Shown: in pieces, positions 1-64,000 of the stretch
How positions within the stretch are numbered: the first letter of the stretch is position 1
Layout: the number at the start of each line of letters is the position of its first letter
Assembly (NCBI GenBank): GCA_002256115.1
Contig: NKIK01000008.1
Span: 1 to 64,000, forward strand
DNA: 64,000 nucleotides
DNA from: Burkholderiales bacterium PBB3
GTDB taxonomy: Bacteria; Pseudomonadota; Gammaproteobacteria; Burkholderiales; Burkholderiaceae_C
Reading direction: 5' to 3'
Program-made: the position numbers and the translations under genes
Notes under the pieces: generated by a model
What the model was told of the DNA's origin: nothing
The model's database searches: none
What the model saw: only the letters and a program-made list of their open reading frames with translations

Positions 1-93
1 TCTTCGTTGCATCGTCCATCGCTCGCTTGACCATGTCTCGTATCTCCAAACAACCCGTTCAGGATATAACGCATGAGATAGCGATTGGTTGTC

Positions 94-984
94 ATGAATT
101 ATGAAAAGATCAATAATAGCAATCTGATGTCCTCTGTCGTTTCCCCCTCCGGTCCATCGTTAGCCTTGTCAGGCACTCCGTCGTCCATGCCCGAGGTCGT
201 CGACCAGGTGGCACTGGCGCGGCTGTATGGCGAGCCGCTGTTTGCTATGCCGCAGGATTTGTACATCCCGCCGGACGCGCTAGAGGTCTTTCTGGAGGCA
301 TTTGAGGGCCCGCTGGACTTGTTGCTCTACCTGATTCGCAAGCAGAACTTCAACATCCTCGACATCCCGATGTTGAGCGTGACCAAACAGTATTTGGTCT
401 ACGTGGACCAGATCCGCAAGCGCAACCTGGAGCTGGCCGCCGAGTATTTGCTGATGGCGGCCATGCTGATCGAGATCAAATCGCGCATGCTGCTGCCCCC
501 CAAAAAGGTAGCGGCTGGCGAGGAGGCCGAAGACCCGCGCGCTGAGCTGGTACGCCGTCTGCTGGAATACGAGCAAATGAAACTGGCGGGTGCCCGGCTC
601 AATGCCATTCCCCAGTTTGGCCGCGATTTTCTAAATACCCGGGTTTACATGGAGCAGGCCCTGCAGCCCAAGTTCCCGGATGTGCATCTGGCGGATTTGT
701 CCGATGCCTGGCGTGACATTTTGAAGCGTGCCAAGCTGGTGCAACACCACAAGATCAGCCGTGAAGAATTGTCGGTGCGCGAACACATGAGCATGGTGCT
801 TAAACGCCTGCAGGGGCGGCGTTTCGTCGGCTTTGAAGATTTGTTTGACCCGGCCAGCGGCCAGGCCGTATTGGTCGTCACGTTTATCGCCCTGCTAGAG
901 CTGGCCAAGGAAACCTTGATCGAGATCACCCAGGCCGAAGCCTTTGCGCCGATTTATGTGCGCCTGGCCTATTCCCCTACCTGA
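94..984 (+). CDS. scpA: ScpA, segregation and condensation protein A
   Basis: This is the kleisin subunit of the bacterial SMC-ScpA-ScpB condensin complex, which compacts and segregates the chromosome. The diagnostic core begins near residue 70 with [15 protein letters not shown], followed by the helical stretch with [22 protein letters not shown] and a winged-helix C-terminus, as expected for the family. The protein is 296 residues from the ATG at 94; a TTG at 85 and an ATG at 127 are alternatives and no strong ribosome site decides between them. The first 60 or so residues are a variable extension that I cannot assign. It is followed closely by panB on the same strand. Family assignment is firm; the start is not. 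Confidence 0.93.
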
Positions 985-1067
985 GCCATCGGTTCTCTGG
1001 CACCGCACCGGATACGGTTAGTATTCGGGCCGCAACCGCACAAACCCCGCCTTTGGAGCGCCGCCCC

Positions 1068-1970
1068 ATGACTGAAACCACCGCAAATTCTGCTGGCAAC
1101 GCCAATCTACACGCCACGCCGTATGGCACGCTGCCACCGGCCTCCCCCATGCCCAACCGCAAGCCCATGAGCCTGCCGCGCCTGCTGGAAATGCGCACGC
1201 GGGGCGAGAAGATCACCATGATCACGGCTTACGACGCCACCTTTGCCGCCGTGGCCGATGTGGCTGGTATTGACAGTATCTTGGTGGGCGACTCGCTCGG
1301 CATGGTGTGCCAGGGTTTGCACACTACGGTGGGCGTAACGCTAGAGCACATGCGCTACCACACCGAGATGGTGTCGCGCGGTTTGCGCCGCGCCCAGGCC
1401 ACCGCTTGGCTGATTGGCGACCTGCCTTTCGGCTCGTACCACGAATCCAAAGAACAGGCCATTCGCAGCGCGACGGTGCTGATGGAAGCGGGTGCCCACA
1501 TGGTCAAGCTGGAGGGTGGTGGCTGGACTACGGAGACCGTGCAGTTTCTGGTGGAGCGCGGCATTCCGGTGTGCGCCCATTTGGGTCTGACGCCGCAAAC
1601 CGTGCATGCACTGGGGGGCTACCGGGTCCAGGGCAAAACACAGGCCAGCGCCGATTTGCTAAAAAAAGAAGCCCATGCCCTGCAAGATGCCGGTGCCAGC
1701 CTGCTGGTACTAGAAATGGTGCCCGCCCCCCTGTCACGTGAGCTGACAGAGGAACTCACCCGTTGCGCCACCATCGGCATCGGTGCTGGCAAAGGCACGG
1801 CCGGCCAGGTGCTGGTGATGCATGACATGCTGGGCATGAACCTGGGCAAGAACCCTAAGTTTGTCCGCAACTTTATGGATTCGGCCAGCAGCGTGCGCGG
1901 CGCATTCGAAGCGTATGTTGCAGCCGTTAAAGATGGCAGTTTCCCAGAAGACGCCGTTCACGCCTGGTGA
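1068..1970 (+). CDS. panB: PanB, 3-methyl-2-oxobutanoate hydroxymethyltransferase
   Basis: The enzyme adds a hydroxymethyl group from methylenetetrahydrofolate to ketoisovalerate to give ketopantoate, the first committed step of pantothenate and CoA synthesis. The sequence shows the TIM-barrel family signatures: [12 protein letters not shown], the metal-binding [10 protein letters not shown], and VKLEGG. The ATG at 1068 is preferred over an in-frame TTG at 1053 because GGAG lies nine bases upstream of it. The protein has 300 residues, a little longer than the usual 260-280 because of an N-terminal extension of about 35 residues before [10 protein letters not shown]. panC follows 61 bases downstream, so the two pantothenate genes are probably co-transcribed. 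Confidence 0.96.
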
Positions 1971-2031
1971 CATGGCACTCCCCGAAGCGCCTGCGGTGTC
2001 CCTGGTAAGAAACCATTCAACTCACACGCCC

Positions 2032-2856
2032 ATGAAACTCGTTCACACCCTGAAAGACCTGCGCCAGCATCTGGACGCCTACCGCCACCCGGCCGTGGTG
2101 CCCACCATGGGCAATCTGCATGCGGGCCACTTGGCCTTGGTGCGCCAAGCCAAGCCGCTGGGCGACATCACGGTAGCCACTATTTTTGTGAATCGGCTGC
2201 AGTTCGCGCCGCATGAAGACTTTGACACCTACCCCCGCACGCTGGAGGCGGACTGCGCACAACTGGAAGCCGCCGGGTGTGACTTGGTATTTGCACCCGG
2301 CGAAGCCGATCTGTATCCGCAGCCGCAAACTTTTCGTGTGCAAGCGCCAGCAGCTTTGGCCGATATTCTGGAAGGCCACTTTCGCCCTGGATTTTTTGGG
2401 GGTGTGTGCACCGTCGTCATGAAATTGCTGAGCTGCACGCAAGCGCGTACCGCTCTGTTTGGCAAAAAGGACTACCAGCAGCTGATGGTCTTGCGCAATA
2501 TGGTGCAGCAATTTGCTATGCCGGTGGAGATAGTGGGAGGAGAGACCCAGCGCGCTGCAGATGGCTTGGCGCTGTCCAGCCGCAATGGCTATTTGAGCGC
2601 CACAGAGCGCGCGCAGGCAGTGCAGCTTTCGCAAACACTGCGCTCGTTGGCAGAAGCCCTGCGCACAGGCGCAAACCACTACGCCGAGCTGGAGTCACAG
2701 GCCATGCAGAGCCTGACCGAGAAGGGCTGGAAGCCCGACTATGTGGTGGCCCGCCGCCGCGCAGATTTACAGCCAGCACAGCCAGGGGATGCCTTGGTGG
2801 TCTTGGCGGCCGCACGCCTAGGCACCACGCGTTTGATCGATAACTTGGAAGTGTGA
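2032..2856 (+). CDS. panC: PanC, pantothenate synthetase
   Basis: PanC condenses pantoate with beta-alanine using ATP, through a pantoyl-adenylate. Family motifs are clear: [14 protein letters not shown] (the HIGH-like nucleotide motif), [11 protein letters not shown], the [10 protein letters not shown] segment and LSSRNGYLS. The start at 2032 gives 274 residues and begins [11 protein letters not shown], typical of the family; the frame stays open upstream into panB but that extension has no family similarity. The motif reads GNLHAGH where many enzymes have GALHEGH, a mild variation. It ends ten bases before the convergent glutaminase gene, with no obvious terminator between them. Confidence 0.96.
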
Positions 2857-2866
2857 AGTACGGCGC

Positions 2867-3778
2867 TTAGAAAACCGACAAACCGGTTTTAGCCACAAAC
2901 AACTCTAAGGCAGCGCGCCCCAAATGCGAGTTGCCGGTGTTGTCCAGCGCGGGGGACCACACGCACAAGGTCAGCGTATCCGGCACCACTGCCACAATGC
3001 CGCCGCCCACACCACTCTTGCACGGCAACCCAATACGAAATGCGAATTCACCCGCAGCGTCATAGGTTCCACAGGTTAGCATCAGCGCATTAATGCGGCG
3101 GGTTTGCGCTTCATTCACCACCTGGGAGCCATCGTGCGGGTGCGCGCCATCACGGCACAAATACCCGGCCGCGCGGGCCACCTGCATGCAACTCATGCTG
3201 ATGGCGCACTGGTTGAAGTACACGTCCAACACCTGCGCCACATCATTGTCCAGCGTGCCGAAGGCTTTCATGAAATTGGCCAAGGCGGCATTGCGAAAGC
3301 CGGTATCTGCCTCCGACTGCGCCACTTCACTGTCCATATGAATGACCTCGGCACACAGGCCAGACAGCAGAGCCAGCAAATTGGCCTTGGCGTTACCCAG
3401 GCTCAGCAAACGGTCCGCCACTGCAATGGCACCGGCATTGATAAAGGGATTGCGTGGAATGCCACGCTCAGTCTCCAGTTGCACCAGGGAATTGAACGGG
3501 CTACCAGAAGGCTCTCGCCCGACACGCTCCCATAGCGTTTCACCCAGGCTGCGCATGGCCAGTGTCAATGAAAACACCTTGGACATGCTTTGGATAGAGA
3601 ACGGCGTAGCGCTGTCGCCTGCTTCAGCCTCTTGTCCGTCCCCAGTGCGCAGCGCTATGCCAAACTGAAACGGCGACACCCGTGCCAACGCCGGTATGTA
3701 GCTAGCAACCTGGCCCGCAGAGCCCAGTAAGGGCCGAATCTGCACATTGATGTCATCCAGAATGGCTTGATAGTCCAT
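2867..3778 (-). CDS. glsA: Glutaminase A
   Basis: This serine-dependent beta-lactamase-like glutaminase hydrolyses glutamine to glutamate and ammonia in the cytoplasm. The catalytic S-x-x-K motif is present as S64-M-S-K67 (numbering from the ATG at 3778), followed by PFINAGAI and the late KSGVGGGI segment. The 303-residue length is normal. The ATG at 3778 is preferred over a TTG nine bases upstream, because AAGAGG sits eleven bases before the ATG and only two before the TTG. It lies 20 bases downstream of the DUF1854 gene on the same strand, so it appears to be the last gene of the leftward cyanophycin-associated operon. That suggests, without proving, a role in nitrogen handling around cyanophycin. 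Confidence 0.94.
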   Translation of the reverse strand: MDYQAILDDINVQIRPLLGSAGQVASYIPALARVSPFQFGIALRTGDGQEAEAGDSATPFSIQSMSKVFSLTLAMRSLGETLWERVGREPSGSPFNSLVQLETERGIPRNPFINAGAIAVADRLLSLGNAKANLLALLSGLCAEVIHMDSEVAQSEADTGFRNAALANFMKAFGTLDNDVAQVLDVYFNQCAISMSCMQVARAAGYLCRDGAHPHDGSQVVNEAQTRRINALMLTCGTYDAAGEFAFRIGLPCKSGVGGGIVAVVPDTLTLCVWSPALDNTGNSHLGRAALELFVAKTGLSVF

Positions 3779-3798
3779 GCGTCTCAATGCCTCTTGGG

Positions 3799-4290
3799 CT
3801 ACATAAAGCGGTCGAGTATTTTTTTGCTCTGCGCGTTGAGCGCGAACTGGTCGCGCACCAGGTATTGAATGCCGTGCGTATCGGCAATTAGCAAGGCATT
3901 GTCTTTGCCGATGCGACGGATATCCTCATCGCCGCGCAGCACAAAGTCGGTCGTGCCGCGGTCGGTTTGTACCGTCCAGGTGCAAGGGGTTGAGAAGCTG
4001 GTCACGGCATCAATACTGATGATGACAGGCATGAATTCCCGCGTACCCAGGGCATCGCGTATCAGCCCCTGGGCAGGCTCGGCAAGATCACGCAAGCCAT
4101 CCACCCAGCCCACCTCCTCACCATCCAGGTTCACCAGCGAAATGCCGTCTTCAGGTGCCTGAATGGGAAAGGCGCGCACGGGCACTACGCCTTCAAATCG
4201 CTCACCCAGTGGCGAGGTCAGCACCAGTTTGCCAAAAGTATCGCGCTCCAGCGTGAATTGCGTAGCAATCTCTTTAGTCAGCGCGGTCAT
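3799..4290 (-). CDS. DUF1854 family protein, cyanophycin-associated
   Basis: This is a 163-residue soluble protein of the DUF1854 family, which is repeatedly found beside cyanophycin synthetase genes; its biochemical role is unknown to me. It has no signal peptide or membrane segment. It overlaps the stop of the upstream ABC transporter by four bases (ATGA), so translation is probably coupled and the two proteins may act together. Visible features are an acidic, beta-rich sequence with LVNLDGEEVGWVDGL near the middle and ISIDAVTSFSTPCTWTVQTD in the second half. The function is a guess from context only. Confidence 0.85.
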   Translation of the reverse strand: MTALTKEIATQFTLERDTFGKLVLTSPLGERFEGVVPVRAFPIQAPEDGISLVNLDGEEVGWVDGLRDLAEPAQGLIRDALGTREFMPVIISIDAVTSFSTPCTWTVQTDRGTTDFVLRGDEDIRRIGKDNALLIADTHGIQYLVRDQFALNAQSKKILDRFM

Positions 4291-6551
4291 CGTGCGTCAT
4301 CCATGTCAACATCCATATTGCGGGCCTGTGCCTGGTACAGGTTGAAGTAGGCGCCCTCTTTGGCCATCAGCGCATCGTGCGTGCCCTCTTCCACCACTTT
4401 GCCGCGGTCCAACACCACGAGCCGGTCGGCGCGGTGCAAGGTGGACAAACGGTGGGCGATAGCAATCGTGGTGCGGCCTTGCACCAGGTTTTCCAGTGCC
4501 TTCTGGATTTCCTTTTCGGTCTCGGAATCCACTGACGAAGTAGCTTCGTCCAGAATCAAAATGCGCGGATCAATCAGCAACGCACGCGCAATGGAAATGC
4601 GCTGGCGCTCGCCGCCCGACAAACCTTGGCCGCGTTCACCCACCATGGAGTCGTAGCCCTGCGGCAAACGCAAAATGAACTCATGCGCATGGGCAGCGCG
4701 CGCCGCCTTGATAATTTCCGCACGGGTCGCGTCGGGCTTGCCATAGGCAATGTTCTCAGCAATCGTGCCGAAGAACAGGAAAGGCTCCTGCAACACCAGG
4801 CCAATGTTCTTGCGGTAGTCGGCAATCGCATACGAGCGAATGTCTACACCGTCCACCAGAATCGCACCTTCAGACACATCGTAGAAGCGGCAGATCAGAT
4901 TCACCAGCGTGCTCTTGCCCGAGCCGCTGTGCCCCACCAGGCCAATCATTTCGCCTGGCGCAATGTTCAGGTTGACGCCCTTGTTGACCTCGCGGTTGCC
5001 GTAACGGAAGCCTACATCGCGCACCTCGATACGGCCGACGACTTTATCCACATGCACAGGGTTGACAGGATCGGGCACGCTGGAGACGTGATCGAGGATG
5101 TCAAAAATACGCTTGGCAGCAGACGCCGATTTTTGCGTGACCGAGACGATGCGGCTCATCGAATCCAGGCGGCCATAGAAGCGACTGATATAGGCAATTG
5201 CCATCAGCAACATACCAACGGTAATCTGGTTGTGCGAGACCTGCCAGATGCCAAAGGCCCACACCACCAATAGCCCGATTTCGGTCAGCAGCGATACGCT
5301 GGGCGAGAACAGCGACCAGATCTTGTTGATGCGGTCATTGACGATCAGGTTGTGTTTATTGGCTTCGCGAAAACGCTTGGCTTCGCGCTGCTCTTGAGCA
5401 AACGCCTTGACGACGCGGATGCCGGGAATCGTGTCGGCCAGCACATTGGTCACCTCGCCCCAGACGCGGTCGATCTTCTCAAAACCTGTGCGCAAACGGT
5501 AGCGCACGAAGTGAATCATCCAGCCGATAAATGGAAGTGGCACCAGCGTGATCAGCGCCAGATACGGATTCACCGAGAACAGCATCACCGCGGTCATCAC
5601 GATCATGATCACATCGCTGGCAAAGTCGGTCAGGTGCAGCGACAAGTAGACCGCGATGCGGTCACTCTCGCTGCCAACGCGCGACAGCAAATCGCCGGTC
5701 CGCTTGCCACCAAAATATTCCAGCGAGAGGCGCAGCAAATGTTCGTAGGTGGTCGTGCGCAAATCGGCGGCGATGCGCTCGGACACCAGCGCCAGCACAT
5801 AGGTCTTGGCCCAGCCCAGCCCCCAAGCCAGCAAGGCAGCGCCAAGCAGACCGGACAGGTACATCGCAATCGTGCTGGTCTCAACATGCTTACCGCTCTG
5901 CAGCGGGATCAACACCTCGTCCACCAAGGGCGCGGTCAGCCAGGGCGGCACCTGGTGCGCCGCAGTGCTCAGCATCATCAGCCCGAAGCCCAGAATCAGT
6001 TGCCCTTTGTAGGGCTTGGCAAAGCGCCACAGGCGGAATAGGGTCCAGGTACTGGGCGGTGTATGAATTACCTTGGTGCAGATGGGGCACTCTTCTTGGT
6101 CAGGCTCCAGTGGTGCCTTGCAGCTAGGACACACGTTACTCAATGCCTTCACCAATGGCTTGCCGGTCAGATGGCTTTCCAGTTGGGCCTGAAAGTGCTC
6201 CGCCAGGCGGATGGCGTGCAGGTTCTGACCCAGCGTGAATCGCCAAGTGGTCAGCAAACCACGGGCATTCACCAAGGTCAAATGCCCGACGCCACCGTGG
6301 TCATGGTGCTGCAGCTCCATCGCGTCTTCGAATTTCCACTCTTTCCAATCCGCACTTTCAGGTGAAGCGCTCAAAAGCCGACGATCAGTCACCACCACCA
6401 AACTGCGCACAAAGTGCAGGCGGGCGTCCAAGTCAACCTCCAGCGTCGCTAGAACGTTTTCCTGGGGTGCGAGTTGTTTTTGCAACTCCTGGCTCCAAGC
6501 AACGGAGAGATCACCCGGCAATGGGGGGGCAGCGAGGGCTACTGGGGTCAT
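4287..6551 (-). CDS. ABC exporter with N-terminal zinc-ribbon extension, cyanophycin-associated
   Basis: A 754-residue fused permease/ATPase of the MsbA-like half-transporter type. About 140 N-terminal residues form a domain I cannot assign. Near residues 140-160 comes a zinc-ribbon-like pair, CPSC and CPIC separated by eleven residues. Six transmembrane helices span roughly 180-450. The nucleotide-binding domain follows, with Walker A GHSGSGKSTL, signature LSGGERQRISIARAL, Walker B ILILDEATSSVD and the switch histidine in AIAHRLSTL, so it should be active. Ordinary lipid exporters lack the N-terminal part. This type of exporter is known as a neighbour of cyanophycin genes; its substrate is not known to me. 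It is divergent from cphA' and first in an operon with DUF1854 and glsA. Confidence 0.88.
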   Translation of the reverse strand: MTPVALAAPPLPGDLSVAWSQELQKQLAPQENVLATLEVDLDARLHFVRSLVVVTDRRLLSASPESADWKEWKFEDAMELQHHDHGGVGHLTLVNARGLLTTWRFTLGQNLHAIRLAEHFQAQLESHLTGKPLVKALSNVCPSCKAPLEPDQEECPICTKVIHTPPSTWTLFRLWRFAKPYKGQLILGFGLMMLSTAAHQVPPWLTAPLVDEVLIPLQSGKHVETSTIAMYLSGLLGAALLAWGLGWAKTYVLALVSERIAADLRTTTYEHLLRLSLEYFGGKRTGDLLSRVGSESDRIAVYLSLHLTDFASDVIMIVMTAVMLFSVNPYLALITLVPLPFIGWMIHFVRYRLRTGFEKIDRVWGEVTNVLADTIPGIRVVKAFAQEQREAKRFREANKHNLIVNDRINKIWSLFSPSVSLLTEIGLLVVWAFGIWQVSHNQITVGMLLMAIAYISRFYGRLDSMSRIVSVTQKSASAAKRIFDILDHVSSVPDPVNPVHVDKVVGRIEVRDVGFRYGNREVNKGVNLNIAPGEMIGLVGHSGSGKSTLVNLICRFYDVSEGAILVDGVDIRSYAIADYRKNIGLVLQEPFLFFGTIAENIAYGKPDATRAEIIKAARAAHAHEFILRLPQGYDSMVGERGQGLSGGERQRISIARALLIDPRILILDEATSSVDSETEKEIQKALENLVQGRTTIAIAHRLSTLHRADRLVVLDRGKVVEEGTHDALMAKEGAYFNLYQAQARNMDVDMDDAR

Positions 6552-6616
6552 TTCAAGGGGCAGTGCAAGAACAGTGAGAGGATGAATTGGGCAAGCTTTT
6601 TTGCAGACAAAGCCGG

Positions 6617-6645
6617 TTGCGGCAATGCTAAGACTTTACGATACT
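6617..6645 (+). promoter_or_regulatory. Candidate sigma70-type promoter for cphA'-cphA
   Basis: TTGCGG (6617-6622) and GATACT (6640-6645) are separated by 17 bases and lie about 100 bases upstream of the cphA' start. Both boxes match the consensus at four of six positions. This is a sequence match only. Confidence 0.35.
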
Positions 6646-6662
6646 ACGCTTGGGTCTGAGAG

Positions 6663-6683
6663 CCCGGCGATCACAATGCCGGG
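6663..6683. other. Hairpin in the cphA' leader
   Basis: CCCGGC (6663-6668) and GCCGGG (6678-6683) form a perfect six-base stem around a nine-base loop. It lies just downstream of the candidate promoter and 64 bases before the cphA' ATG. No T-run follows, so it is not a simple terminator. It could be an operator or a leader structure. Confidence 0.35.
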
Positions 6684-6747
6684 TGAGAGAGAATACACAA
6701 CGTGCGCGGCACCGCATCGGTGCACTACGGAATCCAAAAAAAGAGCC

Positions 6748-8925
6748 ATGGCGAACAAGAAAGACATTGAAATTCTTCGGGTAACACACCTGCGTGGCCC
6801 CAATATCTGGACTTACCGACCCGTCATTGAGGCCTGGGTCGACATTGGCGAATTGGAAGATTTTCCTTCGAACACCCTGCCGGGGTTCTACGAGCGCTAT
6901 ACCGCCCTGTTGCCCACCATCATCGAGCACCACTGCAGTCCCGGGGTTCGGGGTGGTTTTTTACAGCGCCTACGCGAGGGCACCTATGCTGCCCACATCG
7001 TGGAGCACACCGCGCTGGAATTACAAAACTTGGCAGGTATGCGCACGGGTTTTGGCAAGGCGCGGCAAACCTCCAAGCGTGGTGTCTACAAGATTGCTTT
7101 TCGCACCCGACAAGAACAAGTCGGCCGGGCAGCCCTGGTGGCCGCGCGCGATCTGGTCATGGCTGCCATCAATGACACGTCTTTCGATGTGACCGCCACG
7201 GTAGACACCCTGAAGGAGATGGTGGATGACCTGTTCCTCGGTCCCAGCACGGCGCACATTGTGGAAGCCGCCACTGAGCGTCGCATCCCCTTCATTCGCT
7301 TGACCGAAGGCAATCTGGTACAGCTGGGCTATGGCGTCAGCCAACGCCGCATCTGGACGGCAGAGACCGACCAGACCAGCGCGATTGCCGAGGAAATTGC
7401 CAGCGACAAGGACCTGACCAAAAACTTGCTGGCCTCGTGTGGCCTGCCAGTCCCCGAAGGCAGCTTGGTACGCAGCGCAGAAGCCGCCTGGGAAGCCGCC
7501 CAAGAAATCGGCGTGCCTGTGGTGCTGAAACCTTATGACGGCAACCATGGCCGCGGCGTATCGCTCAACCTGATGACCCAAGCCGATGTGGAAGCTGCCT
7601 ATGCGCTGGCGCACCGCAAAGGTGGTGGCAGCAGCGTCATCGTCGAGAAATTCATTCCGGGCAATGAACACCGCATGCTGGTAGTGGGCCGCCAAGTGGT
7701 GGCCGCGGCACGCGGCGAAGAGCTCTGGGTGGTGGGTGACGGCGTCTCCGACATCGACCACTTGACCGACACACAAATCAACTCCGACCCCCGCCGCGGC
7801 AGTGGCGAAGGCGCACCACTCAACGCGTTGCTGCCCAGCCGGTCCGGCGAAATCATTCTGGAGCTGGAGCGCGCAGGCTTGACGGCAGCGTCCATTCCGG
7901 CCAAAGACCAAAAGGTCTTGATCCAGCGCAATGGCAATGTGGCCGTTGACATTACCGATCTGCTGCACCCCAGCGTTGCCGCCGCCGCCACCTTGGCGGC
8001 GCGAGTCGTGGGCCTGGACATCGCCGGTGTGGACATGGTGCTCGAAGACGCGACCAAGCCACTCAACCAACAGCGGGCCGCTGTGATTGAAGTGAATGCA
8101 AGCCCTGGTTTGCTGGCCCATATCAAACCAGCCAATGGCCCCTCACGCCCGGTCGGCAAGGCCATCATCGGTCATCTATTCTCGGCGGATCGGGACGGTC
8201 GCATTCCTATTGTGGGCGTGACGGGTACCCAAAAGACAGGCCGTATTGCGCGCCTGATCGCCTGGCTGGTGCATATCAGCGGCAAGCATGTGGGCCTGGC
8301 CTGTAGCGAAGGCTTGTACCTAGACAGCCGTCAGGTGGTGGCCAAAGACTGCACCGATTGGGAAGCTGGCCAACGCATTCTGATCAACCGCTCCGTGCAG
8401 GCCGCAGTGTTCGAAAACACCAGCCGCACGATTCTTGCGGAGGGGCTGACCTACGACAAATGCAATGTGGGTGTGGTGACTGACGTGAGTTGGGATGCCG
8501 CGTTGGCAGACTTTGATATTCTGGATGCGGAGCAAGCTTTCAAGGTGGCGCGCACACAGATCGACGTCATTCTGCCCAGCGGTACGGCCGTGTTGAACGC
8601 CGCTGACGCACAGGTGGTGGAGATGGCCGAGCTGTGCGATGGCAAGGTTATTTTTTACGGCACCAGCAGCGAATTGCCCGCGATTGCGCAGCACCGCCAG
8701 GATGGCGAACGTGTGGTCTACCTGCGCAACGATGAAATCGTTTTGGGTGTTGGCATGGACGACGTGGCATCGCTGCCGCTGGCATCGCTGAAGCCCGCCA
8801 AAGCATCGCAGCCCGAGATGGTGATGGCCGCAGTGGCCGCTGCCTGGGCTTTGAATATTCCCCCTGAATTGATTGGCGCTGGTCTGCGGACTTTTGAATC
8901 CAGCCCCAAGAAAACCCCCTACTGA
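6748..8925 (+). CDS. cphA': CphA', second cyanophycin synthetase with inactive, shortened C-terminal half
   Basis: Homologous to CphA along its N-terminal and ATP-grasp domains: VLKPYDGNHGRGVSLNL, VEKFIPGNEHRMLVVG, and the metal-binding end VIEVNASPGLLAH. The Mur-ligase-like domain differs sharply. Where CphA has VTGTNGKTTT, this protein reads VTGTQKTGRI (residues 491-500), so the P-loop lysine is lost. The protein also stops at residue 725 with FESSPKKTPY, just where the glutamate-ligase-like C-terminal domain of CphA begins. The ATP-grasp site, which adds aspartate in CphA, looks intact; the arginine-adding site does not. By analogy with cyanobacterial CphA2 it may re-polymerise beta-Asp-Arg dipeptides; that is inference. 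The ATG at 6748 matches the family start. cphA follows after nine bases. Confidence 0.9.
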   Translation: MANKKDIEILRVTHLRGPNIWTYRPVIEAWVDIGELEDFPSNTLPGFYERYTALLPTIIEHHCSPGVRGGFLQRLREGTYAAHIVEHTALELQNLAGMRTGFGKARQTSKRGVYKIAFRTRQEQVGRAALVAARDLVMAAINDTSFDVTATVDTLKEMVDDLFLGPSTAHIVEAATERRIPFIRLTEGNLVQLGYGVSQRRIWTAETDQTSAIAEEIASDKDLTKNLLASCGLPVPEGSLVRSAEAAWEAAQEIGVPVVLKPYDGNHGRGVSLNLMTQADVEAAYALAHRKGGGSSVIVEKFIPGNEHRMLVVGRQVVAAARGEELWVVGDGVSDIDHLTDTQINSDPRRGSGEGAPLNALLPSRSGEIILELERAGLTAASIPAKDQKVLIQRNGNVAVDITDLLHPSVAAAATLAARVVGLDIAGVDMVLEDATKPLNQQRAAVIEVNASPGLLAHIKPANGPSRPVGKAIIGHLFSADRDGRIPIVGVTGTQKTGRIARLIAWLVHISGKHVGLACSEGLYLDSRQVVAKDCTDWEAGQRILINRSVQAAVFENTSRTILAEGLTYDKCNVGVVTDVSWDAALADFDILDAEQAFKVARTQIDVILPSGTAVLNAADAQVVEMAELCDGKVIFYGTSSELPAIAQHRQDGERVVYLRNDEIVLGVGMDDVASLPLASLKPAKASQPEMVMAAVAAAWALNIPPELIGAGLRTFESSPKKTPY

Positions 8926-8934
8926 TTGCACACC

Positions 8935-11505
8935 ATGGAAGTTACACGCATCCGGGCCCTGCGCGGACCCAACCTCTGGAGTCACCACACGGCCATCCAG
9001 TCGGTTGTCTCTTGCAGCGAGCCAGAGTGTTCTATCGAAACAATGGATGGTTTTGAGACGCGCCTGCGGGCTCGTTTTCCCGAGCTCAGCCCCCTGCAGC
9101 CCACGGGCCATGCCGACTCCATTCCCATGGCACACGTGCTGGAGCTGGCCGCCCTGGATTTGCAGGCCCAAGCCGGTTGCCCAGTCACCTTCAGTTGCAC
9201 CACGCCCACCGTTGAGCCCCGAGTCTACCAAGTGGTGGTGGAGTACAGCGAAGAAGCCGTCGGCCGCTTGGCCATGGAGCTGGCACAAGCCCTGTGCGAA
9301 TCGGCCATCAACGACACACCGTTTGACCTGAGCGCGGCGCTCGCACAATTGAAGGAGTTGGACGAAGACGTGCGACTGGGCCCCAGCACCGGCTGCATCG
9401 TGAACGCCGCGATTGCGAAAAATATCCCGTTCAGCCGCATGACAGAAGGCAGCATGGTGCGCTTTGGCTGGGGCAGCAAGCAGCGACGCATCCAGGCCGC
9501 CGAAATGGACGTTACCAGTGCGATTGCAGAATCGATTGCGCAGGACAAGGACCTGACCAAAAAGCTGTTGGCCGCGGCCGGTGTGCCGGTGCCGACCGGC
9601 CGCCAGGTCAAAGATGTTGAAGACGCTTGGGAAGCTGCGCAGGAAGTGGGCCTGCCTGTCGTCGTGAAGCCGCAAGATGGCAACCAAGGTAAAGGTATTA
9701 CCGTCAACATCACGACCAAAGAGCAACTGGTCGCGGCATACAACACCGCGCTCACGTTTCGCGATGACATCATGGTCGAGCGCTATCTGCCGGGCAACGA
9801 TTTCCGTTTGCTGGTGGTGGGCGACAAACTGGTGGCCGCTGCACGCCGCGACGCTCCCAAGGTAGTGGGCGATGGTATTCAGACCGTCGCGCAGTTGGTA
9901 GAACAAGTCAATCAGGACCCACGCCGTGGCACGGGGCATTCCACCTCGTTGACCAAGATGCGTTTCGATGACATCGCACATGCGTGTCTGGCCAGTCAGG
10001 GATTCACTGCAGAGTCCATTCCCGTCAAGGGCCAGCGCGTCAATTTGCGCAACAACGCGAACCTGTCTACTGGCGGATCGGCGACCGATGTGACCGACGA
10101 TGTGCACCCCGAAGTGGCTGCGCGCGCGGTGGCCGCTGCCCATATGGTGGGCCTGGACATCTGCGGTGTGGACTTGGTCTGCGACAGCATCCTGCGCCCG
10201 ATTGAGGAGCAAGGTGGTGGCATCGTCGAAGTGAATGCCGCACCCGGCCTACGCATGCACCTGACTCCGTCGTTTGGCAAAGGCCGAGCAGTGGGCGAAG
10301 CCATCATTTCAGCCATGTTCAAGAACGGCCAGAACGGTCGCATTCCGGTCGTGGCCGTGACCGGCACCAATGGGAAAACGACAACCGTGCGTTTGATTTC
10401 CCATTTACTCACCCAACACGGTCTGCGCGTCGGCATGACCAACACCGATGGTGTTTATGTGGATGGCACGTGCATTGATACCGGCGACTGTAGCGGTCCC
10501 AAGAGCGCACGCAGTGTTCTGCTGCACCCCGATGTCGATGCCGCCGTTTTGGAAACCGCGCGTGGCGGCGTACTACGCGAAGGCCTGGCCTTTGACCGCT
10601 GTGACGTCGCCGTGGTCACGAATATCGGTAGTGGCGACCATCTTGGTCTGAACTACATCACCACAGTGCGCGAGCTGTCAGTGCTCAAGCGCGTGATTGT
10701 GCAAAACGTGGCCACCACCGGCACGGCTGTTCTGAACGCTGTAGATCCCAATGTGTCGGCCATGGCGAGCAAAGCCCGTGGCGCGGTGACCTTCTTTGCA
10801 CTGGACAAATACCACCCGGTGATGGCGACTCACCGCGCCCAAGGCCAGGCTGTGGTCTACGTGGAAAACGGACACATCGTCGCCAGCAAGGGCGACTTTG
10901 AACAAAAGCTGCTATTGGCAGAGATCCCCATCACCATGGGCGGCGCGATTGGCTTCCAGGTGGAAAACGTGATGGCCTCGGTGGCAGCCGCATGGGCACT
11001 GAACATTCCCTGGAACACTATCCGTCTGGCTCTGGCGCGTTTTTCCAACGACAACGACAACGCCGCTGGACGCTTCAATTTGTTCCAATTCCGAGGTGCG
11101 ACAGTGATTGCCGACTACGGCCATAACCCCGATGCCATGCTGGCGCTGGTGCAGGCCGTACAAGCCATGCCTGCCACACGCCGCAGCGTGGTGATCAGCG
11201 GCGCCGGTGATCGCCGGGACCAAGACATCCGCCAGCAAACCGAAATTTTGGGCGATGCTTTTGAAGAAGTGGTTTTGTTTGAAGACCAGTGCCAGCGCGG
11301 CCGCCAGGACGGGGAAGTGATTGCCCTGCTACGCCAAGGCCTGGCCAAGGCCAGTAAGACAACACGCACGGCCGAGATTCGCGGCGAATTCCTGGCCATC
11401 GATACCGCCATGGAACGTTTGGCGCCGGGAGAGTTGTGCCTGATTTTGGTGGACCAGGTGGAAGAAGCCATGGCCCACATCGCCAAGCGTGTGGCGGCGG
11501 GCTAA
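8935..11505 (+). CDS. cphA: CphA, cyanophycin synthetase
   Basis: CphA builds cyanophycin, a polyaspartate backbone with arginine side chains, from aspartate, arginine and ATP; the polymer is a cytoplasmic nitrogen store. The start MEVTRIRALRGPNLWS is characteristic. Domains in order: N-terminal domain (1-160), ATP-grasp domain (about 210-460, with VVVKPQDGNQGKGITVNI and IVEVNAAPGLRMHL), and a Mur-ligase-like domain with an intact P-loop VTGTNGKTTT (K481), ending in the C-terminal domain with VIADYGHNPDAML. The length of 856 residues is typical. It lies nine bases after cphA' and is surely co-transcribed with it. No cyanophycinase or isoaspartyl dipeptidase gene is seen in the window. Confidence 0.97.
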   Translation: MEVTRIRALRGPNLWSHHTAIQSVVSCSEPECSIETMDGFETRLRARFPELSPLQPTGHADSIPMAHVLELAALDLQAQAGCPVTFSCTTPTVEPRVYQVVVEYSEEAVGRLAMELAQALCESAINDTPFDLSAALAQLKELDEDVRLGPSTGCIVNAAIAKNIPFSRMTEGSMVRFGWGSKQRRIQAAEMDVTSAIAESIAQDKDLTKKLLAAAGVPVPTGRQVKDVEDAWEAAQEVGLPVVVKPQDGNQGKGITVNITTKEQLVAAYNTALTFRDDIMVERYLPGNDFRLLVVGDKLVAAARRDAPKVVGDGIQTVAQLVEQVNQDPRRGTGHSTSLTKMRFDDIAHACLASQGFTAESIPVKGQRVNLRNNANLSTGGSATDVTDDVHPEVAARAVAAAHMVGLDICGVDLVCDSILRPIEEQGGGIVEVNAAPGLRMHLTPSFGKGRAVGEAIISAMFKNGQNGRIPVVAVTGTNGKTTTVRLISHLLTQHGLRVGMTNTDGVYVDGTCIDTGDCSGPKSARSVLLHPDVDAAVLETARGGVLREGLAFDRCDVAVVTNIGSGDHLGLNYITTVRELSVLKRVIVQNVATTGTAVLNAVDPNVSAMASKARGAVTFFALDKYHPVMATHRAQGQAVVYVENGHIVASKGDFEQKLLLAEIPITMGGAIGFQVENVMASVAAAWALNIPWNTIRLALARFSNDNDNAAGRFNLFQFRGATVIADYGHNPDAMLALVQAVQAMPATRRSVVISGAGDRRDQDIRQQTEILGDAFEEVVLFEDQCQRGRQDGEVIALLRQGLAKASKTTRTAEIRGEFLAIDTAMERLAPGELCLILVDQVEEAMAHIAKRVAAG

Positions 11506-11511
11506 GCGAAT

Positions 11512-12528
11512 CTAGAAGCCTTCTGCCGCCGGGCCGCGCCCCATCAGCGCAGCCACAGCCTGCTGGGGCTGCAGTTGGCCATCCAGCAAGGCCACGACGC
11601 CCTCCGTGATGGGCATGCTAATACCCAGACTGCGCGCACGCTGCAGCACAGTACGCGCGCTGTAAACACCTTCCGCCACATGCCCCAAAGCTTGCACCGC
11701 CTGCTCTAGACTCCGGCCTTGAGCCAATGCCAGGCCTACTCTGCGATTGCGCGACAAATCGCCGGTAGCGGTCAGCACCAGGTCGCCCAGGCCACTAAGT
11801 CCCATAAAGGTCTCCGGCTTGGCACCCAGCGCTACGCCAAGCCGGGTCATTTCTGCCAGACCCCGCGTAATCAGCGCGGCGCGGGCGTTCAGCCCCAATT
11901 GCAGGCCGTCGCACAAACCTGTGGCAATCGCCAGTACATTCTTCACGGCACCACCCACCTCTACACCCACCACGTCATCGTTGGCGTACACCCGCACCGA
12001 TGGGCTGTGGAAAGCAGCCACCAAGGCATCCCGCACAGAGGCATGCACACTGGCCGCAACCAAAGCGGTGGGTTGCGCACGGACCACCTCTTGCGCAAAG
12101 CTGGGGCCGCTCAAGATGCCAGCTTTCAATTTCGGCGCCACTTCCGCTTGAATTTCGTGCCCCAAGCGACCAGGGTTACTACCCACCGCCGCCTCAAAGC
12201 CTTTACACAGCCAGGCAACCTGGCCCGGGCAGTTTTGCAAAGCAAGCAACATACCGCGCAAAGCAGACATAGGCGTAGCAATAACAACCAAGTCTTCGCA
12301 TGTCAGGGGGGCCAGTAGGCTGGACAGCGCAGTGTGGCTGATTTGAAGGGCAGACGGCAGTGCGAATCCCGGCAAATACCGGCTGTTTTCACGCTGCGTC
12401 TCCATCTCGCGCGCCTGTTGCGGGTCGCGCGCCCAGAGCGTGACCGCCTGGGCATTGGATCCATGTAAGGCGGCGCTAGCAGCCAGCGCCGTACCCCAGG
12501 CCCCTGCACCCAACACTATTACTTTCAT
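11512..12528 (-). CDS. gpsA: GpsA, NAD(P)-dependent glycerol-3-phosphate dehydrogenase
   Basis: It reduces dihydroxyacetone phosphate to sn-glycerol-3-phosphate, the backbone of phospholipids. The Rossmann motif is [16 protein letters not shown] at the very start; later come [34 protein letters not shown] and [13 protein letters not shown], all family signatures. The ATG at 12528 gives 338 residues; the frame runs 14 codons further upstream, but the Rossmann strand must begin at the chosen Met. The 5' flank and the start codon itself lie inside a dispersed family-1 repeat (12526-12567), so its ribosome site is not recognisable. It ends six bases from the convergent cphA stop. Confidence 0.96.
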
Positions 12529-12567
12529 AGCAGCTTGCGCAGTATTAACGGGGGCCTGAGCCTCAAA
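12526..12567 (-). repeat. Dispersed repeat family 1, copy F, at the gpsA start
   Basis: Read on the minus strand it contains CAGGCCCCCG, TACTGCGCAAGCTGCTATG and so overlaps the gpsA ATG. It shares the core TGCG-n-n-AGC-n-GCTA with the other six copies in the window. Confidence 0.65.
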
Positions 12568-12575
12568 CAATCAAA

Positions 12576-13037
12576 TTACTGAGGCAGGCTTTCAGCGGGT
12601 GCTGCGGCCGCAGCGGCTTGGGCACGTTGTTGCTCGAACATGGCCTGGAAGTTGATTTCTGTCAGGTGCACGGGTGGGAAGCCGCCGCGTTGGACCAAGT
12701 CGGCCACGTTACCGCGCAAATAAGGGTAGACGATTTGTGGGCAAGCAATACCCATGATCTGACCCATCTGCTCTTCGTCCAGATTGCGGATTTCGAAAAT
12801 ACCGGCTTGCTTGGCTTCCACCAAAAACACAGTCTTGTCTTTGATCTTGGTGTGCACAGTGGCTGTAACAGTCACTTCAAAAATGCCATCAGCAACCGGG
12901 CTGCCTTCGACGCCCAACTGAATGTCCACCGTTGGGGCTTCTTGCTCCAACAGGATGGCGGGGGAATTGGGTTGCTCCAGCGAGGACTCTTTCAGATAGA
13001 TGCGCTGGATTTGGAAAACGGGATCTTGATCAGCCAT
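12576..13037 (-). CDS. secB: SecB, protein-export chaperone
   Basis: SecB is a tetrameric cytoplasmic chaperone that keeps precursors unfolded and delivers them to SecA. Family features include [17 protein letters not shown] near the start, [11 protein letters not shown] and [17 protein letters not shown] in the second half. From MADQDPVF at 13037 the protein has 153 residues, the normal length; an in-frame start eight codons upstream is less likely. The C-terminal tail is alanine-rich. It sits between gpsA (47 bases downstream) and grxC, an order common in betaproteobacteria. A strong terminator hairpin separates it from grxC, so it may have its own promoter. Confidence 0.97.
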
Positions 13038-13049
13038 GGGAACTCTTTC

Positions 13050-13089
13050 AAAGTAAAACAAAGCCCGCCCCGGACGTGCCGGTCGGGCT
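13050..13089 (-). terminator. Rho-independent terminator after grxC
   Basis: On the minus strand AGCCCG-A-CCGG, loop CACGT, then CCGG-GG-CGGGCT forms a two-part stem, followed by TTTGTTTTACTTT. It lies between the grxC stop and the secB start. Confidence 0.75.
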
Positions 13090-13117
13090 ACTGGGAAATC
13101 GGCAACGGCAGATTATG

Positions 13118-13378
13118 TCAGACTGCGTTGAGCAGGGGTATCAGCCCGCCACGGCTGTCCAAGGCCATCAAATCATCGCAGCCGCCCACGTGGGTGCTAC
13201 CGATGAAAATCTGGGGAACGGTACGCCGGCCGGTAAGCTCCATCATCTTCATGCGCTCTTGCGGCACCGTGTCTACCCGAATTTCTTCGATCTGGGCCAC
13301 GCCCTTGAACGTCAAAATACGTTTGGCCTGCACACAATAGGGGCACATGGCCGTGGTGTACATCTTTACTGCTTGCAT
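13118..13378 (-). CDS. grxC: Glutaredoxin 3 (GrxC)
   Basis: A small cytoplasmic dithiol glutaredoxin that reduces disulfides with glutathione. The active site is C-P-Y-C at residues 12-15, followed by the TVPQIF cis-proline loop and the glutathione-binding GGCDDL motif. The 86-residue length is standard. It lies 14 bases downstream of the rhodanese gene on the same strand and is followed by a terminator before secB. Confidence 0.95.
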   Translation of the reverse strand: MQAVKMYTTAMCPYCVQAKRILTFKGVAQIEEIRVDTVPQERMKMMELTGRRTVPQIFIGSTHVGGCDDLMALDSRGGLIPLLNAV

Positions 13379-13392
13379 AGCGGGTCTACTTT

Positions 13393-13800
13393 TTAAGCTT
13401 TTTCAATCGGCAGATTAGCCGCTTTCCATGCCGCAAGCCCGCCACCCAGAGATTGGGCCTGCTCGTAACCCAGTTTCTTGGCCACGGCCACCGCGCGGCC
13501 CGAACGTGCGCCAGACTGGCACACCAGAATCAGCGGCAGGCTTTTGTTTTTGACCACCGTAGCCAATCTCCCTTCCAGCTCACCCAGCGGGATGTTTTTG
13601 GCACCCACGATGTGGCCGGCCGCAAACTCTACTGCCTCGCACACATCCACCACCACTGCCTTTTGGCGGTTGATCAATTGCACCGCGGCGGAAGGCTCCA
13701 GGCCAGAAGCGACCGCGCCCTGCAAAACAGGCCACAGCAGCAGGCCGCCCGAGGCCAGGGCGATGGCGATCAAATGCCAGTTATCGAGGATGAATTTCAC
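13393..13800 (-). CDS. Membrane-anchored rhodanese-like protein
   Basis: A 135-residue protein with an N-terminal transmembrane segment (about residues 8-30, LIAIALASGGLLLWPVL) and one rhodanese domain. The active-site loop is C-Q-S-G-A-R-S, so the persulfide-forming cysteine is present. The topology resembles E. coli YibN, which lies near grxC and secB there too. The substrate is unknown; sulfur transfer or redox repair are possible. It is divergent from gpmA across a 104-base region with two palindromes. Confidence 0.9.
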   Translation of the reverse strand: MKFILDNWHLIAIALASGGLLLWPVLQGAVASGLEPSAAVQLINRQKAVVVDVCEAVEFAAGHIVGAKNIPLGELEGRLATVVKNKSLPLILVCQSGARSGRAVAVAKKLGYEQAQSLGGGLAAWKAANLPIEKA

Positions 13801-13823
13801 TTTGTTCCTTGTTAGTTACCAAT

Positions 13824-13862
13824 CGGTCAACCCGCCATTTTAGAATGGTGGGCGTTTGACCG
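13824..13862. promoter_or_regulatory. Imperfect palindrome between rhodanese gene and gpmA
   Basis: CGGTCAA-CCCGCCATT-TTAG-AATGGTGGG-CGTTTGACCG forms an imperfect inverted repeat of about 16 bases per arm. Candidate -10 boxes for both directions sit at its centre: TAGAAT (13841-13846) on the plus strand and TAAAAT (13835-13840) on the minus strand. It may be a shared divergent promoter or operator. Confidence 0.4.
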
Positions 13863-13876
13863 CCGGGTGCACCCGG
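13863..13876. promoter_or_regulatory. Perfect 14-base palindrome upstream of gpmA
   Basis: CCGGGTGCACCCGG equals its own reverse complement. It directly abuts the larger palindrome at 13824-13862 and lies 28 bases before the gpmA ATG, so it would fall in the 5' leader or promoter-proximal region. It could be a dimeric regulator site or a leader hairpin. Confidence 0.4.
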
Positions 13877-13904
13877 TTTCACCCCTCTGCCCACCACTGA
13901 ACCC

Positions 13905-14648
13905 ATGTACAAACTCGTTCTCGTTCGCCACGGCGAATCCTCCTGGAATCTTGAAAACCGCTTCACCGGCTGGACCGATGTGGACCTGACACCCACTGGT
14001 GTGGACCAGGCCAAAAATGCTGGCAAGCTGCTCAGGGCCGAGGGCTATGAGTTCGACGTGGCCTACACCAGTGTTTTAAAGCGCGCCACTCGCACGCTAT
14101 GGCACTGCCTGGACGAGATGGACCGCACCTGGCTGCCCGTCGTGCATTCCTGGCGCCTGAATGAGCGCCATTACGGTGCCCTGCAAGGCCTGGACAAGGG
14201 CGAAACCGCCCGTAGATATGGCGATGCCCAGGTGCTCGTCTGGCGCCGCAGCTATGACACGCCGCCACCGTCGCTGGAAGCGACCGATCTGCGCAGTGAG
14301 CGCTCGGATATTCGCTATGCCAAACTGCAAGCCGACCAGGTGCCGCTGACCGAATGCCTGAAAGACACCGTAGCCCGCGTGCTGCCTTTCTGGAACGAAT
14401 CCATGGCACCCGCTATCAAGGCCGGAAAACGCATCGTGGTGGCCGCACACGGCAACTCTATCCGCGCGTTAATCAAGTACTTGGACAATATTTCCGATGA
14501 TGACATTGTGGGCATCAATATCCCCAACGGCATCCCCTTGGTGTACGAGCTGGACGCCGACCTGAAACCGATCCGCCACTACTACCTGGGCGACGCTGAA
14601 GCGGCCGCCAAAGCCGCTGCCGCCGTGGCCTCCCAAGGTAAAGCTTAG
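13905..14648 (+). CDS. gpmA: GpmA, 2,3-bisphosphoglycerate-dependent phosphoglycerate mutase
   Basis: It interconverts 3- and 2-phosphoglycerate in glycolysis and gluconeogenesis through a phosphohistidine. The catalytic VRHGESSWN gives His9, with [11 protein letters not shown] and the second histidine in [12 protein letters not shown]. The length of 247 residues and the tail with [19 protein letters not shown] are typical. It starts about 100 bases from the divergent rhodanese gene and is followed after 99 bases by ctpA. Confidence 0.97.
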
Positions 14649-14747
14649 GCAAAGCCTCGCTGGGGCGACCCGTCTCGCAGGGCCAATAGGGAACTGCGGG
14701 CGGGCGGAATACTCCAAGGTGTATATTGGGCTGAGACAGGAAAGCAT

Positions 14748-16181
14748 ATGGGTCAAAAATTAAAAATTGCGGGTTGGGTGGGTATTGGTGTGGTTACCGG
14801 AGCGCTAACTACGATGTCAGTGCAAACGGTTGCCAGTAGCGCGACGCCCATTCCGCTGGAAGAGCTGCAACAGCTGGCTGCAGTCTTCGGAATGGTGAAA
14901 GCCAATTACGTAGAACCCGTCGATGAAAAAAAGCTCATCACGGAGGCCATTGCTGGCATGGTGGCCAGCCTAGATCCACACTCCCAGTACTTTGACAAGA
15001 AATCCTTCAAGGAATTCAAGGAAGGCACTTCCGGTAATTTCGTTGGCGTTGGTATTGAAATTACGCAAGAAGATGGCTTAGTCAAAGTAGTTTCTCCGAT
15101 CGAAGATTCACCAGCTTTCCGTGCGGGTCTGAAACCCAATGATCTGATTACGCGCGTTGATGACACCGCCGTACGCGGACTTACGCTGAACGAAGCCGTC
15201 AAACGGATGCGCGGTGAGCCCAATACCCAGGTTGTACTCACCATTCTTCGCAAGGATGAGAACCGAACCTTTGCGGTCACTATCGTCCGAGAAGAAATCA
15301 AGCAACAGTCTGTCCGCGGAAAAATCGTGGAGCCGGGATACGCTTGGATACGTATCAGTCAATTCCAAGAACGGACCGTCGCAGACTTTTCGCGCAAAGT
15401 CGATGAACTGTACAAACAAGATCCTCGGATTAAAGGCATGGTGCTGGACCTGCGCAACGACCCTGGCGGCCTGCTCAACGCCGCAGTCGCCATTTCTGCT
15501 GTCTTTTTGCCAGAAAACGTGACCGTGGTTTCAACCAATGGTCAAACCGAGGAAAGTAAGCAAACCTTCAAGGCTACGCTGCGAGACTATGTGGGTCGAG
15601 ACGGTGCAGACCCGCTTCAAACACTTCCAAGCAATTTGAAGAAGGTGCCCCTGGTGGTTTTAGTCAACGAAGGTTCGGCATCTGCCAGCGAAATTGTCGC
15701 GGGCGCACTACAAGATCACAAGCGCGCGACATTGATGGGCAGTCAGACATTCGGCAAAGGGTCTGTGCAAACTTTTCGCCCCCTGGGAGCCGACACCGGA
15801 TTGAAAATTACGACCTCTCGGTATTACACGCCAAGCGGCAAGTCGATTCAAGCCAAAGGCATCGTGCCTGACGTCATGGTGGACGATACCGAGGAAGGCA
15901 GCCCCTATGCGGCTCTGCGAATGCGTGAAGCCGACCTCGGCAAGCACTTGACCAACGGTCAAGGTGAGGAAGTGAAGGATGAGGCGCGTGAAAAGGCGCG
16001 TGACGAAGCCCTCAAACGGTTAGAAGAAGAGTCTCGCAAACCAACTTCTGAACGGCGGCCACCAGAGTTTGGCTCGGAAAAAGATTTTCAACTCAATCAG
16101 GCACTACGACAACTCAAAGGACAACCCGTTCTAATTAGCAAAACGCAGGTCGAACGCAAGGAAGAAATCAAAGAGAAGTAG
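14748..16181 (+). CDS. ctpA: CtpA, S41 family carboxy-terminal processing protease
   Basis: A periplasmic serine protease of the Tsp/CtpA family that trims or degrades exported proteins. An N-terminal signal/anchor is visible in the first 30 residues (IAGWVGIGVVTGALTTMSV). A PDZ domain follows at about 85-170 (FVGVGIEITQ, GLKPNDLITRVDD). In the protease domain the Ser-Lys dyad is S312 in GSASASEI and K337 in FGKGSVQT, both present. The C-terminal 80 residues are charged and low in complexity. AGGA six bases before the ATG supports the start. The moeB-like gene begins five bases after the stop. Confidence 0.95.
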   Translation: MGQKLKIAGWVGIGVVTGALTTMSVQTVASSATPIPLEELQQLAAVFGMVKANYVEPVDEKKLITEAIAGMVASLDPHSQYFDKKSFKEFKEGTSGNFVGVGIEITQEDGLVKVVSPIEDSPAFRAGLKPNDLITRVDDTAVRGLTLNEAVKRMRGEPNTQVVLTILRKDENRTFAVTIVREEIKQQSVRGKIVEPGYAWIRISQFQERTVADFSRKVDELYKQDPRIKGMVLDLRNDPGGLLNAAVAISAVFLPENVTVVSTNGQTEESKQTFKATLRDYVGRDGADPLQTLPSNLKKVPLVVLVNEGSASASEIVAGALQDHKRATLMGSQTFGKGSVQTFRPLGADTGLKITTSRYYTPSGKSIQAKGIVPDVMVDDTEEGSPYAALRMREADLGKHLTNGQGEEVKDEAREKARDEALKRLEEESRKPTSERRPPEFGSEKDFQLNQALRQLKGQPVLISKTQVERKEEIKEK

Positions 16182-16185
16182 GCCT

Positions 16186-16938
16186 ATGCAAGATACGGAA
16201 CTGCTGCGCTATTCGCGGCATATTTTGCTCGATGGCATCGGCATCGAAGGTCAAGACAAGATCATTCGCGGCAAAGTACTTATTGTTGGCGCTGGCGGCT
16301 TGGGTTCACCTGCAGCCATGTACCTAGCCAGCTCGGGTGTGGGTCACATCACTTTGGTGGATGACGATGCGGTGGAACTAACGAACCTGCAACGCCAAAT
16401 TGTTCACCGTACGGCCTCCATCGGTAGAAAAAAAGTCGAGTCTGCAGCAGAAACAATCTCAGGCATCAATCCTTTAGTTTGTGTATCTACGTTTGATCAA
16501 CGGGCCGATAGGGATTTTCTAAACCTGCACGTGCCTGAGGTGGATCTTGTTTTGGATTGCTGTGACAACTTCGAAACGCGGCAGGCCGTGAACCGGGCCT
16601 GTGTGCGATTCCGAAAACCCCTGGTGTCAGGCGCGGCAATTCAGGTGGATGGTCAGGTCAGCGTTTACGACTCGCGATCAGGCGTACATCCATGCTACGC
16701 CTGCATTTTCCCGGCAGATGACCCCCCACCCGAGGTGCAATGTTCTACGATGGGCGTCTTCGCACCCCTGGTTGGCATCATTGGCGCTATACAAGCCGCA
16801 GAAGCTTTGAAACTACTTAGCGGACTAGGAATATCCTTGGCGGGTCGTCTCTTGCTCTTAGACGGACGAAGCCTGGAATGGACCGAACTCCAAATAGCAA
16901 GGAATCCCCATTGCAAGGTTTGTGGTCCAACACTTTGA
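16186..16938 (+). CDS. moeB: MoeB/ThiF family adenylyltransferase
   Basis: An E1-like enzyme that adenylates the C-terminal glycine of a ubiquitin-like sulfur carrier such as MoaD or ThiS. The nucleotide loop is VGAGGLGSPAAMYLASSG, followed by LVDDDAVELTNLQRQI and the arginine region. Two CxxC pairs (CYAC and CKVC) would bind zinc. It has 250 residues, matching the short MoeB form without a rhodanese domain. It directly follows ctpA, an arrangement common in betaproteobacteria and distant from other molybdopterin genes. Whether the partner is MoaD or ThiS cannot be decided here. Confidence 0.9.
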   Translation: MQDTELLRYSRHILLDGIGIEGQDKIIRGKVLIVGAGGLGSPAAMYLASSGVGHITLVDDDAVELTNLQRQIVHRTASIGRKKVESAAETISGINPLVCVSTFDQRADRDFLNLHVPEVDLVLDCCDNFETRQAVNRACVRFRKPLVSGAAIQVDGQVSVYDSRSGVHPCYACIFPADDPPPEVQCSTMGVFAPLVGIIGAIQAAEALKLLSGLGISLAGRLLLLDGRSLEWTELQIARNPHCKVCGPTL

Positions 16939-17032
16939 GGTGGCACCGGTAAACTACATGTTGATGTTCTCGCTAATCTGCGGTTTCGAGTGATTGATCC
17001 TGTTAGACTTTGTTTGAAGAAGTTTGCACACT

Positions 17033-17827
17033 GTGGCTACTGATCTACCAAAATCCACCGTCCAACTGCGAGAGCTGCGTCTAGATGATGCAAGAGCCCT
17101 ATTGGACCGTGACACCACAACATCTCTTCCAGATTTGCAGGACAACCCGACCGCTTTTCTGCAAAGCGTTATCGACGGTTTGTGCGAGTTGTCCCTCAAA
17201 GACCCGCTGACTGGGCTGTCCAACCGCCGTCATTTCCGCGCTATGCAAGAGCGCACCATCGATGGTGTGGCCCGCTCAGGGGAGCCTGCTCTTCTGCTTA
17301 TGCTGGATATCGACCATTTCAAAAAGGTCAACGACACCCACGGACATATTGCTGGAGACCAGGTTTTGCAGGCAGTAGCCCAATGCTTGGCTAAATGTGT
17401 GCGTCCCATGGACACACTGGCACGGTACGGTGGCGAAGAGTTTGCGGTGATCCTTCCTAACTGCCACACAAGCTACGGGGCCAACGTTGCGGAACGTATC
17501 CGTCTGGCTGTCGAGGCGTTTCGCATTGATGTCTCGCCAAGCACGAGCCTGAAGGTCACCATCAGCGTAGGAGGTGCCTATGCGCCAGAATGGATTCGCT
17601 CTACTATTTCTTTGTGGACCGAACGTGCTGACGCTCAGTTGTACCGAGCCAAAGCCGAAGGCAGAAACCGAGTTTCTCTGGACAAACAGCAGGAAGTTCA
17701 TGTAAGCGCCGAAGAAAAAAATCTATTGTTTGGACATCTCGCCTTAGGCGACCCTGCATGGATTGAGAACCTTCCTGCAGATGGGTCTGGCGCAACAACA
17801 CTTGGCGCTATGCAGAGGGTTAACTAA
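17033..17827 (+). CDS. GGDEF domain diguanylate cyclase
   Basis: A 264-residue soluble protein with a short N-terminal region (about 60 residues, unassigned) and a complete GGDEF domain. LTGLSNRRHF marks its start, LDIDHFKKVNDTHGH the metal site, and the signature is RYGGEEFAVI, an active variant. The product-inhibition I-site R-P-M-D lies exactly five residues before GGEEF. It should make cyclic di-GMP. GTG at 17033 is preferred to TTG at 17024 because GAAGAAG lies ten bases before it. Its stop overlaps the start of the MinD-like gene by one base (TAATG), so the two are translationally coupled. Confidence 0.92.
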   Translation: MATDLPKSTVQLRELRLDDARALLDRDTTTSLPDLQDNPTAFLQSVIDGLCELSLKDPLTGLSNRRHFRAMQERTIDGVARSGEPALLLMLDIDHFKKVNDTHGHIAGDQVLQAVAQCLAKCVRPMDTLARYGGEEFAVILPNCHTSYGANVAERIRLAVEAFRIDVSPSTSLKVTISVGGAYAPEWIRSTISLWTERADAQLYRAKAEGRNRVSLDKQQEVHVSAEEKNLLFGHLALGDPAWIENLPADGSGATTLGAMQRVN

Positions 17828-18663
17828 TGTCTGACGTGATCAAATCTGCTGTGACTGATGCTCCAGTTACCTCTGTGCCCTTAAAACCGCTGGGCAAAGT
17901 GCTGGCCGTGACCAGCGGTAAAGGCGGCGTGGGCAAGACCTTTGTATCGGCCAATTTGGCTACTGCCCTGGCCAAGCTCGGCCACAAAGTCTTGGTGCTG
18001 GACGCTGATCTGGGCCTGGCCAATCTGGATGTGGTGCTGAATCTGTATCCAAAAATTACCCTGCACGATGTGTTCACCGGCAGAGCCAAGCTGGAAGAGG
18101 CCATTGTTAAAGCGCCCGGCGGATTCTCGGTGCTGCTGGCGGGCTCGGGGATGGTCGAGTATTCGCAACTGGCGCCCGAGGTGCGCGATGATTTTTTACA
18201 CATTATGAGCGGCTTGGTGCCGCACTACGACATTGTTTTGCTAGACACCGGCGCTGGCATTTCAGACGTCGTGCTGTTTGCCGTATCACTGGCGTCTGAA
18301 GTGATTGTGGTGGCTACCCCTGAACCCACGTCGCTGACCGATGCCTACGCTACGATAAAGGTGTTGGTGGGTCAGCAGAAGCGCCAGAACATCCGCATGG
18401 TCATCAACCAGGCCGCGCGCCTGGGTGATGGTCGGGCCATCACGGTGCAGTTGCAGCAGGTGCTGGACCGCTTTGTAGTCACCGAACCCGGCCGTCCGAT
18501 CAAGCTGATCCACATGGGAGACATCCCCGCCGACCCAGCAGTGCGCCAAGCCATCATGCGCCGCCAGCTGCTGATTCAGGCGACGCCGAGCTGCCCGGCG
18601 GCTTTGGCGATTGGTCAGCTCGCGCTCAAGATCGAAGAAGCGGTCATCACCCGCGGGCGCTGA
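17827..18663 (+). CDS. MinD/ParA family ATPase (FlhG-like)
   Basis: A 278-residue deviant-Walker ATPase. SGKGGVGKT is the deviant P-loop with its signature lysine, VLVLDADLGLANLD the A' motif, and IVLLDTGAGIS the Walker B. The similarity looks closest to FlhG/FleN/YlxH, which count or place flagella and other polar structures, but no flagellar gene is near. An N-terminal extension of about 25 residues precedes the ATPase core. I see no C-terminal amphipathic membrane helix of the MinD type. Coupling with the upstream diguanylate cyclase suggests a c-di-GMP-linked positioning or motility role; that is inference. Its end overlaps the convergent DUF429 gene by 17 bases. Confidence 0.88.
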   Translation: MSDVIKSAVTDAPVTSVPLKPLGKVLAVTSGKGGVGKTFVSANLATALAKLGHKVLVLDADLGLANLDVVLNLYPKITLHDVFTGRAKLEEAIVKAPGGFSVLLAGSGMVEYSQLAPEVRDDFLHIMSGLVPHYDIVLLDTGAGISDVVLFAVSLASEVIVVATPEPTSLTDAYATIKVLVGQQKRQNIRMVINQAARLGDGRAITVQLQQVLDRFVVTEPGRPIKLIHMGDIPADPAVRQAIMRRQLLIQATPSCPAALAIGQLALKIEEAVITRGR

Positions 18664-19471
18664 CAATCCAGCCTTCCAGTGGGTCAAAACCCGCTGGCAA
18701 ACCGTAGCGCCCCTGGCCCTGCATTTGTTGCACCCAGCCCCAGGCTGCCTGCACCAAACACAGCACCGCATCCAGCGAATCGCCTGAAGCATCTTCGGCC
18801 AGAGCATCGCGTTGGGCGTGGCTGAGCTTGATACGTAGCCCCAATCGCGACTGCCCGGCCTCCAGCGCGGTGATCAGGTCTTTGCGGGCAATCAGACGCT
18901 CCGACGTTTGTTTGGCAACCGTGTCGCTTTTGTAGCTACGCTGGCCGAGCACCTCACGCGCCAACAGGCCTGGATAAGCCTCCAGCGCGATACGGGGGTC
19001 TGCGGATTCGTGCATGCCTGGGAATGTCACGCCGGCGTCCAGCAAACGCGGTACGCCAGCATGCAGCATGTAGGCCACGGGCGGATTGACCCACTTCATC
19101 GACGGGCTGGAGCCTGCAGGGCGGTCGCAAGCGCGGTGGGCAAATTTGCCACCCGCCGGGCGGGAGTCACAAAAGGCTTTGAACTGCGTGCGAATGTCAG
19201 CACGGCTGAGCTGGGCGTAATAGCGAATGCTGGCCTCCCAGGTCTGCGGCCAGCCCAGAGCCACGATCAGCTCACGCGATAAACCGAAAGGCAGATCGAA
19301 GCCCCCCACCCAGGCATCCGGCTGCTGCAGCCAGGCGCTAAAAGCGTCCAGTGTGTCCAGGCGCTCCAGCCGCTCCAGTACCACGGCCGCACCGCGCAGG
19401 CCTCCGTGGGCCACCACGATGGGCTTGCGCCGGGTCGGGCTACTGGAAAAATCACAACCGATGAGATGCAT
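18647..19471 (-). CDS. DUF429 family protein
   Basis: A 274-residue protein of the DUF429 family, whose fold resembles RNase H-like nucleases. It begins MHLIGCDFSSSPTRRKPIVVA, with an early aspartate in a beta-strand context and later FDLPFGLSRELI, EAYPGLLAREVLG and a C-terminal DSLDAVLCLVQAA segment with a conserved-looking aspartate. The function is unknown. It lies 15 bases after the EamA transporter on the same strand and overlaps the convergent MinD-like gene. Confidence 0.85.
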   Translation of the reverse strand: MHLIGCDFSSSPTRRKPIVVAHGGLRGAAVVLERLERLDTLDAFSAWLQQPDAWVGGFDLPFGLSRELIVALGWPQTWEASIRYYAQLSRADIRTQFKAFCDSRPAGGKFAHRACDRPAGSSPSMKWVNPPVAYMLHAGVPRLLDAGVTFPGMHESADPRIALEAYPGLLAREVLGQRSYKSDTVAKQTSERLIARKDLITALEAGQSRLGLRIKLSHAQRDALAEDASGDSLDAVLCLVQAAWGWVQQMQGQGRYGLPAGFDPLEGWIVSARG

Positions 19472-19486
19472 GAACGAGTCTATGGG

Positions 19487-20368
19487 TTAGCCCAGCGCCA
19501 GTGCCATCACGCCCGCAGCGATGCTGGCCGCGCCTATGAGCCGAAACAGGCGGTCGCCCTCGCCTAGCAAATGCCCGCCAATCAATGCGGCAAACAACAT
19601 AGAGACCTCACGCGCAGGTGCTACGTGGCTCAGGGGCGCGACCTGCATTGCATACAACACCAGCACATAGGAGACGGGGCTGACCACCCCCACGATGGTG
19701 GCGTATTTCCACTGCAGCTTCCACTGGCGACGCACCTGGCCGGGGTCGCGCACCATGGCCGGTAGCAGCAGCCCTAGGCGCACAAAATTACCCATGTAGT
19801 CCACCAGAATGGGCGACATCAGCGCGACCTTGACGGCATAGCCATCCACCACGGTGTAGCTGGCAATGAAAACACCCGTGAGCAGGCCATACAACATGCC
19901 TTTGCGGATGCGCTGCGCCTGCTCGGGGCTGTGGGTGCCTTTGAACAACCCCGGCCCGCCTGCAATCAAAAATACGCCCCCGGCCACGGCCACAATGCCC
20001 AGGCCACCGAGTGCAGACAATTGCTCGCCCATCAGCGCAATGGCGGTCATAGAGGAAAGCAACGGCCCCGAGCCCCGGGCCAGGGGGTAGACGACCGTGA
20101 GGTCGGCCTTGCGGTAACCCCGCAGCAGGATGATGAAATAGACCGAATGCAGGACGCCGCTAACTACCACCAGCGTCCATTCCAGCTTGCCCCACGCGGG
20201 CACCTGTTGCCAGGCCAGCCATACGCCCAATGGTGCCCACACCACCATCATCACGACTGAACTGAAGAAGGAAAAACGCACATCACCACCAGCCTTCTTG
20301 GCCGCGATGTTCCAGCAAGCGTGAATGAGGCCGGCGAGGATAACTAGGGCTAAGGCACTAAGGGGCAC
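19487..20368 (-). CDS. EamA/DMT family transporter
   Basis: A 293-residue inner-membrane protein with about ten hydrophobic helices arranged as two EamA repeats. The first begins ALALVILAGLIHACWNIAAKK and the second MLYGLLTGVFIASYTVVDG. Such transporters export or import small metabolites; the substrate cannot be read from sequence. It lies upstream of the DUF429 gene and is separated from the BLUF gene by about 100 bases holding a family-2 hairpin repeat. Confidence 0.9.
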   Translation of the reverse strand: MPLSALALVILAGLIHACWNIAAKKAGGDVRFSFFSSVVMMVVWAPLGVWLAWQQVPAWGKLEWTLVVVSGVLHSVYFIILLRGYRKADLTVVYPLARGSGPLLSSMTAIALMGEQLSALGGLGIVAVAGGVFLIAGGPGLFKGTHSPEQAQRIRKGMLYGLLTGVFIASYTVVDGYAVKVALMSPILVDYMGNFVRLGLLLPAMVRDPGQVRRQWKLQWKYATIVGVVSPVSYVLVLYAMQVAPLSHVAPAREVSMLFAALIGGHLLGEGDRLFRLIGAASIAAGVMALALG

Positions 20369-20392
20369 TGGACGCGGACAGAAGATGTTTCA

Positions 20393-20468
20393 CCGCAGGG
20401 CCGCCCCAAGGTGAAATGCGGCCCCTCCGGGGGGCAGGAAATTACACGTAGTGAATGACCGTGGGGGC
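20393..20468 (-). repeat. Dispersed repeat family 2, copy 1, downstream of the BLUF gene
   Basis: On the minus strand it reads GCCCCCACGGTC, later CTGCCCCCCGGAGGGGCC and CTTGGGGCGGCCCTGCGG. It shares these blocks in order with the copies at 51477 and 55794. It begins about five bases after the BLUF stop in the same orientation. The C-run/G-run hairpin could act as an mRNA 3' end. Confidence 0.7.
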
Positions 20469-20472
20469 TAGA

Positions 20473-20895
20473 TCAAGCGCGACCGATGATGGATGCAGTG
20501 GCCATCAGTTCTTCCAGCAGCGCCAGAGATACTTGGCCCGACACGGAGTACGGATCAAGCTCCGGCTTTTCCGCATACTTCAGCAAGATGCTGCTGTTGA
20601 TTTTGGACATATTGACCTGACCCATGGTCCAGCCGCCAAAGCGTCGCTCAGTGATTTCTTCGTAATGCAGGAGGATCACGTCTTTGTGCCGCTTGTCTTG
20701 CTGGATATGACCGTACAGCTCGCTGACTGGAGATCGTCCGCCTTCAATGGCCTGCAGAAAAATCCCACCGCCGTAGCAAAGAATGCCGGTGATGCCTGAG
20801 GTGGGATTGAAGTGGCGGGACTGGGTGAGAATGGCTTCAATGGCTACATCACTGCGGTCCACAGCGCGGCTGGCATACAGAAGGCGAACAAGCAT
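20473..20895 (-). CDS. BLUF domain blue-light photoreceptor
   Basis: A 140-residue stand-alone BLUF protein, which binds FAD and senses blue light. The expected residues are present: the N-terminal tyrosine in LLYASRA (Tyr7), the asparagine in FNPTSGITGIL (Asn30), the glutamine in IFLQAIEG (Gln49), and a late W-T-M (GGWTMG). After the 95-residue BLUF core comes a short helical C-terminal extension of the kind that mediates output. No effector domain is fused, so the partner is unknown. It lies 28 bases downstream of folE on the same strand. Confidence 0.93.
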   Translation of the reverse strand: MLVRLLYASRAVDRSDVAIEAILTQSRHFNPTSGITGILCYGGGIFLQAIEGGRSPVSELYGHIQQDKRHKDVILLHYEEITERRFGGWTMGQVNMSKINSSILLKYAEKPELDPYSVSGQVSLALLEELMATASIIGRA

Positions 20896-20923
20896 CTTTT
20901 AACTTTCGAAAAATTAAACTGAA

Positions 20924-21643
20924 TCAAGACTTTTTGGGGATCAGCGACAAAAACTCACGGCGCAGATTAGGGTCCTTCAAGAACACCCCACGCATTACAG
21001 AATTAATCATCTTGCTGTCCATGTCTTTCACGCCGCGCCAAGACATACAGAAATGGCTCGCCTCCATCACGATGGCCAAGCCGTCAGGCTGGGTTTTCTC
21101 CTGGATCAGGTCGGCCAATTGCACTACCGCTTCTTCCTGAATCTGGGGACGTCCCATCACCCATTCGGCCAGGCGCGCATACTTTGACAGACCGATTACA
21201 TTGGTGTGCTCGTTAGGCATGATGCCAATCCAAATTTGACCCATCACCGGGCAAAAGTGATGGCTACAAGCGCTGCGCACCGTGATCGGACCGACGATCA
21301 TCAACTCGTTCAGGTGGCCCACATTGGGGAATTCGGTAATGGACGGTGCCTGTACGTAGCGGCCCTTGAAGACCTCGTTGAGGTACATCTTGGCGACACG
21401 GCGCGCGGTGTTGCCGGTGTTGTGGTCGTGCTCGGTGTCAATCACCATGCTGTCGAGCACGCCCTGCATTTTCTCTTCCACTTCATCCAGCAACTTTTCT
21501 AATTCGCCGGGTTCGATGAACTCGGCGATGTTGTCGTTGGCGTAGTAGCGTTTGCGCGAAGCTGCTAGACGTTCGCGGATTTTCACGGAGACGGGAGTGC
21601 CTTCATCGGTCACGGTGGGGTTCATGCTGATTTCACGGGTCAT
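20924..21643 (-). CDS. folE: GTP cyclohydrolase I (FolE)
   Basis: It converts GTP to dihydroneopterin triphosphate, the first step of folate synthesis. The zinc-binding motif C-S-H-H-F-C-P is present, as are IVGPITVRSACSHH, MPNEHTNVIGLSKYAR and the late HFCMSWRGVKD. The length is 239 residues from the ATG at 21643; an ATG six codons later is also possible and neither has a strong ribosome site. Its product is the substrate of NudB, encoded 2 kb upstream on the same strand beyond clsB and ybhP. Confidence 0.96.
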   Translation of the reverse strand: MTREISMNPTVTDEGTPVSVKIRERLAASRKRYYANDNIAEFIEPGELEKLLDEVEEKMQGVLDSMVIDTEHDHNTGNTARRVAKMYLNEVFKGRYVQAPSITEFPNVGHLNELMIVGPITVRSACSHHFCPVMGQIWIGIMPNEHTNVIGLSKYARLAEWVMGRPQIQEEAVVQLADLIQEKTQPDGLAIVMEASHFCMSWRGVKDMDSKMINSVMRGVFLKDPNLRREFLSLIPKKS

Positions 21644-21682
21644 GGAGTTGCACCAATGCTACCAGTCTTTGAATAATAAGGT

Positions 21683-21740
21683 TTTTAGCCTGGAGCCCTC
21701 TATTTCAGTGCGGGAGCAGCTATCACTTTAATAGCGAAAC
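21683..21740 (+). repeat. Dispersed repeat family 1, copy A, at the clsB 3' end
   Basis: It contains TAGCCTGGAGCCC, GTGCGGGAGCAGCTATCAC and TTTAATAGCG. The clsB stop codon (21728-21730, minus strand) and its last codons Arg-Tyr lie within the element. GCTAT and ATAGC can pair across the spacer. Confidence 0.75.
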
Positions 21741-22975
21741 CCGGTAATAAACAGCATCGTGCGCATCACAGCAAATGCCAAGCGGTCCAAAACACGGTGG
21801 CGCAAAGAGCGTTGCGAAAGTCGCGTGGCGTCCAGGGGCGTGGCGCTGTGCTCCATGGCGTGCACCAAATGGCCTCGCAATTCTGCCGCCAGGGGGGTGT
21901 GGCTCCAAACCACATTGGCCTCGCGGGCCAGTAGCAGGCTCAAAGGGTCCAGATTGGAAGAACCCACCGTGGCCCATTCACCATCGATGACCGCCACCTT
22001 GGCATGCAGCAAGCTGGCGGAGTACTCATAAACCTCGATGCCCGCAGTCAGCAAGCTGGCCATGACCGGGCGCGAAGCATGGAATTGCATGAAGTTGTCG
22101 TAACGCCCCTGAAGCAGTAACTGCACCCGCACACCGCGGCGTCGCGCATGAAACAGCGCCTTGCGCAGACGCCGCCCCGGCAAAAAATACGCGTTGGCAA
22201 TGATGATTTCATGCCGGGCGCTGCCGATGGCCTGCCGGTAAGCCCGCTCAATGCGTGCGCGGTTGCGCAGGTTGTCCCGCAATAGCAGTGCAGCATGCAC
22301 TCCTGCGTAAACCGTAGAGTCGGCAGTGCCCATTGCAAGGTCTGGCGCAGGGCTACCGGGTTGTGATGCGGCCGCATCCCGAGTTGATTTTTTACCTTGC
22401 TTCCAAACCCGACCAGCAGCCTTGAATTGGCCTTGCCGTAGCTCCTCGGTCATCTGAAGCCGGTGCCAGAGCTGGGTCATACTGCGCAGCATGTCGGCCA
22501 CCAAGGGGCCCTGCAATTGCAACGCAAAATCGTAACGGGGCGCATCCAGAGCGCCGTGCCCCGGCTCGATCAGGTCGTCCACAAAATTGATACCACCACA
22601 GAAAGCCACAGAACGGTCCACCACACACAATTTGCGGTGCAACCGCCGCCAACGCACAGGATTCAGCAAGCCTACCGGCCCCAATGGAGAGAAGCGATGC
22701 CATTGCACGCCCGCCACGTCGAATCGCTGCCGCCAGGCGGCAGGCACGGTGAGCGTACCGATGCCATCGATCAGCAGGTAAACCGCAACGCCCCGCGCTG
22801 CCGCGCGCTCTAGGGCTTCCGCCACCAGCAAGCTTGCGGCTTCAAAGTCGAAGATAAAAGTCTCGATGCGTACTTCGCGCTGGCTGCGGTCCACCGCCCG
22901 AATCAGCGCCGGAAAAAAATCTGCACCGCCTTGCAACAAGCGCACGCTGTGACCACCCTGCAAGCCCTGTAGCAT
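21728..22975 (-). CDS. clsB: ClsB-like cardiolipin synthase (phospholipase D family)
   Basis: A 415-residue phospholipase D superfamily enzyme, expected to make cardiolipin from phosphatidylglycerol at the inner membrane. Two HKD motifs are present: H-R-K-L-C-V-V-D in the first half and H-A-K-V-A-V-I-D in the second, each followed by GG-N or GSSN. The length matches E. coli ClsB (413). It overlaps the stop of the upstream endonuclease/phosphatase-like gene by one base, the same gene pair as ybhP-clsB in E. coli. Its last codons and stop derive from a family-1 repeat. Confidence 0.92.
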   Translation of the reverse strand: MLQGLQGGHSVRLLQGGADFFPALIRAVDRSQREVRIETFIFDFEAASLLVAEALERAAARGVAVYLLIDGIGTLTVPAAWRQRFDVAGVQWHRFSPLGPVGLLNPVRWRRLHRKLCVVDRSVAFCGGINFVDDLIEPGHGALDAPRYDFALQLQGPLVADMLRSMTQLWHRLQMTEELRQGQFKAAGRVWKQGKKSTRDAAASQPGSPAPDLAMGTADSTVYAGVHAALLLRDNLRNRARIERAYRQAIGSARHEIIIANAYFLPGRRLRKALFHARRRGVRVQLLLQGRYDNFMQFHASRPVMASLLTAGIEVYEYSASLLHAKVAVIDGEWATVGSSNLDPLSLLLAREANVVWSHTPLAAELRGHLVHAMEHSATPLDATRLSQRSLRHRVLDRLAFAVMRTMLFITGFRY

Positions 22976-23718
22976 CAGCTACCCGCGTGTGGCATGTCAA
23001 ACTCGCCAATCAGGGGCAAGTGATCCGACATGCGTCCCCAGATCGGTCCGCGCGGTACGTGGCAACTCAGGGGCGTCAACCCGCGGGCGTAGATGTGGTC
23101 CAGCTGGACCACTGGCAAACGGGATGGAAAGGTCGCCACCTTATTCTGGTCAAAAGACCGCAACCCCACATGGGCCAGGGACGAGCCCACCAGCGCACTC
23201 CAGTCATTGAAATCTCCCGCCACCAAAACAGCGGCCGTCGCAGGAATTTCGCGTTGAATGTAACTAACCAGCTGCGCCAACTGGCGCACCCGGCTGGCAC
23301 GTATCAGGCCCAGATGGACCACGATTACATGCACCGACTGGTCCTCGACCTGCACTTCGGTGTGCAGCAGGCCGCGCTGCTCAAACCGGTGGTCCGACAT
23401 GTCCTCATGTTGGTGGCGTACCACGGGCCAGCGGCTGAGCATGGCGTTGCCGTGCTCGCCATGGCGTGTGGTGGCGTTGGTGCGGTACACCGCCTCATAA
23501 CCTTCGGGCGCCAGGTAGTCGGCCTGAGGCATATCCGGCCAGTGCTGAAAGTACTTGGCCTCCAGGCGATGAACGCTGCGCACCTCTTGCAGGCAAACGA
23601 TATCGGCGTCCAACTGCTCGATGGCGTGGCCCAGATTGTGAATTTCCAGGCGGCGACGGGGGCCGAAGCCCTGCACGCCTTTGTGGATGTTGTAGGTGGC
23701 GACGCGTACCCGAGTCAT
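22975..23718 (-). CDS. YbhP-like endonuclease/exonuclease/phosphatase family protein
   Basis: A 247-residue protein of the exonuclease III / inositol phosphatase fold. Visible motifs are VATYNIHKGVQG at the start, CLQEVR with the metal-binding glutamate, VAGDFNDW, and SDHLPLIGEF at the end. It is the counterpart of E. coli YbhP, encoded next to clsB, and is thought to be linked to phospholipid metabolism, though its substrate is not settled. Its start overlaps the nudB stop by four bases (ATGA) and its stop overlaps the clsB start by one. Confidence 0.9.
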   Translation of the reverse strand: MTRVRVATYNIHKGVQGFGPRRRLEIHNLGHAIEQLDADIVCLQEVRSVHRLEAKYFQHWPDMPQADYLAPEGYEAVYRTNATTRHGEHGNAMLSRWPVVRHQHEDMSDHRFEQRGLLHTEVQVEDQSVHVIVVHLGLIRASRVRQLAQLVSYIQREIPATAAVLVAGDFNDWSALVGSSLAHVGLRSFDQNKVATFPSRLPVVQLDHIYARGLTPLSCHVPRGPIWGRMSDHLPLIGEFDMPHAGS

Positions 23719-24221
23719 GACCCCGCACCTACCGTCGGCAGAACGGCACGCGCCATGGCTGGCAAGCTCAAAATCGCTTCAGCGTTAGAGGGTGAAAAAC
23801 ACAGATCGGCCGCATCGCTGTAGGGCAGCCACTGGTAGGCCGTATGTTCGCGCGGGTTCAGCGTCACCGGCAGTCGCTCGGGCACTTGCAGGCCAAACAG
23901 CCGCTCGGTGTTGTGCGTCACGCCCGCTGCGTAACGGTGCAGCCAGCGGGGGTAGATGGTGTAGATGTTTTCCAGATTCCAGTCCTGCAAATGAGAGGCC
24001 AATGGGGTGCCGGGCTGGCAGTCAATGCCGGTTTCCTCCAGCACCTCGCGGGCTGCGGTGGTGGCCCAGGCTTCATCCTCTGCGTCCTTGCTGCCGGTGA
24101 CCGACTGCCAGAACACCTGACCGGCCTCCCAGGCTTCGGCTCTGCGAATCAGCAATACGTCCAGCGCGGGCGTATAGATCACTACCAACACGGACTGGGG
24201 AATTTTGAAAGCTTGGGACAT
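23715..24221 (-). CDS. nudB: NudB, dihydroneopterin triphosphate diphosphatase
   Basis: A 168-residue Nudix hydrolase that removes pyrophosphate from the FolE product in folate synthesis. The Nudix box reads G-S-x5-E...AAREVLEETGI, and KIPQSVLVVIYT plus FWQSVTGS are typical of NudB. The ATG at 24221 is two bases after the T-run of the aspS terminator, so there is no normal ribosome site; an in-frame TTG at 24239 lies inside the hairpin. Translation may depend on opening of that hairpin or on upstream coupling. It is the first gene of the nudB-ybhP-clsB overlap set. Confidence 0.9.
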   Translation of the reverse strand: MSQAFKIPQSVLVVIYTPALDVLLIRRAEAWEAGQVFWQSVTGSKDAEDEAWATTAAREVLEETGIDCQPGTPLASHLQDWNLENIYTIYPRWLHRYAAGVTHNTERLFGLQVPERLPVTLNPREHTAYQWLPYSDAADLCFSPSNAEAILSLPAMARAVLPTVGAGS

Positions 24222-24227
24222 AAAAAA

Positions 24228-24251
24228 GGGCGCTATCAAAGCGCCCTTTCA
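24228..24251 (-). terminator. Rho-independent terminator after aspS
   Basis: On the minus strand GGGCGCT-TTGAT-AGCGCCC is followed by TTTTTT. It begins about 20 bases after the aspS stop and its T-run ends next to the nudB ATG. Confidence 0.85.
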
Positions 24252-24270
24252 TTGTGCACTAAGCCTGCAC

Positions 24271-26085
24271 TCAACCCACTTTGGGGGCTTCGAGCGTGCG
24301 TAAGCGGATGTGCAACTCGCGCAATTGTTTTTCATCCACCGGGCTGGGAGCCTGCGTCAGCAAACACTGGGCACGCTGGGTTTTGGGGAAGGCAATCACG
24401 TCACGGATGGACTCGGCACCGGTCATCATCGTAACGATGCGGTCCAGGCCGAAAGCCAAGCCACCGTGTGGGGGCGCACCGTACTGCAACGCGTCCAGCA
24501 GGAAGCCGAACTTGAGCTGGGCTTCTTCGGGCGAGATCTTCAGCGCGTCGAACACCTTTTGCTGCACATCGGCGCGGTGGATACGAACGGAACCGCCGCC
24601 CATTTCCCAGCCGTTCAAGACCATGTCGTAGCCCTGCGAGATGCACTTCTCAGGCGCTGTGACCATCCAGTCTTCGTGGCCGGCCTTGGGCGCGGTGAAG
24701 GGGTGATGCACGGCGGTGTAGCGCTGGTTTTCCTCGTCGAATTCGAACATCGGGAAATCCACCACCCACATCGGGCGCCAGCCGGCGGTGAACAAGCCGT
24801 TCTTCTTGCCAAACTCGCTGTGGCCAATCTTGATACGCAGCGCACCGATGGCGTCGTTGACGATTTTTTCCTTGTCAGCGCCGAAGAAAATCAGGTCACC
24901 ATCTCGCGCGCCGGTGCGCTCCAGCACCGCAGCCAAGGCTGCGTCGTGGATGTTCTTGACGATAGGCGATTGCAGGCCGTCACGGCCTTTGGCCAGCTCG
25001 TTCACACGGATGTAGGCCAGGCCCTTGGCGCCGTAGATCTTGACGAACTCGGTGTAGGCATCGATCTCACCGCGGCTGATGCCGCCACCCTCGGCTGAAC
25101 CACCGGGGATGCGCAGGGCCACCACACGGCCGCCCTTCATGGTGGCGGCGCCGGAGAAGACCTTGAAGTCCACATCCTTCATCACGTCGGTCAGTTCAGC
25201 GAACTGCAGGTTCACGCGCAAATCAGGTTTGTCGGAGCCATACAGGCGCGCGGCGTCCTGGTAGGTCATGACCGGGAACTCGCCCAGGTCCACACCGATG
25301 GTGTTCTTGAACACCGTAGTGATCATGCCCTGGAACATGTCACGAATGTCTTCTTCCGTCAGGAAGGAGGTTTCAATATCGATCTGGGTGAATTCGGGCT
25401 GGCGGTCGGCGCGCAAGTCTTCGTCGCGGAAGCACTTGGTGATTTGGTAGTAGCGATCAAAGCCCGCCACCATCAGCAGCTGCTTGAACAACTGGGGCGA
25501 CTGGGGCAACGCGAAGAACATACCATCGTGTACGCGGCTTGGCACCAGGTAGTCGCGCGCGCCTTCGGGCGTGCTCTTGGTGAGCATCGGGGTTTCGATA
25601 TCGACAAAACCGTTGGCGTCCAGAAACTTGCGCACTTCCATGGACACGCGGTAACGCAGCATCAGGTTGTTCTGCATGTAAGGGCGGCGCAGGTCCAGCA
25701 CGCGGTGCGTCAGGCGGGTGGTCTCGGACAGGTTTTCGTCGTCGATCTGGAACGGAGGAGTCACCGAGGCGTTGAGCACGGTCAGCTCATGGCACAAAAC
25801 TTCAATCTTGCCGCTCTTGAGACTGTCGTTGGTCGTGCCTGCGGGGCGTGCGCGCACCAGACCCTTGATCTGCACACAGTATTCGTTGCGAATCTCTTCG
25901 GCCACCTTGAACATGTCGGCACGATCTGGGTCGCAGACCACCTGCACGTAACCTTCGCGGTCACGCACATCGACAAAAATCACGCCACCGTGGTCACGAC
26001 GACGGTTGACCCAACCACACAGGGTTACGGTTTCGCCCAACAGGGCTTCGGTCACAAGACCGCAATAGTGAGTGCGCATGGCCAT
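24271..26085 (-). CDS. aspS: Aspartyl-tRNA synthetase
   Basis: A 604-residue class II synthetase that charges tRNA-Asp. The N-terminal OB-fold anticodon domain ([23 protein letters not shown]) is followed by the catalytic domain with the motif 2 region [16 protein letters not shown] and motif 3 GLAFGLDRI. The bacterial GAD insertion lies in the middle (about 300-400). An ATG two codons later is an alternative start. Whether it is discriminating or also charges tRNA-Asn cannot be decided here. The gene lies 26 bases after the DUF502 gene and is followed by a strong terminator. Confidence 0.97.
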
Positions 26086-26111
26086 AGCTTGCTTCTTTTT
26101 TCTAAGGGAAA

Positions 26112-26759
26112 TTATTGGGAAGGCGTCACATCGACCCTGCTGCCTGCAGGTACGACGGAGCCCATGGAAATTACGTACGTCAAGGCCTGGTCTACGCTCA
26201 TGTTCAGCTCAATGACATCGGTGCGTGGAATCATCAGGAAAAAGCCACTAGTCGGGTTCGGCGTGGTGGGCACATACACACTGATCAAGTCGGCACCCAA
26301 GTGCTCAGCAACCTCACCAGTGGGAACGCCGGTCTGGAACGCAATGGTCCAACTACCCTGGCGTGGGTACTGAATCAGCAAAGCCGTGCGAAAGGCATTG
26401 CCGTTGCTGGAGAACAGTGTGTCTGAAACTTTCTTGACACTGTTGTAAATGGATTTGAAGATGGGAATATTGGTGAAAACTTTGTCCAATTGCTTAAGCC
26501 ACCAACGCCCCGCAACGTTGGAAACCAAAGCCCCAGTGACCAGCAAAGTGGCCGCTACCATCAGCACGCCCAGGCCCGGAATATTGCGCAGTTGCATCCA
26601 GCCAGGCGCCATGCTGGCCGGGGTGATGGCAGCCAGGCCAGACAACAGCCCGCCCAATACCGAATCCAGCGCGCCAATGAGCTGCAACAGCACCCAAATC
26701 GTGATTGCCAAGGGCAACCAAACCATCAGGCCGGTGAGCAGGTATTTTTTAAAGGGCAC
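26112..26759 (-). CDS. DUF502 family membrane protein
   Basis: A 215-residue protein with two N-terminal hydrophobic segments ([20 protein letters not shown] and a second at about 60-85) followed by a soluble part with [17 protein letters not shown] and [18 protein letters not shown]. This is the DUF502 architecture; its function is unknown to me. The start is a GTG with only a weak GGA upstream. It sits between fmdB and aspS, as in many betaproteobacteria. Confidence 0.88.
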
Positions 26760-26786
26760 GATAGATCCAAACGCTGTAAAAGGAAT

Positions 26787-27104
26787 TCAGGTGTTTGAAG
26801 CTGCAGGTGCAGAGGGCGTAGCCGGTGCGGTATCCGCCTTGGCGGGCGCGGCAGACTCTGCGGCAGGGGTGGCATTTGTGCCAGATTCAGCGTTGGTGGA
26901 CGGCGCGGGGGTACCGGTGCCGCCACCCTTGAAATCGGTGGCGTACCAACCGGAGCCCTTCAACTGAAAGCCAGCGGCAGTCAGCTGTTTTTTGAACGAT
27001 GGTTTTGCACAGTTGGGGCAAGTTTCCAGCGGCGCGTCGGACATTTTTTGCAATACGTCCTTGGCAAACCCGCAGGACTCGCATTTGTAGGCGTATATGG
27101 GCAT
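26787..27104 (-). CDS. FmdB family zinc-ribbon protein
   Basis: A 105-residue protein whose first 45 residues form a zinc ribbon: MPIYAYKCESCG, then ETCPNCAKP, giving two C-x-x-C pairs. FQLKGSGWYATDF follows and the tail is a low-complexity Ala/Pro/Thr stretch. FmdB-like proteins are thought to be small regulators, but the role here is unknown. It lies between ubiB and the DUF502 gene. Confidence 0.88.
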   Translation of the reverse strand: MPIYAYKCESCGFAKDVLQKMSDAPLETCPNCAKPSFKKQLTAAGFQLKGSGWYATDFKGGGTGTPAPSTNAESGTNATPAAESAAPAKADTAPATPSAPAASNT

Positions 27105-27158
27105 GGCGGTTAAAGCTTCTGACTTCGAGTTGCAAAGCCCTCGATTATAAGGTTGCCC

Positions 27159-28736
27159 CTAAAACAGCCGCATCCTTAGAACAAACTGCATGACGATTTG
27201 CATCACCACCATGCCCAAAGCAAAGCCCACTACGCCGTAGACCAGGCTTTGTAGCAATCGGTTGGTGCGTTGCTGCTCCACCAGCAAGGCACGCAATTCT
27301 GCGGAATTGTCATTGCCGTTGCGCCGTAAATAGGCACTCAGCAATTGGGGCAATTCAGGTACCAACTTAGCAAACTGAGGGGCTTGGTCACGCAGTTGGT
27401 CCAACAACTTTTGCGGGCCCATCTGGTTCACCATCCAGCGCTCCAGGAAGGGCTTGGCCGTGGCCCACAAATCCAGCTCCGGGTCCAATTCGCGCCCCAA
27501 ACCCTCAATATTGAGCAGAGTTTTCTGCAGCAGCACCAGCTGCGGCTGGATTTCCACCTGGAATCGCCGAGAGGTTTGGAACAGGCGCATCAGCACCAGA
27601 CCCAGCGATATCTCCTTCAGCGGTCGGTCAAAGTAAGGCTCGCAAACCGCGCGGATGGCGGCTTCCAGCTCATCTACCCGCGTGCCCGAGGGCACCCAAC
27701 CGGATTCAATGTGCAACTGGGCCACGCGCTTGTAATCGCGCCGAAAGAAAGCGATGAAGTTTTGCGCCAAATACTCTTTGTCGTTTTCCGTAAGCGTGCC
27801 TACGATGCCGAAGTCCAACGAGATATAGCGCCCGAACGTTTTGGGATCCAGACTGACTTGGATATTGCCAGGGTGCATGTCGGCGTGAAAAAAACCATCC
27901 CGAAACACCTGGGTAAAAAACAGAGTTACCCCATCGCGCGCCAGTTTGGGAATATCGACACCCGCTGCGCGCAGCCGGTCCACCTGGCTGATAGGCACGC
28001 CATGCATGCGCTCCATGACGATGACATCGGTCGTGCAGTAATCCCACAGCATCTCGGGGATCAACACCAGATCCAAGCCTTCCATATTGCGGCGCAACTG
28101 TGCCGCACTGGAGGCTTCACGGATCAAGTCAAGTTCGTCATGCAGGTACTTATCGAATTCAGCTACCACTTCGCGGGGACGCAGGCGCTTGCCATCCTCT
28201 GACATGCCTTCCACCCAACCCGCCATCATGCGCATCAAGCTCAAGTCTTTGTCTATCGCGCCCAGCATGCCGGGGCGCAATACCTTGACCGCTACCTCAC
28301 GGCGCTGGCCATTGCGGTCCAGCAGCACCGCAAAGTGCACCTGCGCTATGGACGCGCTGGCCACGGGCTGTTGGTCAAACGATTCAAAAATAGTGCCCAG
28401 TGGCTTGCCAAATGCGCGCTCAACAATCGCTACTGCAATCTGGGAGTCAAACGGTGGAACCTGATCCTGCAGCTTGGCTAGCTCATCGGCCACATCTAGC
28501 GGCAGCAGGTCGCGGCGGGTGGATAGCACTTGGCCAAACTTCACGAAAATCGGGCCCAAACGCTCCAACGCCTCCCGCAGACGCTGGCCGCGCGGCGCTT
28601 GCAAGCTGCGGCCAATGGTGAGTACGCGTGTCAGTAGCCGTAGCCAGGGCTTTTGAAAGCTGGTCAGAACCAGCTCATCCAAACCGTAGCGAAAGATGAC
28701 CCAAACAATAAAGGCCCCGCGCGACAGCCGCGTCAT
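27159..28736 (-). CDS. ubiB: UbiB, ubiquinone biosynthesis atypical kinase
   Basis: A 525-residue ABC1/ADCK family protein needed for ubiquinone synthesis, acting at the inner membrane as an ATPase on lipid intermediates. The KxGQ-region [16 protein letters not shown] is present, with the alanine-rich loop [10 protein letters not shown], the [12 protein letters not shown] catalytic segment and SLDFGIVG. Two C-terminal hydrophobic stretches ([20 protein letters not shown]) anchor it. Its start overlaps the ubiJ stop by four bases, so UbiJ and UbiB are coupled. Confidence 0.96.
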
Positions 28737-29293
28737 GCCTGGGGCTCCGGCGGGGTGCTGGCGGGCGTGGGGCGTACAAACTGCTGCAGTGCCTGCGCCA
28801 AGCTACGGGCCGCTTGCACCAGCCCATGCGCAGGCGCATCGCCCATCACACGGGACAGGTCTTCTTCAATATCCCAGCGCACATGGTCAATCAACCAGTT
28901 CACCTCGGCCGCCAGCTGGACATCGCCCTCTATACGGACGTTGGGCTTGGCACCTTGCATCACCACCGCTTGGGCAATCGCGAATGGCGAAGTGTCGGTG
29001 ACCACAAGAGTGAGGTCGGGCGACGCATGGGTGTCCGCAATATCGAGCAACCCAGCGGGTGTCATGCTGATTTTGAAGGTCCACTGCTGCCACTGGACCA
29101 GCACCACACGGCCTTTTTGCCGCGCCAGGCGCTCCATGGCTTGTGGCTCTTGCATCAACACATGGTTGAACAGCAGGACGATGCGGCGGTGTGATTCCTC
29201 CACGATCCACTGGGGTGGAGTCACCGGGAGTTGAAAGCTCTGGAAAAAACCTTCCAGCAAAGAAAAAGGGGACTGTGTTGCCATAGTCCCCAT
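28733..29293 (-). CDS. ubiJ: UbiJ-like SCP2-domain accessory factor
   Basis: A 186-residue protein with an SCP2-like sterol-binding fold in the middle ([33 protein letters not shown]) and a helical C-terminal part ([19 protein letters not shown]). UbiJ carries ubiquinone intermediates in the soluble Ubi complex; the position between ubiE and ubiB supports the name. The ATG at 29293 has GGAGG 12 bases upstream; one at 29284 is also possible. The overall sequence is divergent, so the assignment rests on fold-like motifs and context. Confidence 0.82.
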
Positions 29294-29341
29294 TATCAGC
29301 CAGACCCTCCACGCTTCGTGCGTATCAGGGCAAGGATGCGC

Positions 29342-30316
29342 CTATTGCAAGGCCTGAACCCCGGCCACCAACCAGCCATTGCCGCCGCTCTTGGGCTTGG
29401 TCATATTCCAGACTTCGCGGAACGGGTTGGGACCAACAGAAGCGTCTTCGCGGATCATGCCGGAGAACTCCACGCTGGCCATGTACTCTGTTGGAAGCTC
29501 TTCAATACCTAGCAGGTGGGCATCTACCATCACCACATCGGTCATGTTCACAGTGCCGCCCGTGTGGGTTTCGCGTTCAGCCAACTGCGACTGAATCTCC
29601 AGCAGCATGGTGTCCGTCATCATGGCCCGCAATGCGGAAATATCAGAACGGTCCCAGGCGGCTTGCAAGGTCACAAAATTAGCCTTGGCGGCTTTAAGGA
29701 ACCCCTCGGTATCAAAACCGGCAGGAACACCCCAGCTTTGGCTGCCGGTGAGTGCGGACCCGATGATGGAGCCAGAGGCCTGCTTGGGCGCCTCAAAGGC
29801 CATGCTGTTGCGCTCCCAAGGCCGGGCCGATGCGTCGTTGCCAACATTTTCAGGGCGGTAAGGCTGAGCATCCGACACCGGCACATTGCCAGCACCTTGG
29901 AAAGCAAAAGGCGCGTTCGCGGGTGGCGAGGCCGGACTGCGGTTGCGCATAAACCACTTAAAAGCCATGAACGCTGCCAAGGCGAATAGGCCATACATCA
30001 ATATCTGGCCAAAGCCTTCACCCATTCCGAGGGAACTGGCCAACCAAGCCAAGCCCAAACCAGCGGCTAATCCGCCCAGCATGGCCCCCCAAGGGCGCTT
30101 GGGCGCAGCAGCCGGTGCTGCAGGTGTTGGCTTCGCTGCGGCCGCATTGGTGGCAGCAGCACCTGGCGCTGCGGGGGCCGCAGGCGCGGCATCGCGTTGC
30201 GCCACATTGGTGGACTGTTTGCCAACCGATTTGCCGCCGCCGATGCGTTTGGCCGCCTGCGCATCCAGACCCGACAAGCTGAGCATCGCAACCAAAACTA
30301 AAGACCAGATTTTCAT
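29342..30316 (-). CDS. Tim44-like domain protein, membrane-anchored
   Basis: A 324-residue protein with a signal peptide (MKIWSLVLVAMLSLSGLDAQA), a low-complexity Ala/Pro region, hydrophobic segments at about 85-120 including a Gly-rich stretch, then a Tim44-like C-terminal domain (about 180-324). Motifs include FLKAAKANFVTLQAAWDRSD and LRAMMTDTMLLEIQSQL. The ATG at 30316 has GGAG five bases upstream and is preferred over an in-frame start 16 codons earlier. Bacterial members are of unknown function; a role in lipid or protein handling at the membrane is possible. It lies between ubiE and ubiJ. Confidence 0.87.
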   Translation of the reverse strand: MKIWSLVLVAMLSLSGLDAQAAKRIGGGKSVGKQSTNVAQRDAAPAAPAAPGAAATNAAAAKPTPAAPAAAPKRPWGAMLGGLAAGLGLAWLASSLGMGEGFGQILMYGLFALAAFMAFKWFMRNRSPASPPANAPFAFQGAGNVPVSDAQPYRPENVGNDASARPWERNSMAFEAPKQASGSIIGSALTGSQSWGVPAGFDTEGFLKAAKANFVTLQAAWDRSDISALRAMMTDTMLLEIQSQLAERETHTGGTVNMTDVVMVDAHLLGIEELPTEYMASVEFSGMIREDASVGPNPFREVWNMTKPKSGGNGWLVAGVQALQ

Positions 30317-30367
30317 ATTCGCTCCAATGGAATTCTTAAGTGAGACCACTTGGCAAAAGCACAAGCC

Positions 30368-31099
30368 TCAGCACTTGATTCCAACATGCAATGCCACCAC
30401 GCCACCCGAGAGGTTGTGATAGTCCACATGGCCGAATCCACCTTTGTGCATCATGGTCTTCAATTCGGCTTGGCCGGGATGCATGCGAATGGACTCTGCC
30501 AAGTATTGGTAGCTGGCATCGTCACCCGCAACGACCTTGCCCAATTGGGGCAAAACTTTGAAGGAGTACCAGTCGTACAGCTTGGTCAAGGGGGGTGCTA
30601 CTTTGGAGAACTCCAGCACCAGCAATTTGCCACCCGGCTTGAGCACACGGTTCATTTCTGCCAATGCAATATCTTTGTGCGTCATATTGCGCAGGCCAAA
30701 GGCCACGCTCACCAAGTCAAAGTAATTGTCGGCAAATGGCAGCTTCTCGGCATCGCACACCAGGGTCGGCAATACAACGCCAGCATCCAGAAGGCGATTG
30801 CGCCCTGTGCTCAGCATGGCTTCGTTGATATCGGTGTGCACAACGAGCCCGGACTTTCCTACTTTCTTGGAAAACGCCATCGCCAAGTCGCCGGTTCCTC
30901 CGGCGATATCCAGCGCGCGGTCACCTTCCTTCAAGTTTGCGACTGTTACCGTGTAGGCCTTCCAAGCCCGGTGCAAACCCAGCGACATCAGGTCGTTCAT
31001 CAAATCGTACTTGGGTGCGACCGAGTCAAAAACGCCGCGGACTTTGCTGGCCTTTTCAGTCTCATCGACCGAACTGAATCCAAAATGGGTGGTAGACAT
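30368..31099 (-). CDS. ubiE: UbiE, bifunctional ubiquinone/menaquinone C-methyltransferase
   Basis: A 243-residue SAM-dependent methyltransferase acting in ubiquinone synthesis. Family motifs: [33 protein letters not shown] (SAM loop), [13 protein letters not shown], and the closing [16 protein letters not shown]. Length is typical. The DUF971 gene is upstream on the same strand, separated by 83 bases that hold a family-1 repeat; the Tim44-like gene follows. Confidence 0.97.
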
Positions 31100-31114
31100 A
31101 AATTTATGAAGAAT

Positions 31115-31170
31115 CGGGCTCTAGGCCCCTAGGAATGTGCGGGAGCAGCTACTAAATGTATAGCAAATTC
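31115..31170 (+). repeat. Dispersed repeat family 1, copy B, between DUF971 and ubiE
   Basis: It contains GGGCTCTAGGCCCCTAGG, TGTGCGGGAGCAGCTACT and TGTATAGCAAATT. It fills most of the 83-base gap between the two genes. Confidence 0.75.
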
Positions 31171-31182
31171 AATTGAAGCTAT

Positions 31183-31596
31183 TCAATGACTTGAACAGCC
31201 GTGACCGGCTGGAGCAAGCATCAGCGTGTCCCGGGTAAGCCCGGCAAGCTGCAGCCGCTTCTCATAGTCTTCCCAAAGAGAGGTCTGCTGCGATCCCAAA
31301 AAATACAGATAGTCCCAAGAGAAAATACCAGTGTCGTGTCCATCAGAAAATCTGGGTTGAACGGCATAGTTGCCAACCGGGTCCAACGCATCCAGCACGA
31401 CATCTCGTTTACCAGTTTGAAGAGTCTCTTGCCCAGGACCATGCCCCTGTACCTCCGCAGAAGGAGAGTACACACGCATCAGCTCAAATGGAATGGAAAA
31501 GCTGGCTCCGTCAGAGAAAGAGACCTCTAACACGCGTGACTGACCATGCACGGTCAAACCCAGTGGCACCGGAGCACCCGCCTTCAAACCCGCCAT
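31183..31596 (-). CDS. DUF971 family protein
   Basis: A 137-residue protein of the DUF971 family, related to the N-terminal domain of gamma-butyrobetaine hydroxylase. VHGQSRVLEVSFSDGASFSI and FELMRVYSPSAEVQGHG are typical, as is IFSWDYLYFLG. The function is unknown; the family often lies near ubiE or iron-sulfur genes. The tail GHGCSSH is rich in Cys and His. It starts 33 bases downstream of the tpsB stop on the same strand. Confidence 0.87.
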   Translation of the reverse strand: MAGLKAGAPVPLGLTVHGQSRVLEVSFSDGASFSIPFELMRVYSPSAEVQGHGPGQETLQTGKRDVVLDALDPVGNYAVQPRFSDGHDTGIFSWDYLYFLGSQQTSLWEDYEKRLQLAGLTRDTLMLAPAGHGCSSH

Positions 31597-31629
31597 GGAC
31601 TTTTACCCTAAAAATCAGCTACGCAGATG

Positions 31630-33258
31630 CTAAAACCGCGCAGCCATGTTGATATGCAACTTATAGTCGCCCGCCTGCGGCAGCCCGGATACAGACTGCA
31701 GCGACACTGCACTGCCCGTGATAACTCGACCATAGTCGGCGCTGAGGCTATAGCTTGAACCTACGTAACGCAGACCCAAGCCAAGACTGGACAGACTATC
31801 GCGCGCAGGCTTCGCGTTGGCGATTGATACATTATTGCCTAGCCAACCAGCATCCACAAACCCAACCAAGCGTAAACCCGTGATCAGCTCGGGCGATGTC
31901 ATCTCAGTGGATACCAGCACGCCACTGTCACCGGCCAAAGGCCTCTCGGTAGTTCCGCGCACAGACGACGCTCCGCCCAGACCGAATTGCTCACCGGAAA
32001 TAAGCGCTTCAGGGCTGTATTGAAACTGACCACGTAAACTCCATAGCCAGCCGCTGGGCAAGCCTGTCGCGTAGTTACCACTACCGCGAAGTGCTTTCCA
32101 ACGCACCGTAGTGACCCGCGGATCCTCCGACTGGTAAGAAGCCAGATTTTCTGCTCCTGCAACCGGCATATTCATGGCCAAGTTAGCGCTAAAACCCCAT
32201 ACGGATGTGTCGGTTTCCATCTTGGCGCTGTAACCAAAAGTCAAAGGCACGCTGCGTCGAACCTCCTGGCCTGCCAACGGCGTGCCGTTGATCTGGGTGA
32301 CATCAAATTGCTTGTCATCCAAGCCAAGCTCTAACGAACCGCGATACCCACCTACAGGTGCCAAGTACTGCGTATAACTGAGACCGAAGGTGCTGCCCGC
32401 CCCGGTACTGTTGAAGGTGCCAAAGTCACCAGCGAGATCTGAGCGGGTTAAATTGGCACCCAGCACACCCCCCAGGCGGTACAAAGGGGCTCTGTAGTTC
32501 AACCCGAACTGCCTCACCGCGCTCGGGCTTTGCAGGGAAGTGGTGTAGGCCGCCGTCAGTTGGTGGTCCATGTCAAATAAATTGGAGTGCCCACCTGCCA
32601 AAGTAAACCGATCTTGCCCGGTCGCCGATGAGCCGGCATTGCTCAAGCTGGCAGCAAAATTCCAGGGGCGAGCCTCCTTCACCACAATTCTTGCGTCAAT
32701 TTTGTCGGCCTCTTCCGACTCTTTCAGAGCAATTTGTACTTTTTTGCCTTGGCTCTCGTTTGCGATGGTGGTCTGAATTGCAAGCGTATTGAAATTCGGT
32801 GCCTGGCCTTCGACCAGTTCGGGCAAGCTGGCCCTGATATTGGCAACGGAGATGCGGTCATTGCCTTCCACCACTACTTTGCCAATCACAAACTTGACGA
32901 TGTTCAGGGTCACCGATTGACCGACTTCTTGGGGTGGCAAAGCAACACGGTGCAATCCGAAACCCTGGTCCTTCAACGCCTGCTCTAGAGCTGCAGTTGC
33001 TTTTTGCAAGGTTTCCAGAGTCGCATCAGCCCGCAGAAAAGGGGCCAAGATCTTGGAAACTTCGCCAGCAGCCAACGGGTTTTCACCGGTGATATCAAAT
33101 CCTTTGATCACGAAAGTGGTGGCCACTGCGTTTGGTGCAGCCGCCGCTGGCACTTGGGCATGGGCCAGCCCGCCCAGGAAACTAAGCGTAAGCGCTGACA
33201 CCAAAAGACGGACTTTCGGGCTTTCTTGCAAGAACTGGGGGTACCGCGTGTTCAACAT
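31630..33258 (-). CDS. TpsB/ShlB/FhaC family outer-membrane transporter (two-partner secretion)
   Basis: A 542-residue outer-membrane protein of the Omp85 superfamily that should secrete the large exoprotein encoded upstream. After a signal peptide (VSALTLSFLGGLAHA) come POTRA-like domains at roughly 40-165 (GFDITGENPLAAGEV; VIGKVVVEGNDRISVANIRA) and then a 16-strand barrel. The barrel has the loop motif FGLGGASSVRGTTERP, whose V-R-G is the family signature, and it ends INMAARF with the usual C-terminal aromatic residue. The ATG at 33258 lies two bases after the fecR stop with AGG upstream, so translation is coupled; an ATG four codons earlier is less likely. Confidence 0.92.
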   Translation of the reverse strand: MLNTRYPQFLQESPKVRLLVSALTLSFLGGLAHAQVPAAAAPNAVATTFVIKGFDITGENPLAAGEVSKILAPFLRADATLETLQKATAALEQALKDQGFGLHRVALPPQEVGQSVTLNIVKFVIGKVVVEGNDRISVANIRASLPELVEGQAPNFNTLAIQTTIANESQGKKVQIALKESEEADKIDARIVVKEARPWNFAASLSNAGSSATGQDRFTLAGGHSNLFDMDHQLTAAYTTSLQSPSAVRQFGLNYRAPLYRLGGVLGANLTRSDLAGDFGTFNSTGAGSTFGLSYTQYLAPVGGYRGSLELGLDDKQFDVTQINGTPLAGQEVRRSVPLTFGYSAKMETDTSVWGFSANLAMNMPVAGAENLASYQSEDPRVTTVRWKALRGSGNYATGLPSGWLWSLRGQFQYSPEALISGEQFGLGGASSVRGTTERPLAGDSGVLVSTEMTSPELITGLRLVGFVDAGWLGNNVSIANAKPARDSLSSLGLGLRYVGSSYSLSADYGRVITGSAVSLQSVSGLPQAGDYKLHINMAARF

Positions 33259-33260
33259 AA

Positions 33261-34631
33261 TTACCTGCATTGGTTGAGGGGTTTGACGCCAGACTCACCC
33301 AGAACGCTCGCCAGCAGAGGGTTCTTACTATTGGGCATTGGGGTTCGATCAAACTCCAAAAACAGAGGTGTGAGCTGCGGGCGTATGGTGTTTCCGTCCA
33401 AGCCAGCAAAACCCGTCTCTCCGCGCCCCAAGTGCAGGGTCTGCGTAGGCGTGGTGACCTCAATATGCCCATCCCGCACAAATACAAAAAGTCCTTCCTG
33501 CGCATCATCGAGCGCGCTGGCAGAAAAGAGCTGTTTGGTGTCCACTTGAACGCTATCAGGGCGTTCGATGCTGTTGATGGTTGGACTCACGAGGGGGGTA
33601 ACTACCGTCGGGCTGACAAACAAACCTTGACCAACGTTCAGAACTTGCACTTCCGTTTTACCGATTTGTGTAACTTCAATCGTACCCAGCCACGTGTAAA
33701 AGTTGCAACCTAGGACTTTGGGGTCTGTACCGCAGTCCAGATCCAATCCGGTGCCACGAATACCTATAGTGGCAGTGTTAGTCGTGAAGCGCACATTGCG
33801 GTTATTGGACTTGCCAATCAGGCCCGTCAATGCGCGCAGTGAGCCACTGAGCAGAGAGACCAAAAACCGGCCATCCTTGGGGTTTTGGTCGTCAAATACA
33901 AAGCTGTCCACGCGAAAGCGAGTACCGGCCCCCAGCGTCAACCGGCTGTCATCGCGAAACGCAATGACGGCCTTGGCACCCATTTTGGTCTCCAGGGTTT
34001 CGCCGGGGTAAACACTGGCACCTGCAGCCATGGCACGGCGCTCCCCACTGGTATCCAGTGCACTCAGCTCGCCTTGCAGGGTTACCACTTTGGCACTGGC
34101 TTGGACAATATTTGCTCGGGCTTTTTCTGGCACTTTGCCAGACTCGGCACGGCAATCTGCGGCACACAAGCGGGCATCAAAATCCGTACCGCGAATTCCG
34201 ATCGTGGCAGTATTGGTAACAACGCGCGCCGAGTTCGTCGAACCCTTGGAAATCAAACCAGTGATTGCGCGGAAGCCTCCTTTGAGTAGTTGCATCACCA
34301 TGCTGTTATCAGGCGCCGACTCCTTAAATCGATATTGTTGAATAACAATGTCAGAGTTGGGTCGCACCGTCATACGGGTGCCATCTTGCAGTTTGATCAC
34401 TGCCGAGGCACCGTCTGCGGTGGTCAGCCGATCACCTTCTTTGAGTGGAAGCCCTTTGCCCAAAGTGCGTGGCGTCTGACCACTGGACTGGGCGAACCCG
34501 ACACCACGTGCGAAATCGACTTCACCCACCGCCTGGGCTCCAGCAGCCGTACAAATAAATACCAAAGCACTGGCCCAGAGAGGCCGCGCACTCAACAGCT
34601 TGGAGGGCCATGCCCGAATCATGGACGACAT
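33261..34631 (-). CDS. Exported protein with two FecR domains
   Basis: A 456-residue protein with a signal peptide (ALVFICTAAGAQA) and two FecR-type domains in tandem, at about 50-160 and 215-330. Each has a LxxGDRLTT- or YPGETLETK-like start and the repeated motif TNTATIGIRGT. The last 120 residues are unassigned and end in Cys-Arg. It is probably periplasmic. FecR domains sense or bind partners in iron signalling, but no sigma factor or TonB receptor is nearby; here the gene lies between a TpsA exoprotein and its TpsB. Its start overlaps the exoprotein stop by 13 bases and AAGGG lies five bases before the ATG. A secretion accessory role is inference. Confidence 0.88.
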   Translation of the reverse strand: MSSMIRAWPSKLLSARPLWASALVFICTAAGAQAVGEVDFARGVGFAQSSGQTPRTLGKGLPLKEGDRLTTADGASAVIKLQDGTRMTVRPNSDIVIQQYRFKESAPDNSMVMQLLKGGFRAITGLISKGSTNSARVVTNTATIGIRGTDFDARLCAADCRAESGKVPEKARANIVQASAKVVTLQGELSALDTSGERRAMAAGASVYPGETLETKMGAKAVIAFRDDSRLTLGAGTRFRVDSFVFDDQNPKDGRFLVSLLSGSLRALTGLIGKSNNRNVRFTTNTATIGIRGTGLDLDCGTDPKVLGCNFYTWLGTIEVTQIGKTEVQVLNVGQGLFVSPTVVTPLVSPTINSIERPDSVQVDTKQLFSASALDDAQEGLFVFVRDGHIEVTTPTQTLHLGRGETGFAGLDGNTIRPQLTPLFLEFDRTPMPNSKNPLLASVLGESGVKPLNQCR

Positions 34632-37600
34632 ACTTGCCCTTCAGAAACAATTAACTCTTTGCTCAGATCGCGATCTTTCTCTTTGTCCTTGGTGCTCAGG
34701 CTCTCCAACTGACTCCCCGACCGATCCACCGCCAGGTCTGACGCAGTAGTCATCAGCGCGACCACAAGATCAGCAGCAGAATTCGAAGATGTCGAAGAGC
34801 GCGGTGGTGTAACCGCCAAAGAGTTCACTTGGTAGGAGACCGGTTGATACCCTGAAGTTGCATTGGGTCCGAGTGTAAGTGTGCCACCGGCTGCTGCACT
34901 CACACCCAGCGGGGCGAGTACTGAAGAGTTTTGTGTGAGATTATTGGCGGCGGTCACGACCACCGCACCCGCTTTGGACTCAATCGGACCATTCAATGTA
35001 ATGTTGCCCGCACTGGTGAGATTGGTCGCAACCAATGCAATGTCTCCACCCGCAGCAATACCGGCGGCTCCAATCGATAAAGGGCTGTTGGCCTTCAAAC
35101 TCACTTTGGCACCGGGGCTCGATGCACTGATCAACCCTTGATCCAAACTCGTGATGCCACCAGTGTTGGTTATCTTGATATTGCCTCCAGTGTTGATGAT
35201 TCCGGAGGTAGTTAACACTCCTTCATTCACCAACTCAATATCGCCAGCGCCTGTGTTTTCAGCGTTGAAAGACGACAATCGATTTCCCGTAGAAGGAAGT
35301 AGCGTTCCGGCAGTAGACTTTGTGGTCAATGCCGCCTGCTGAATGGCCCCCGTCTGACGAATAGCACCACTCTGCGCCGTGAGCGTCACTACGGGCGAGG
35401 TGATATTACCTACAACAATGTCACCACTAGCGCGAGTCACCTCTACGCTGGCCGCAATCAAGTTGCCAGATGTTTGATCAAAGTTGCCGGTAACTCTAAA
35501 TGCCCCTGGCGTACTAACAGTGCCACCAGACTGTGCGTAGCCAGCAGTGGTAATGGCTCCTGCCACTTGCAAAGAACCACCTTCCACGACCAAACTGCCT
35601 CCCAAGTTAAAGCTTTGAAGCGTCACGTTACCCGCACCTGCATTTAAAGTTACCCGACTGGTGTTAGTAGGAAAAACGACACTACGTACGTTGGCCCCTT
35701 CTGGCACCACATCCCAATTCTTTGGGTCGCTCCATAGGTCGCCCGCAGCTCCCAACCAGTTTGAACTTTCTCGCACCGCGATGTCGGCGGTAGTTACAGT
35801 TTCTCCAATGAAGGTGTAGTTCCTAGCGTCGGCACCATTTAGGCCCAGCCCAGTAATCAACACCTTCTTAGCGACACCGGCGTTCTTATCCGAAAACTCA
35901 GCCTTGAGATCAGTTGTAGCCACTGCATCTCCAGCTATCAAACCATTCAGGACGAGCTTGGTAGAGTCAATAGTGGCATCAGTCTTGCCGTCATACGTCT
36001 TATTCAAAGCGCTCACCCCACTAACCACCAAACTCTTAGGATTAATGGTTGCCGTGGCATTCACATTAGTCACCCCAAGTGTGTAGTTCTGGGCATCTGA
36101 ACCTGAAAGTGACAAGCCGGACACACTTACAGGTTTATTGACACCTACGTTTTTGTCCAAAAAGCTACCCACAGTTGGTGCCAAGGCAATACTGTCCCCA
36201 GGCACTGCCCCTGACAACACACCGCCAAGTAGAGTCGCACTGGTAGTTCCGTCATAAACCTTGTCAGCAGCGGTCAATGTGCTTACCCCAAGTGCTAGAG
36301 GTGTAATGTTTGCGACCGCAGAGGTAGAACTAGCGCCCAAACTGTAATTGCGAGCGTCGGCACCACCCAAAACCAATCCGTTCAAAACCACGGGCTTACT
36401 ATTTCCCACGTTCTTGTCTAAAAATGCGCCGGAAAGGGCACCGATCGAAACACTGTCTCCGGCTATCGCACCTAAGAGGTTACCTCCCGATATCGTCGCA
36501 GTCGTCGTGCCGTCATACACCTTGTTGGCTGCAGTGACAGTCCCCACCGACAAAGTCTTGGCAGTGATGTTTGCTGTAGCCGTCGTGCTCACCGACCCAA
36601 GGCTGTAGTTGCCCGCATCGGCCCCACCCAGCAACATGCCTCCTAGCGCGATGGTGTAGGTGCCCACGTTTTTGCTGGCAAAGCTGCCCGTCGGGGCACT
36701 TAAGGTTACCTTGTCACCGCTTATCTCACCCGAGAGCACTCCACCCGATAACGTGGCCGTCGTCGTGGCGTCGTAGACTTTGTTGGCCGCCGTCACCGCG
36801 CTCACACTCAAGGCCTTGGCTGTGATGTCAGCTTGCGCTGTCGCACTATTGGTGCTCAATACATAGTTGCCCGCATCCGTACCCGTCAACGCCAATCCAT
36901 TAACGGTGACCACTTTGGCGGTCCCCACTGCTTTGTCCGCAAAGCTTGCCGTCACCGGGCTCAGCCCTACCGTATCGCCACCAATCGCCCCCGTCAGAGC
37001 ACCTCCCGATACCGACGCTGCCGCCGTGCCGTCATACACCTTGTTCGAGGCTGTGAATGTGCCTGCGCTTATCGTCTTGGCAGTGATGTCCGCTGTCGCA
37101 GTCGCACTGGAGCTGCTCAGCGTGTAGTTGCCCGCATCCGCTCCACCCAAGCTAAATCCACTGAGCGTGACAACCTTGCCCGTGCCTACGTTCTTGCTGT
37201 CAAAGGTGCCTATACCCCCGGTCACCGTCAAAACATCACCAACCAGTTTTCCACCAAAAATAGTGTCAGTTGTGGACACCGTGGCGCTTGAAGTGCGGTC
37301 GTAAGTCTTACTGGATGCCTTAATGCCTGTGACTGAAGAAATGGATGCTGGCGTGATTGAAAGAAGCGCCGCGCCCAAATTCAATGTGTAGTTGCTTGCT
37401 AGGCCGGTACCGTCTGCCAACGCCAGCGTGCCCAAAGTTACGGGCTTGTTGCTTCCCACATTCTTGTCAGTCATCGTGCCACTGCCGCTCAGACCCAGTG
37501 TTTCGCTATTGACTAAACCAGTCAGAGAAAACAGTGTTGCCCCGACAATATTAGTACCGTCGTAAACCCTCGTGCCTGCTGGGCTGATACTGGCAACAGC

Positions 37601-40600
37601 CAGTGCTGGCGTCACTTGGCCAATATTGCCAGTAAACTCACCAACTGCATAACCAAACACCGGTTTACCTTCGCCAAAGGTGATGCCCGACACAGTCATT
37701 CCAGAAGCGGTGACGCTCTTTGCGGTCCCTACATTCTGAGCGTTAGTACCCAAACTCGCGGATCCGCCGGATAGAACGGCAGCGCTCAAATTGTCTGCAC
37801 TGTAACGCACATCGACCGAAAATACCGGAAACGTGGCGCCCGCCAACCCTATGTTTAACCCACCGTCGTAGACCTTGGAAACGGCACCCCCCAATGAGCC
37901 CGACAGAACAGGAGCATCCGAAAAAATTCGACCGTTTCCGGTACCTGATGGTGTTGCACCAAAAGCTAAGTTGTATTGCTTGAAGGCCGCTCCAGTATCA
38001 GGAAACATCGCAAAGTTGTGATATTGTGACACTTGCGAATAAGTTCTCCAACTTCCACCATTGAGCGCTACAAAGCCACCAGATGTTGAAATTGTCCCAA
38101 TATCTGCCCCGACCAATAGGCTTTCCCCTCCAGCCGTTAGGTTTTTCCCTTCATTGACCGCGAGGCTCGCGTATGTCAGGTTCACCCCAGTTCCTCCGCG
38201 CAGACTCATGGCGGCTGCCGATGTAATTACACCTTCTCCAACATTTAGAAAAGCTTCCGACTGGAGTATTACCCCGCCTGTAGTAGTTTCAATGGTGGAA
38301 TTTGAGACATCAATATCCCCAGTTGCTACTAGTTTGAAGCTGCCAGCGGTCGATGTTTCATATGAGTTTAAGTACACGGATCCAGAGCTAAAAATATCAA
38401 CTGCTCCAATGCTGGTTGTGCTCAACCCCCACAAAAGATTTCCAGAATTCTTCAAGGTAATGTCGCCTGCACCAGAGTTCAGTGTGATGGAAGAATACTC
38501 TCCAATCTCAATCGCACCGGTCTGTGAAATTGCCCCTCCTTGGGTGTTAACTTCCAAACTACCTGAAGTGCTAAATGCCCCAAAGCTGCGCGCACCGTCA
38601 ATGGTGAGAACAGACACGCCTTCGCCATATGCCACAGTGCCAATAATACTGTTGACTTTGTTGGACGAGTTGGTCAGTGAGAAATCACTCCCAAGAGCCA
38701 ACTGCAAAACGTTCGCTTTGACTGCTCCCACTCCACCGTTGTCGTTCACACCTCCGTAGGTGTTCTCAAGGCTCAGAGTACCGGTGGCCTCGACTGTGCC
38801 ACCAATGTAGAGAGTTCCACTTTGTGCTTTTAAAAAAATGTCTTTACCTTTGATACCACCAGAGGGTGTTTCAAACCCGGCATTGCCATATAACGTGATG
38901 TTCGCTGTTCCAGTGTCCAATGCAGTAGCAGGGAGGCAAAGCCCCCCTCCGGACTTCAACGAGAGTTCTTTATTCACGCCGGTCTGAACAATAGTGACCA
39001 CATCCAAATTACTGGAGGCCTCAACCTTAATCACGCCGCCGGTAAGTTCCAACGTTCCATTGAAATCATTCAATGTTTGAACTAGGTTGATATCTCCTGT
39101 TCCAGCATCAATATTCGCAGAGCCAGTGGCTTGAACATGACCTGCTGTTTGCGCAATGGCTGAGCCCTCAGTCTTCAATGTCAAGGTGCCCAATGCATGA
39201 ACAGAGGCACTGAGCGAAATGCCGTTGGCAGCTTCAATACGAACGTCACTATTAGAAGAGGTAACCCCATCTACTCCGCCGATTACCACACTACCCGTGG
39301 TTCTCAAGTCAATGTAAGCGTATGCAGCGGCTTTTGTTACGGTGGAGGCTGCTGCACTATTCCTGAAAGAAACATATCCACCATAGCCACCGGTACCAGT
39401 ACTGTTCAAAGAAATGTTACCGGAGACCAAGTTTCCAGGCTGAGACAAATCAATATTGGAAGGGGCACTTACGGTAAGACCACCAGCGGCAATGTTGGCC
39501 CCTTGTGCTTGGTAAATAGACGCCCCGAAACCCGAAGTGGTCAGCGAAACGATGCCTGAACCGGCGTTTACTGCGCCATTGAGAGTAACGGTGCCACCCG
39601 CCGTTGCAGTGAAATTTCCGCCGTTGGTTGTGATCGCGCCAACCGAAACACCGCCTGAGCTTGCGCTAAGCGTGACGTCTAACTTTCCTGATCCAGATGA
39701 CGTGATATTCGCCGCAGAACCAGCGATATTGCCGTATGCCGTAGAACGCAAAGTCAATGATCTGTCCCCACTGCCTAAGTAATTGATTGGCGCATTAATG
39801 GCAATTCCATTCTCCGCTTCCAATACAACGCTACCGAGCCCCAATTGGGTTTGAACTGCACCTGCGGAAATAATGCTCGTAGTGGTGTAAGGGACGGTCA
39901 GCGTCAAGGCATTCAAATCCAAGCCACCCGCATCCCCATTGATGTCGGGATTGGAAGCTTGAATGGTTAAATTCGCAGGGTCTAAGTACAAGGCTCCCGA
40001 GTCTCCGCGTACCGCGGACAAATCTACACCCCCTCTAAACTCAAGATAGGATTTGCCGGACACTTCAACTTTGCCACCTCGCCCACCAATTGGTCCTCCT
40101 TTAGCGCTGACCAGTCCATCGAAGCGAGTGGCTCCATCGGCCCACACCACGGCCTTGCCGGCATCGCCAAGTTCGGTCGCATCTACTTTGATGGTGGCTC
40201 CGGGAGATACCAAGGTGACTTGGGCATTGGTCAACCGAGCATCTTTTCCTTGCCATCCTCCGCCCACCAAAACTTCACCCTCACCTTTAGGTGCGCTGGC
40301 ATCTAACACGGCAGTGTTCTTCAACCATACCTTGTCGGCAGTGACTTGAATCTCACCACCCAATCCCCGATTCGCAGCCGCGGCCACAGAACCAGAGACC
40401 TCCGCCAAATCTTTGGCCTTTAGAACGACTTTGCCACCATCAAGCTTCACGGCTTGCGCGTGAATTTGACCACTGTGTTTCAAGGTGCCCGCGAAAATTC
40501 CTACTGCATCACCTTTGAGAGACCCTAAATTAACCGCAGTGTTGGCACCTGCCTGGACATCAAAACTGATACCCTCCAAGCCCCTGGAGCTTATAGATAG

Positions 40601-41341
40601 CGCGGAACCAGCTACCAAAATCGTAGCACCATTGGGTGCCTGAACCAACGCGTCCTTGCCTACTTCTGCGTTGCTCCCCACAAGTACTACGTCCCCACTG
40701 CGCGCCAACACAGAGCCAGCCACGGTGACCTTGCCGCCAGCCGAGCTCTTGTCACCAAAGCGTAGCTTCCCGCCCAATGCGTCGGCGTCACTCATCTGCA
40801 GGCTTGAAGCCGTAAAACCAGCGGTATCCACCACTGCACCCGCACCAACCGCAATACCCGCTTGGTTCACTAATACGAGATTTCCGTTGCTGCCCAATGT
40901 GCCAAACAACTGGCTCGGAGTGTTGGTTACGACCCGATTAATAGAGGTGCTGGTCGCGCTGGGTTGCTGGAAGTAAGTGGTGCTACCTTGTGGAATGGAG
41001 AAACTTTGCCAGTTGATGACAGAGTGGTTGGTTCCCGCAGCGTTCTGTGTCGTAACTAACAGGTTGTTTCCAGTTGAGGCCATTGTTGCTTGCCCGGCAA
41101 CCACTACACCCCCGGTGGGATTCGCAATTGCGTGTAGCGGTACCCCACCCAACGCCAAGGCAAGACTCATTGACAGCGCTTTGAGCCCAAAACTACCACC
41201 GACAGTGCTTGCAGCGGCCGATATATTTGCACCCCTAGGATGCCCTCCCGCCGTGCCAATTTCCGGAACCGCCACCATCGCGCCCAGCGCCTGATTCCAG
41301 ACCGTACGGTATATGTGATTGAGTGAAGAGTGACTCGACAT
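34619..41341 (-). CDS. Large TpsA-type exoprotein with YDG/MBG repeats (filamentous haemagglutinin-like adhesin)
   Basis: A 2240-residue two-partner-secretion protein. It begins with an extended signal peptide region (NHIYRTVWNQALGAMVAVPE, residues 8-27) and a hydrophobic signal core (MSLALALGGVPLHAIA, about 58-73). The TPS haemagglutination-activity domain follows (about 75-330), with NHSVINWQSFSI and LFGTLGSNGNLVLVNQAG. Long beta-helix-like sequence continues to about 1150, then eight YDG repeats of 80-95 residues (about 1150-1860), and a final beta-helical part with a charged end, KDKEKDRDLSKEL. AGGGGA lies eight bases before the ATG. It should be secreted through the TpsB encoded two genes downstream and serve in adhesion or biofilm. 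The coding sequence looks more AT-rich than its neighbours. Confidence 0.92.
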   Translation of the reverse strand: MSSHSSLNHIYRTVWNQALGAMVAVPEIGTAGGHPRGANISAAASTVGGSFGLKALSMSLALALGGVPLHAIANPTGGVVVAGQATMASTGNNLLVTTQNAAGTNHSVINWQSFSIPQGSTTYFQQPSATSTSINRVVTNTPSQLFGTLGSNGNLVLVNQAGIAVGAGAVVDTAGFTASSLQMSDADALGGKLRFGDKSSAGGKVTVAGSVLARSGDVVLVGSNAEVGKDALVQAPNGATILVAGSALSISSRGLEGISFDVQAGANTAVNLGSLKGDAVGIFAGTLKHSGQIHAQAVKLDGGKVVLKAKDLAEVSGSVAAAANRGLGGEIQVTADKVWLKNTAVLDASAPKGEGEVLVGGGWQGKDARLTNAQVTLVSPGATIKVDATELGDAGKAVVWADGATRFDGLVSAKGGPIGGRGGKVEVSGKSYLEFRGGVDLSAVRGDSGALYLDPANLTIQASNPDINGDAGGLDLNALTLTVPYTTTSIISAGAVQTQLGLGSVVLEAENGIAINAPINYLGSGDRSLTLRSTAYGNIAGSAANITSSGSGKLDVTLSASSGGVSVGAITTNGGNFTATAGGTVTLNGAVNAGSGIVSLTTSGFGASIYQAQGANIAAGGLTVSAPSNIDLSQPGNLVSGNISLNSTGTGGYGGYVSFRNSAAASTVTKAAAYAYIDLRTTGSVVIGGVDGVTSSNSDVRIEAANGISLSASVHALGTLTLKTEGSAIAQTAGHVQATGSANIDAGTGDINLVQTLNDFNGTLELTGGVIKVEASSNLDVVTIVQTGVNKELSLKSGGGLCLPATALDTGTANITLYGNAGFETPSGGIKGKDIFLKAQSGTLYIGGTVEATGTLSLENTYGGVNDNGGVGAVKANVLQLALGSDFSLTNSSNKVNSIIGTVAYGEGVSVLTIDGARSFGAFSTSGSLEVNTQGGAISQTGAIEIGEYSSITLNSGAGDITLKNSGNLLWGLSTTSIGAVDIFSSGSVYLNSYETSTAGSFKLVATGDIDVSNSTIETTTGGVILQSEAFLNVGEGVITSAAAMSLRGGTGVNLTYASLAVNEGKNLTAGGESLLVGADIGTISTSGGFVALNGGSWRTYSQVSQYHNFAMFPDTGAAFKQYNLAFGATPSGTGNGRIFSDAPVLSGSLGGAVSKVYDGGLNIGLAGATFPVFSVDVRYSADNLSAAVLSGGSASLGTNAQNVGTAKSVTASGMTVSGITFGEGKPVFGYAVGEFTGNIGQVTPALAVASISPAGTRVYDGTNIVGATLFSLTGLVNSETLGLSGSGTMTDKNVGSNKPVTLGTLALADGTGLASNYTLNLGAALLSITPASISSVTGIKASSKTYDRTSSATVSTTDTIFGGKLVGDVLTVTGGIGTFDSKNVGTGKVVTLSGFSLGGADAGNYTLSSSSATATADITAKTISAGTFTASNKVYDGTAAASVSGGALTGAIGGDTVGLSPVTASFADKAVGTAKVVTVNGLALTGTDAGNYVLSTNSATAQADITAKALSVSAVTAANKVYDATTTATLSGGVLSGEISGDKVTLSAPTGSFASKNVGTYTIALGGMLLGGADAGNYSLGSVSTTATANITAKTLSVGTVTAANKVYDGTTTATISGGNLLGAIAGDSVSIGALSGAFLDKNVGNSKPVVLNGLVLGGADARNYSLGASSTSAVANITPLALGVSTLTAADKVYDGTTSATLLGGVLSGAVPGDSIALAPTVGSFLDKNVGVNKPVSVSGLSLSGSDAQNYTLGVTNVNATATINPKSLVVSGVSALNKTYDGKTDATIDSTKLVLNGLIAGDAVATTDLKAEFSDKNAGVAKKVLITGLGLNGADARNYTFIGETVTTADIAVRESSNWLGAAGDLWSDPKNWDVVPEGANVRSVVFPTNTSRVTLNAGAGNVTLQSFNLGGSLVVEGGSLQVAGAITTAGYAQSGGTVSTPGAFRVTGNFDQTSGNLIAASVEVTRASGDIVVGNITSPVVTLTAQSGAIRQTGAIQQAALTTKSTAGTLLPSTGNRLSSFNAENTGAGDIELVNEGVLTTSGIINTGGNIKITNTGGITSLDQGLISASSPGAKVSLKANSPLSIGAAGIAAGGDIALVATNLTSAGNITLNGPIESKAGAVVVTAANNLTQNSSVLAPLGVSAAAGGTLTLGPNATSGYQPVSYQVNSLAVTPPRSSTSSNSAADLVVALMTTASDLAVDRSGSQLESLSTKDKEKDRDLSKELIVSEGQVCRP
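35775..37885 (-). repeat. Eight tandem YDG/MBG repeats within the exoprotein
   Basis: Translated on the minus strand, the motif K-V-Y-D-G (or K-T-Y-D, R-V-Y-D-G) recurs eight times, spaced by about 80-95 codons. Each unit carries DKNVG-like, G-x-D-A-x-N-Y and A-x-I-T-x-K segments. The middle units (third to seventh) are most alike, which suggests duplication within the gene. Confidence 0.85.
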
Positions 41342-41366
41342 GGTGGTAATCCCCTAACTAACGGTT

Positions 41367-41379
41367 CCCGGCAATACCG
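41367..41379. promoter_or_regulatory. Short inverted repeat upstream of the exoprotein gene
   Basis: CCGGCAATACCGG has CCGG arms around a five-base centre and lies 26 bases before the exoprotein ATG. It may be chance, an operator half-site, or a leader hairpin. Confidence 0.25.
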
Positions 41380-41477
41380 GCTTTTGGCGCGCCACTATGT
41401 TGTATTGTTATCAAAGTGTGGCTCCGCCAATCATGGATGCCAAACGATTCGGCAGTGCAGCAATTACAGCACAAGCT

Positions 41478-42677
41478 TCAATTCAAGAGTCGGTTTATGA
41501 CATTGTGTATGTGGCAACTTCTGTCAATTTTGGGTAAAAGTGCACATTGGCCTGCCATGGCAAGTGATCGCTCCTTCAGCGTCTTACTATTTATCATTTC
41601 TTTCACTTCCGACGCATAGTCCGGTTGGTCCTGGTATGCCAACACTGCGCAACCCTGCTCATGAAGGCGCAAACCGACAAATAACTGCTCTTGATGCATA
41701 GGGACAATTAACTGTGGCACACCCGACTGCAGGAAATGCGCCACGGTATTGTGACTGCCGTTCGAGATCACCACATCTGCTTGTTGCGCCACCAGCCGCA
41801 AGTCCAACAGATCATCAAGAAACTTCAAACAATCGCCTGTGTAGGCATTGCGTAATTCACCGGGGAGTCCTCGAATGTAGAGCAAGGCGCATACACTTGA
41901 GGCCTGCAACGCTTGCAATAGCATTTCCAAGCTTGGGAATACGTTCAAATAGCCAAACACCTTGGGCCCCTCTGAACATGGCCAAACAGGAGCACTTGCA
42001 GCGGCCATAACCTCCACCCCAAGGTAGTGCGAATGCCGGGGCCCGAAATGGTCGAGCTCAGGCCGCGTCATTAAGAGTTGATCGTCGGCTTGACCATAAA
42101 GGTCAGACAAGCTTCCCATTGAAGAACTGCCGCAACGCTGCAGGGCCGTATTGATGATCTTTAGAACCAACTGATCGTCGCTAGCAAGCAAGGCCAGGTT
42201 TTCCGGGGTACGCGGTGTGGTGATGAATATTGCAAAGGGAGAATCTGGTCGGCTCGGTAGCGGTGGAATCGAAAACCCGGTACCCACCAGGAGTTTTTTA
42301 AACCCATACCCGAAACTAGCGACCAATGCAGTGGGGGCGTGCTCATAAACCACCAGTTCTGGTTCTATCAGGTTAAACAATCCTCGCCACGCGCAAATGT
42401 ACATCTCTAACTCTGCAGTCGTGGAAAAACATTGCCTGAACAGAATATGCGTCATGCTGAAGTAAGCGCTCTGGTCGGCAAAAACTTGCGACTGCTTGAA
42501 CGGAGCCTGGAGACAGACGATTGGTAAATTGCCAAACACAGTGGGAATACCCTGCAGCTCTCGCGCCACCAAAAAAACTTCATGCCCCTGCTCTATTGCC
42601 GCTTGAATGGGGCTTCTGAGATGGCTCAGGTGGCCTAGATTGGAGCCTTGCTCCCATATGAACATTACACGGGCCAA
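41478..42677 (-). CDS. GT-B glycosyltransferase, MGT/UGT-like
   Basis: A 399-residue protein with the two-domain GT-B layout of UDP-sugar glycosyltransferases (GT1/MGT-like). The N-terminal half has MFIWEQGSNLGHLSHLRS, a glycine-rich acceptor-side loop with an early histidine. The C-terminal half has ADVVISNGSHNTVAHFLQ and GVPQLIVPMHQEQ, the donor-binding segment. The usual HGG of that segment reads NGS here, so donor use may differ. It starts with TTG at 42677, supported by GAGGAG five bases upstream; an ATG four codons later is the alternative. It lies 136 bases upstream of the exoprotein on the same strand. Modification of the adhesin or of a surface glycan is possible but unproven. Confidence 0.85.
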   Translation of the reverse strand: MARVMFIWEQGSNLGHLSHLRSPIQAAIEQGHEVFLVARELQGIPTVFGNLPIVCLQAPFKQSQVFADQSAYFSMTHILFRQCFSTTAELEMYICAWRGLFNLIEPELVVYEHAPTALVASFGYGFKKLLVGTGFSIPPLPSRPDSPFAIFITTPRTPENLALLASDDQLVLKIINTALQRCGSSSMGSLSDLYGQADDQLLMTRPELDHFGPRHSHYLGVEVMAAASAPVWPCSEGPKVFGYLNVFPSLEMLLQALQASSVCALLYIRGLPGELRNAYTGDCLKFLDDLLDLRLVAQQADVVISNGSHNTVAHFLQSGVPQLIVPMHQEQLFVGLRLHEQGCAVLAYQDQPDYASEVKEMINSKTLKERSLAMAGQCALLPKIDRSCHIHNVINRLLN

Positions 42678-42776
42678 AATTTCTCCTCAAAACCAAAAAC
42701 GGATAGACCTCAACTGTTCAAAATTGCGATCCACCATTCTCGCTTGGGTACACTGACTGCGTAGCTAAACTTACTC

Positions 42777-44126
42777 ATGGGCAACACTGGCAAAACACTT
42801 CTTGACTGGCCGCACCAGGCACCTATCGGCGCGGTCCACACGCTGGCTGACGCGCATTTTGTGCTGGGCCTGGAGCTCGGTCCCTCCGAATGGTGGCAAA
42901 TCTGGCAGAAACAACGGCTCGCTGAGCTACTACAGTGGCTAAATCAGCATGTGTGGTGGAAGGCGAATTCTGAGGAAACTCGAAATAATCAAGGCAATGT
43001 AAACCAGAGCGAATTTCAGTTAGCTGACCTCCCAATCATGCGACGGGAATATTTTCGCGCACTCGTGGAATCCCATACCGCAGTAGTTCCGTCGGAACAT
43101 GGCAATCTGCACAGCTCCCAGACCTCTGGGTCCGTCGGGATTCCGGCTAGATTTCATAGGTCTGAACTGTCAAACCGAATAGGTCTTAGTCATTACTGGG
43201 CCGACAACTTTCGCCAAGGTCGCGACATGTCGGCTTGCATGGCTACCATTACTGGCCTGCCTGGTCCGCACGAGGGCACACACCGACTGATTGCGGCAGA
43301 TGAATGGTTGCACCCCAGCGAACAGTTGGGCCGCAATTCGACCCAGTTTTCGATTCTGGAGCATGCCAAATGGCTCTGTGAGATGGCACCCACTTATTGG
43401 AGTACCACACCGGCCACCTTGTCAGCAGTGATCTCAGTCATCAAACTCAAAGGCCTCACTGCCCCTCGCATTTCCCAAATCATGACCATGGCACACGTCG
43501 TCGAACCCGCCTTGCGGGAGCGCGCACGTAAGGTTTTTGGAGGAGCCAGCATTCGGGACCGCTATTCTTGTGAAGAAGTAGGACCTATCGCCTTTCAGTG
43601 TCCAGAAAGTGATGATTATTACCATGTTGCAGTGGCCAATGTGATCGTTGAGATCGTTGACGATGCTGGTATGCCCACCACTGAGGGCACTTCTGGCAAT
43701 GTCTTGGTCACAGGCCTACACCAATGGGCTAGCCCCGCCATTCGCTATGACCTGGGCGACATCGCCACCGGCCACAGCCATTGCCCCGGCTGTGGCGCTA
43801 CCGTACCCGCGCTGAGCAAGCTGCTGGGTCGCAAGTATTTTTTGGTCAACGAAGGCTCGGGATCGGTACGCCATGTGCGGCTGTTGGCTGAGCATTGGCT
43901 CGCATGCGGGCCGGTGCGCGAACACCGCGTCGTGCAAACCGGGCTTCAAAGTTTTCGGATCGAAGTCGTCATGGACCATGCCATGACCCCTAGCGAAGGC
44001 CTGGCCATGCAAGCCATGTTGAAACGCGTGGTGGGGTCCGAATTCACATTCGGACTCATGCAACTGGAAGCCATATCCTGGCCTGCCGGTGCCAAACGTC
44101 AAGAGTTTGTGGGGTTAGTGCCATGA
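42777..44126 (+). CDS. PaaK/CapK-like adenylate-forming enzyme
   Basis: A 449-residue protein of the phenylacetate-CoA ligase-like (PaaK/CapK) branch of adenylating enzymes. The phosphate-binding loop is SSQTSGSVGIPARFHRSE, the A5-like segment is RYSCEEVGPIAFQCP, and AIRYDLGDIA is the A7-like motif. A C-P-G-C-G pair follows, then the LLGRKYFLVNEG hinge and a C-terminal domain of about 100 residues. It should activate a carboxylate with ATP, perhaps onto CoA; the substrate is unknown. It diverges from the glycosyltransferase across 99 bases and overlaps the next, paralogous gene by four bases. Confidence 0.82.
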   Translation: MGNTGKTLLDWPHQAPIGAVHTLADAHFVLGLELGPSEWWQIWQKQRLAELLQWLNQHVWWKANSEETRNNQGNVNQSEFQLADLPIMRREYFRALVESHTAVVPSEHGNLHSSQTSGSVGIPARFHRSELSNRIGLSHYWADNFRQGRDMSACMATITGLPGPHEGTHRLIAADEWLHPSEQLGRNSTQFSILEHAKWLCEMAPTYWSTTPATLSAVISVIKLKGLTAPRISQIMTMAHVVEPALRERARKVFGGASIRDRYSCEEVGPIAFQCPESDDYYHVAVANVIVEIVDDAGMPTTEGTSGNVLVTGLHQWASPAIRYDLGDIATGHSHCPGCGATVPALSKLLGRKYFLVNEGSGSVRHVRLLAEHWLACGPVREHRVVQTGLQSFRIEVVMDHAMTPSEGLAMQAMLKRVVGSEFTFGLMQLEAISWPAGAKRQEFVGLVP

Positions 44127-45139
44127 GTTGGCCCTCGGAATTACCCGGAAACAGTGTGCAACGGGCCGTCAACGCGCACGCCCACTTAACGCTAGAGCGC
44201 AGCGGCAGCGCCGCCATTGCAGCCTGGCAAGCACAACGTTTGAGTGAGCTGGTTCAATGGCTCTTAAAGCATGTGCCTTGGTGGCGTGATCGCTTGGGGC
44301 TGCGGTTTAACTTGCACGACTGGTCTAGCGTACCTGTGCTGAGCCGCTATACCTTGCGCAACATGGTGGCAACCCGTGGGTCGGCCGCAGTGCCAGACCA
44401 CCACGGAGCGGTTACGCCTTTCTTTCTGGCCGGTCCACCGGGTTCACCAGCGCGATTTTTTACAACGGCTTTCAGTCAGATTCTGGTAGACCACGCTTTT
44501 TATGCGGACCACCGACGCCAAGGGCGCAACCCTTATGCCATCCAAGCCTGCATATCAGAGGATATTCCCCCCCATGATGGCACCCACATTGCAATTGCCG
44601 CATCCTTGGAAACCGGCACCGGGATGCAGGCATTGCGGGCGCATGGCCAATTCACCAAAGCCGAGCATTTGCAGTGGCTTAGCAGTGTGCGGCCCGCTTT
44701 TTTAACCACCACACCTGCATGGTTAGAGGTGGCATTGGATGCCGCCCAAAAACAGGGCTTACCGCTGGCTGAAGTACGGCAAATTTTGACCTACGGTGCT
44801 ACGGTGCCCGCAAGCCTGCGCAGCAAAGCGCGCCAGCAACTCGGGGCCAGCGTGCGCCACCGCTATACCTGCCTGGAGTGCGGGCCTTTGGCGTTTCAAT
44901 GCCCGCGCAGTGATGATCACTTTCATGTGGCCGTGGGCAATGCCATGCTGGAAATCGTGAACGATGAGGGCAAGTTGATGCCAGAAGGTGTACGGGGCCG
45001 CGTGCTGGTCACGGCGCTGCACCAATACGCAACCCCCCTACTGCGTTATGACGTGGGAGATAGCGCCGCACAGCACGCACAGTGCGCAGGGTGCGGACTC
45101 GCCGTGCCCACCTTATCGCACTTGGTGCAAAACGAGTAA
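44123..45139 (+). CDS. PaaK/CapK-like paralogue lacking the C-terminal domain
   Basis: A 338-residue close paralogue of the upstream gene, sharing HVPWW near the start, RHRYTCLECGPLAFQCP, HFHVAVGNAMLEIVND, LRYDVGDSA and the C-A-G-C-G pair. Two differences matter. The phosphate-binding loop reads FFLAGPPGSPARFF, without the Ser/Thr-Ser-Gly core. The protein also ends LSHLVQNE exactly at the hinge, so the whole C-terminal catalytic subdomain is missing. The stop lies 19 bases from the convergent oxidoreductase, leaving no room for the lost part. It may be an inactive partner of the first protein or a decaying copy. Its start overlaps the upstream stop by four bases. Confidence 0.78.
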   Translation: MSWPSELPGNSVQRAVNAHAHLTLERSGSAAIAAWQAQRLSELVQWLLKHVPWWRDRLGLRFNLHDWSSVPVLSRYTLRNMVATRGSAAVPDHHGAVTPFFLAGPPGSPARFFTTAFSQILVDHAFYADHRRQGRNPYAIQACISEDIPPHDGTHIAIAASLETGTGMQALRAHGQFTKAEHLQWLSSVRPAFLTTTPAWLEVALDAAQKQGLPLAEVRQILTYGATVPASLRSKARQQLGASVRHRYTCLECGPLAFQCPRSDDHFHVAVGNAMLEIVNDEGKLMPEGVRGRVLVTALHQYATPLLRYDVGDSAAQHAQCAGCGLAVPTLSHLVQNE

Positions 45140-45158
45140 CGCACCGCAGCGCCACACG

Positions 45159-48100
45159 CTACACCAGCACGCGCTCTATGCCACCCGCATTGGCGATTTG
45201 CACATACTCTGGCAGCCACTCTTTGCCCAGAATTTGGTTGGCCATTTCGACGACGATGTAGTCGGCTTCCAGCAGACCAGTTTTCAAATCGTCCTGGTAG
45301 CGGTTCAGGCCCATCAGGCAACTTGGGCATGAGGTCAATACTTTGACATTCTGCTCCGCGCTGACGGCACCTGAATCTCGCAGCGCAGCCTCACCCGCAC
45401 GTATTTCCTCTTCCTTGCGAAAGCGTATCTGCGTCGAGATATCGGGGCGTGACGATGCCAGACCACCGCTCTCACCGCAGCAGCGTTTGCTCTCCAGCAC
45501 ACCATCACCTAACAGCGCGGTGACGGTTTTCATGGGGGCCTGCAGCTTCATGGGGCTGTGGCAAGGGTCGTGGTACAGGTAGCCACCACCACCCTTGTCG
45601 CCCAGGGTGATGCCCTTCTCCAACAAATACTCGTGAATATCCACAATCCGGCAGCCGGGGAAAATCTTGTCGAACTCGTAGCCCTGCAACTGGTCGTAGC
45701 AGGTACCGCAGCTCACCACCACCGTCTTGATGTCCAGGTAGTTCAGCGTGTTGGCCACGCGGTGGAACAGCACCCGGTTGTCGGTGATGATCTTCTCGGC
45801 CTTGTCACCCTGACCGCTGCCACGCTGCGGATAGCCACAGCACAGATAGCCCGGTGGCAACACCGTTTGCACACCCACGTGCCACAGCATGGCCTGGGTC
45901 GCCAGACCCACCTGGCTGAACAGGCGCTCGGAGCCACAACCAGGAAAGTAAAACACCGCCTCGGTGTCAGCCGTCGTGGTCTGCGGGTTGCGGATTATGG
46001 GAACGTAGTCTTTGTCTTCAATGTCCAACAAAGCACGCGCCGAGCGCTTGGGCAAATTGCCGGGCATTTTTTTGTTGATGAAGTGAATGACCTGCTCTTT
46101 GATCGATGCCGTGCCCACCGTGGCCGGTGGCGCAGACGTTTGCTTGCGCGCCATGACGCTGAGCACCCGATTCCCAAGGCGCTGCGCCTTGAAGCTCAAG
46201 GCCGTAGCAGTGCGCGCCAAGGCGATGGCGTTCGGGCTGGCGGTGCCAATAAACCACGACTGAAACTCCGCCGCCGGGCGGAAGGACTTCTTGCCCATCT
46301 TGCGCAACAGATTGCGCATATTCATGGTCACGTCGCCAAAGTCGATCTTGACCGGGCACGGCGACTCACACTTGTGGCAGACCGTGCAGTGGTCGGCCAC
46401 GTCTTCAAACTCTTCCCAATGGCGGATGCTGATGCCACGGCGCGTTTGTTCTTCGTACAAAAACGCTTCGATTAACAACGAAGTCGCCAGAATCTTGTTA
46501 CGTGGGCTGTAGAGCAAATTGGCACGCGGCACATGCGTGGTGCACACCGGCTTGCACTTGCCGCAGCGCAGGCAATCCTTGATCGAATCGGCAATCGCGC
46601 CAATATCGCTCTGCTGCATGATCAGCGACTCATGGCCCATCAGGCCGAAAGACGGCGTGTAGGCATTGCTCAAATCCGATTTCATAGTCAAATCGGCCTC
46701 AAACCCCCGTGGATTGTGCGGGAGCAGCTCCTGATTTCGTAGCAACTTGCCTTTGTTAAAACGACCTTCCGGATCGATGCGGGCTTTGTAGTCGGTAAAC
46801 GGCTTCAGCTCCGCGTCGGTCAAGAACTCCATCTTGGTGATGCCAATGCCGTGCTCGCCCGAGATCACGCCGTCCAGGCTACGCGCCAGCACCATGATGC
46901 GTTTGACCGCACCGTGCGCGGCCTGCAGCATGTCGTAGTCATCGCTGTTGACGGGGATATTGGTGTGCACATTGCCGTCACCGGCGTGCATGTGCAGCGC
47001 AATCCAGACGCGGCCCTTCAGCACCCGCTGGTGAATCGCCGTGCACTCTTTCAAAATCGCTTCAAACGCTCCACCGGTAAAGATGTCTTGCAACGGCGCG
47101 CGCACCTGCGTCTTCCAGCTCGCGCGCAACGTGTGGTCTTGCAATTGCGGGAACAGTGGCTCCACATCATCCAGCCAGCCCTGCCACTGGGCGCGCACGC
47201 TTTGCACCAGGACAATGGCTTGCGACACCCGGTCTTCCAGCAGCTCGGCTGCAGGCACATCGTTGGCATCGTCCATCTTGCCCAGCGGCAAATTGCCCTG
47301 CTGCAGAAACTCGATCAGCGCATCACACAGCGCCAGCTTGTTTTGCAAGCTCAGTTCGATATTGATGCGCTCAATACCGTCGGTGTACTCGGCCATGCGC
47401 GGCAGCGGAATCACCACGTCTTCATTGATCTTGAAAGCGTTGGTGTGTTTGCTGATGGCAGCCGTCTTCTTGCGGTCCAGCCAGAATTTCTTGCGCGCCT
47501 CCGGGCTGATAGCGATAAAGCCTTCGCCGCTGCGCGAATTGGCAATGCGCACCACTTCGCTGGTCGCGCGGGCCACATCGTCGGCGTTATCACCGGCAAT
47601 GTCGCCCACCAGCACCATCTTGGGCAGGCCGCCGCGCTTGCTCTTGGTGGCGTAGCCCACGGCCTTCAGGTAGCGGTCATCCAGGTGCTCCAAGCCCGCC
47701 AGCAGCACGCCAGTGCGCTTTTGCTCCGCGAACATAAAGTCTTTGATCTCGACAATGCTGGGCACCGCGTTGCGCGCGTGACCAAAGAACTCCAGGCACA
47801 CCGTGCGTGTGTGTTGCGGCATCTTGTGCACCACCCAGCGTGCGCTGGTGATCAGGCCATCGGTACCCTCTTTTTGAATGCCGGGCAGGCCGCTCAAAAA
47901 CTTGTCGGTCACGTCCTTGCCCAGGCCTTCTTTGCGGAAGGTTTTGCCGGGAATGTCCAGCCGCTCCTTGCGGATCGGCGTCTTGCCGTCGGCCTTGAAA
48001 TACTGCAGTTCAAAGCTGGCCATCTCCACATCATGGATCTTGCCCATGTTGTGGTTGATGCGGGTCACTTCCAGCCATTCGGCCTGCGGTGTCACCATGC

Positions 48101-49070
48101 GCCAGCTTGCCAGGTTGTCCAGCGCCGTGCCCCACAGCACGGCCTTTTTACCACCTGCATTCATGGCGATATTGCCGCCAATGCAAGAGGCTTCGGCCGA
48201 AGTGGGGTCCACCGCAAACACATAGCCCGCGCGCTCGGCCGCATCGGCCACGCGCTGGGTCACCACCCCGGCTTCCGACCAGACGGTGCCTACGGCGCTG
48301 CTCAGGCCGGGCAGGACTTTCATCTCCACCTCGGTCATGGCTTCCAGCTTTTCGGTGTTGATGACCGCGCTCTTCCAGGTCAGCGGGATGGCACCACCGG
48401 TGTAGCCCGTGCCGCCCCCACGCGGAATGATGGTCAGGCCCATGTCAATACAGCCCTTGACCAGACCCGCCATTTCTTCCTCTGAATCCGGGCACAGCAC
48501 CACAAAGGGGTATTCCACGCGCCAGTCGGTTGCGTCGGTCACATGGCTTACACGGCTCAGGCCGTCAAACTTCACGTTGTCTTTGGCGGTCAGCTTGTAA
48601 AGCAGCTTTTGCGTTTTCTTGCGCAAGTCCGCCATGGCGGCAAACGACACATCAAAAGCGCTCACGGCCCGGCGCGCTGCGCCCAGCAGGGTCACCACCA
48701 TGCCATCACGCTCGGGGTCGGCCTGCGGCGTACGGCGTTTTTCGACCTCGCCCAAACGGTGATTCAGCGCGTCCACCAGCAGGCGGCGGCGCTTGGGGTT
48801 GTCCAGCAGGTCGTCCTGCAAATAGGGGTTGCGCTGCACCACCCAGATATCGCCCAGCACCTCGTACAACATGCGGGCCGAACGGCCCGTGCGACGCTCT
48901 CCGCGCAGTTGGTTCAGCAAATCCCAAGACGAATCGCCCAACAGGCGAATGACAATTTCGCGGTCTGAGAACGAGGTGTAGTTGTAGGGAATTTCACGGA
49001 TGCGCTCATGCACATGCGGCTGCGTGCCGGGGGCCAGCAGGAGATGGTTAAGCGAGGTGGGTGCGTTCAT
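45159..49070 (-). CDS. Giant FAD-binding oxidoreductase with iron-sulfur and CCG domains (D-lactate dehydrogenase-like)
   Basis: A 1303-residue fusion. An N-terminal DUF3683-like region (1-165) is followed by the FAD-binding type 4 domain (about 175-420, [16 protein letters not shown] and [14 protein letters not shown]). Next comes the FAD-oxidase C-terminal domain, with [15 protein letters not shown] and [13 protein letters not shown] two-cluster 4Fe-4S segment ([23 protein letters not shown]) and two cysteine-rich CCG domains ([22 protein letters not shown]) complete it. This is the layout of D-lactate or other 2-hydroxyacid dehydrogenases that feed the respiratory chain, joined to a GlpC-like subunit. 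The electron donor is not certain. A family-1 repeat is translated in frame at 46690-46747, in the linker before the iron-sulfur segment. Confidence 0.9.
46690..46747 (+). repeat. Dispersed repeat family 1, copy C, inside a coding region
   Basis: It contains CGGCCTCAAACCCCCGTGGA, TTGTGCGGGAGCAGCTCCTG and TTTCGTAGCAACTT. It lies wholly within the 1303-residue oxidoreductase gene and is read on the opposite strand as [18 protein letters not shown]. Confidence 0.75.
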
Positions 49071-49260
49071 CGGGCAGTACTTTGCAATCTTGGCGGCACA
49101 GATGGCCGCAGGGGCAGAGGGAAGATGTTACCGCAGTGCAGCAAACCCGGCCCCTCGCCTGGACTAATGGAAAGCCCCAAGCACCGCCGCTATGACAATC
49201 AAGTTTAATCAGGCCGACATCCTGCACCGCTACGATCGCGTGTCTCACTACGGAGTCTTC

Positions 49261-50568
49261 ATGACAATCAAACTCGCTGCCTTGGCGTTTGCCGCTGCAT
49301 TTTCGCTCTCCGCCCAGGCCCAAACCCCCACCGAAATCCAGTGGTGGCACTCCATGGACGGTGCCCTGAACGACTGGGTGGTTGATCTGACCAAGCAATT
49401 CAACGCCAGCCAGACCGCCTACAAGGTCATCCCCACCTACAAAGGCGAGTACGACCAATCGGTCGCCGCTGGCATCGCCGCCTACCGGGCTGGCAATGCG
49501 CCCGACATCCTGCAGGTGTTCGAAGTGGGCACGGCCACCATGATGTATTCGCGCGGAGCCATCAAGTCCGTGGCCGATGTGATGAAGGACGCCGGTGTCA
49601 AGTTCGACCCTAAAGCCTATATTCATGCGGTAGCCGGTTACTACACCGCGCCCAACGGGCAAATGCTGAGCATGCCCTTCAACAGCTCCACCACGGTTTT
49701 CTATTACAACAAGGATGCCTTCAAGAGCGCCGGCCTGGATCCCGAAAAGGCCCCCACCACCTGGCCCGAAGTGGTCTCCATGGCCGCCAAGCTCAAGGCC
49801 AGTGGCAGCGCCTGCCCGTTTACCACCTCGTGGATGACCTGGGTCCAGGTGGAGAGTTTCTCGGCCTGGCACAACGTCAACTACGCCAGCAAAAACAACG
49901 GCTTCGGCGGCCTGGACGCGCGGCTGGAGTTCAACTCCCCGCTGCACGTGCGCCACTTCGAGAACCTGGGCAATATGGCCAAACAGGGCCTGTTCGTCTA
50001 CAAGGGCCGCGCCAGCAAGCCCGTGTCCTCGTTCGCGTCGGGCGAATGCGCCATGTTCGCCGGCTCATCCGGCAGCTATGCCAGCTTTGTGCGCGATGCC
50101 AAATTCAAATTTGCCGAGTCCACCCTGCCCTACTACCCCGATGTGCCCGGTGCACCACAAAACACCATCATTGGCGGCGCCAGCCTATGGGTGTTCTCTG
50201 GCAAGCCGGTCGAGCACTACAAGGGCGTGGCCAATTTCTTCAATTTCCTGTCAGACCCCAAGGTGCAATCGGCCAGCCACATGCGCACCGGCTACCTGCC
50301 CATCACCATGGCAGCCTTCAAGCTGACCGAAGAATCCGGCTTCTACAAAAAGAACCCCGGCACCGATGTGGCCGTGAACCAGATGATCCGCAAAACCACC
50401 GAGAAGTCGCGTGGCGTGCGCCTGGGCAATTTCCCGCAGGTCCGCGCCATCGTGGATGAAGAAACCGAACAAATCTGGTCCGGGAAAAAGACTGCCAAGC
50501 AGGCGCTGGACGACGCGGTGCGCCGCGGCAATGAGCTCTTGGTCAAGTTCCAAGCGGCCAACAAGTAG
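49261..50568 (+). CDS. ugpB: UgpB, glycerol-3-phosphate ABC transporter substrate-binding protein
   Basis: A 435-residue periplasmic binding protein for sn-glycerol-3-phosphate or glycerophosphodiesters. A clear signal peptide ends at AQA before QTPTEIQWWHSMDG, and IQWWHSM, VGTATMMYSRGAI and YNKDAFKSAGLDPEK are typical of UgpB. The ATG at 49261 has GGAG five bases upstream. The frame runs 23 codons further up to another ATGACAATCAA, but that part would destroy the signal peptide. It is first in the ugpB-A-E-C-Q cluster. Confidence 0.95.
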   Translation: MTIKLAALAFAAAFSLSAQAQTPTEIQWWHSMDGALNDWVVDLTKQFNASQTAYKVIPTYKGEYDQSVAAGIAAYRAGNAPDILQVFEVGTATMMYSRGAIKSVADVMKDAGVKFDPKAYIHAVAGYYTAPNGQMLSMPFNSSTTVFYYNKDAFKSAGLDPEKAPTTWPEVVSMAAKLKASGSACPFTTSWMTWVQVESFSAWHNVNYASKNNGFGGLDARLEFNSPLHVRHFENLGNMAKQGLFVYKGRASKPVSSFASGECAMFAGSSGSYASFVRDAKFKFAESTLPYYPDVPGAPQNTIIGGASLWVFSGKPVEHYKGVANFFNFLSDPKVQSASHMRTGYLPITMAAFKLTEESGFYKKNPGTDVAVNQMIRKTTEKSRGVRLGNFPQVRAIVDEETEQIWSGKKTAKQALDDAVRRGNELLVKFQAANK

Positions 50569-50586
50569 GTCCGCCTGCCAGTCACT

Positions 50587-51468
50587 ATGGAAAAGCGCGT
50601 TCTATTCAGGTCGGCATGGTTGCCTTGGGCTCTTCTAGCTCCGCAACTGCTGGTAGTCGGCCTGTTTTTCTTCTGGCCGGCGGGGCAGGCACTTGTGCAG
50701 TCGCTCCAGCAGCAGGATGCCTTTGGTAGCTCCGTCGTCTGGGTCGGGTTGGATAACTTCAGAACCCTGTGGGCCGACGAGACCTACCTGGCCTCGTTCA
50801 AGACCACGGTGATTTTCTCGGTGCTGGTCACAGTGTTGGGCCTGAGCATCGCCCTCATGCTGGCCGTGTTTGCAGATCGCATCGTCAAAGGGGCCACCTT
50901 TTACAAAACCGTGCTCATCCTGCCCTATGCAGTGGCACCGGTGGTGTCGGGTCTGCTCTGGTCCTTCATGTTTTCCTCATCGATCGGTATCGTGGCGTAT
51001 TGGCTTAAAAACGTCGGACTGCAGTGGAACCATTTGCTCAACGGCGACCATGCCATGGCGCTGATCGTCATGGCATCGGTCTGGAAGCAGATTTCCTACA
51101 ACTTCCTGTTCTTTCTGGCGGGCCTCACCAGCATTCCCAAATCCTTGATCGAAGCGGCCGCTATCGACGGTGCCCGACCTTGGCGGCGGTTTTGGACCAT
51201 CCAGCTGCCGTGGCTGTCGCCCACGGTGTTTTTCCTGCTAGTGATCAATATGGTCTACGCCTTTTTTGACACCTTCGCCATCATTGATGCCACGACCCAA
51301 GGCGGCCCAGGCAAAGACACGGCCACGTTGGTGTACCGCGTCTACTTTGATGGCTTTCGGGGCATGGACTACGGCAGCTCGGCAGCACAGTCGGTGGTGT
51401 TGATGGTCATCGTCATTGCACTCACGGTGGTGCAATTCAAGTTCATCGAGAAGAAAGTGAACTACTGA
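50587..51468 (+). CDS. ugpA: UgpA, glycerol-3-phosphate ABC transporter permease
   Basis: A 293-residue inner-membrane permease with six hydrophobic helices, starting with LPWALLAPQLLVVGLFFFWPA. The ABC-permease EAA loop reads EAAAIDGARPWRRFWTIQLP. It pairs with UgpE to form the channel. It begins 18 bases after ugpB. A family-2 hairpin repeat and 110 bases separate it from ugpE, an unusually long gap within an operon. Confidence 0.95.
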   Translation: MEKRVLFRSAWLPWALLAPQLLVVGLFFFWPAGQALVQSLQQQDAFGSSVVWVGLDNFRTLWADETYLASFKTTVIFSVLVTVLGLSIALMLAVFADRIVKGATFYKTVLILPYAVAPVVSGLLWSFMFSSSIGIVAYWLKNVGLQWNHLLNGDHAMALIVMASVWKQISYNFLFFLAGLTSIPKSLIEAAAIDGARPWRRFWTIQLPWLSPTVFFLLVINMVYAFFDTFAIIDATTQGGPGKDTATLVYRVYFDGFRGMDYGSSAAQSVVLMVIVIALTVVQFKFIEKKVNY

Positions 51469-51476
51469 AATGATAG

Positions 51477-51550
51477 GCCCCCACGCTCCACCGTTACACG
51501 GGTCGCTGCCCCCCAAGGGGGCCCTCATGCCTTGGGGCGGCCCTGCGGCA
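51477..51550 (+). repeat. Dispersed repeat family 2, copy 2, between ugpA and ugpE
   Basis: It reads GGCCCCCACGCTCC, then GCTGCCCCCCAAGGGGGCC and CTTGGGGCGGCCCTGCGG. It begins nine bases after the ugpA stop. The CCCCCC/GGGGGG segment forms a strong hairpin inside the operon. Confidence 0.75.
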
Positions 51551-51578
51551 TTCGTCTCAAGCGCCCGAAGGAGCTTCT

Positions 51579-52427
51579 GTGGTTGAACGTCGCCCCACCC
51601 TCGGGCTCCTGGCCCACTTCGTAATGGTGATCGGCGTGCTCATCGTCGCCTTCCCCATCTACCTGGCGTTTGTGGCCTCCACGCACAGCGCGCAAGAGAT
51701 CATGCAAGCCCCGATGCCGATACTGCCCGGCGGTCATTTTTTGGAAACCTACAAAACCGCCTTGCTGGGCACCGGCACTTCCAGTGCCAATGTGGCCGTG
51801 GGCCGCATGATCTGGGTGAGTTTTGTCATCACCTTCATCATCACTTTTGGCAAGATCAGCATCTCGCTGTTGTCGGCCTTTGCCATCGTCTACTTCCGTT
51901 TTCCGCTGCGCAATCTGTGTTTCTGGCTGATCTTCATCACGCTGATGCTGCCGGTGGAAGTGCGCATTGGCCCCACCTACCAGGTGGTGGCTGATCTGGG
52001 CATGATCAATACCTTTGCTGGGCTGTCATTGCCACTGATTGCGTCGGCCACCGCCACGTTTTTGTTCCGCCAGTTCTTTTTGACGGTGCCCGATGAGTTG
52101 GTCGAAGCCGCCCGTATGGATGGTGCCGGGCCTTTGCGTTTCTTCAAAGATGTATTGCTGCCGCTGTCCGCCACCAGCATCGCCGCACTGTTTGTGATCC
52201 AGTTTATTTACGGCTGGAACCAGTACCTGTGGCCCCTGATCGCCGCCACCAGCGAGGACATGTATCCCATCGTCATCGGCATCAAGCAAATGATTGGGGG
52301 TGGTGACTCTCCGGTCGAATGGAACGTGGTGATGGCCACCGCCATCCTGGCCATGCTACCGCCCGCGGTGGTCGTCATCCTGATGCAGAAGTGGTTTGTC
52401 AAAGGCTTGGTGGATACGGAAAAATAA
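51579..52427 (+). CDS. ugpE: UgpE, glycerol-3-phosphate ABC transporter permease
   Basis: A 282-residue permease with six hydrophobic helices. The EAA loop is [20 protein letters not shown], and [12 protein letters not shown] is typical of the sugar-type MalG/UgpE group. The start is GTG at 51579 with AAGGAG five bases upstream, which is convincing. It is followed after two bases by ugpC. Confidence 0.95.
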
Positions 52428-52429
52428 AA

Positions 52430-53446
52430 ATGGCATCCATAGAACTCAAAAACGTCATCAAGCGCTACGGCGCAGGCAAGCACGCCAACCAGGTCATCCA
52501 CGGTGTTAACGCCGAGATCGCGGATGGCGAGTTCGTAGTCATCGTTGGTCCCTCGGGCTGCGGCAAATCCACGCTCTTACGCATGGTGGCCGGGCTTGAG
52601 GAAGTTAGCGAAGGCACCATCTCGATTGGCGGGCGCGTGGTCAACAACCTGGAACCCGCCGAGCGCGACATTGCGATGGTGTTTCAGAACTACGCGCTGT
52701 ACCCCCACATGAGCGTGTTCGATAACATGGCCTATGGCCTGAAGATCGCCAAAGTGCCGATGGAGGAAATCAAAATGCGGGTCGACAAGGCGGCTAAGAT
52801 TCTGGAAATCGGGCCGTTTTTGCAACGCAAGCCGCGTGAGCTTTCGGGCGGCCAGCGCCAGCGGGTGGCCATGGGCCGCGCCATCGTGCGCCAGCCCCAG
52901 GTGTTTTTGTTTGACGAGCCGCTCTCCAACCTGGACGCCAAGCTGCGCGCGCAGACGCGCCTGGAGATTCAAAAACTGCACCGCGAACTGGGCATCACCA
53001 GCCTGTTTGTCACCCACGACCAGGTGGAGGCCATGACACTGGCGCAACGCATGATCGTGATGAATGGCGGCGTGATGGAGCAGTTCGGCACGCCGGAGGA
53101 GGTCTACACCCGCCCGGCCAGCACGTTTGTGGCCAGCTTTATCGGCTCGCCTCCCATGAACCTGCTAAAAAACGCGCCCGACGCCAAGCTCGGCGTCATA
53201 ACCGGCGTGCGCCCAGAGCATCTGGACATCGGCCCTGCAGGCTGGGCCGTGCGGGTCGAGGCCGTGGAAATGTTGGGGGCTGAACGTCTGGTGTATGGCC
53301 GCTGGGCACACAGCGATACCGACGAGATCGTGATTCTGCGCATCGAAGAGTCGCATGCCGTGCCCGCGCTGGGTGCCACCGTGCATGTGGTGCCGCGTCC
53401 TGACCGCATCCACCACTTTGACGCGGCCACCGGTAAAAGGCTGTGA
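52430..53446 (+). CDS. ugpC: UgpC, glycerol-3-phosphate ABC transporter ATPase
   Basis: A 338-residue ATPase of the MalK/UgpC type. Walker A is [13 protein letters not shown], the signature is [15 protein letters not shown], Walker B is [12 protein letters not shown] and the switch histidine is in FVTHDQ. A C-terminal TOBE-like regulatory domain covers about 235-338 ([10 protein letters not shown]). The ATG at 52430 begins [14 protein letters not shown], normal for the family. The ugpQ-like gene starts two bases after its stop. Confidence 0.96.
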
Positions 53447-53448
53447 AT

Positions 53449-54237
53449 ATGACTTCTGAACACAAGGTCTCTGAATTACCCGCCTGGCCCTACCCCCGTT
53501 GGATTGCCCACCGCGGCGCGGGCAAACTGGCCCCCGAAAACACGCTGGCCGCCTTCTACCTGGGCGCAAGTCGCGGCTACCGTATGTTTGAGTGCGATGT
53601 CAAACTCAGCAGCGACGGCGTGCCGTTCTTGTTGCACGACAGTAGCTTGAAGCGCACCACCGACGCTAAAACCCGCCTCCCCCCTGGCAGCAGCCTGGTG
53701 GCGGGCGAGCATCCTTGGTCCACGTTGGCACAACTGGACGCAGGCAGTTGGCTTTCCCCAGGTTTTGCCGCAGAGCCCTTGCCCACACTGGCGGCAGTCG
53801 CGGCGTTTTGTCTGGTTGAGAACCGGTTGGCCAATCTGGAGATCAAGCCCACGCCCGGTACCGAGAGGCTCACAGGCGAAGTAGTCGCTCACGACGCGCA
53901 GCGGCTGTGGAGAGAGTCCGCCGCCAAACCCTTGCTGACTTCATTTGATATTGCCGCACTGGAGGGTGCCCAAGCCGCCGCGCCCAGCCTACCGCGCGGC
54001 TTGCTGCTGGACACCATGCGCCCTGATTGGCTGGACGTGGCTGGGGCTTTGGGCTGCCAAGCCGTGGTGTGTAACTACCGTCTGTGGAGCGCCGACACCG
54101 TGGCCCAAGCCAAAGCCGCGGGTTTGCGAACCCTGAGCTACACAGTGAATGACGGGGAAGTGGCGCAGCGCCTGATCGAATGGGGCACCGACGGCGTCAT
54201 CACCGACCGCGTGGATTTATTTACCCCAACGCCCTGA
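53449..54237 (+). CDS. ugpQ: UgpQ-like glycerophosphodiester phosphodiesterase
   Basis: A 262-residue cytoplasmic enzyme that hydrolyses glycerophosphodiesters imported by the Ugp system to glycerol-3-phosphate and an alcohol. The catalytic start WIAHRGAGKLAPENT has the expected H-R and P-E-N-T, FECDVKLSSDGVPFLLHD carries the metal ligands and second histidine, and NLEIKP and YTVND follow. The ATG at 53449 has AAGG eight bases upstream; a GTG at 53443 is too close to it. It overlaps the convergent small membrane gene by 21 bases. Confidence 0.95.
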   Translation: MTSEHKVSELPAWPYPRWIAHRGAGKLAPENTLAAFYLGASRGYRMFECDVKLSSDGVPFLLHDSSLKRTTDAKTRLPPGSSLVAGEHPWSTLAQLDAGSWLSPGFAAEPLPTLAAVAAFCLVENRLANLEIKPTPGTERLTGEVVAHDAQRLWRESAAKPLLTSFDIAALEGAQAAAPSLPRGLLLDTMRPDWLDVAGALGCQAVVCNYRLWSADTVAQAKAAGLRTLSYTVNDGEVAQRLIEWGTDGVITDRVDLFTPTP

Positions 54238-54492
54238 ACTGGCCTGGGCGGCGCTGCTGAGCAGCAGCATGGCGGCGTAGCTTGCCATCTTGCCGTCATT
54301 GCCAAAAAACCACAGCCCGAGCAATAGGGCCAAGGCACCCGCTGCAAAATTGATAGCTGCTTGCGCTAGTAGTACGGGGGCTCCAGGCCTTTTTCGTATT
54401 AAAAGTGGGCCCAAGAGCGCCAAAACCAGGCCCACCGCAAGCGCAGGTGCCAGGAAGTTGACGAGGTGATTGAGTGTGTCCAAAGGGCCCAT
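54217..54492 (-). CDS. Small membrane protein of unknown function
   Basis: A 91-residue protein with two or three hydrophobic segments: FLAPALAVGLVLALLGPLLI, then AINFAAGALALLLGLWFF, then a weaker third. The same type of gene lies next to hemA in related genomes, but no function is known to me. The middle, RKRPGAPVLLAQAAINF, is encoded by a family-1 repeat (54345-54405). It overlaps the ugpQ stop and is divergent from hemA with only 34 bases between. The start at 54492 is chosen because the open frame upstream of it lies antisense inside hemA. Confidence 0.7.
   Translation of the reverse strand: MGPLDTLNHLVNFLAPALAVGLVLALLGPLLIRKRPGAPVLLAQAAINFAAGALALLLGLWFFGNDGKMASYAAMLLLSSAAQASSGRWGK
54345..54405 (-). 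repeat. Dispersed repeat family 1, copy G, inside a small coding region
   Basis: On the minus strand it contains GGCCTGGAGCCCCCGTACTA and TAGCGCAAGCAGCTATCAAT. It is translated in frame within the 91-residue membrane protein. Confidence 0.7.
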
Positions 54493-54506
54493 AAGTGGCG
54501 GGATTT

Positions 54507-54512
54507 TATAAT
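54507..54512 (+). promoter_or_regulatory. Candidate -10 box for hemA
   Basis: A perfect TATAAT lies 14 bases before the hemA ATG, which would leave a leader of only about eight bases. No convincing -35 box is seen at the right distance. Confidence 0.3.
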
Positions 54513-54526
54513 CAGGCCTTAAACGT

Positions 54527-55780
54527 ATGGCAGTCTGGACATTAGGCATCAACCACACGACCGCGCCATTGGACTTGCGGGGCCGTTTTGCGTTTGCCGA
54601 AGACCGCATCGAACCGCACCTGCGCGGCCTGCGCCAGGCGCTGTCGCGCAGCCCCGAAGCGGCGATTGTCTCCACCTGCAACCGCACCGAGATCTATTGC
54701 GCTGGCGATGCCACCGAGCTGGAACCCACGCTGCACTGGCTGGCCGGCATGGGCGGCGTATCGGCCAACGACCTGCGCCACCACACCTACCGTCTGGAAA
54801 ATGACGCCGCCGCCCGCCACGCCTTCCGCGTGGCCAGCGGTTTGGATTCCATGGTGCTGGGCGAACCCCAAATTCTGGGCCAACTGAAAGACGCCGTGCG
54901 CGCGGCCGATGCGGCGGGCGCTTTAGGCACCACATTGTCTCAACTCTTCCAGCGCTCCTTTGCCGTGGCCAAAGAGGTCCGCACTTCCACCGAGATCGGC
55001 GCGCACAGCATCAGCATGGCCGCCGCCGCCGTGCGTCTGGCGGGCAATCTGTTTGAAGACTTGGGCCAAATGCGCGTGCTGTTTGTGGGCGCGGGAGAGA
55101 TGATTGAACTCTGCGCCACGCACTTTGCGGCCAAAAACCCCAAGAGCATCACCATTGCCAACCGCACGCTGGAGCGCGGCGAAAAGCTCGCCAGCCGCTT
55201 TGGCGGCGAGGTCATGCGCCTGGCCGACCTGCCCATCCGTTTGCACGAGTTTGATGCGGTTATCAGCTGCACGGCCAGTACCTTGCCCATCATTGGCCTG
55301 GGCGCGGTAGAGCGGGCCATCAAGAAGCGCAAGCACCGGCCCATGTTCATGGTCGACCTGGCCGTGCCGCGCGATATTGAACCCGAGGTGAAGGCCCTGG
55401 GCGACGTGTACCTGTACACCGTGGACGACCTGGCCAGCGTGGTGCAAACCGCCCAGGCCAGCCGCCAGGCTGCGGTGGCGCAAGCCGAGGCGATTGTGGA
55501 CGCCGGTGTACAGAGTTTTATGCACTGGGTGGACCAACGCAGCGCCGTGCCGCTGATCCAGCAGCTCAATGCCCAAGCCGAAGACTGGCGCGCAGCCGAA
55601 CTGGCCCGCGCCCGCCGCGCCATTGCCAAGGGCGATAACGTGGACGATGTGATGGAAAGCCTGGCGCGGGGTTTGAGCCAGAAGATGCTGCATGGGGCGT
55701 TTGCAGAGTTGCATGCGGGGGATGCTGCGGCGCGGGAACGGGCTAGTACGGCGATTCAGCATTTCTTTTTGCGTAAATGA
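54527..55780 (+). CDS. hemA: HemA, glutamyl-tRNA reductase
   Basis: It reduces glutamyl-tRNA to glutamate-1-semialdehyde with NADPH, the first step of tetrapyrrole synthesis by the C5 route. The catalytic cysteine is Cys51 in [25 protein letters not shown] opens the protein. [28 protein letters not shown] and [15 protein letters not shown] are all typical. It has 417 residues and ends in a dimerisation helix region. prfA follows after 280 bases holding a family-2 repeat and a strong hairpin. Confidence 0.97.
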
Positions 55781-55793
55781 TGTTGCCCCCACG

Positions 55794-55866
55794 TTCGCTC
55801 ACTGCATGGTGCTCTCTGCCCCCCATGGGGGCCGCGCTTGCTTGGGGTGGCCCGGCGCGGCGCAGG
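55794..55866 (+). repeat. Dispersed repeat family 2, copy 3, downstream of hemA
   Basis: It reads TGCCCCCACGTTCGCTC, then CTGCCCCCCATGGGGGCC and CTTGGGGTGGCCCGGCGCGG. It begins about 14 bases after the hemA stop. Confidence 0.75.
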
Positions 55867-55915
55867 CGTTAGCTGGGTTCACTAACTTTTACTGCTTTCC
55901 CCCTCGCTCCCCCCG

Positions 55916-55945
55916 CCCTCTCCCACCCCGCCGGGTGGAAGAGGG
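55916..55945. other. Strong hairpin between hemA and prfA
   Basis: CCCTCTCCCACCC (55916-55928) pairs with GGGTGGAAGAGGG (55933-55945) with one mismatch around a four-base loop. No T-run follows. It may stabilise or punctuate the hemA-prfA transcript. Confidence 0.55.
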
Positions 55946-56060
55946 AGCTAACAGCCCTATTTGGCCGCGTCTTTTAAGGTAAGAAGTACACGTGCGGGGG
56001 CACGTTGAGGGGACGGCAGATTCATTTTTCCCCTGTTTGTGGTCCGCTTTTTTTAGTCCT

Positions 56061-57155
56061 ATGAAACCCTTTCTTCGCAAACAACTTGCCCGCTATGTCG
56101 ACCGTTTAGGGGAGCTGGAATTCTTGCTCTCGCGCGAAGACATCATGAAAGACATGGAGCAGTTCTTGAAACTGTCACGTGAACACACGGACACGGCTGC
56201 GGTGGCCAGCCGCTGGGTGCGCTACCAGCAACGGGAGGCCGATCTGGCGGGTGCTGAGGAAATGAAGAGCGACCCGGATATGGCGGAGATGGCCGAGGAG
56301 GAAATCGCATCCGCTGCCGCCGAGTTGACCCAGCTTGAGGCTGAGCTGCAGCGCATGCTGCTGCCCAAAGACCCGGACGATGCGCGCCCGGCGTTTGTCG
56401 AAATCCGTGCTGGCACGGGTGGCGACGAGTCGGCCCTGTTCGCTGGCGACTTGCTGCGCATGTACACCCGCTATGCCGACCGCTGCGGCTGGAAGACCGA
56501 GATCGTCAGCGAATCACCGAGCGAGCTGGGCGGCTACAAGGAAGTGGTGGTGCGCATGGAAGGCCACCATAACGGCACGGGTGCTTACGGTGCGCTGAAG
56601 TTTGAATCCGGCGGCCACCGGGTGCAGCGCGTGCCTGCCACCGAGACACAGGGCCGTATCCATACCAGTGCCTGCACGATCGCCGTGCTGGCCGAGCAGG
56701 ACGAGGCTGAGGCGATCAAGATCAACCCGTCGGATTTGCGCATCGACACCTACCGCGCCAGCGGCGCCGGTGGCCAGCACATCAACAAGACCGACTCGGC
56801 CGTGCGCATCACGCACATCCCCACTGGCATCGTCGCCGAATGCCAGGACGGACGCAGCCAGCACAGCAACAAGGCCCAGGCGCTCAAAGTATTGACCGCC
56901 CGCATCCACGAGAAGGATCGCAGCGAGCGTGCCGCCAAAGACGCCGCCGAGCGCAAGAGCCTGGTCGGCAGTGGCGACCGCAGCGACCGCATTCGCACCT
57001 ACAACTTTCCGCAGGGCCGACTGACCGACCACCGCATCAACCTGACGCTGTACAAGCTGCTGCAAATCATGGAAGGGGACTTGCAGGACGTGGTGGATGC
57101 GCTGCAGGCTTACGAGGCGGCGGAGCAACTGGCGGCACTGGAGTTGAATGCTTAA
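56061..57155 (+). CDS. prfA: Peptide chain release factor 1
   Basis: RF1 recognises UAA and UAG stop codons and triggers peptide release. The G-G-Q motif is at residues 237-239 within [16 protein letters not shown], the glutamine that PrmC methylates. [31 protein letters not shown] and [12 protein letters not shown] are further signatures. The 364 residues match the RF1 rather than the RF2 length, and no internal frameshift is present. In related genomes prmC follows directly; here it lies 2.9 kb away. Confidence 0.97.
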
Positions 57156-57197
57156 GCCTGCTCAGTTACGGAATACAAAACACCCACACGCCAAGTT

Positions 57198-57839
57198 TTG
57201 AAATTTCGACGCAAACTGACGGCGGCAGCGCTGATGCTTGCGCTGCATGCCGGTCTGCTCGTGCTGATAGTGACGCTTTCGCCACCAAGCCAGCGGGCCA
57301 CCCTGCAGACCGCTGCGGTTTTGCCGTCCACGGTGGTGGTATTGCTTGCGCCCTTGCCGCCCCAACCCAAGCCACCGCAACAACGCACCCCCAAGTCGCA
57401 AGAGCCCCCCGCGCAGGCCGCAGCGCAAACGGCACCTGCGCCAGGCGCTAAGGTGGCATTGGCAGTGTCATTGCCTGCTATTGAAACGCCAACATCAGTC
57501 ACCTTGCCCACTGCGCCTGCGGCAGTGGAGCAGGGCAAGCCCACGCCACCAGGCCCGTTGAATATCAGCACGCAAGCGCTGCAATCTGCAACCCGTGAGG
57601 CGGATAAGAACAGCGTGCGGCGCTTGGCTCTGCAAAGCGGCAAGATTGACGAACTGGAAACCGCAACACCCCACCCCATCGCGCTGGTGGCGGCGGAGTC
57701 CAGCGTGCCGCCCTGCCCACCTAAGCGGCAATTGCGCGAAAGCGTGGGCCCGCAGGGCTATGCGCTAACACGCGACCGCAGTGGAGACTGTGAATACGAA
57801 CGCAAAGCCAAGGTACGCGCGCTCGCCCTGGGTCGCTAA
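57198..57839 (+). CDS. Proline-rich, membrane-anchored protein of unknown function (TonB-like N-terminus)
   Basis: A 213-residue protein with a cationic N-terminus, one hydrophobic helix (LTAAALMLALHAGLLVLIVTL), then a long Pro/Ala/Gln-rich stretch (about 50-120), as in TonB-type proteins. The C-terminal 50 residues contain two cysteines (PPCPPKRQL and SGDCEYE). I do not recognise a TonB C-terminal domain and no ExbB/ExbD genes are near. The start is a TTG; an ATG at 57234 is an alternative. It is convergent with the chemoreceptor gene and lies between prfA and prmC. The function is unknown. Confidence 0.6.
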   Translation: MKFRRKLTAAALMLALHAGLLVLIVTLSPPSQRATLQTAAVLPSTVVVLLAPLPPQPKPPQQRTPKSQEPPAQAAAQTAPAPGAKVALAVSLPAIETPTSVTLPTAPAAVEQGKPTPPGPLNISTQALQSATREADKNSVRRLALQSGKIDELETATPHPIALVAAESSVPPCPPKRQLRESVGPQGYALTRDRSGDCEYERKAKVRALALGR

Positions 57840-57871
57840 CCCGCTGACCCGCTGACCGGCCGGGGCCAAGG

Positions 57872-57888
57872 TGCGTATTCGGTACGCG
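57872..57888. terminator. Small hairpin between the convergent genes
   Basis: GCGTA-TTCGG-TACGC forms a short stem with a TTCGG loop in the 50-base gap between the proline-rich gene and the chemoreceptor gene. It could serve as a weak shared terminator, but no T-run is present. Confidence 0.3.
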
Positions 57889-57889
57889 C

Positions 57890-59860
57890 TCAGCGGTGCA
57901 GCTTAAATACCCCCACCACCCCTACCAATTCATCGGCCTGTGACTTCAGCCCACTGGCCGCCGCAGCCATCTGCTCCACCAAAGCCGCGTTTTGTTGCGT
58001 GGTTTGGTCCATGGACGACACGGCCTCACTCACCTGCGCCACCCCGGCCTGCTGCTCCCCGCTGGCGGCGCTGATTTCGCCCACGATGTCGGCCACGCGG
58101 CGAATACTGCTCACCACCTCGGCCATGGTCACACCCGCTTTGTCGACCAGGGCGGTGCCCTGCTCTACCCGCTCTACGCTGGTGTTGATCAGTGTTTTGA
58201 TTTCTTTGGCGGCCTCGGCGCTGCGCCCGGCCAAAGAGCGCACCTCACTGGCGACCACCGCAAAGCCGCGGCCTTGTTCACCGGCCCGCGCAGCTTCTAC
58301 CGCCGCGTTCAGCGCCAGTATGTTGGTCTGAAACGCAATGCCATCAATCACGCTGATGATCTCGCCAATCTTGCGGGAGGCATCGTTGATACCCTTCATG
58401 GTTTCCACCACCTGGCCCACCACCGCACCGCCTTGGGTGGCTACCGCAGAGGCGTTCACTGCCAAGGCATTGGCTTGGCGCGCACTGTCGGCGTTTTGCT
58501 GCACGGTGGAGTTGAGTTCTTCCATGCTGGCGGCGGTTTCCTCCAGCGCGCTGGCCTGGTGTTCGGTGCGCGCGCTCAGGTCGTGGTTGCCTTGGGCAAT
58601 CTCGGCACTGGCCAGGGCCACGCCATCTGCGCTGCTGCGCACCTGGCCCAGCACGCCATGAATTTTGGCCACAAAGGTGTTAAAGCCTGAGCCAATGGCC
58701 GCCAGCTCGTCATTGCCCTCCACCCGCAGCTTGGTGCTCAGGTCGGCATCGCCACTGGCCAGACCCGTCATGGCATCGCTCAAGGCGCGCAGGGGCTTCA
58801 TCAAGCGCACCACCACGGTCACCAAAATCAAGGCTGTGGCCAGCGCGCAAATCACGGCGACCACCAGCGTGTAAAGCGTCAGCTGGCGCGACGACGCGGT
58901 GGCCACACTGCGCGGAAAACTCATGCGCACACTCCAGGGCAAGGTGTCGGGGTGCACCACCACCGGCTGGATCAAATGCACCAGCCCTTGCGCATCCCGG
59001 TACTCAAAGGGCTGGCCTTTGCGGATAGCCTCCAGCCCCGCCTCAGGGATGTCCTCTGCTTTTTTATTGACCTGTTCGGCATTCGGGTGGCTGGCATACA
59101 GGCCACCGTTGGACACCAGGGCCAACTGTCCGCCTTCGATCACCTTCAAATCGGCCAAGATTTTGCCCAACTGGGTGAGCGTGAAGTCCGCACTGGCAAC
59201 GCCCTGAAACTTACCGTTGATCAATATGGGTGCCACCAGCGAGGCCATCAGCACCGGCTTGCCATCCACCGGGTAGGTGTAGGGTTCGGTGAAAAAAACC
59301 TTGTTGGTTTTCTTGGGAATGTCATACCAGTCATTGGCTCCCGGCGCGGGGTCAAACACGATGGCCTCCACGTTGAAGCCACCGCCAGGCTTGCGTGTCC
59401 AGTACGGCATGTGGCGGCCGGTGTCGTCGTAGGCGGGTTTCTTGCCTGCAAAGTCGGCGTCTTTGCCATCCAGGGCATTGGGCTCCCAGGTGACCGCTGC
59501 CCCGATAAAGTCTTCCGCGCCCAACAGGGTGGACTTCACCATGGCGTCAATTTGCGGCCGGGCCAGCGGAATATCCGCGGTTTTGGTGGCGGTCATGGCC
59601 CCGCCCAACGCGGCCACCGATGCCAGATTAGCCCGTATGCGGGTCTGCAACGCACTGGCCGCCTCACGCGATGAGGTGCGGGCCAACTCCATCGTGGCTT
59701 CTTCTGCCGTGCTGCTGCTTTTGATGCCGATCACCGTGGCGGTGATGGCCAGGCTGGCGACCACCAAGCCCGTAGCAGCGATACAAATCTTGGCATTGAG
59801 CGACAGGCCGCCCAAGCGCCCCGGCGTTTGCGCGGAACCATACGACAATTGAAGGCTCAT
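57890..59860 (-). CDS. Methyl-accepting chemotaxis protein with dCache sensor domain
   Basis: A 656-residue chemoreceptor. A first transmembrane helix ([20 protein letters not shown]) is followed by a periplasmic dCache-type sensor of about 280 residues with [20 protein letters not shown] and [17 protein letters not shown] second helix ([20 protein letters not shown]), a HAMP domain and the signalling domain follow, with the conserved tip [20 protein letters not shown]. The protein ends KLHR without a pentapeptide tether for CheR/CheB. The ATG at 59860 has AGGAG eight bases upstream and is preferred to an in-frame start 33 codons earlier. The ligand is unknown; dCache domains often bind amino or organic acids. 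Confidence 0.94.
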
Positions 59861-59902
59861 TCTGGCAACTCCTGATGGCATAGGGCGCCTCACCACCTCC
59901 GG

Positions 59903-59924
59903 AAAAAGGCTTCTGTGGCCTTTT
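59903..59924. terminator. Hairpin with flanking A/T runs in the mcp leader
   Basis: AAAAGGC (59904-59910) pairs with GCCTTTT (59918-59924) around a seven-base loop. It looks like a short terminator in either direction and lies about 45 bases upstream of the chemoreceptor start on the minus strand, so it could attenuate that gene. Confidence 0.4.
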
Positions 59925-60002
59925 AAAGCTTGTGTTGCATAGTAGCCTAAGGGCCGCAATGGCGTAGCCCTTTATTGACTCTGATTTTAAGTAAAAACGC
60001 TG

Positions 60003-60050
60003 TTCTAGGCCGTGGATAGTGCGGGAGCAGCTACGCAATTGATAGCAAAC
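60003..60050 (+). repeat. Dispersed repeat family 1, copy D, directly before prmC
   Basis: It contains CTAGGCCGTGGATAG, TGCGGGAGCAGCTACGC and AATTGATAGCAAAC, and ends one base before the GTG start of prmC. Confidence 0.8.
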
Positions 60051-60051
60051 A

Positions 60052-60891
60052 GTGACTTCTATTGACAACACCCTGCAAGCCCTGCAAAGCCGGGGCCTGA
60101 GCCGCCTGGAGGCCCAACGCCTGCTGCTGAAGGTGCTGGGGCGCGACGACCATGACCGGGCCTGGCTATTGGCGCACGGCAGCGAGCTCATGGACGCCGC
60201 CGCATCTGAACGGCTGGAGAACCTGGTGCAACTCCACCTAGACGGCCACCCCCTGGCTTACTTACTCGGGCACCAAGCGTTTTATGGCCTGGACCTCGTA
60301 GTAGACGCCCGTGTACTGGTGCCACGCCCCGACACGGAAACGCTGGTGGATTGGGCGCTGGAGGTGTTGTCCACGGCACTGGAAGCACCGGTCATCGATC
60401 TGGGTACCGGCAGTGGAGCGATTGCGCTGGCCCTGAAGGCTACCCGCGCCGATCTGCAGGTGAGCGCGCTGGATTTCAGTGAAGACGCACTCACGGTGGC
60501 GCGGGCTAACGCACAGCGCCTGCAGTTGGAAGTCAACTTCCGCCAGGGGTCTTGGCTAAACGGCGTAGCCGAACAGTTTCAAGCCATCGTCAGCAACCCG
60601 CCGTATATCGCTGCCCAAGACCACCACCTGGCGGCACTGGTGCACGAGCCCCTGGCGGCCTTGGCCAGCGGCGCGGATGGGCTGGACGATATCCGCACCC
60701 TCATCGCCCAAGCGCCAACGCGCTTGCTGGCCGGTGGCTGGCTGCTGCTAGAGCATGGTTATGACCAGGCCGCTGCGGTGCGTGCGCTGCTGTTAGCGGC
60801 TGGTTTTACCCAGGTGCAAAGCCGCCAAGACCTGGCAGGCATAGAACGCTGCAGCGGCGGGCAGTGGCAGGCTGCCAGCAAGCCGTTTTAG
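60052..60891 (+). CDS. prmC: PrmC, release factor glutamine methyltransferase
   Basis: PrmC methylates the glutamine of the GGQ motif in release factors using SAM. The N-terminal helical domain (1-80) is followed by the Rossmann methyltransferase domain with VLVPRPDTETLVDWAL, IDLGTGSGAIAL and the catalytic N-P-P-Y at residues 182-185. It has 279 residues from a GTG start. The region just before the start is a family-1 repeat, so no ribosome site is seen. The gene has been separated from its usual neighbour prfA and is bracketed by two same-orientation copies of the repeat. Confidence 0.95.
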   Translation: MTSIDNTLQALQSRGLSRLEAQRLLLKVLGRDDHDRAWLLAHGSELMDAAASERLENLVQLHLDGHPLAYLLGHQAFYGLDLVVDARVLVPRPDTETLVDWALEVLSTALEAPVIDLGTGSGAIALALKATRADLQVSALDFSEDALTVARANAQRLQLEVNFRQGSWLNGVAEQFQAIVSNPPYIAAQDHHLAALVHEPLAALASGADGLDDIRTLIAQAPTRLLAGGWLLLEHGYDQAAAVRALLLAAGFTQVQSRQDLAGIERCSGGQWQAASKPF

Positions 60892-60924
60892 TCTGCTCAC
60901 AGGCATCTTTTAGGCACGTTTTAG

Positions 60925-60975
60925 GCGTTTCAGGCCGTGGATATTGCGGGAGCAGCTACTTTTTTTATAGCAACT
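60925..60975 (+). repeat. Dispersed repeat family 1, copy E, after prmC
   Basis: It contains GTTTCAGGCCGTGGATA, TTGCGGGAGCAGCTAC and TTTTATAGCAACTT. It is the closest match to copy D and lies about 35 bases after the prmC stop. Confidence 0.8.
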
Positions 60976-61000
60976 TTTTTTAACAAAACGATAAGTCAAC

Positions 61001-61345
61001 ATGCCAAACAACGCGATCGATTGCCCCCAATGCACCCAGCCAAACACCTACCCCGATGGCACCAACTACGTCTGTGCCGACTGCGGCTTTGAATGGCCTC
61101 AGGCTGCTGCGACAGTGATCGATGACGATGCCGACGCCGTGGTGAAGGACTCCAATGGCCACGTGCTGCAAGACGGTGACGCCGTTGTACTGATCAAGGA
61201 TTTGAAAGTCAAAGGCAGCTCTACCGTCTTGAAGCAAGGCACAAAGATCAAGAGCATCCGCCTAGTAGGTGGCGACCATGAGGTGGACTGCAAGATGGAC
61301 GGCGGCAGCTTCATGCTCAAAGCCTGCTTTTTGAAGAAAGCCTAA
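61001..61345 (+). CDS. PhnA/YjdM-like zinc-ribbon protein
   Basis: A 114-residue protein with an N-terminal zinc ribbon (CPQCTQP, CADCGFEW) and a C-terminal SH3-like domain with VVKDSNGHVLQDGDAVVLIK and KGSSTVLKQGTKIKSIRLV. This is the family once named PhnA, linked by name to alkylphosphonate use, but its function is not established. There are no phosphonate genes nearby. It starts 25 bases after a family-1 repeat. Confidence 0.9.
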   Translation: MPNNAIDCPQCTQPNTYPDGTNYVCADCGFEWPQAAATVIDDDADAVVKDSNGHVLQDGDAVVLIKDLKVKGSSTVLKQGTKIKSIRLVGGDHEVDCKMDGGSFMLKACFLKKA

Positions 61346-61407
61346 GCAAAGTTCAAGTGTGCGTGCGCCATATACAATCCGCCATATCCCACCCTTGGAG
61401 ACGCACC

Positions 61408-61641
61408 ATGTCCAGCAGCACCGTTTTCACCAACAACCGCAGCCAAGCCATCCGCTTGCCTGCGGACATGCGTTTGCCAAACTTTGTGAAGCGCGTCAAC
61501 GTGCGGGCGCGTGGCCTGGAACGCATCATCACACCCCTAGAAAACACCTGGGACAGCTTCTTTCTCGACGCCCCCGCCGTACCCGAAGACTTTTTGCCAG
61601 AACGCGCAAGTCAGGAGCAAAGTGAGCGAGAAAGTCTCTGA
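61408..61641 (+). CDS. vapB: VapB antitoxin (AbrB/SpoVT-type)
   Basis: A 77-residue antitoxin. The N-terminal part, STVFTNNRSQAIRLPADMRL, is the swapped-hairpin AbrB-type DNA-binding domain typical of VapB, and the acidic C-terminus (DSFFLDAPAVPEDFLPE) would wrap the toxin. The ATG at 61408 has GGAG seven bases upstream. Its stop overlaps the toxin start by one base (TGATG). The complex is expected to repress its own promoter. Confidence 0.9.
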   Translation: MSSSTVFTNNRSQAIRLPADMRLPNFVKRVNVRARGLERIITPLENTWDSFFLDAPAVPEDFLPERASQEQSERESL

Positions 61642-62042
61642 TGTTGAAATTTCTGTTGGATACCAACATCGTGATTTATGTCATCAAGCGGAGGCCACTC
61701 TCTGCTCTGACCCTATTCAACACGCATGCCGGACACATGGCGATCTCGTCCATCACGCTCGCTGAGCTGTTGCATGGCGCTGAAAAGAGCAATGCTCCGG
61801 CGCAGGCCATGGCGGTGGTGGAAGACTTTTGTAGCCGACTGGAAGTGCTGACTTACGGCCCCAAAGCCGCGCAGCACTACGGCAGCATCCGGGCGAGCCT
61901 GGAGAAAATCGGGCAACCCATCGGCGTGAACGACATCCACATCGCAGCCCACGCGCGCAGTGAAGGATTGACCTTGGTGACGAATAACTTGCGCGAATTC
62001 GAGCGCGTGCCAGCCTTGCAGTTAGAGAACTGGGTGGCTTGA
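61641..62042 (+). CDS. vapC: VapC toxin, PIN-domain ribonuclease
   Basis: A 133-residue PIN-domain ribonuclease. The acidic active-site residues are visible: Asp7 in LLDTNIVIYVIK, Glu42 in ITLAELLHGAEKS and Asp98 in IGVNDIHIAAHARSEG, with TNNLREFERV after it. Such toxins cut tRNA or rRNA and stop translation when free of VapB. It is coupled to vapB and lies 14 bases from the convergent leuA stop. Confidence 0.93.
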   Translation: MLKFLLDTNIVIYVIKRRPLSALTLFNTHAGHMAISSITLAELLHGAEKSNAPAQAMAVVEDFCSRLEVLTYGPKAAQHYGSIRASLEKIGQPIGVNDIHIAAHARSEGLTLVTNNLREFERVPALQLENWVA

Positions 62043-62056
62043 TTCAAGCGGTGGCG

Positions 62057-63817
62057 TTAAGCAGCTTCTGTCTCCAGCAACTCTGCACGCACCAGTCCCA
62101 AACGGTTCACGCCGCTGATCAGCGCCTGGATGGACGCGGTCACGATATTGGTGTCCATGCCCACGCCAAAGCGCTCCCCGCCCTTCACGGCTTCGCCGTT
62201 GGCAGAAACCAGTTCCAAGAAGGCGCAGGCCTGGGCCGCAGCGCCATCCGCGCTGCTTTGTGATCTCGCGGTATCGGTGCTGATGGTGGATCGCTCCTCA
62301 AAGCTGCGTACCTGCACCTTCACACCCATGCCTTGCAGCGCGTGCACGGCAGCATCGATCGGGCCATTGCCTTCGCCGCTGAGCAGCATGGCCTGGCCGT
62401 TGACCTCCACGCCGATGCGGATGCCCTGCACATGCTTACCGGCCTGGCCGGGGTGTTCAAACAGATGGTGCTCCACATAGCGCACTTGGGCCTCGGGGTT
62501 GTTCAGGTAGGTGGCATCAAACAGGTCCCAAATGTTTTGGGCCGTCATCTCGCCACCGTGGGTATCGGTGTAGTTTTGCACCTCGGCTGAGAATTCCACC
62601 TGCAGGCGGCGCGGCATCACCACACCAAACTCGGCTTCCATCAAATACGCCACGCCGCCCTTGCCGCTCTGGCTGTTGACGCGGATCACCGAGTCGTAGC
62701 TGCGGCCCAGGTCAGCCGGATCGATGGGCATATAAGGCACATTCCACAGACCGTCAGGACCAGCAGCAGTTTGTGCCGCAAAGCCTTTCTTGATGGCGTC
62801 CTGGTGCGAGCCGCTGAACGCGGTGAACACCAAGTCGCCCACATACGGATGGCGCGGATGTATGGGCAACTGGTTGCAGTGCTCCACGGTGCGGGCCACG
62901 GCGTTGATGTCCGAAAAATCCAGCCCCGGTGCCACACCCTGGGTGTACATATTGAGCGCCAGCGTGACGATGTCTACATTGCCGGTGCGCTCGCCATTGC
63001 CAAAGAGGCAGCCTTCCACACGGTCGGCTCCCGCCATGATGCCCAGCTCCGCCGCAGCCACGCCGCTACCGCGGTCGTTGTGCGGGTGCAGGCTCAAGAC
63101 CACGCTGTCGCGGCGCGCCAAATTGCGGTGCATCCACTCGATCTGGTCGGCGTAAATATTGGGCGTGGAAACCTCCACGGTGGCGGGCAGGTTCAAGATG
63201 ACTTTGTTGGCAGGCGTAGCGCCCCACTCGGCCGTGATGGCGTCACACACTTCACACGCAAACTCCAACTCGGTGCTAGTGAACACCTCGGGGCTGTATT
63301 GCAAGATCCATTCGGTTTCCGGCTGCTGGGCGGTGAGCCGCTTGATGGTGCGCACTGCAGACACGGCCAGCTCTTTCACCTCGTCCTTGCTCATGCCAAA
63401 CACCACTTCGCGGAATACTGGCGCGGTCGCGTTGTAGACGTGGACGATGGCGCGGCGGGCACCGCGCAGCGATTCAATCGTGCGTTCGATCAACGGATCG
63501 CGCGACTGGGTCAATGCTTCAATAGTCACGTCCTCGGGCACATGGCCGCCTTCGATCAGCAGGCGCACAAAGTCAAAGTCGGTTTGCGAGGCGCTGGGAA
63601 AGCCCACCTCAATTTCCTTGAACCCCACCTGGCACAGCGTGCGGAACATGCGCATCTTGCGCTCAGCGTTCATAGGCTCAAACAAAGACTGGTTGCCGTC
63701 GCGCAGGTCCGTGCTCATCCAGATCGGGGCCGCGGTGATGGTGCGGCTGGGCCATTGGCGGTCTGGCAGGTTGACGGGTGGGAAGGCGCGGTATTTGGTG
63801 GCGGGGTGGGTCAGCAT
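62057..63817 (-). CDS. leuA: LeuA, 2-isopropylmalate synthase
   Basis: It condenses acetyl-CoA with 2-ketoisovalerate, the first step of leucine synthesis. The 586 residues and the opening [20 protein letters not shown] mark the longer LeuA type found in many betaproteobacteria. The metal-binding D-R-D-G equivalent is [11 protein letters not shown], the H-x-H-N motif is LHPHNDRG, and [13 protein letters not shown] is typical. A C-terminal allosteric domain (about 430-586) should bind leucine for feedback inhibition. The ATG at 63817 has GAGGAG nine bases upstream and is preferred to an in-frame start 20 codons earlier. Confidence 0.97.
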
Positions 63818-63870
63818 GGCAGAAATCTCCTCGGGGGCCGGTACAGGTCTAAGTAACTTGTATCGTAGGC

Positions 63871-63909
63871 TTACCAAGCCAGCAGAGGATTGCGAATACG
63901 TGCTCGCAT
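63871..63909 (-). CDS. Possible short leader peptide upstream of leuA
   Basis: A 12-codon frame on the minus strand reads [12 protein letters not shown] and includes two adjacent leucine codons. It lies in the long leader between the candidate promoter and the leuA start. It has no clear ribosome site and I see no attenuator hairpin with a T-run after it, so it may be chance. Confidence 0.2.
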
Positions 63910-63947
63910 TGGTTTAAATTTAGCAAATACTGCTCATAATTTAAAAA

Positions 63948-63976
63948 TTTAAAGCATTCCATGCCTTTAATGTCAA
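63948..63976 (-). promoter_or_regulatory. Candidate promoter for leuA
   Basis: On the minus strand a perfect -35 box TTGACA (63971-63976) is followed after 17 bases by TTTAAA (63948-63953), in an AT-rich stretch. It would give a leader of roughly 120 bases before leuA. Confidence 0.5.
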
Positions 63977-64000
63977 ATACTAGGCAATAGCATCACTCGC

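Follow-up and report, generated by a model that had tools for sequence, protein, structure and literature searches.

The 64,000-nucleotide stretch of DNA analysed here (the window) includes a type Vb (two-partner) secretion locus in which the genes for an exoprotein, TpsA, and its exporter, TpsB, are accompanied by a third conserved gene, for a protein with two FecR stretches, and both TpsA and this FecR protein carry a conserved cysteine at the extreme C-terminus. The FecR protein, overlooked in the preliminary description of this DNA as one gene among others, is made a core part of the system by this evidence. The chances are judged to be about even that it is a third partner anchoring TpsA via a disulfide between the two tails, in a system that also includes an exchangeable decoration cassette. 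If so, a matching terminal cysteine on a companion protein would explain the retention of adhesins differently and more generally, and FecR-domain proteins, whose names otherwise come from regulators, would gain a role.

Layout of the locus and its secretion proteins

As given by the list of open reading frames, the genes for TpsB (positions 31630-33270, 546 aa), the FecR protein (33261-34631, 456 aa) and TpsA (34619-41341, 2240 aa) lie on the reverse strand, with overlaps of 10 nt between TpsB and FecR and 13 nt between FecR and TpsA. The glycosyltransferase gene (GT, 41478-42677, 399 aa), with a TTG start behind GAGGAGA, is located upstream of TpsA on the same strand, 136 nt separating its end from TpsA. 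Two PaaK-like genes on the forward strand, Pk1 (42777-44126, 449 aa) and Pk2 (44123-45139, 338 aa), overlap by 4 nt and diverge from GT, with 99 nt between GT and Pk1. These coordinates and strands confirm the gene order, the overlaps and the divergence of the PaaK-like pair as previously described. The six genes are enclosed by conserved border genes that are outside the system and were recognised by Pfam and synteny, namely a FAD-oxidase/Fe-S protein gene (45159-49070, reverse strand; Pfam FAD_binding_4, FAD-oxidase_C, CCG and Fer4_8) and, on the other side, the UbiE (30368-31099) and GBBH-like_N (31183-31596) genes, both on the reverse strand. Gene calls in the loci compared with the window were the author's ORF picks and not annotation.

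TpsA includes ESPR and TPS domains (PF05860, 1.5e-23), three DUF5649 and eight YDG domains, and its nearest solved chains are those of EtpA (E 1.4e-53) and HMW1 (8.9e-44). As judged by its ShlB barrel (PF03865, 1e-29) and POTRA_2 domain (PF08479, 5.9e-7), TpsB is an outer-membrane exporter, and the pair has the features of type Vb secretion, a TPS domain on the exoprotein and an Omp85-type exporter with POTRA and ShlB barrel. Like the HMW1/HMW2 and EtpA systems, the locus has a glycosyltransferase gene beside TpsA and a C-terminal cysteine that may anchor.

The N-terminus of the FecR protein reads, by eye rather than by a predictor, like a Sec signal, and the protein matches the NCBIfam retention-module family of LapA-type type I adhesins (NF033682, 54.4 bits, cut-off 50). 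In the LapA-type adhesins the module is fused to the type I secreted adhesin and is cleaved by a LapG-type protease, whereas here it forms a protein of its own, of 456 aa, encoded in a type Vb operon. FecR domains are familiar chiefly from regulators of the FecR type, in which a cytoplasmic anti-sigma domain precedes the FecR domain and a sigma factor gene is adjacent. A signalling function, with the FecR protein sensing the state of TpsA export in the manner of an anti-sigma-type protein, is nevertheless very unlikely, as only the FecR domains (Pfam FecR, 5.5e-21) are above the Pfam cut-off, the six-gene unit has no sigma factor gene according to the ORF list and Pfam, and NCBIfam groups the protein with retention modules. 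On the other hand, a P. aeruginosa cell-surface signalling paper names both FecR and two-partner secretion, as far as its listing shows (PMC2729926). The structure model of the FecR protein, built from a single sequence, was useless (pLDDT 32), and its sole match among solved structures, 5ix9, was not significant (E 0.19). A tblastn search for FecR on plasmids gave no match. FecR-type companions also turned up in nine further families of the bacterial class to which the window belongs.

Terminal cysteines of TpsA and the FecR protein

The terminal cysteines in the window are Cys2238 of 2240 in TpsA and Cys455 of 456 in the FecR protein. Of the TpsA copies whose C-terminus is intact and which score more than 170 bits against the window TpsA, 31/31 have a cysteine within the last four residues, as compared with 0.31 expected from their own composition, and 29/31, including the window TpsA, have exactly one cysteine in the last 60 residues. 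This count leaves out the C-terminally cut copies L152, L158, L163 and L164 and, below 170 bits, L075 and L165, which lack the terminal cysteine, and L151, which has it and also has its own TpsB; a TpsA is called complete here if its C-terminus is intact, even where, as in L120 and L123, the contig ends within the N-terminal part. The FecR protein ends in a cysteine within the last four residues in 26/26 copies, leaving out L142 (cut) and L143 (truncated, yet Cys-ending), and C156 and C160 are also invariant. An odd number of mature cysteines, five, is present in 25/26; four of them are likely to form two pairs, which would leave the terminal one free. Two contigs that apparently occur twice (L086 and L314, of 5,709 bases; L061 and L085) were each counted once.

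The terminal cysteine is also present in 6/6 TpsA ends and 8/8 complete FecR ends in the genus (the cut FecR of L313 left out). In other families, 14/15 complete FecR homologs (the cut L304 left out) have a cysteine in the last five residues, the exception being L301, and so do, within the last four residues, 5/6 long ORFs that run into FecR without matching TpsB, the exception being the ORF upstream of FecR in L304. By contrast, only 1/12 complete other TPS proteins of the same genomes, L280, is Cys-ending (Fisher p 2e-9 versus 31/31), or 2/15 when the three TpsA copies below 170 bits are added; these controls derive from 16 of 67 TPS matches, chosen by the author among those not yet examined, of which four had no stop. 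An origin of the cysteine as an artefact of gene overlap, in which its codon would overlap the start codon of the next gene, was rejected, since no gene starts at the Cys codon in 27/36 TpsA and 29/33 FecR genes.

In the proposed mechanism, TpsB would form the pore through which TpsA, the surface fibre, leaves the cell with its N-terminus in front, until its final residues are left on the periplasmic side. There, the double-FecR protein would be a soluble companion, whose single terminal cysteine would form a disulfide with that of TpsA, while its other four mature cysteines could pair inside the two FecR domains. The FecR protein, too bulky to go through the pore, would then act as a plug and keep the fibre attached to the cell; it would correspond to the retention module that LapA-type adhesins carry as a fused part, but with a gene of its own.

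Cell retention of two-partner adhesins is understood in a few cases, and in those covered by the available parts of three sources (PMC5422565, PMC7616799, PMC3983070) the cysteines lie within the adhesin itself. TpsA might accordingly anchor itself or dimerise by its own terminal cysteine, as HMW1 is anchored by a C-terminal disulfide (PMC3983070, in part) or CdrA by a cysteine hook (PMC7616799, in part), with the FecR protein doing likewise separately or being a chaperone. This is considered improbable. The HMW1 anchor requires two cysteines ten residues apart (PMC3983070, in part), and the single cysteine in 29 of the 31 tails therefore does not allow an HMW1-type loop; the window TpsA does not have two cysteines in its last 20 residues. 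The FecR protein, moreover, shares the terminal cysteine. The system hence differs from HMW1, with its two terminal cysteines, in having one, plus a FecR companion and a variable cassette. Its proposed anchoring resembles that of CdrA/CdrB, in which a two-partner adhesin is held via C-terminal cysteine chemistry, but no companion with a matching cysteine is described for CdrA/CdrB in the available part of the same source (PMC7616799), where here there is FecR.

The commonest tail residues, [QV]-C-[RK], are common to TpsA and the FecR protein, although the number of residues behind the cysteine is not always equal in the two proteins of one genome. The tails may alternatively be a recognition tag for TpsB or for a processing or attaching enzyme, with no bond between the FecR protein and TpsA, and the retention of the cysteine in TpsA genes far from FecR would agree with such a tag. 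It is nonetheless an unlikely explanation, given that the mature part of TpsB has no cysteine in 33/35 aligned sequences, that of the window included, that no gene of the locus stood out as coding for such an enzyme, and that pairing of the other FecR cysteines would leave the terminal one unpaired. The terminal cysteines could also serve TpsA-TpsA or FecR-FecR pairing, or be a sorting signal.

The preferred reading, a TpsA-FecR disulfide, extends to loci without a linked exoprotein gene. The FAD-oxidase gene is followed by FecR and TpsB, with no TpsA in cis, in 12/25 genomes with a FecR match (for G083 and G173, among these 25, the presence of TpsA in cis was left unjudged), and a TpsA of the subfamily is present elsewhere in each of these 12 genomes. 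Three genomes with FecR-TpsB and no adjacent TpsA, G113, G006 and G012, have one TPS match each. No TpsB was seen beside these unlinked TpsA genes in the flanks fetched, 4/13 of the downstream flanks being short or at a contig end. The FecR-TpsB pair, at its fixed chromosomal place, would therefore also serve TpsA proteins encoded elsewhere, which, if true, would explain orphan exoproteins.

Extra operon genes are likewise known from bcpO- and cdiC-containing two-partner loci. They encode a predicted periplasmic lipoprotein or cytoplasmic protein, and an acyltransferase, and not FecR, in the available part of a review of two-partner secretion (PMC5422565) in which the term FecR occurs 0 times. 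A literature search found no paper on such a FecR companion in two-partner secretion.

The glycosyltransferase and the variable genes upstream of TpsA

In Pfam, GT has weak C-terminal matches only (EryCIII-like_C, 22.4 bits, cut-off 31.7). In a model from five sequences (mean pLDDT 66.4), GT adopts the GT-B fold known from GT1 natural-product enzymes, with CalG3 as a match (E 1.4e-15, TM about 0.55). At most, GT is an analogue of HMW1C, as HMW1C and EtpC are GT41 enzymes and TpsA is not enriched in sequons (N-X-S/T 32, versus 29.3 +/- 4.7 in shuffles). Homology to HMW1C was rejected, as no GT41 match was found among eight scanned proteins; elsewhere in this genome, PF13844 matched nowhere but on contig C59.

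The preliminary description had also proposed that comparison of gene neighbourhoods would reveal whether GT and the PaaK-like genes travel with the exoprotein genes. For GT this is the case. The same oxidase gene flanks GT in 10 ortholog loci and TpsA follows in nine, the tenth contig ending first. Among 61 genomes of the genus, including that of the window, six have both GT and FecR, one GT alone, four FecR alone and 50 neither (Fisher p 2.5e-5, or 1.3e-4 without the window's genome, uncorrected for kinship between genomes). Some TpsA loci (G061, G129, G797 and G813) are without GT, which is therefore not needed for export.

For the PaaK-like genes the agreement is weak and limited to one congener, G820, in which TpsA, GT, Pk1 and Pk2 are in the same order as in the window; the pair was not seen beside the other eight GT orthologs, one of these contigs being incomplete. 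Elsewhere GT occurs alone, or with a MazF-type toxin gene, sulfotransferase and APS kinase genes, or other sugar genes. Hence, a constant unit of all six genes is rejected by the ortholog loci and the genus comparison.

Pk1 and Pk2 match AMP-binding weakly in Pfam (28.8 bits, just below the cut-off of 29.9, and 38.0 bits, respectively) and are below the cut-offs of DVU_1553 (79.3 and 82.8 bits, cut-off 300) and PaaK TIGR02155 (22.9 and 22.6 bits, cut-off 646.3). The P-loop and a C-terminal Lys are functional motifs of PaaK and DVU_1553 CoA ligases. In alignments of the two genomes, Pk1 has the P-loop and the C-terminal domain with its Lys; Pk2 lacks the P-loop and the whole C-terminal domain, Lys included, with the same loss in G820; the preliminary description did not mention this. 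Pk2 is 64% identical to its G820 counterpart (dN 0.278, dS saturated). Decay of Pk2 as a pseudogene was rejected owing to the identical truncation and P-loop loss in G820, and Pk2, which looks catalytically dead, is probably a pseudoenzyme partner of Pk1.

The site between the oxidase gene and TpsA has about an even chance, as part of the whole model, of being a variable decoration cassette. To the constant GT it would variably add a PaaK-like pair, the genes for sulfotransferase and APS kinase, or sugar genes, and the encoded enzymes would act on TpsA ahead of its export. Of the window's pair, Pk1 would be the enzyme that activates a carboxylate, perhaps for adding the non-sugar group suggested in the preliminary description, and Pk2 its non-catalytic partner. 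Such a cassette would amount to a natural experiment on how an adhesin is modified by an enzyme outside GT41.

Somewhat below even, and a serious possibility, is the chance that the region from the oxidase gene to FecR is an insertion hotspot and that GT and the other cassette genes in it are unrelated cargo, with LPS, capsule or a small molecule as the target. GT1-fold enzymes act mostly on small molecules, and GT may therefore make a glycolipid or metabolite. The variable contents, including toxin-antitoxin-type genes, agree with cargo, as do the nearest PaaK relatives from outside the genus (G105, 47% and 44%), since nothing within about 7-9 kb of them matches any other protein of the window. 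The G+C content of GT and TpsA is also low (0.51-0.53, versus 0.58-0.61 further out), though that of the UbiE, GBBH-like, TpsB and FecR genes is low as well (0.54-0.55). Against cargo, GT is constant while the rest varies, with TpsA next to it in 9/10 loci, and a distant GT homolog adjoins another TpsA-FecR-TpsB operon, in G277.

The whole model in its fullest form is put forward only tentatively and is rather doubtful. One FecR-TpsB station would export changing adhesins, some of them encoded at a distance, and anchor them by the terminal-Cys disulfide, and swapped decoration cassettes (glycosyl with adenylate-activated acyl groups, with sulfate, or with further sugars) would surround a constant, new kind of protein glycosyltransferase.

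In the wider GT family, type I secretion, RTX or TPS genes lie within 6 kb in 9/42 loci versus 1/20 displaced controls, an excess that is not significant (Fisher p 0.15), and one clade of 18 rows has none with such genes. The most telling case is G284, where genes for GT, a type I ABC protein, HlyD, a giant RTX protein (two neighbouring stretches, read as 3126 + 737 aa), a radical SAM protein and a PaaK-like protein lie on one strand.

Gene content of the locus and linkage of GT to TpsA

ORF calls in the window confirmed the six open reading frames and their overlaps as first described, with genes for TpsB, FecR, TpsA and a glycosyltransferase (GT) on the minus strand (31630..42677) and two PaaK-like genes, Pk1 and Pk2, on the plus strand (42777..45139). 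Pfam matches likewise upheld the identities of TpsA (ESPR, TPS, DUF5649 and YDG), TpsB (POTRA_2 and ShlB) and the double-FecR protein (two FecR domains). The solved chains closest to TpsA were EtpA (1.4e-53) and then HMW1 (8.9e-44), and the sole match of FecR to a solved structure, 5ix9, was not significant. Both PaaK-like proteins matched the Pfam AMP-binding domain weakly, and scored far below cut-off with the NCBIfam PaaK and DVU_1553 models.

A single GT ortholog beyond the window (54%, genome G110) was found in 200 genomes of the family, and a set of 399 family genomes again gave just these two at ortholog level, the next match being weaker by 130 orders of magnitude. Scanning of genome contigs identified four loci, the G110 contig among them, and 61 genomes of the genus included seven orthologs, that of the window counted. 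Pooled, the family, contig and genus searches gave ten distinct loci. The FAD-oxidase/Fe-S gene lies on one side of GT in all ten, directly or beyond cassette genes, and TpsA lies on the other side in nine. The tenth, in G803, is on a contig (apparently identical to L086) that stops before any TpsA, and a TpsA end, FecR and TpsB are found on a separate contig (L309) of that genome. Of the genus genomes, 6 carry both GT and FecR, 1 has GT without FecR, 4 have FecR without GT and 50 have neither (Fisher p 2.5e-5, or 1.3e-4 excluding the window's genome); these values are a rough guide, given the kinship among the genomes and the incompleteness of many. The lone genome with GT and without FecR is G820, where TpsA adjoins GT and the contig ends within TpsA.

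GT travels with the exoprotein. The dependence is one-sided, as G061 and G129 have TpsA at the site and lack GT there, and the genomes of G797 and G813 have TpsA-FecR with no GT found at E 1e-20. The preliminary description had joined GT and the PaaK-like genes to the exoprotein in one system; this linkage stands for GT and in part for the PaaK-like pair, which recurs in G820, with different companions elsewhere.

The proposed decoration cassette and its enzymes

The cassette, the variable genes including GT between the oxidase gene and TpsA, contains the PaaK-like pair in the window and, in the same order, in G820. The G820 locus (L320, G820:C137) also carries two Xre/RES pairs, a PIN gene and a Phd/YefM-like gene (below cut-off), and these toxin-antitoxin-type genes are interspersed with those for the adhesin, GT, the PaaK-like pair and the oxidase. 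In G811, the opposite strand carries, between GT and TpsA, a sulfotransferase-family gene, an ORF with no match, the gene of a TPR protein whose heptosyltransferase match barely clears the cut-off, and an APS kinase gene. The G803 cassette includes two glycosyltransferase-2-type genes and an epimerase/dehydratase gene, and loci L087 and L088 have a PemK/MazF-type toxin gene behind a small unmatched ORF. In G110, G779, G774 and G807, GT was seen with no additional gene separating it from the oxidase gene or TpsA. PaaK relatives in the four genomes behind L085-L088 were weak matches at most (best 2e-11). As the companions differ from locus to locus and GT is always there, GT is the constant component and its companions change. 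The G+C content of GT (0.509) and TpsA (0.527) is below that of DNA further out (0.584 and 0.606), but does not single out the cassette because the TpsB, FecR, GBBH-like and UbiE genes are likewise low (0.54-0.55).

The loop and lysine motifs have roles in PaaK-like enzymes. In Pk1 the glycine-rich loop (TSGSVGIPA) is preserved, as is a C-terminal domain that has a lysine close to its end; the Pk2 loop reads LAGPPGSPA, and the protein stops short of the C-terminal domain. The aligned G820 Pk2 has the same loop and stop. Identity between the window and G820 is 64% for Pk2 and 56% for Pk1, with dN of 0.278 and 0.413, respectively, and saturated dS. On the simplest reading of these sequences, Pk2 would be a retained but catalytically impaired partner. 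The carboxylate-activation and glycosylation chemistry at the locus is putative.

Sequence profiles (Pfam, NCBIfam) match GT weakly. A structure model built from five orthologs (mean pLDDT 66.4) had the GT1-fold natural-product enzymes CalG3, CalG1 and VinC as its top fold-search matches (E 1e-15 to 4e-15). GT is not a GT41 enzyme. Elsewhere in the window's genome, GT41-family matches fall in a pair of open frames, 702 and 663 aa long (L146, G000:C59:50678-54775).

Type I secretion, RTX or TPS genes lie within 6 kb of distant GT homologs in 9 of 42 loci, as compared with 1 of 20 control regions displaced along the same contigs (p 0.15), and most of the 42 are without such neighbours. One homolog, in G277, is convergent with another TpsA-FecR-TpsB operon. 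In G284, a one-strand array (L214 and L215; G284:C3, ~88.8-111.9 kb) consists of a GT homolog, a type I ABC exporter, HlyD, a giant RTX protein, a radical SAM protein and a PaaK-like protein. These are hints, falling short of establishing that the wider GT family acts on exported polypeptides. In G284, GT and PaaK-like genes thus adjoin a giant exported protein that has a different secretion system. Radical SAM and YcaO genes adjoin a GT homolog in L080 (G096), and C39-peptidase ABC exporter and HlyD-like genes are near those in L065 (G139) and L241 (G039); both surroundings are typical of modified exported peptides.

Terminal cysteines of TpsA and FecR

In all 31 TpsA copies that score above 170 bits and are intact at the C-terminus, a cysteine lies in the last four residues (0.31 expected from their own composition), and in 29 it is the sole cysteine of the last 60 residues. 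FecR likewise has a cysteine in the last four residues in 26 of 26 copies, with C156 and C160 also invariant. Mature FecR has five cysteines in 25 of 26, leaving one unpaired if the others pair internally, and the mature part of TpsB has none in 33 of 35. The genus adds TpsA ends with cysteine in 6 of 6 and complete FecR ends in 8 of 8.

In 369 genomes from other families of the class, FecR matches were found in 13 besides the window's, and 14 of 15 complete homologs have a cysteine in the last five residues (exception L301). A long ORF that has no TpsB match and runs into FecR, probably TpsA with its TPS domains beyond the fetched stretch, ends in cysteine (within four residues) in five of six loci; in the exception, L304, FecR is cut. 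In L298, a 247-aa ORF before FecR is without the terminal cysteine, and TpsA is located downstream.

Among controls, a terminal cysteine is present in 1 of 12 other complete TPS proteins from the same genomes. Of three complete weak FecR matches, one has a terminal cysteine (a weak TPS match lies close by) and two are without it. The TpsA and FecR cysteine codons in the window each overlap the next gene's start codon. This overlap was rejected as a trivial cause, as the cysteine is kept without overlap in 27 of 36 TpsA and 29 of 33 FecR.

HMW1 is described as retained through a disulfide that links two cysteines within its final 20 residues (PMC3983070), and CdrA by a cysteine hook (PMC7616799). 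In contrast to HMW1, TpsA has a single terminal cysteine, with which an HMW1-type loop is impossible. The FecR companion, whose gene lies either between those of TpsA and TpsB or next to that of TpsB, supplies a terminal cysteine to match and is similar to the LapA-type adhesin retention module (NCBIfam NF033682, 54.4 bits). An intermolecular disulfide between the terminal cysteines of TpsA and FecR is therefore proposed, through which FecR may act as a periplasmic stop. Among the matches listed in literature on FecR, two-partner secretion, retention modules and sulfotransferases, titles and abstract openings mention no such companion or cassette.

FecR-TpsB pairs without an adjoining TpsA

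A FecR search of 200 family genomes returned a set of full-length double-FecR proteins amid many weaker matches, and neighbourhoods were examined in 25 genomes, with G083 and G173 left unjudged for TpsA. TpsA lies in the FecR-TpsB operon on the same strand in nine, and beside the pair on the opposite strand in G001 and G117. In the other 12, FAD-FecR-TpsB is without TpsA at the site, mostly followed by GBBH-like and UbiE genes as in the window. All 12 encode TPS proteins elsewhere, and subfamily TpsA genes, relatives of the window's, were recovered from all 12, standing alone or in rows of up to four, at 13 loci in total. Neither TpsB nor FecR was seen beside these in the fetched flanks, which are limited where TpsA reaches the contig end (L152, L158) or <600 bases were fetched downstream (L150, L156). 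A uracil-DNA-glycosylase gene lies upstream in 5 of the 9 loci scanned on that side; the arrangement is listed for L148, L153, L154, L158, L159 and L160. In the same genomes, TPS proteins that come with a TpsB of their own (L151, L164, L165) match the window's TpsA more weakly (99-196 bits).

FecR-TpsB is thus likely a shared station for export that works in trans; cases of one exporter serving more than one TpsA have been described (PMC5422565). The locus is more surprising for FecR, a companion with a cysteine at its end that likely serves distant exoproteins as well.

A second TPS protein of the window's genome (L075, G000:C73:9603-10364; 2,033 aa) is without a terminal cysteine, and no match to the window's TpsB or FecR was found within the fetched 20 kb. 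One FecR match (G109:C185:72021-72380) falls within an open frame of 24,372 residues. In L140 (G121) and L293 (G665), FecR is followed by a large ORF, presumably a CHASE2-type sensor protein.
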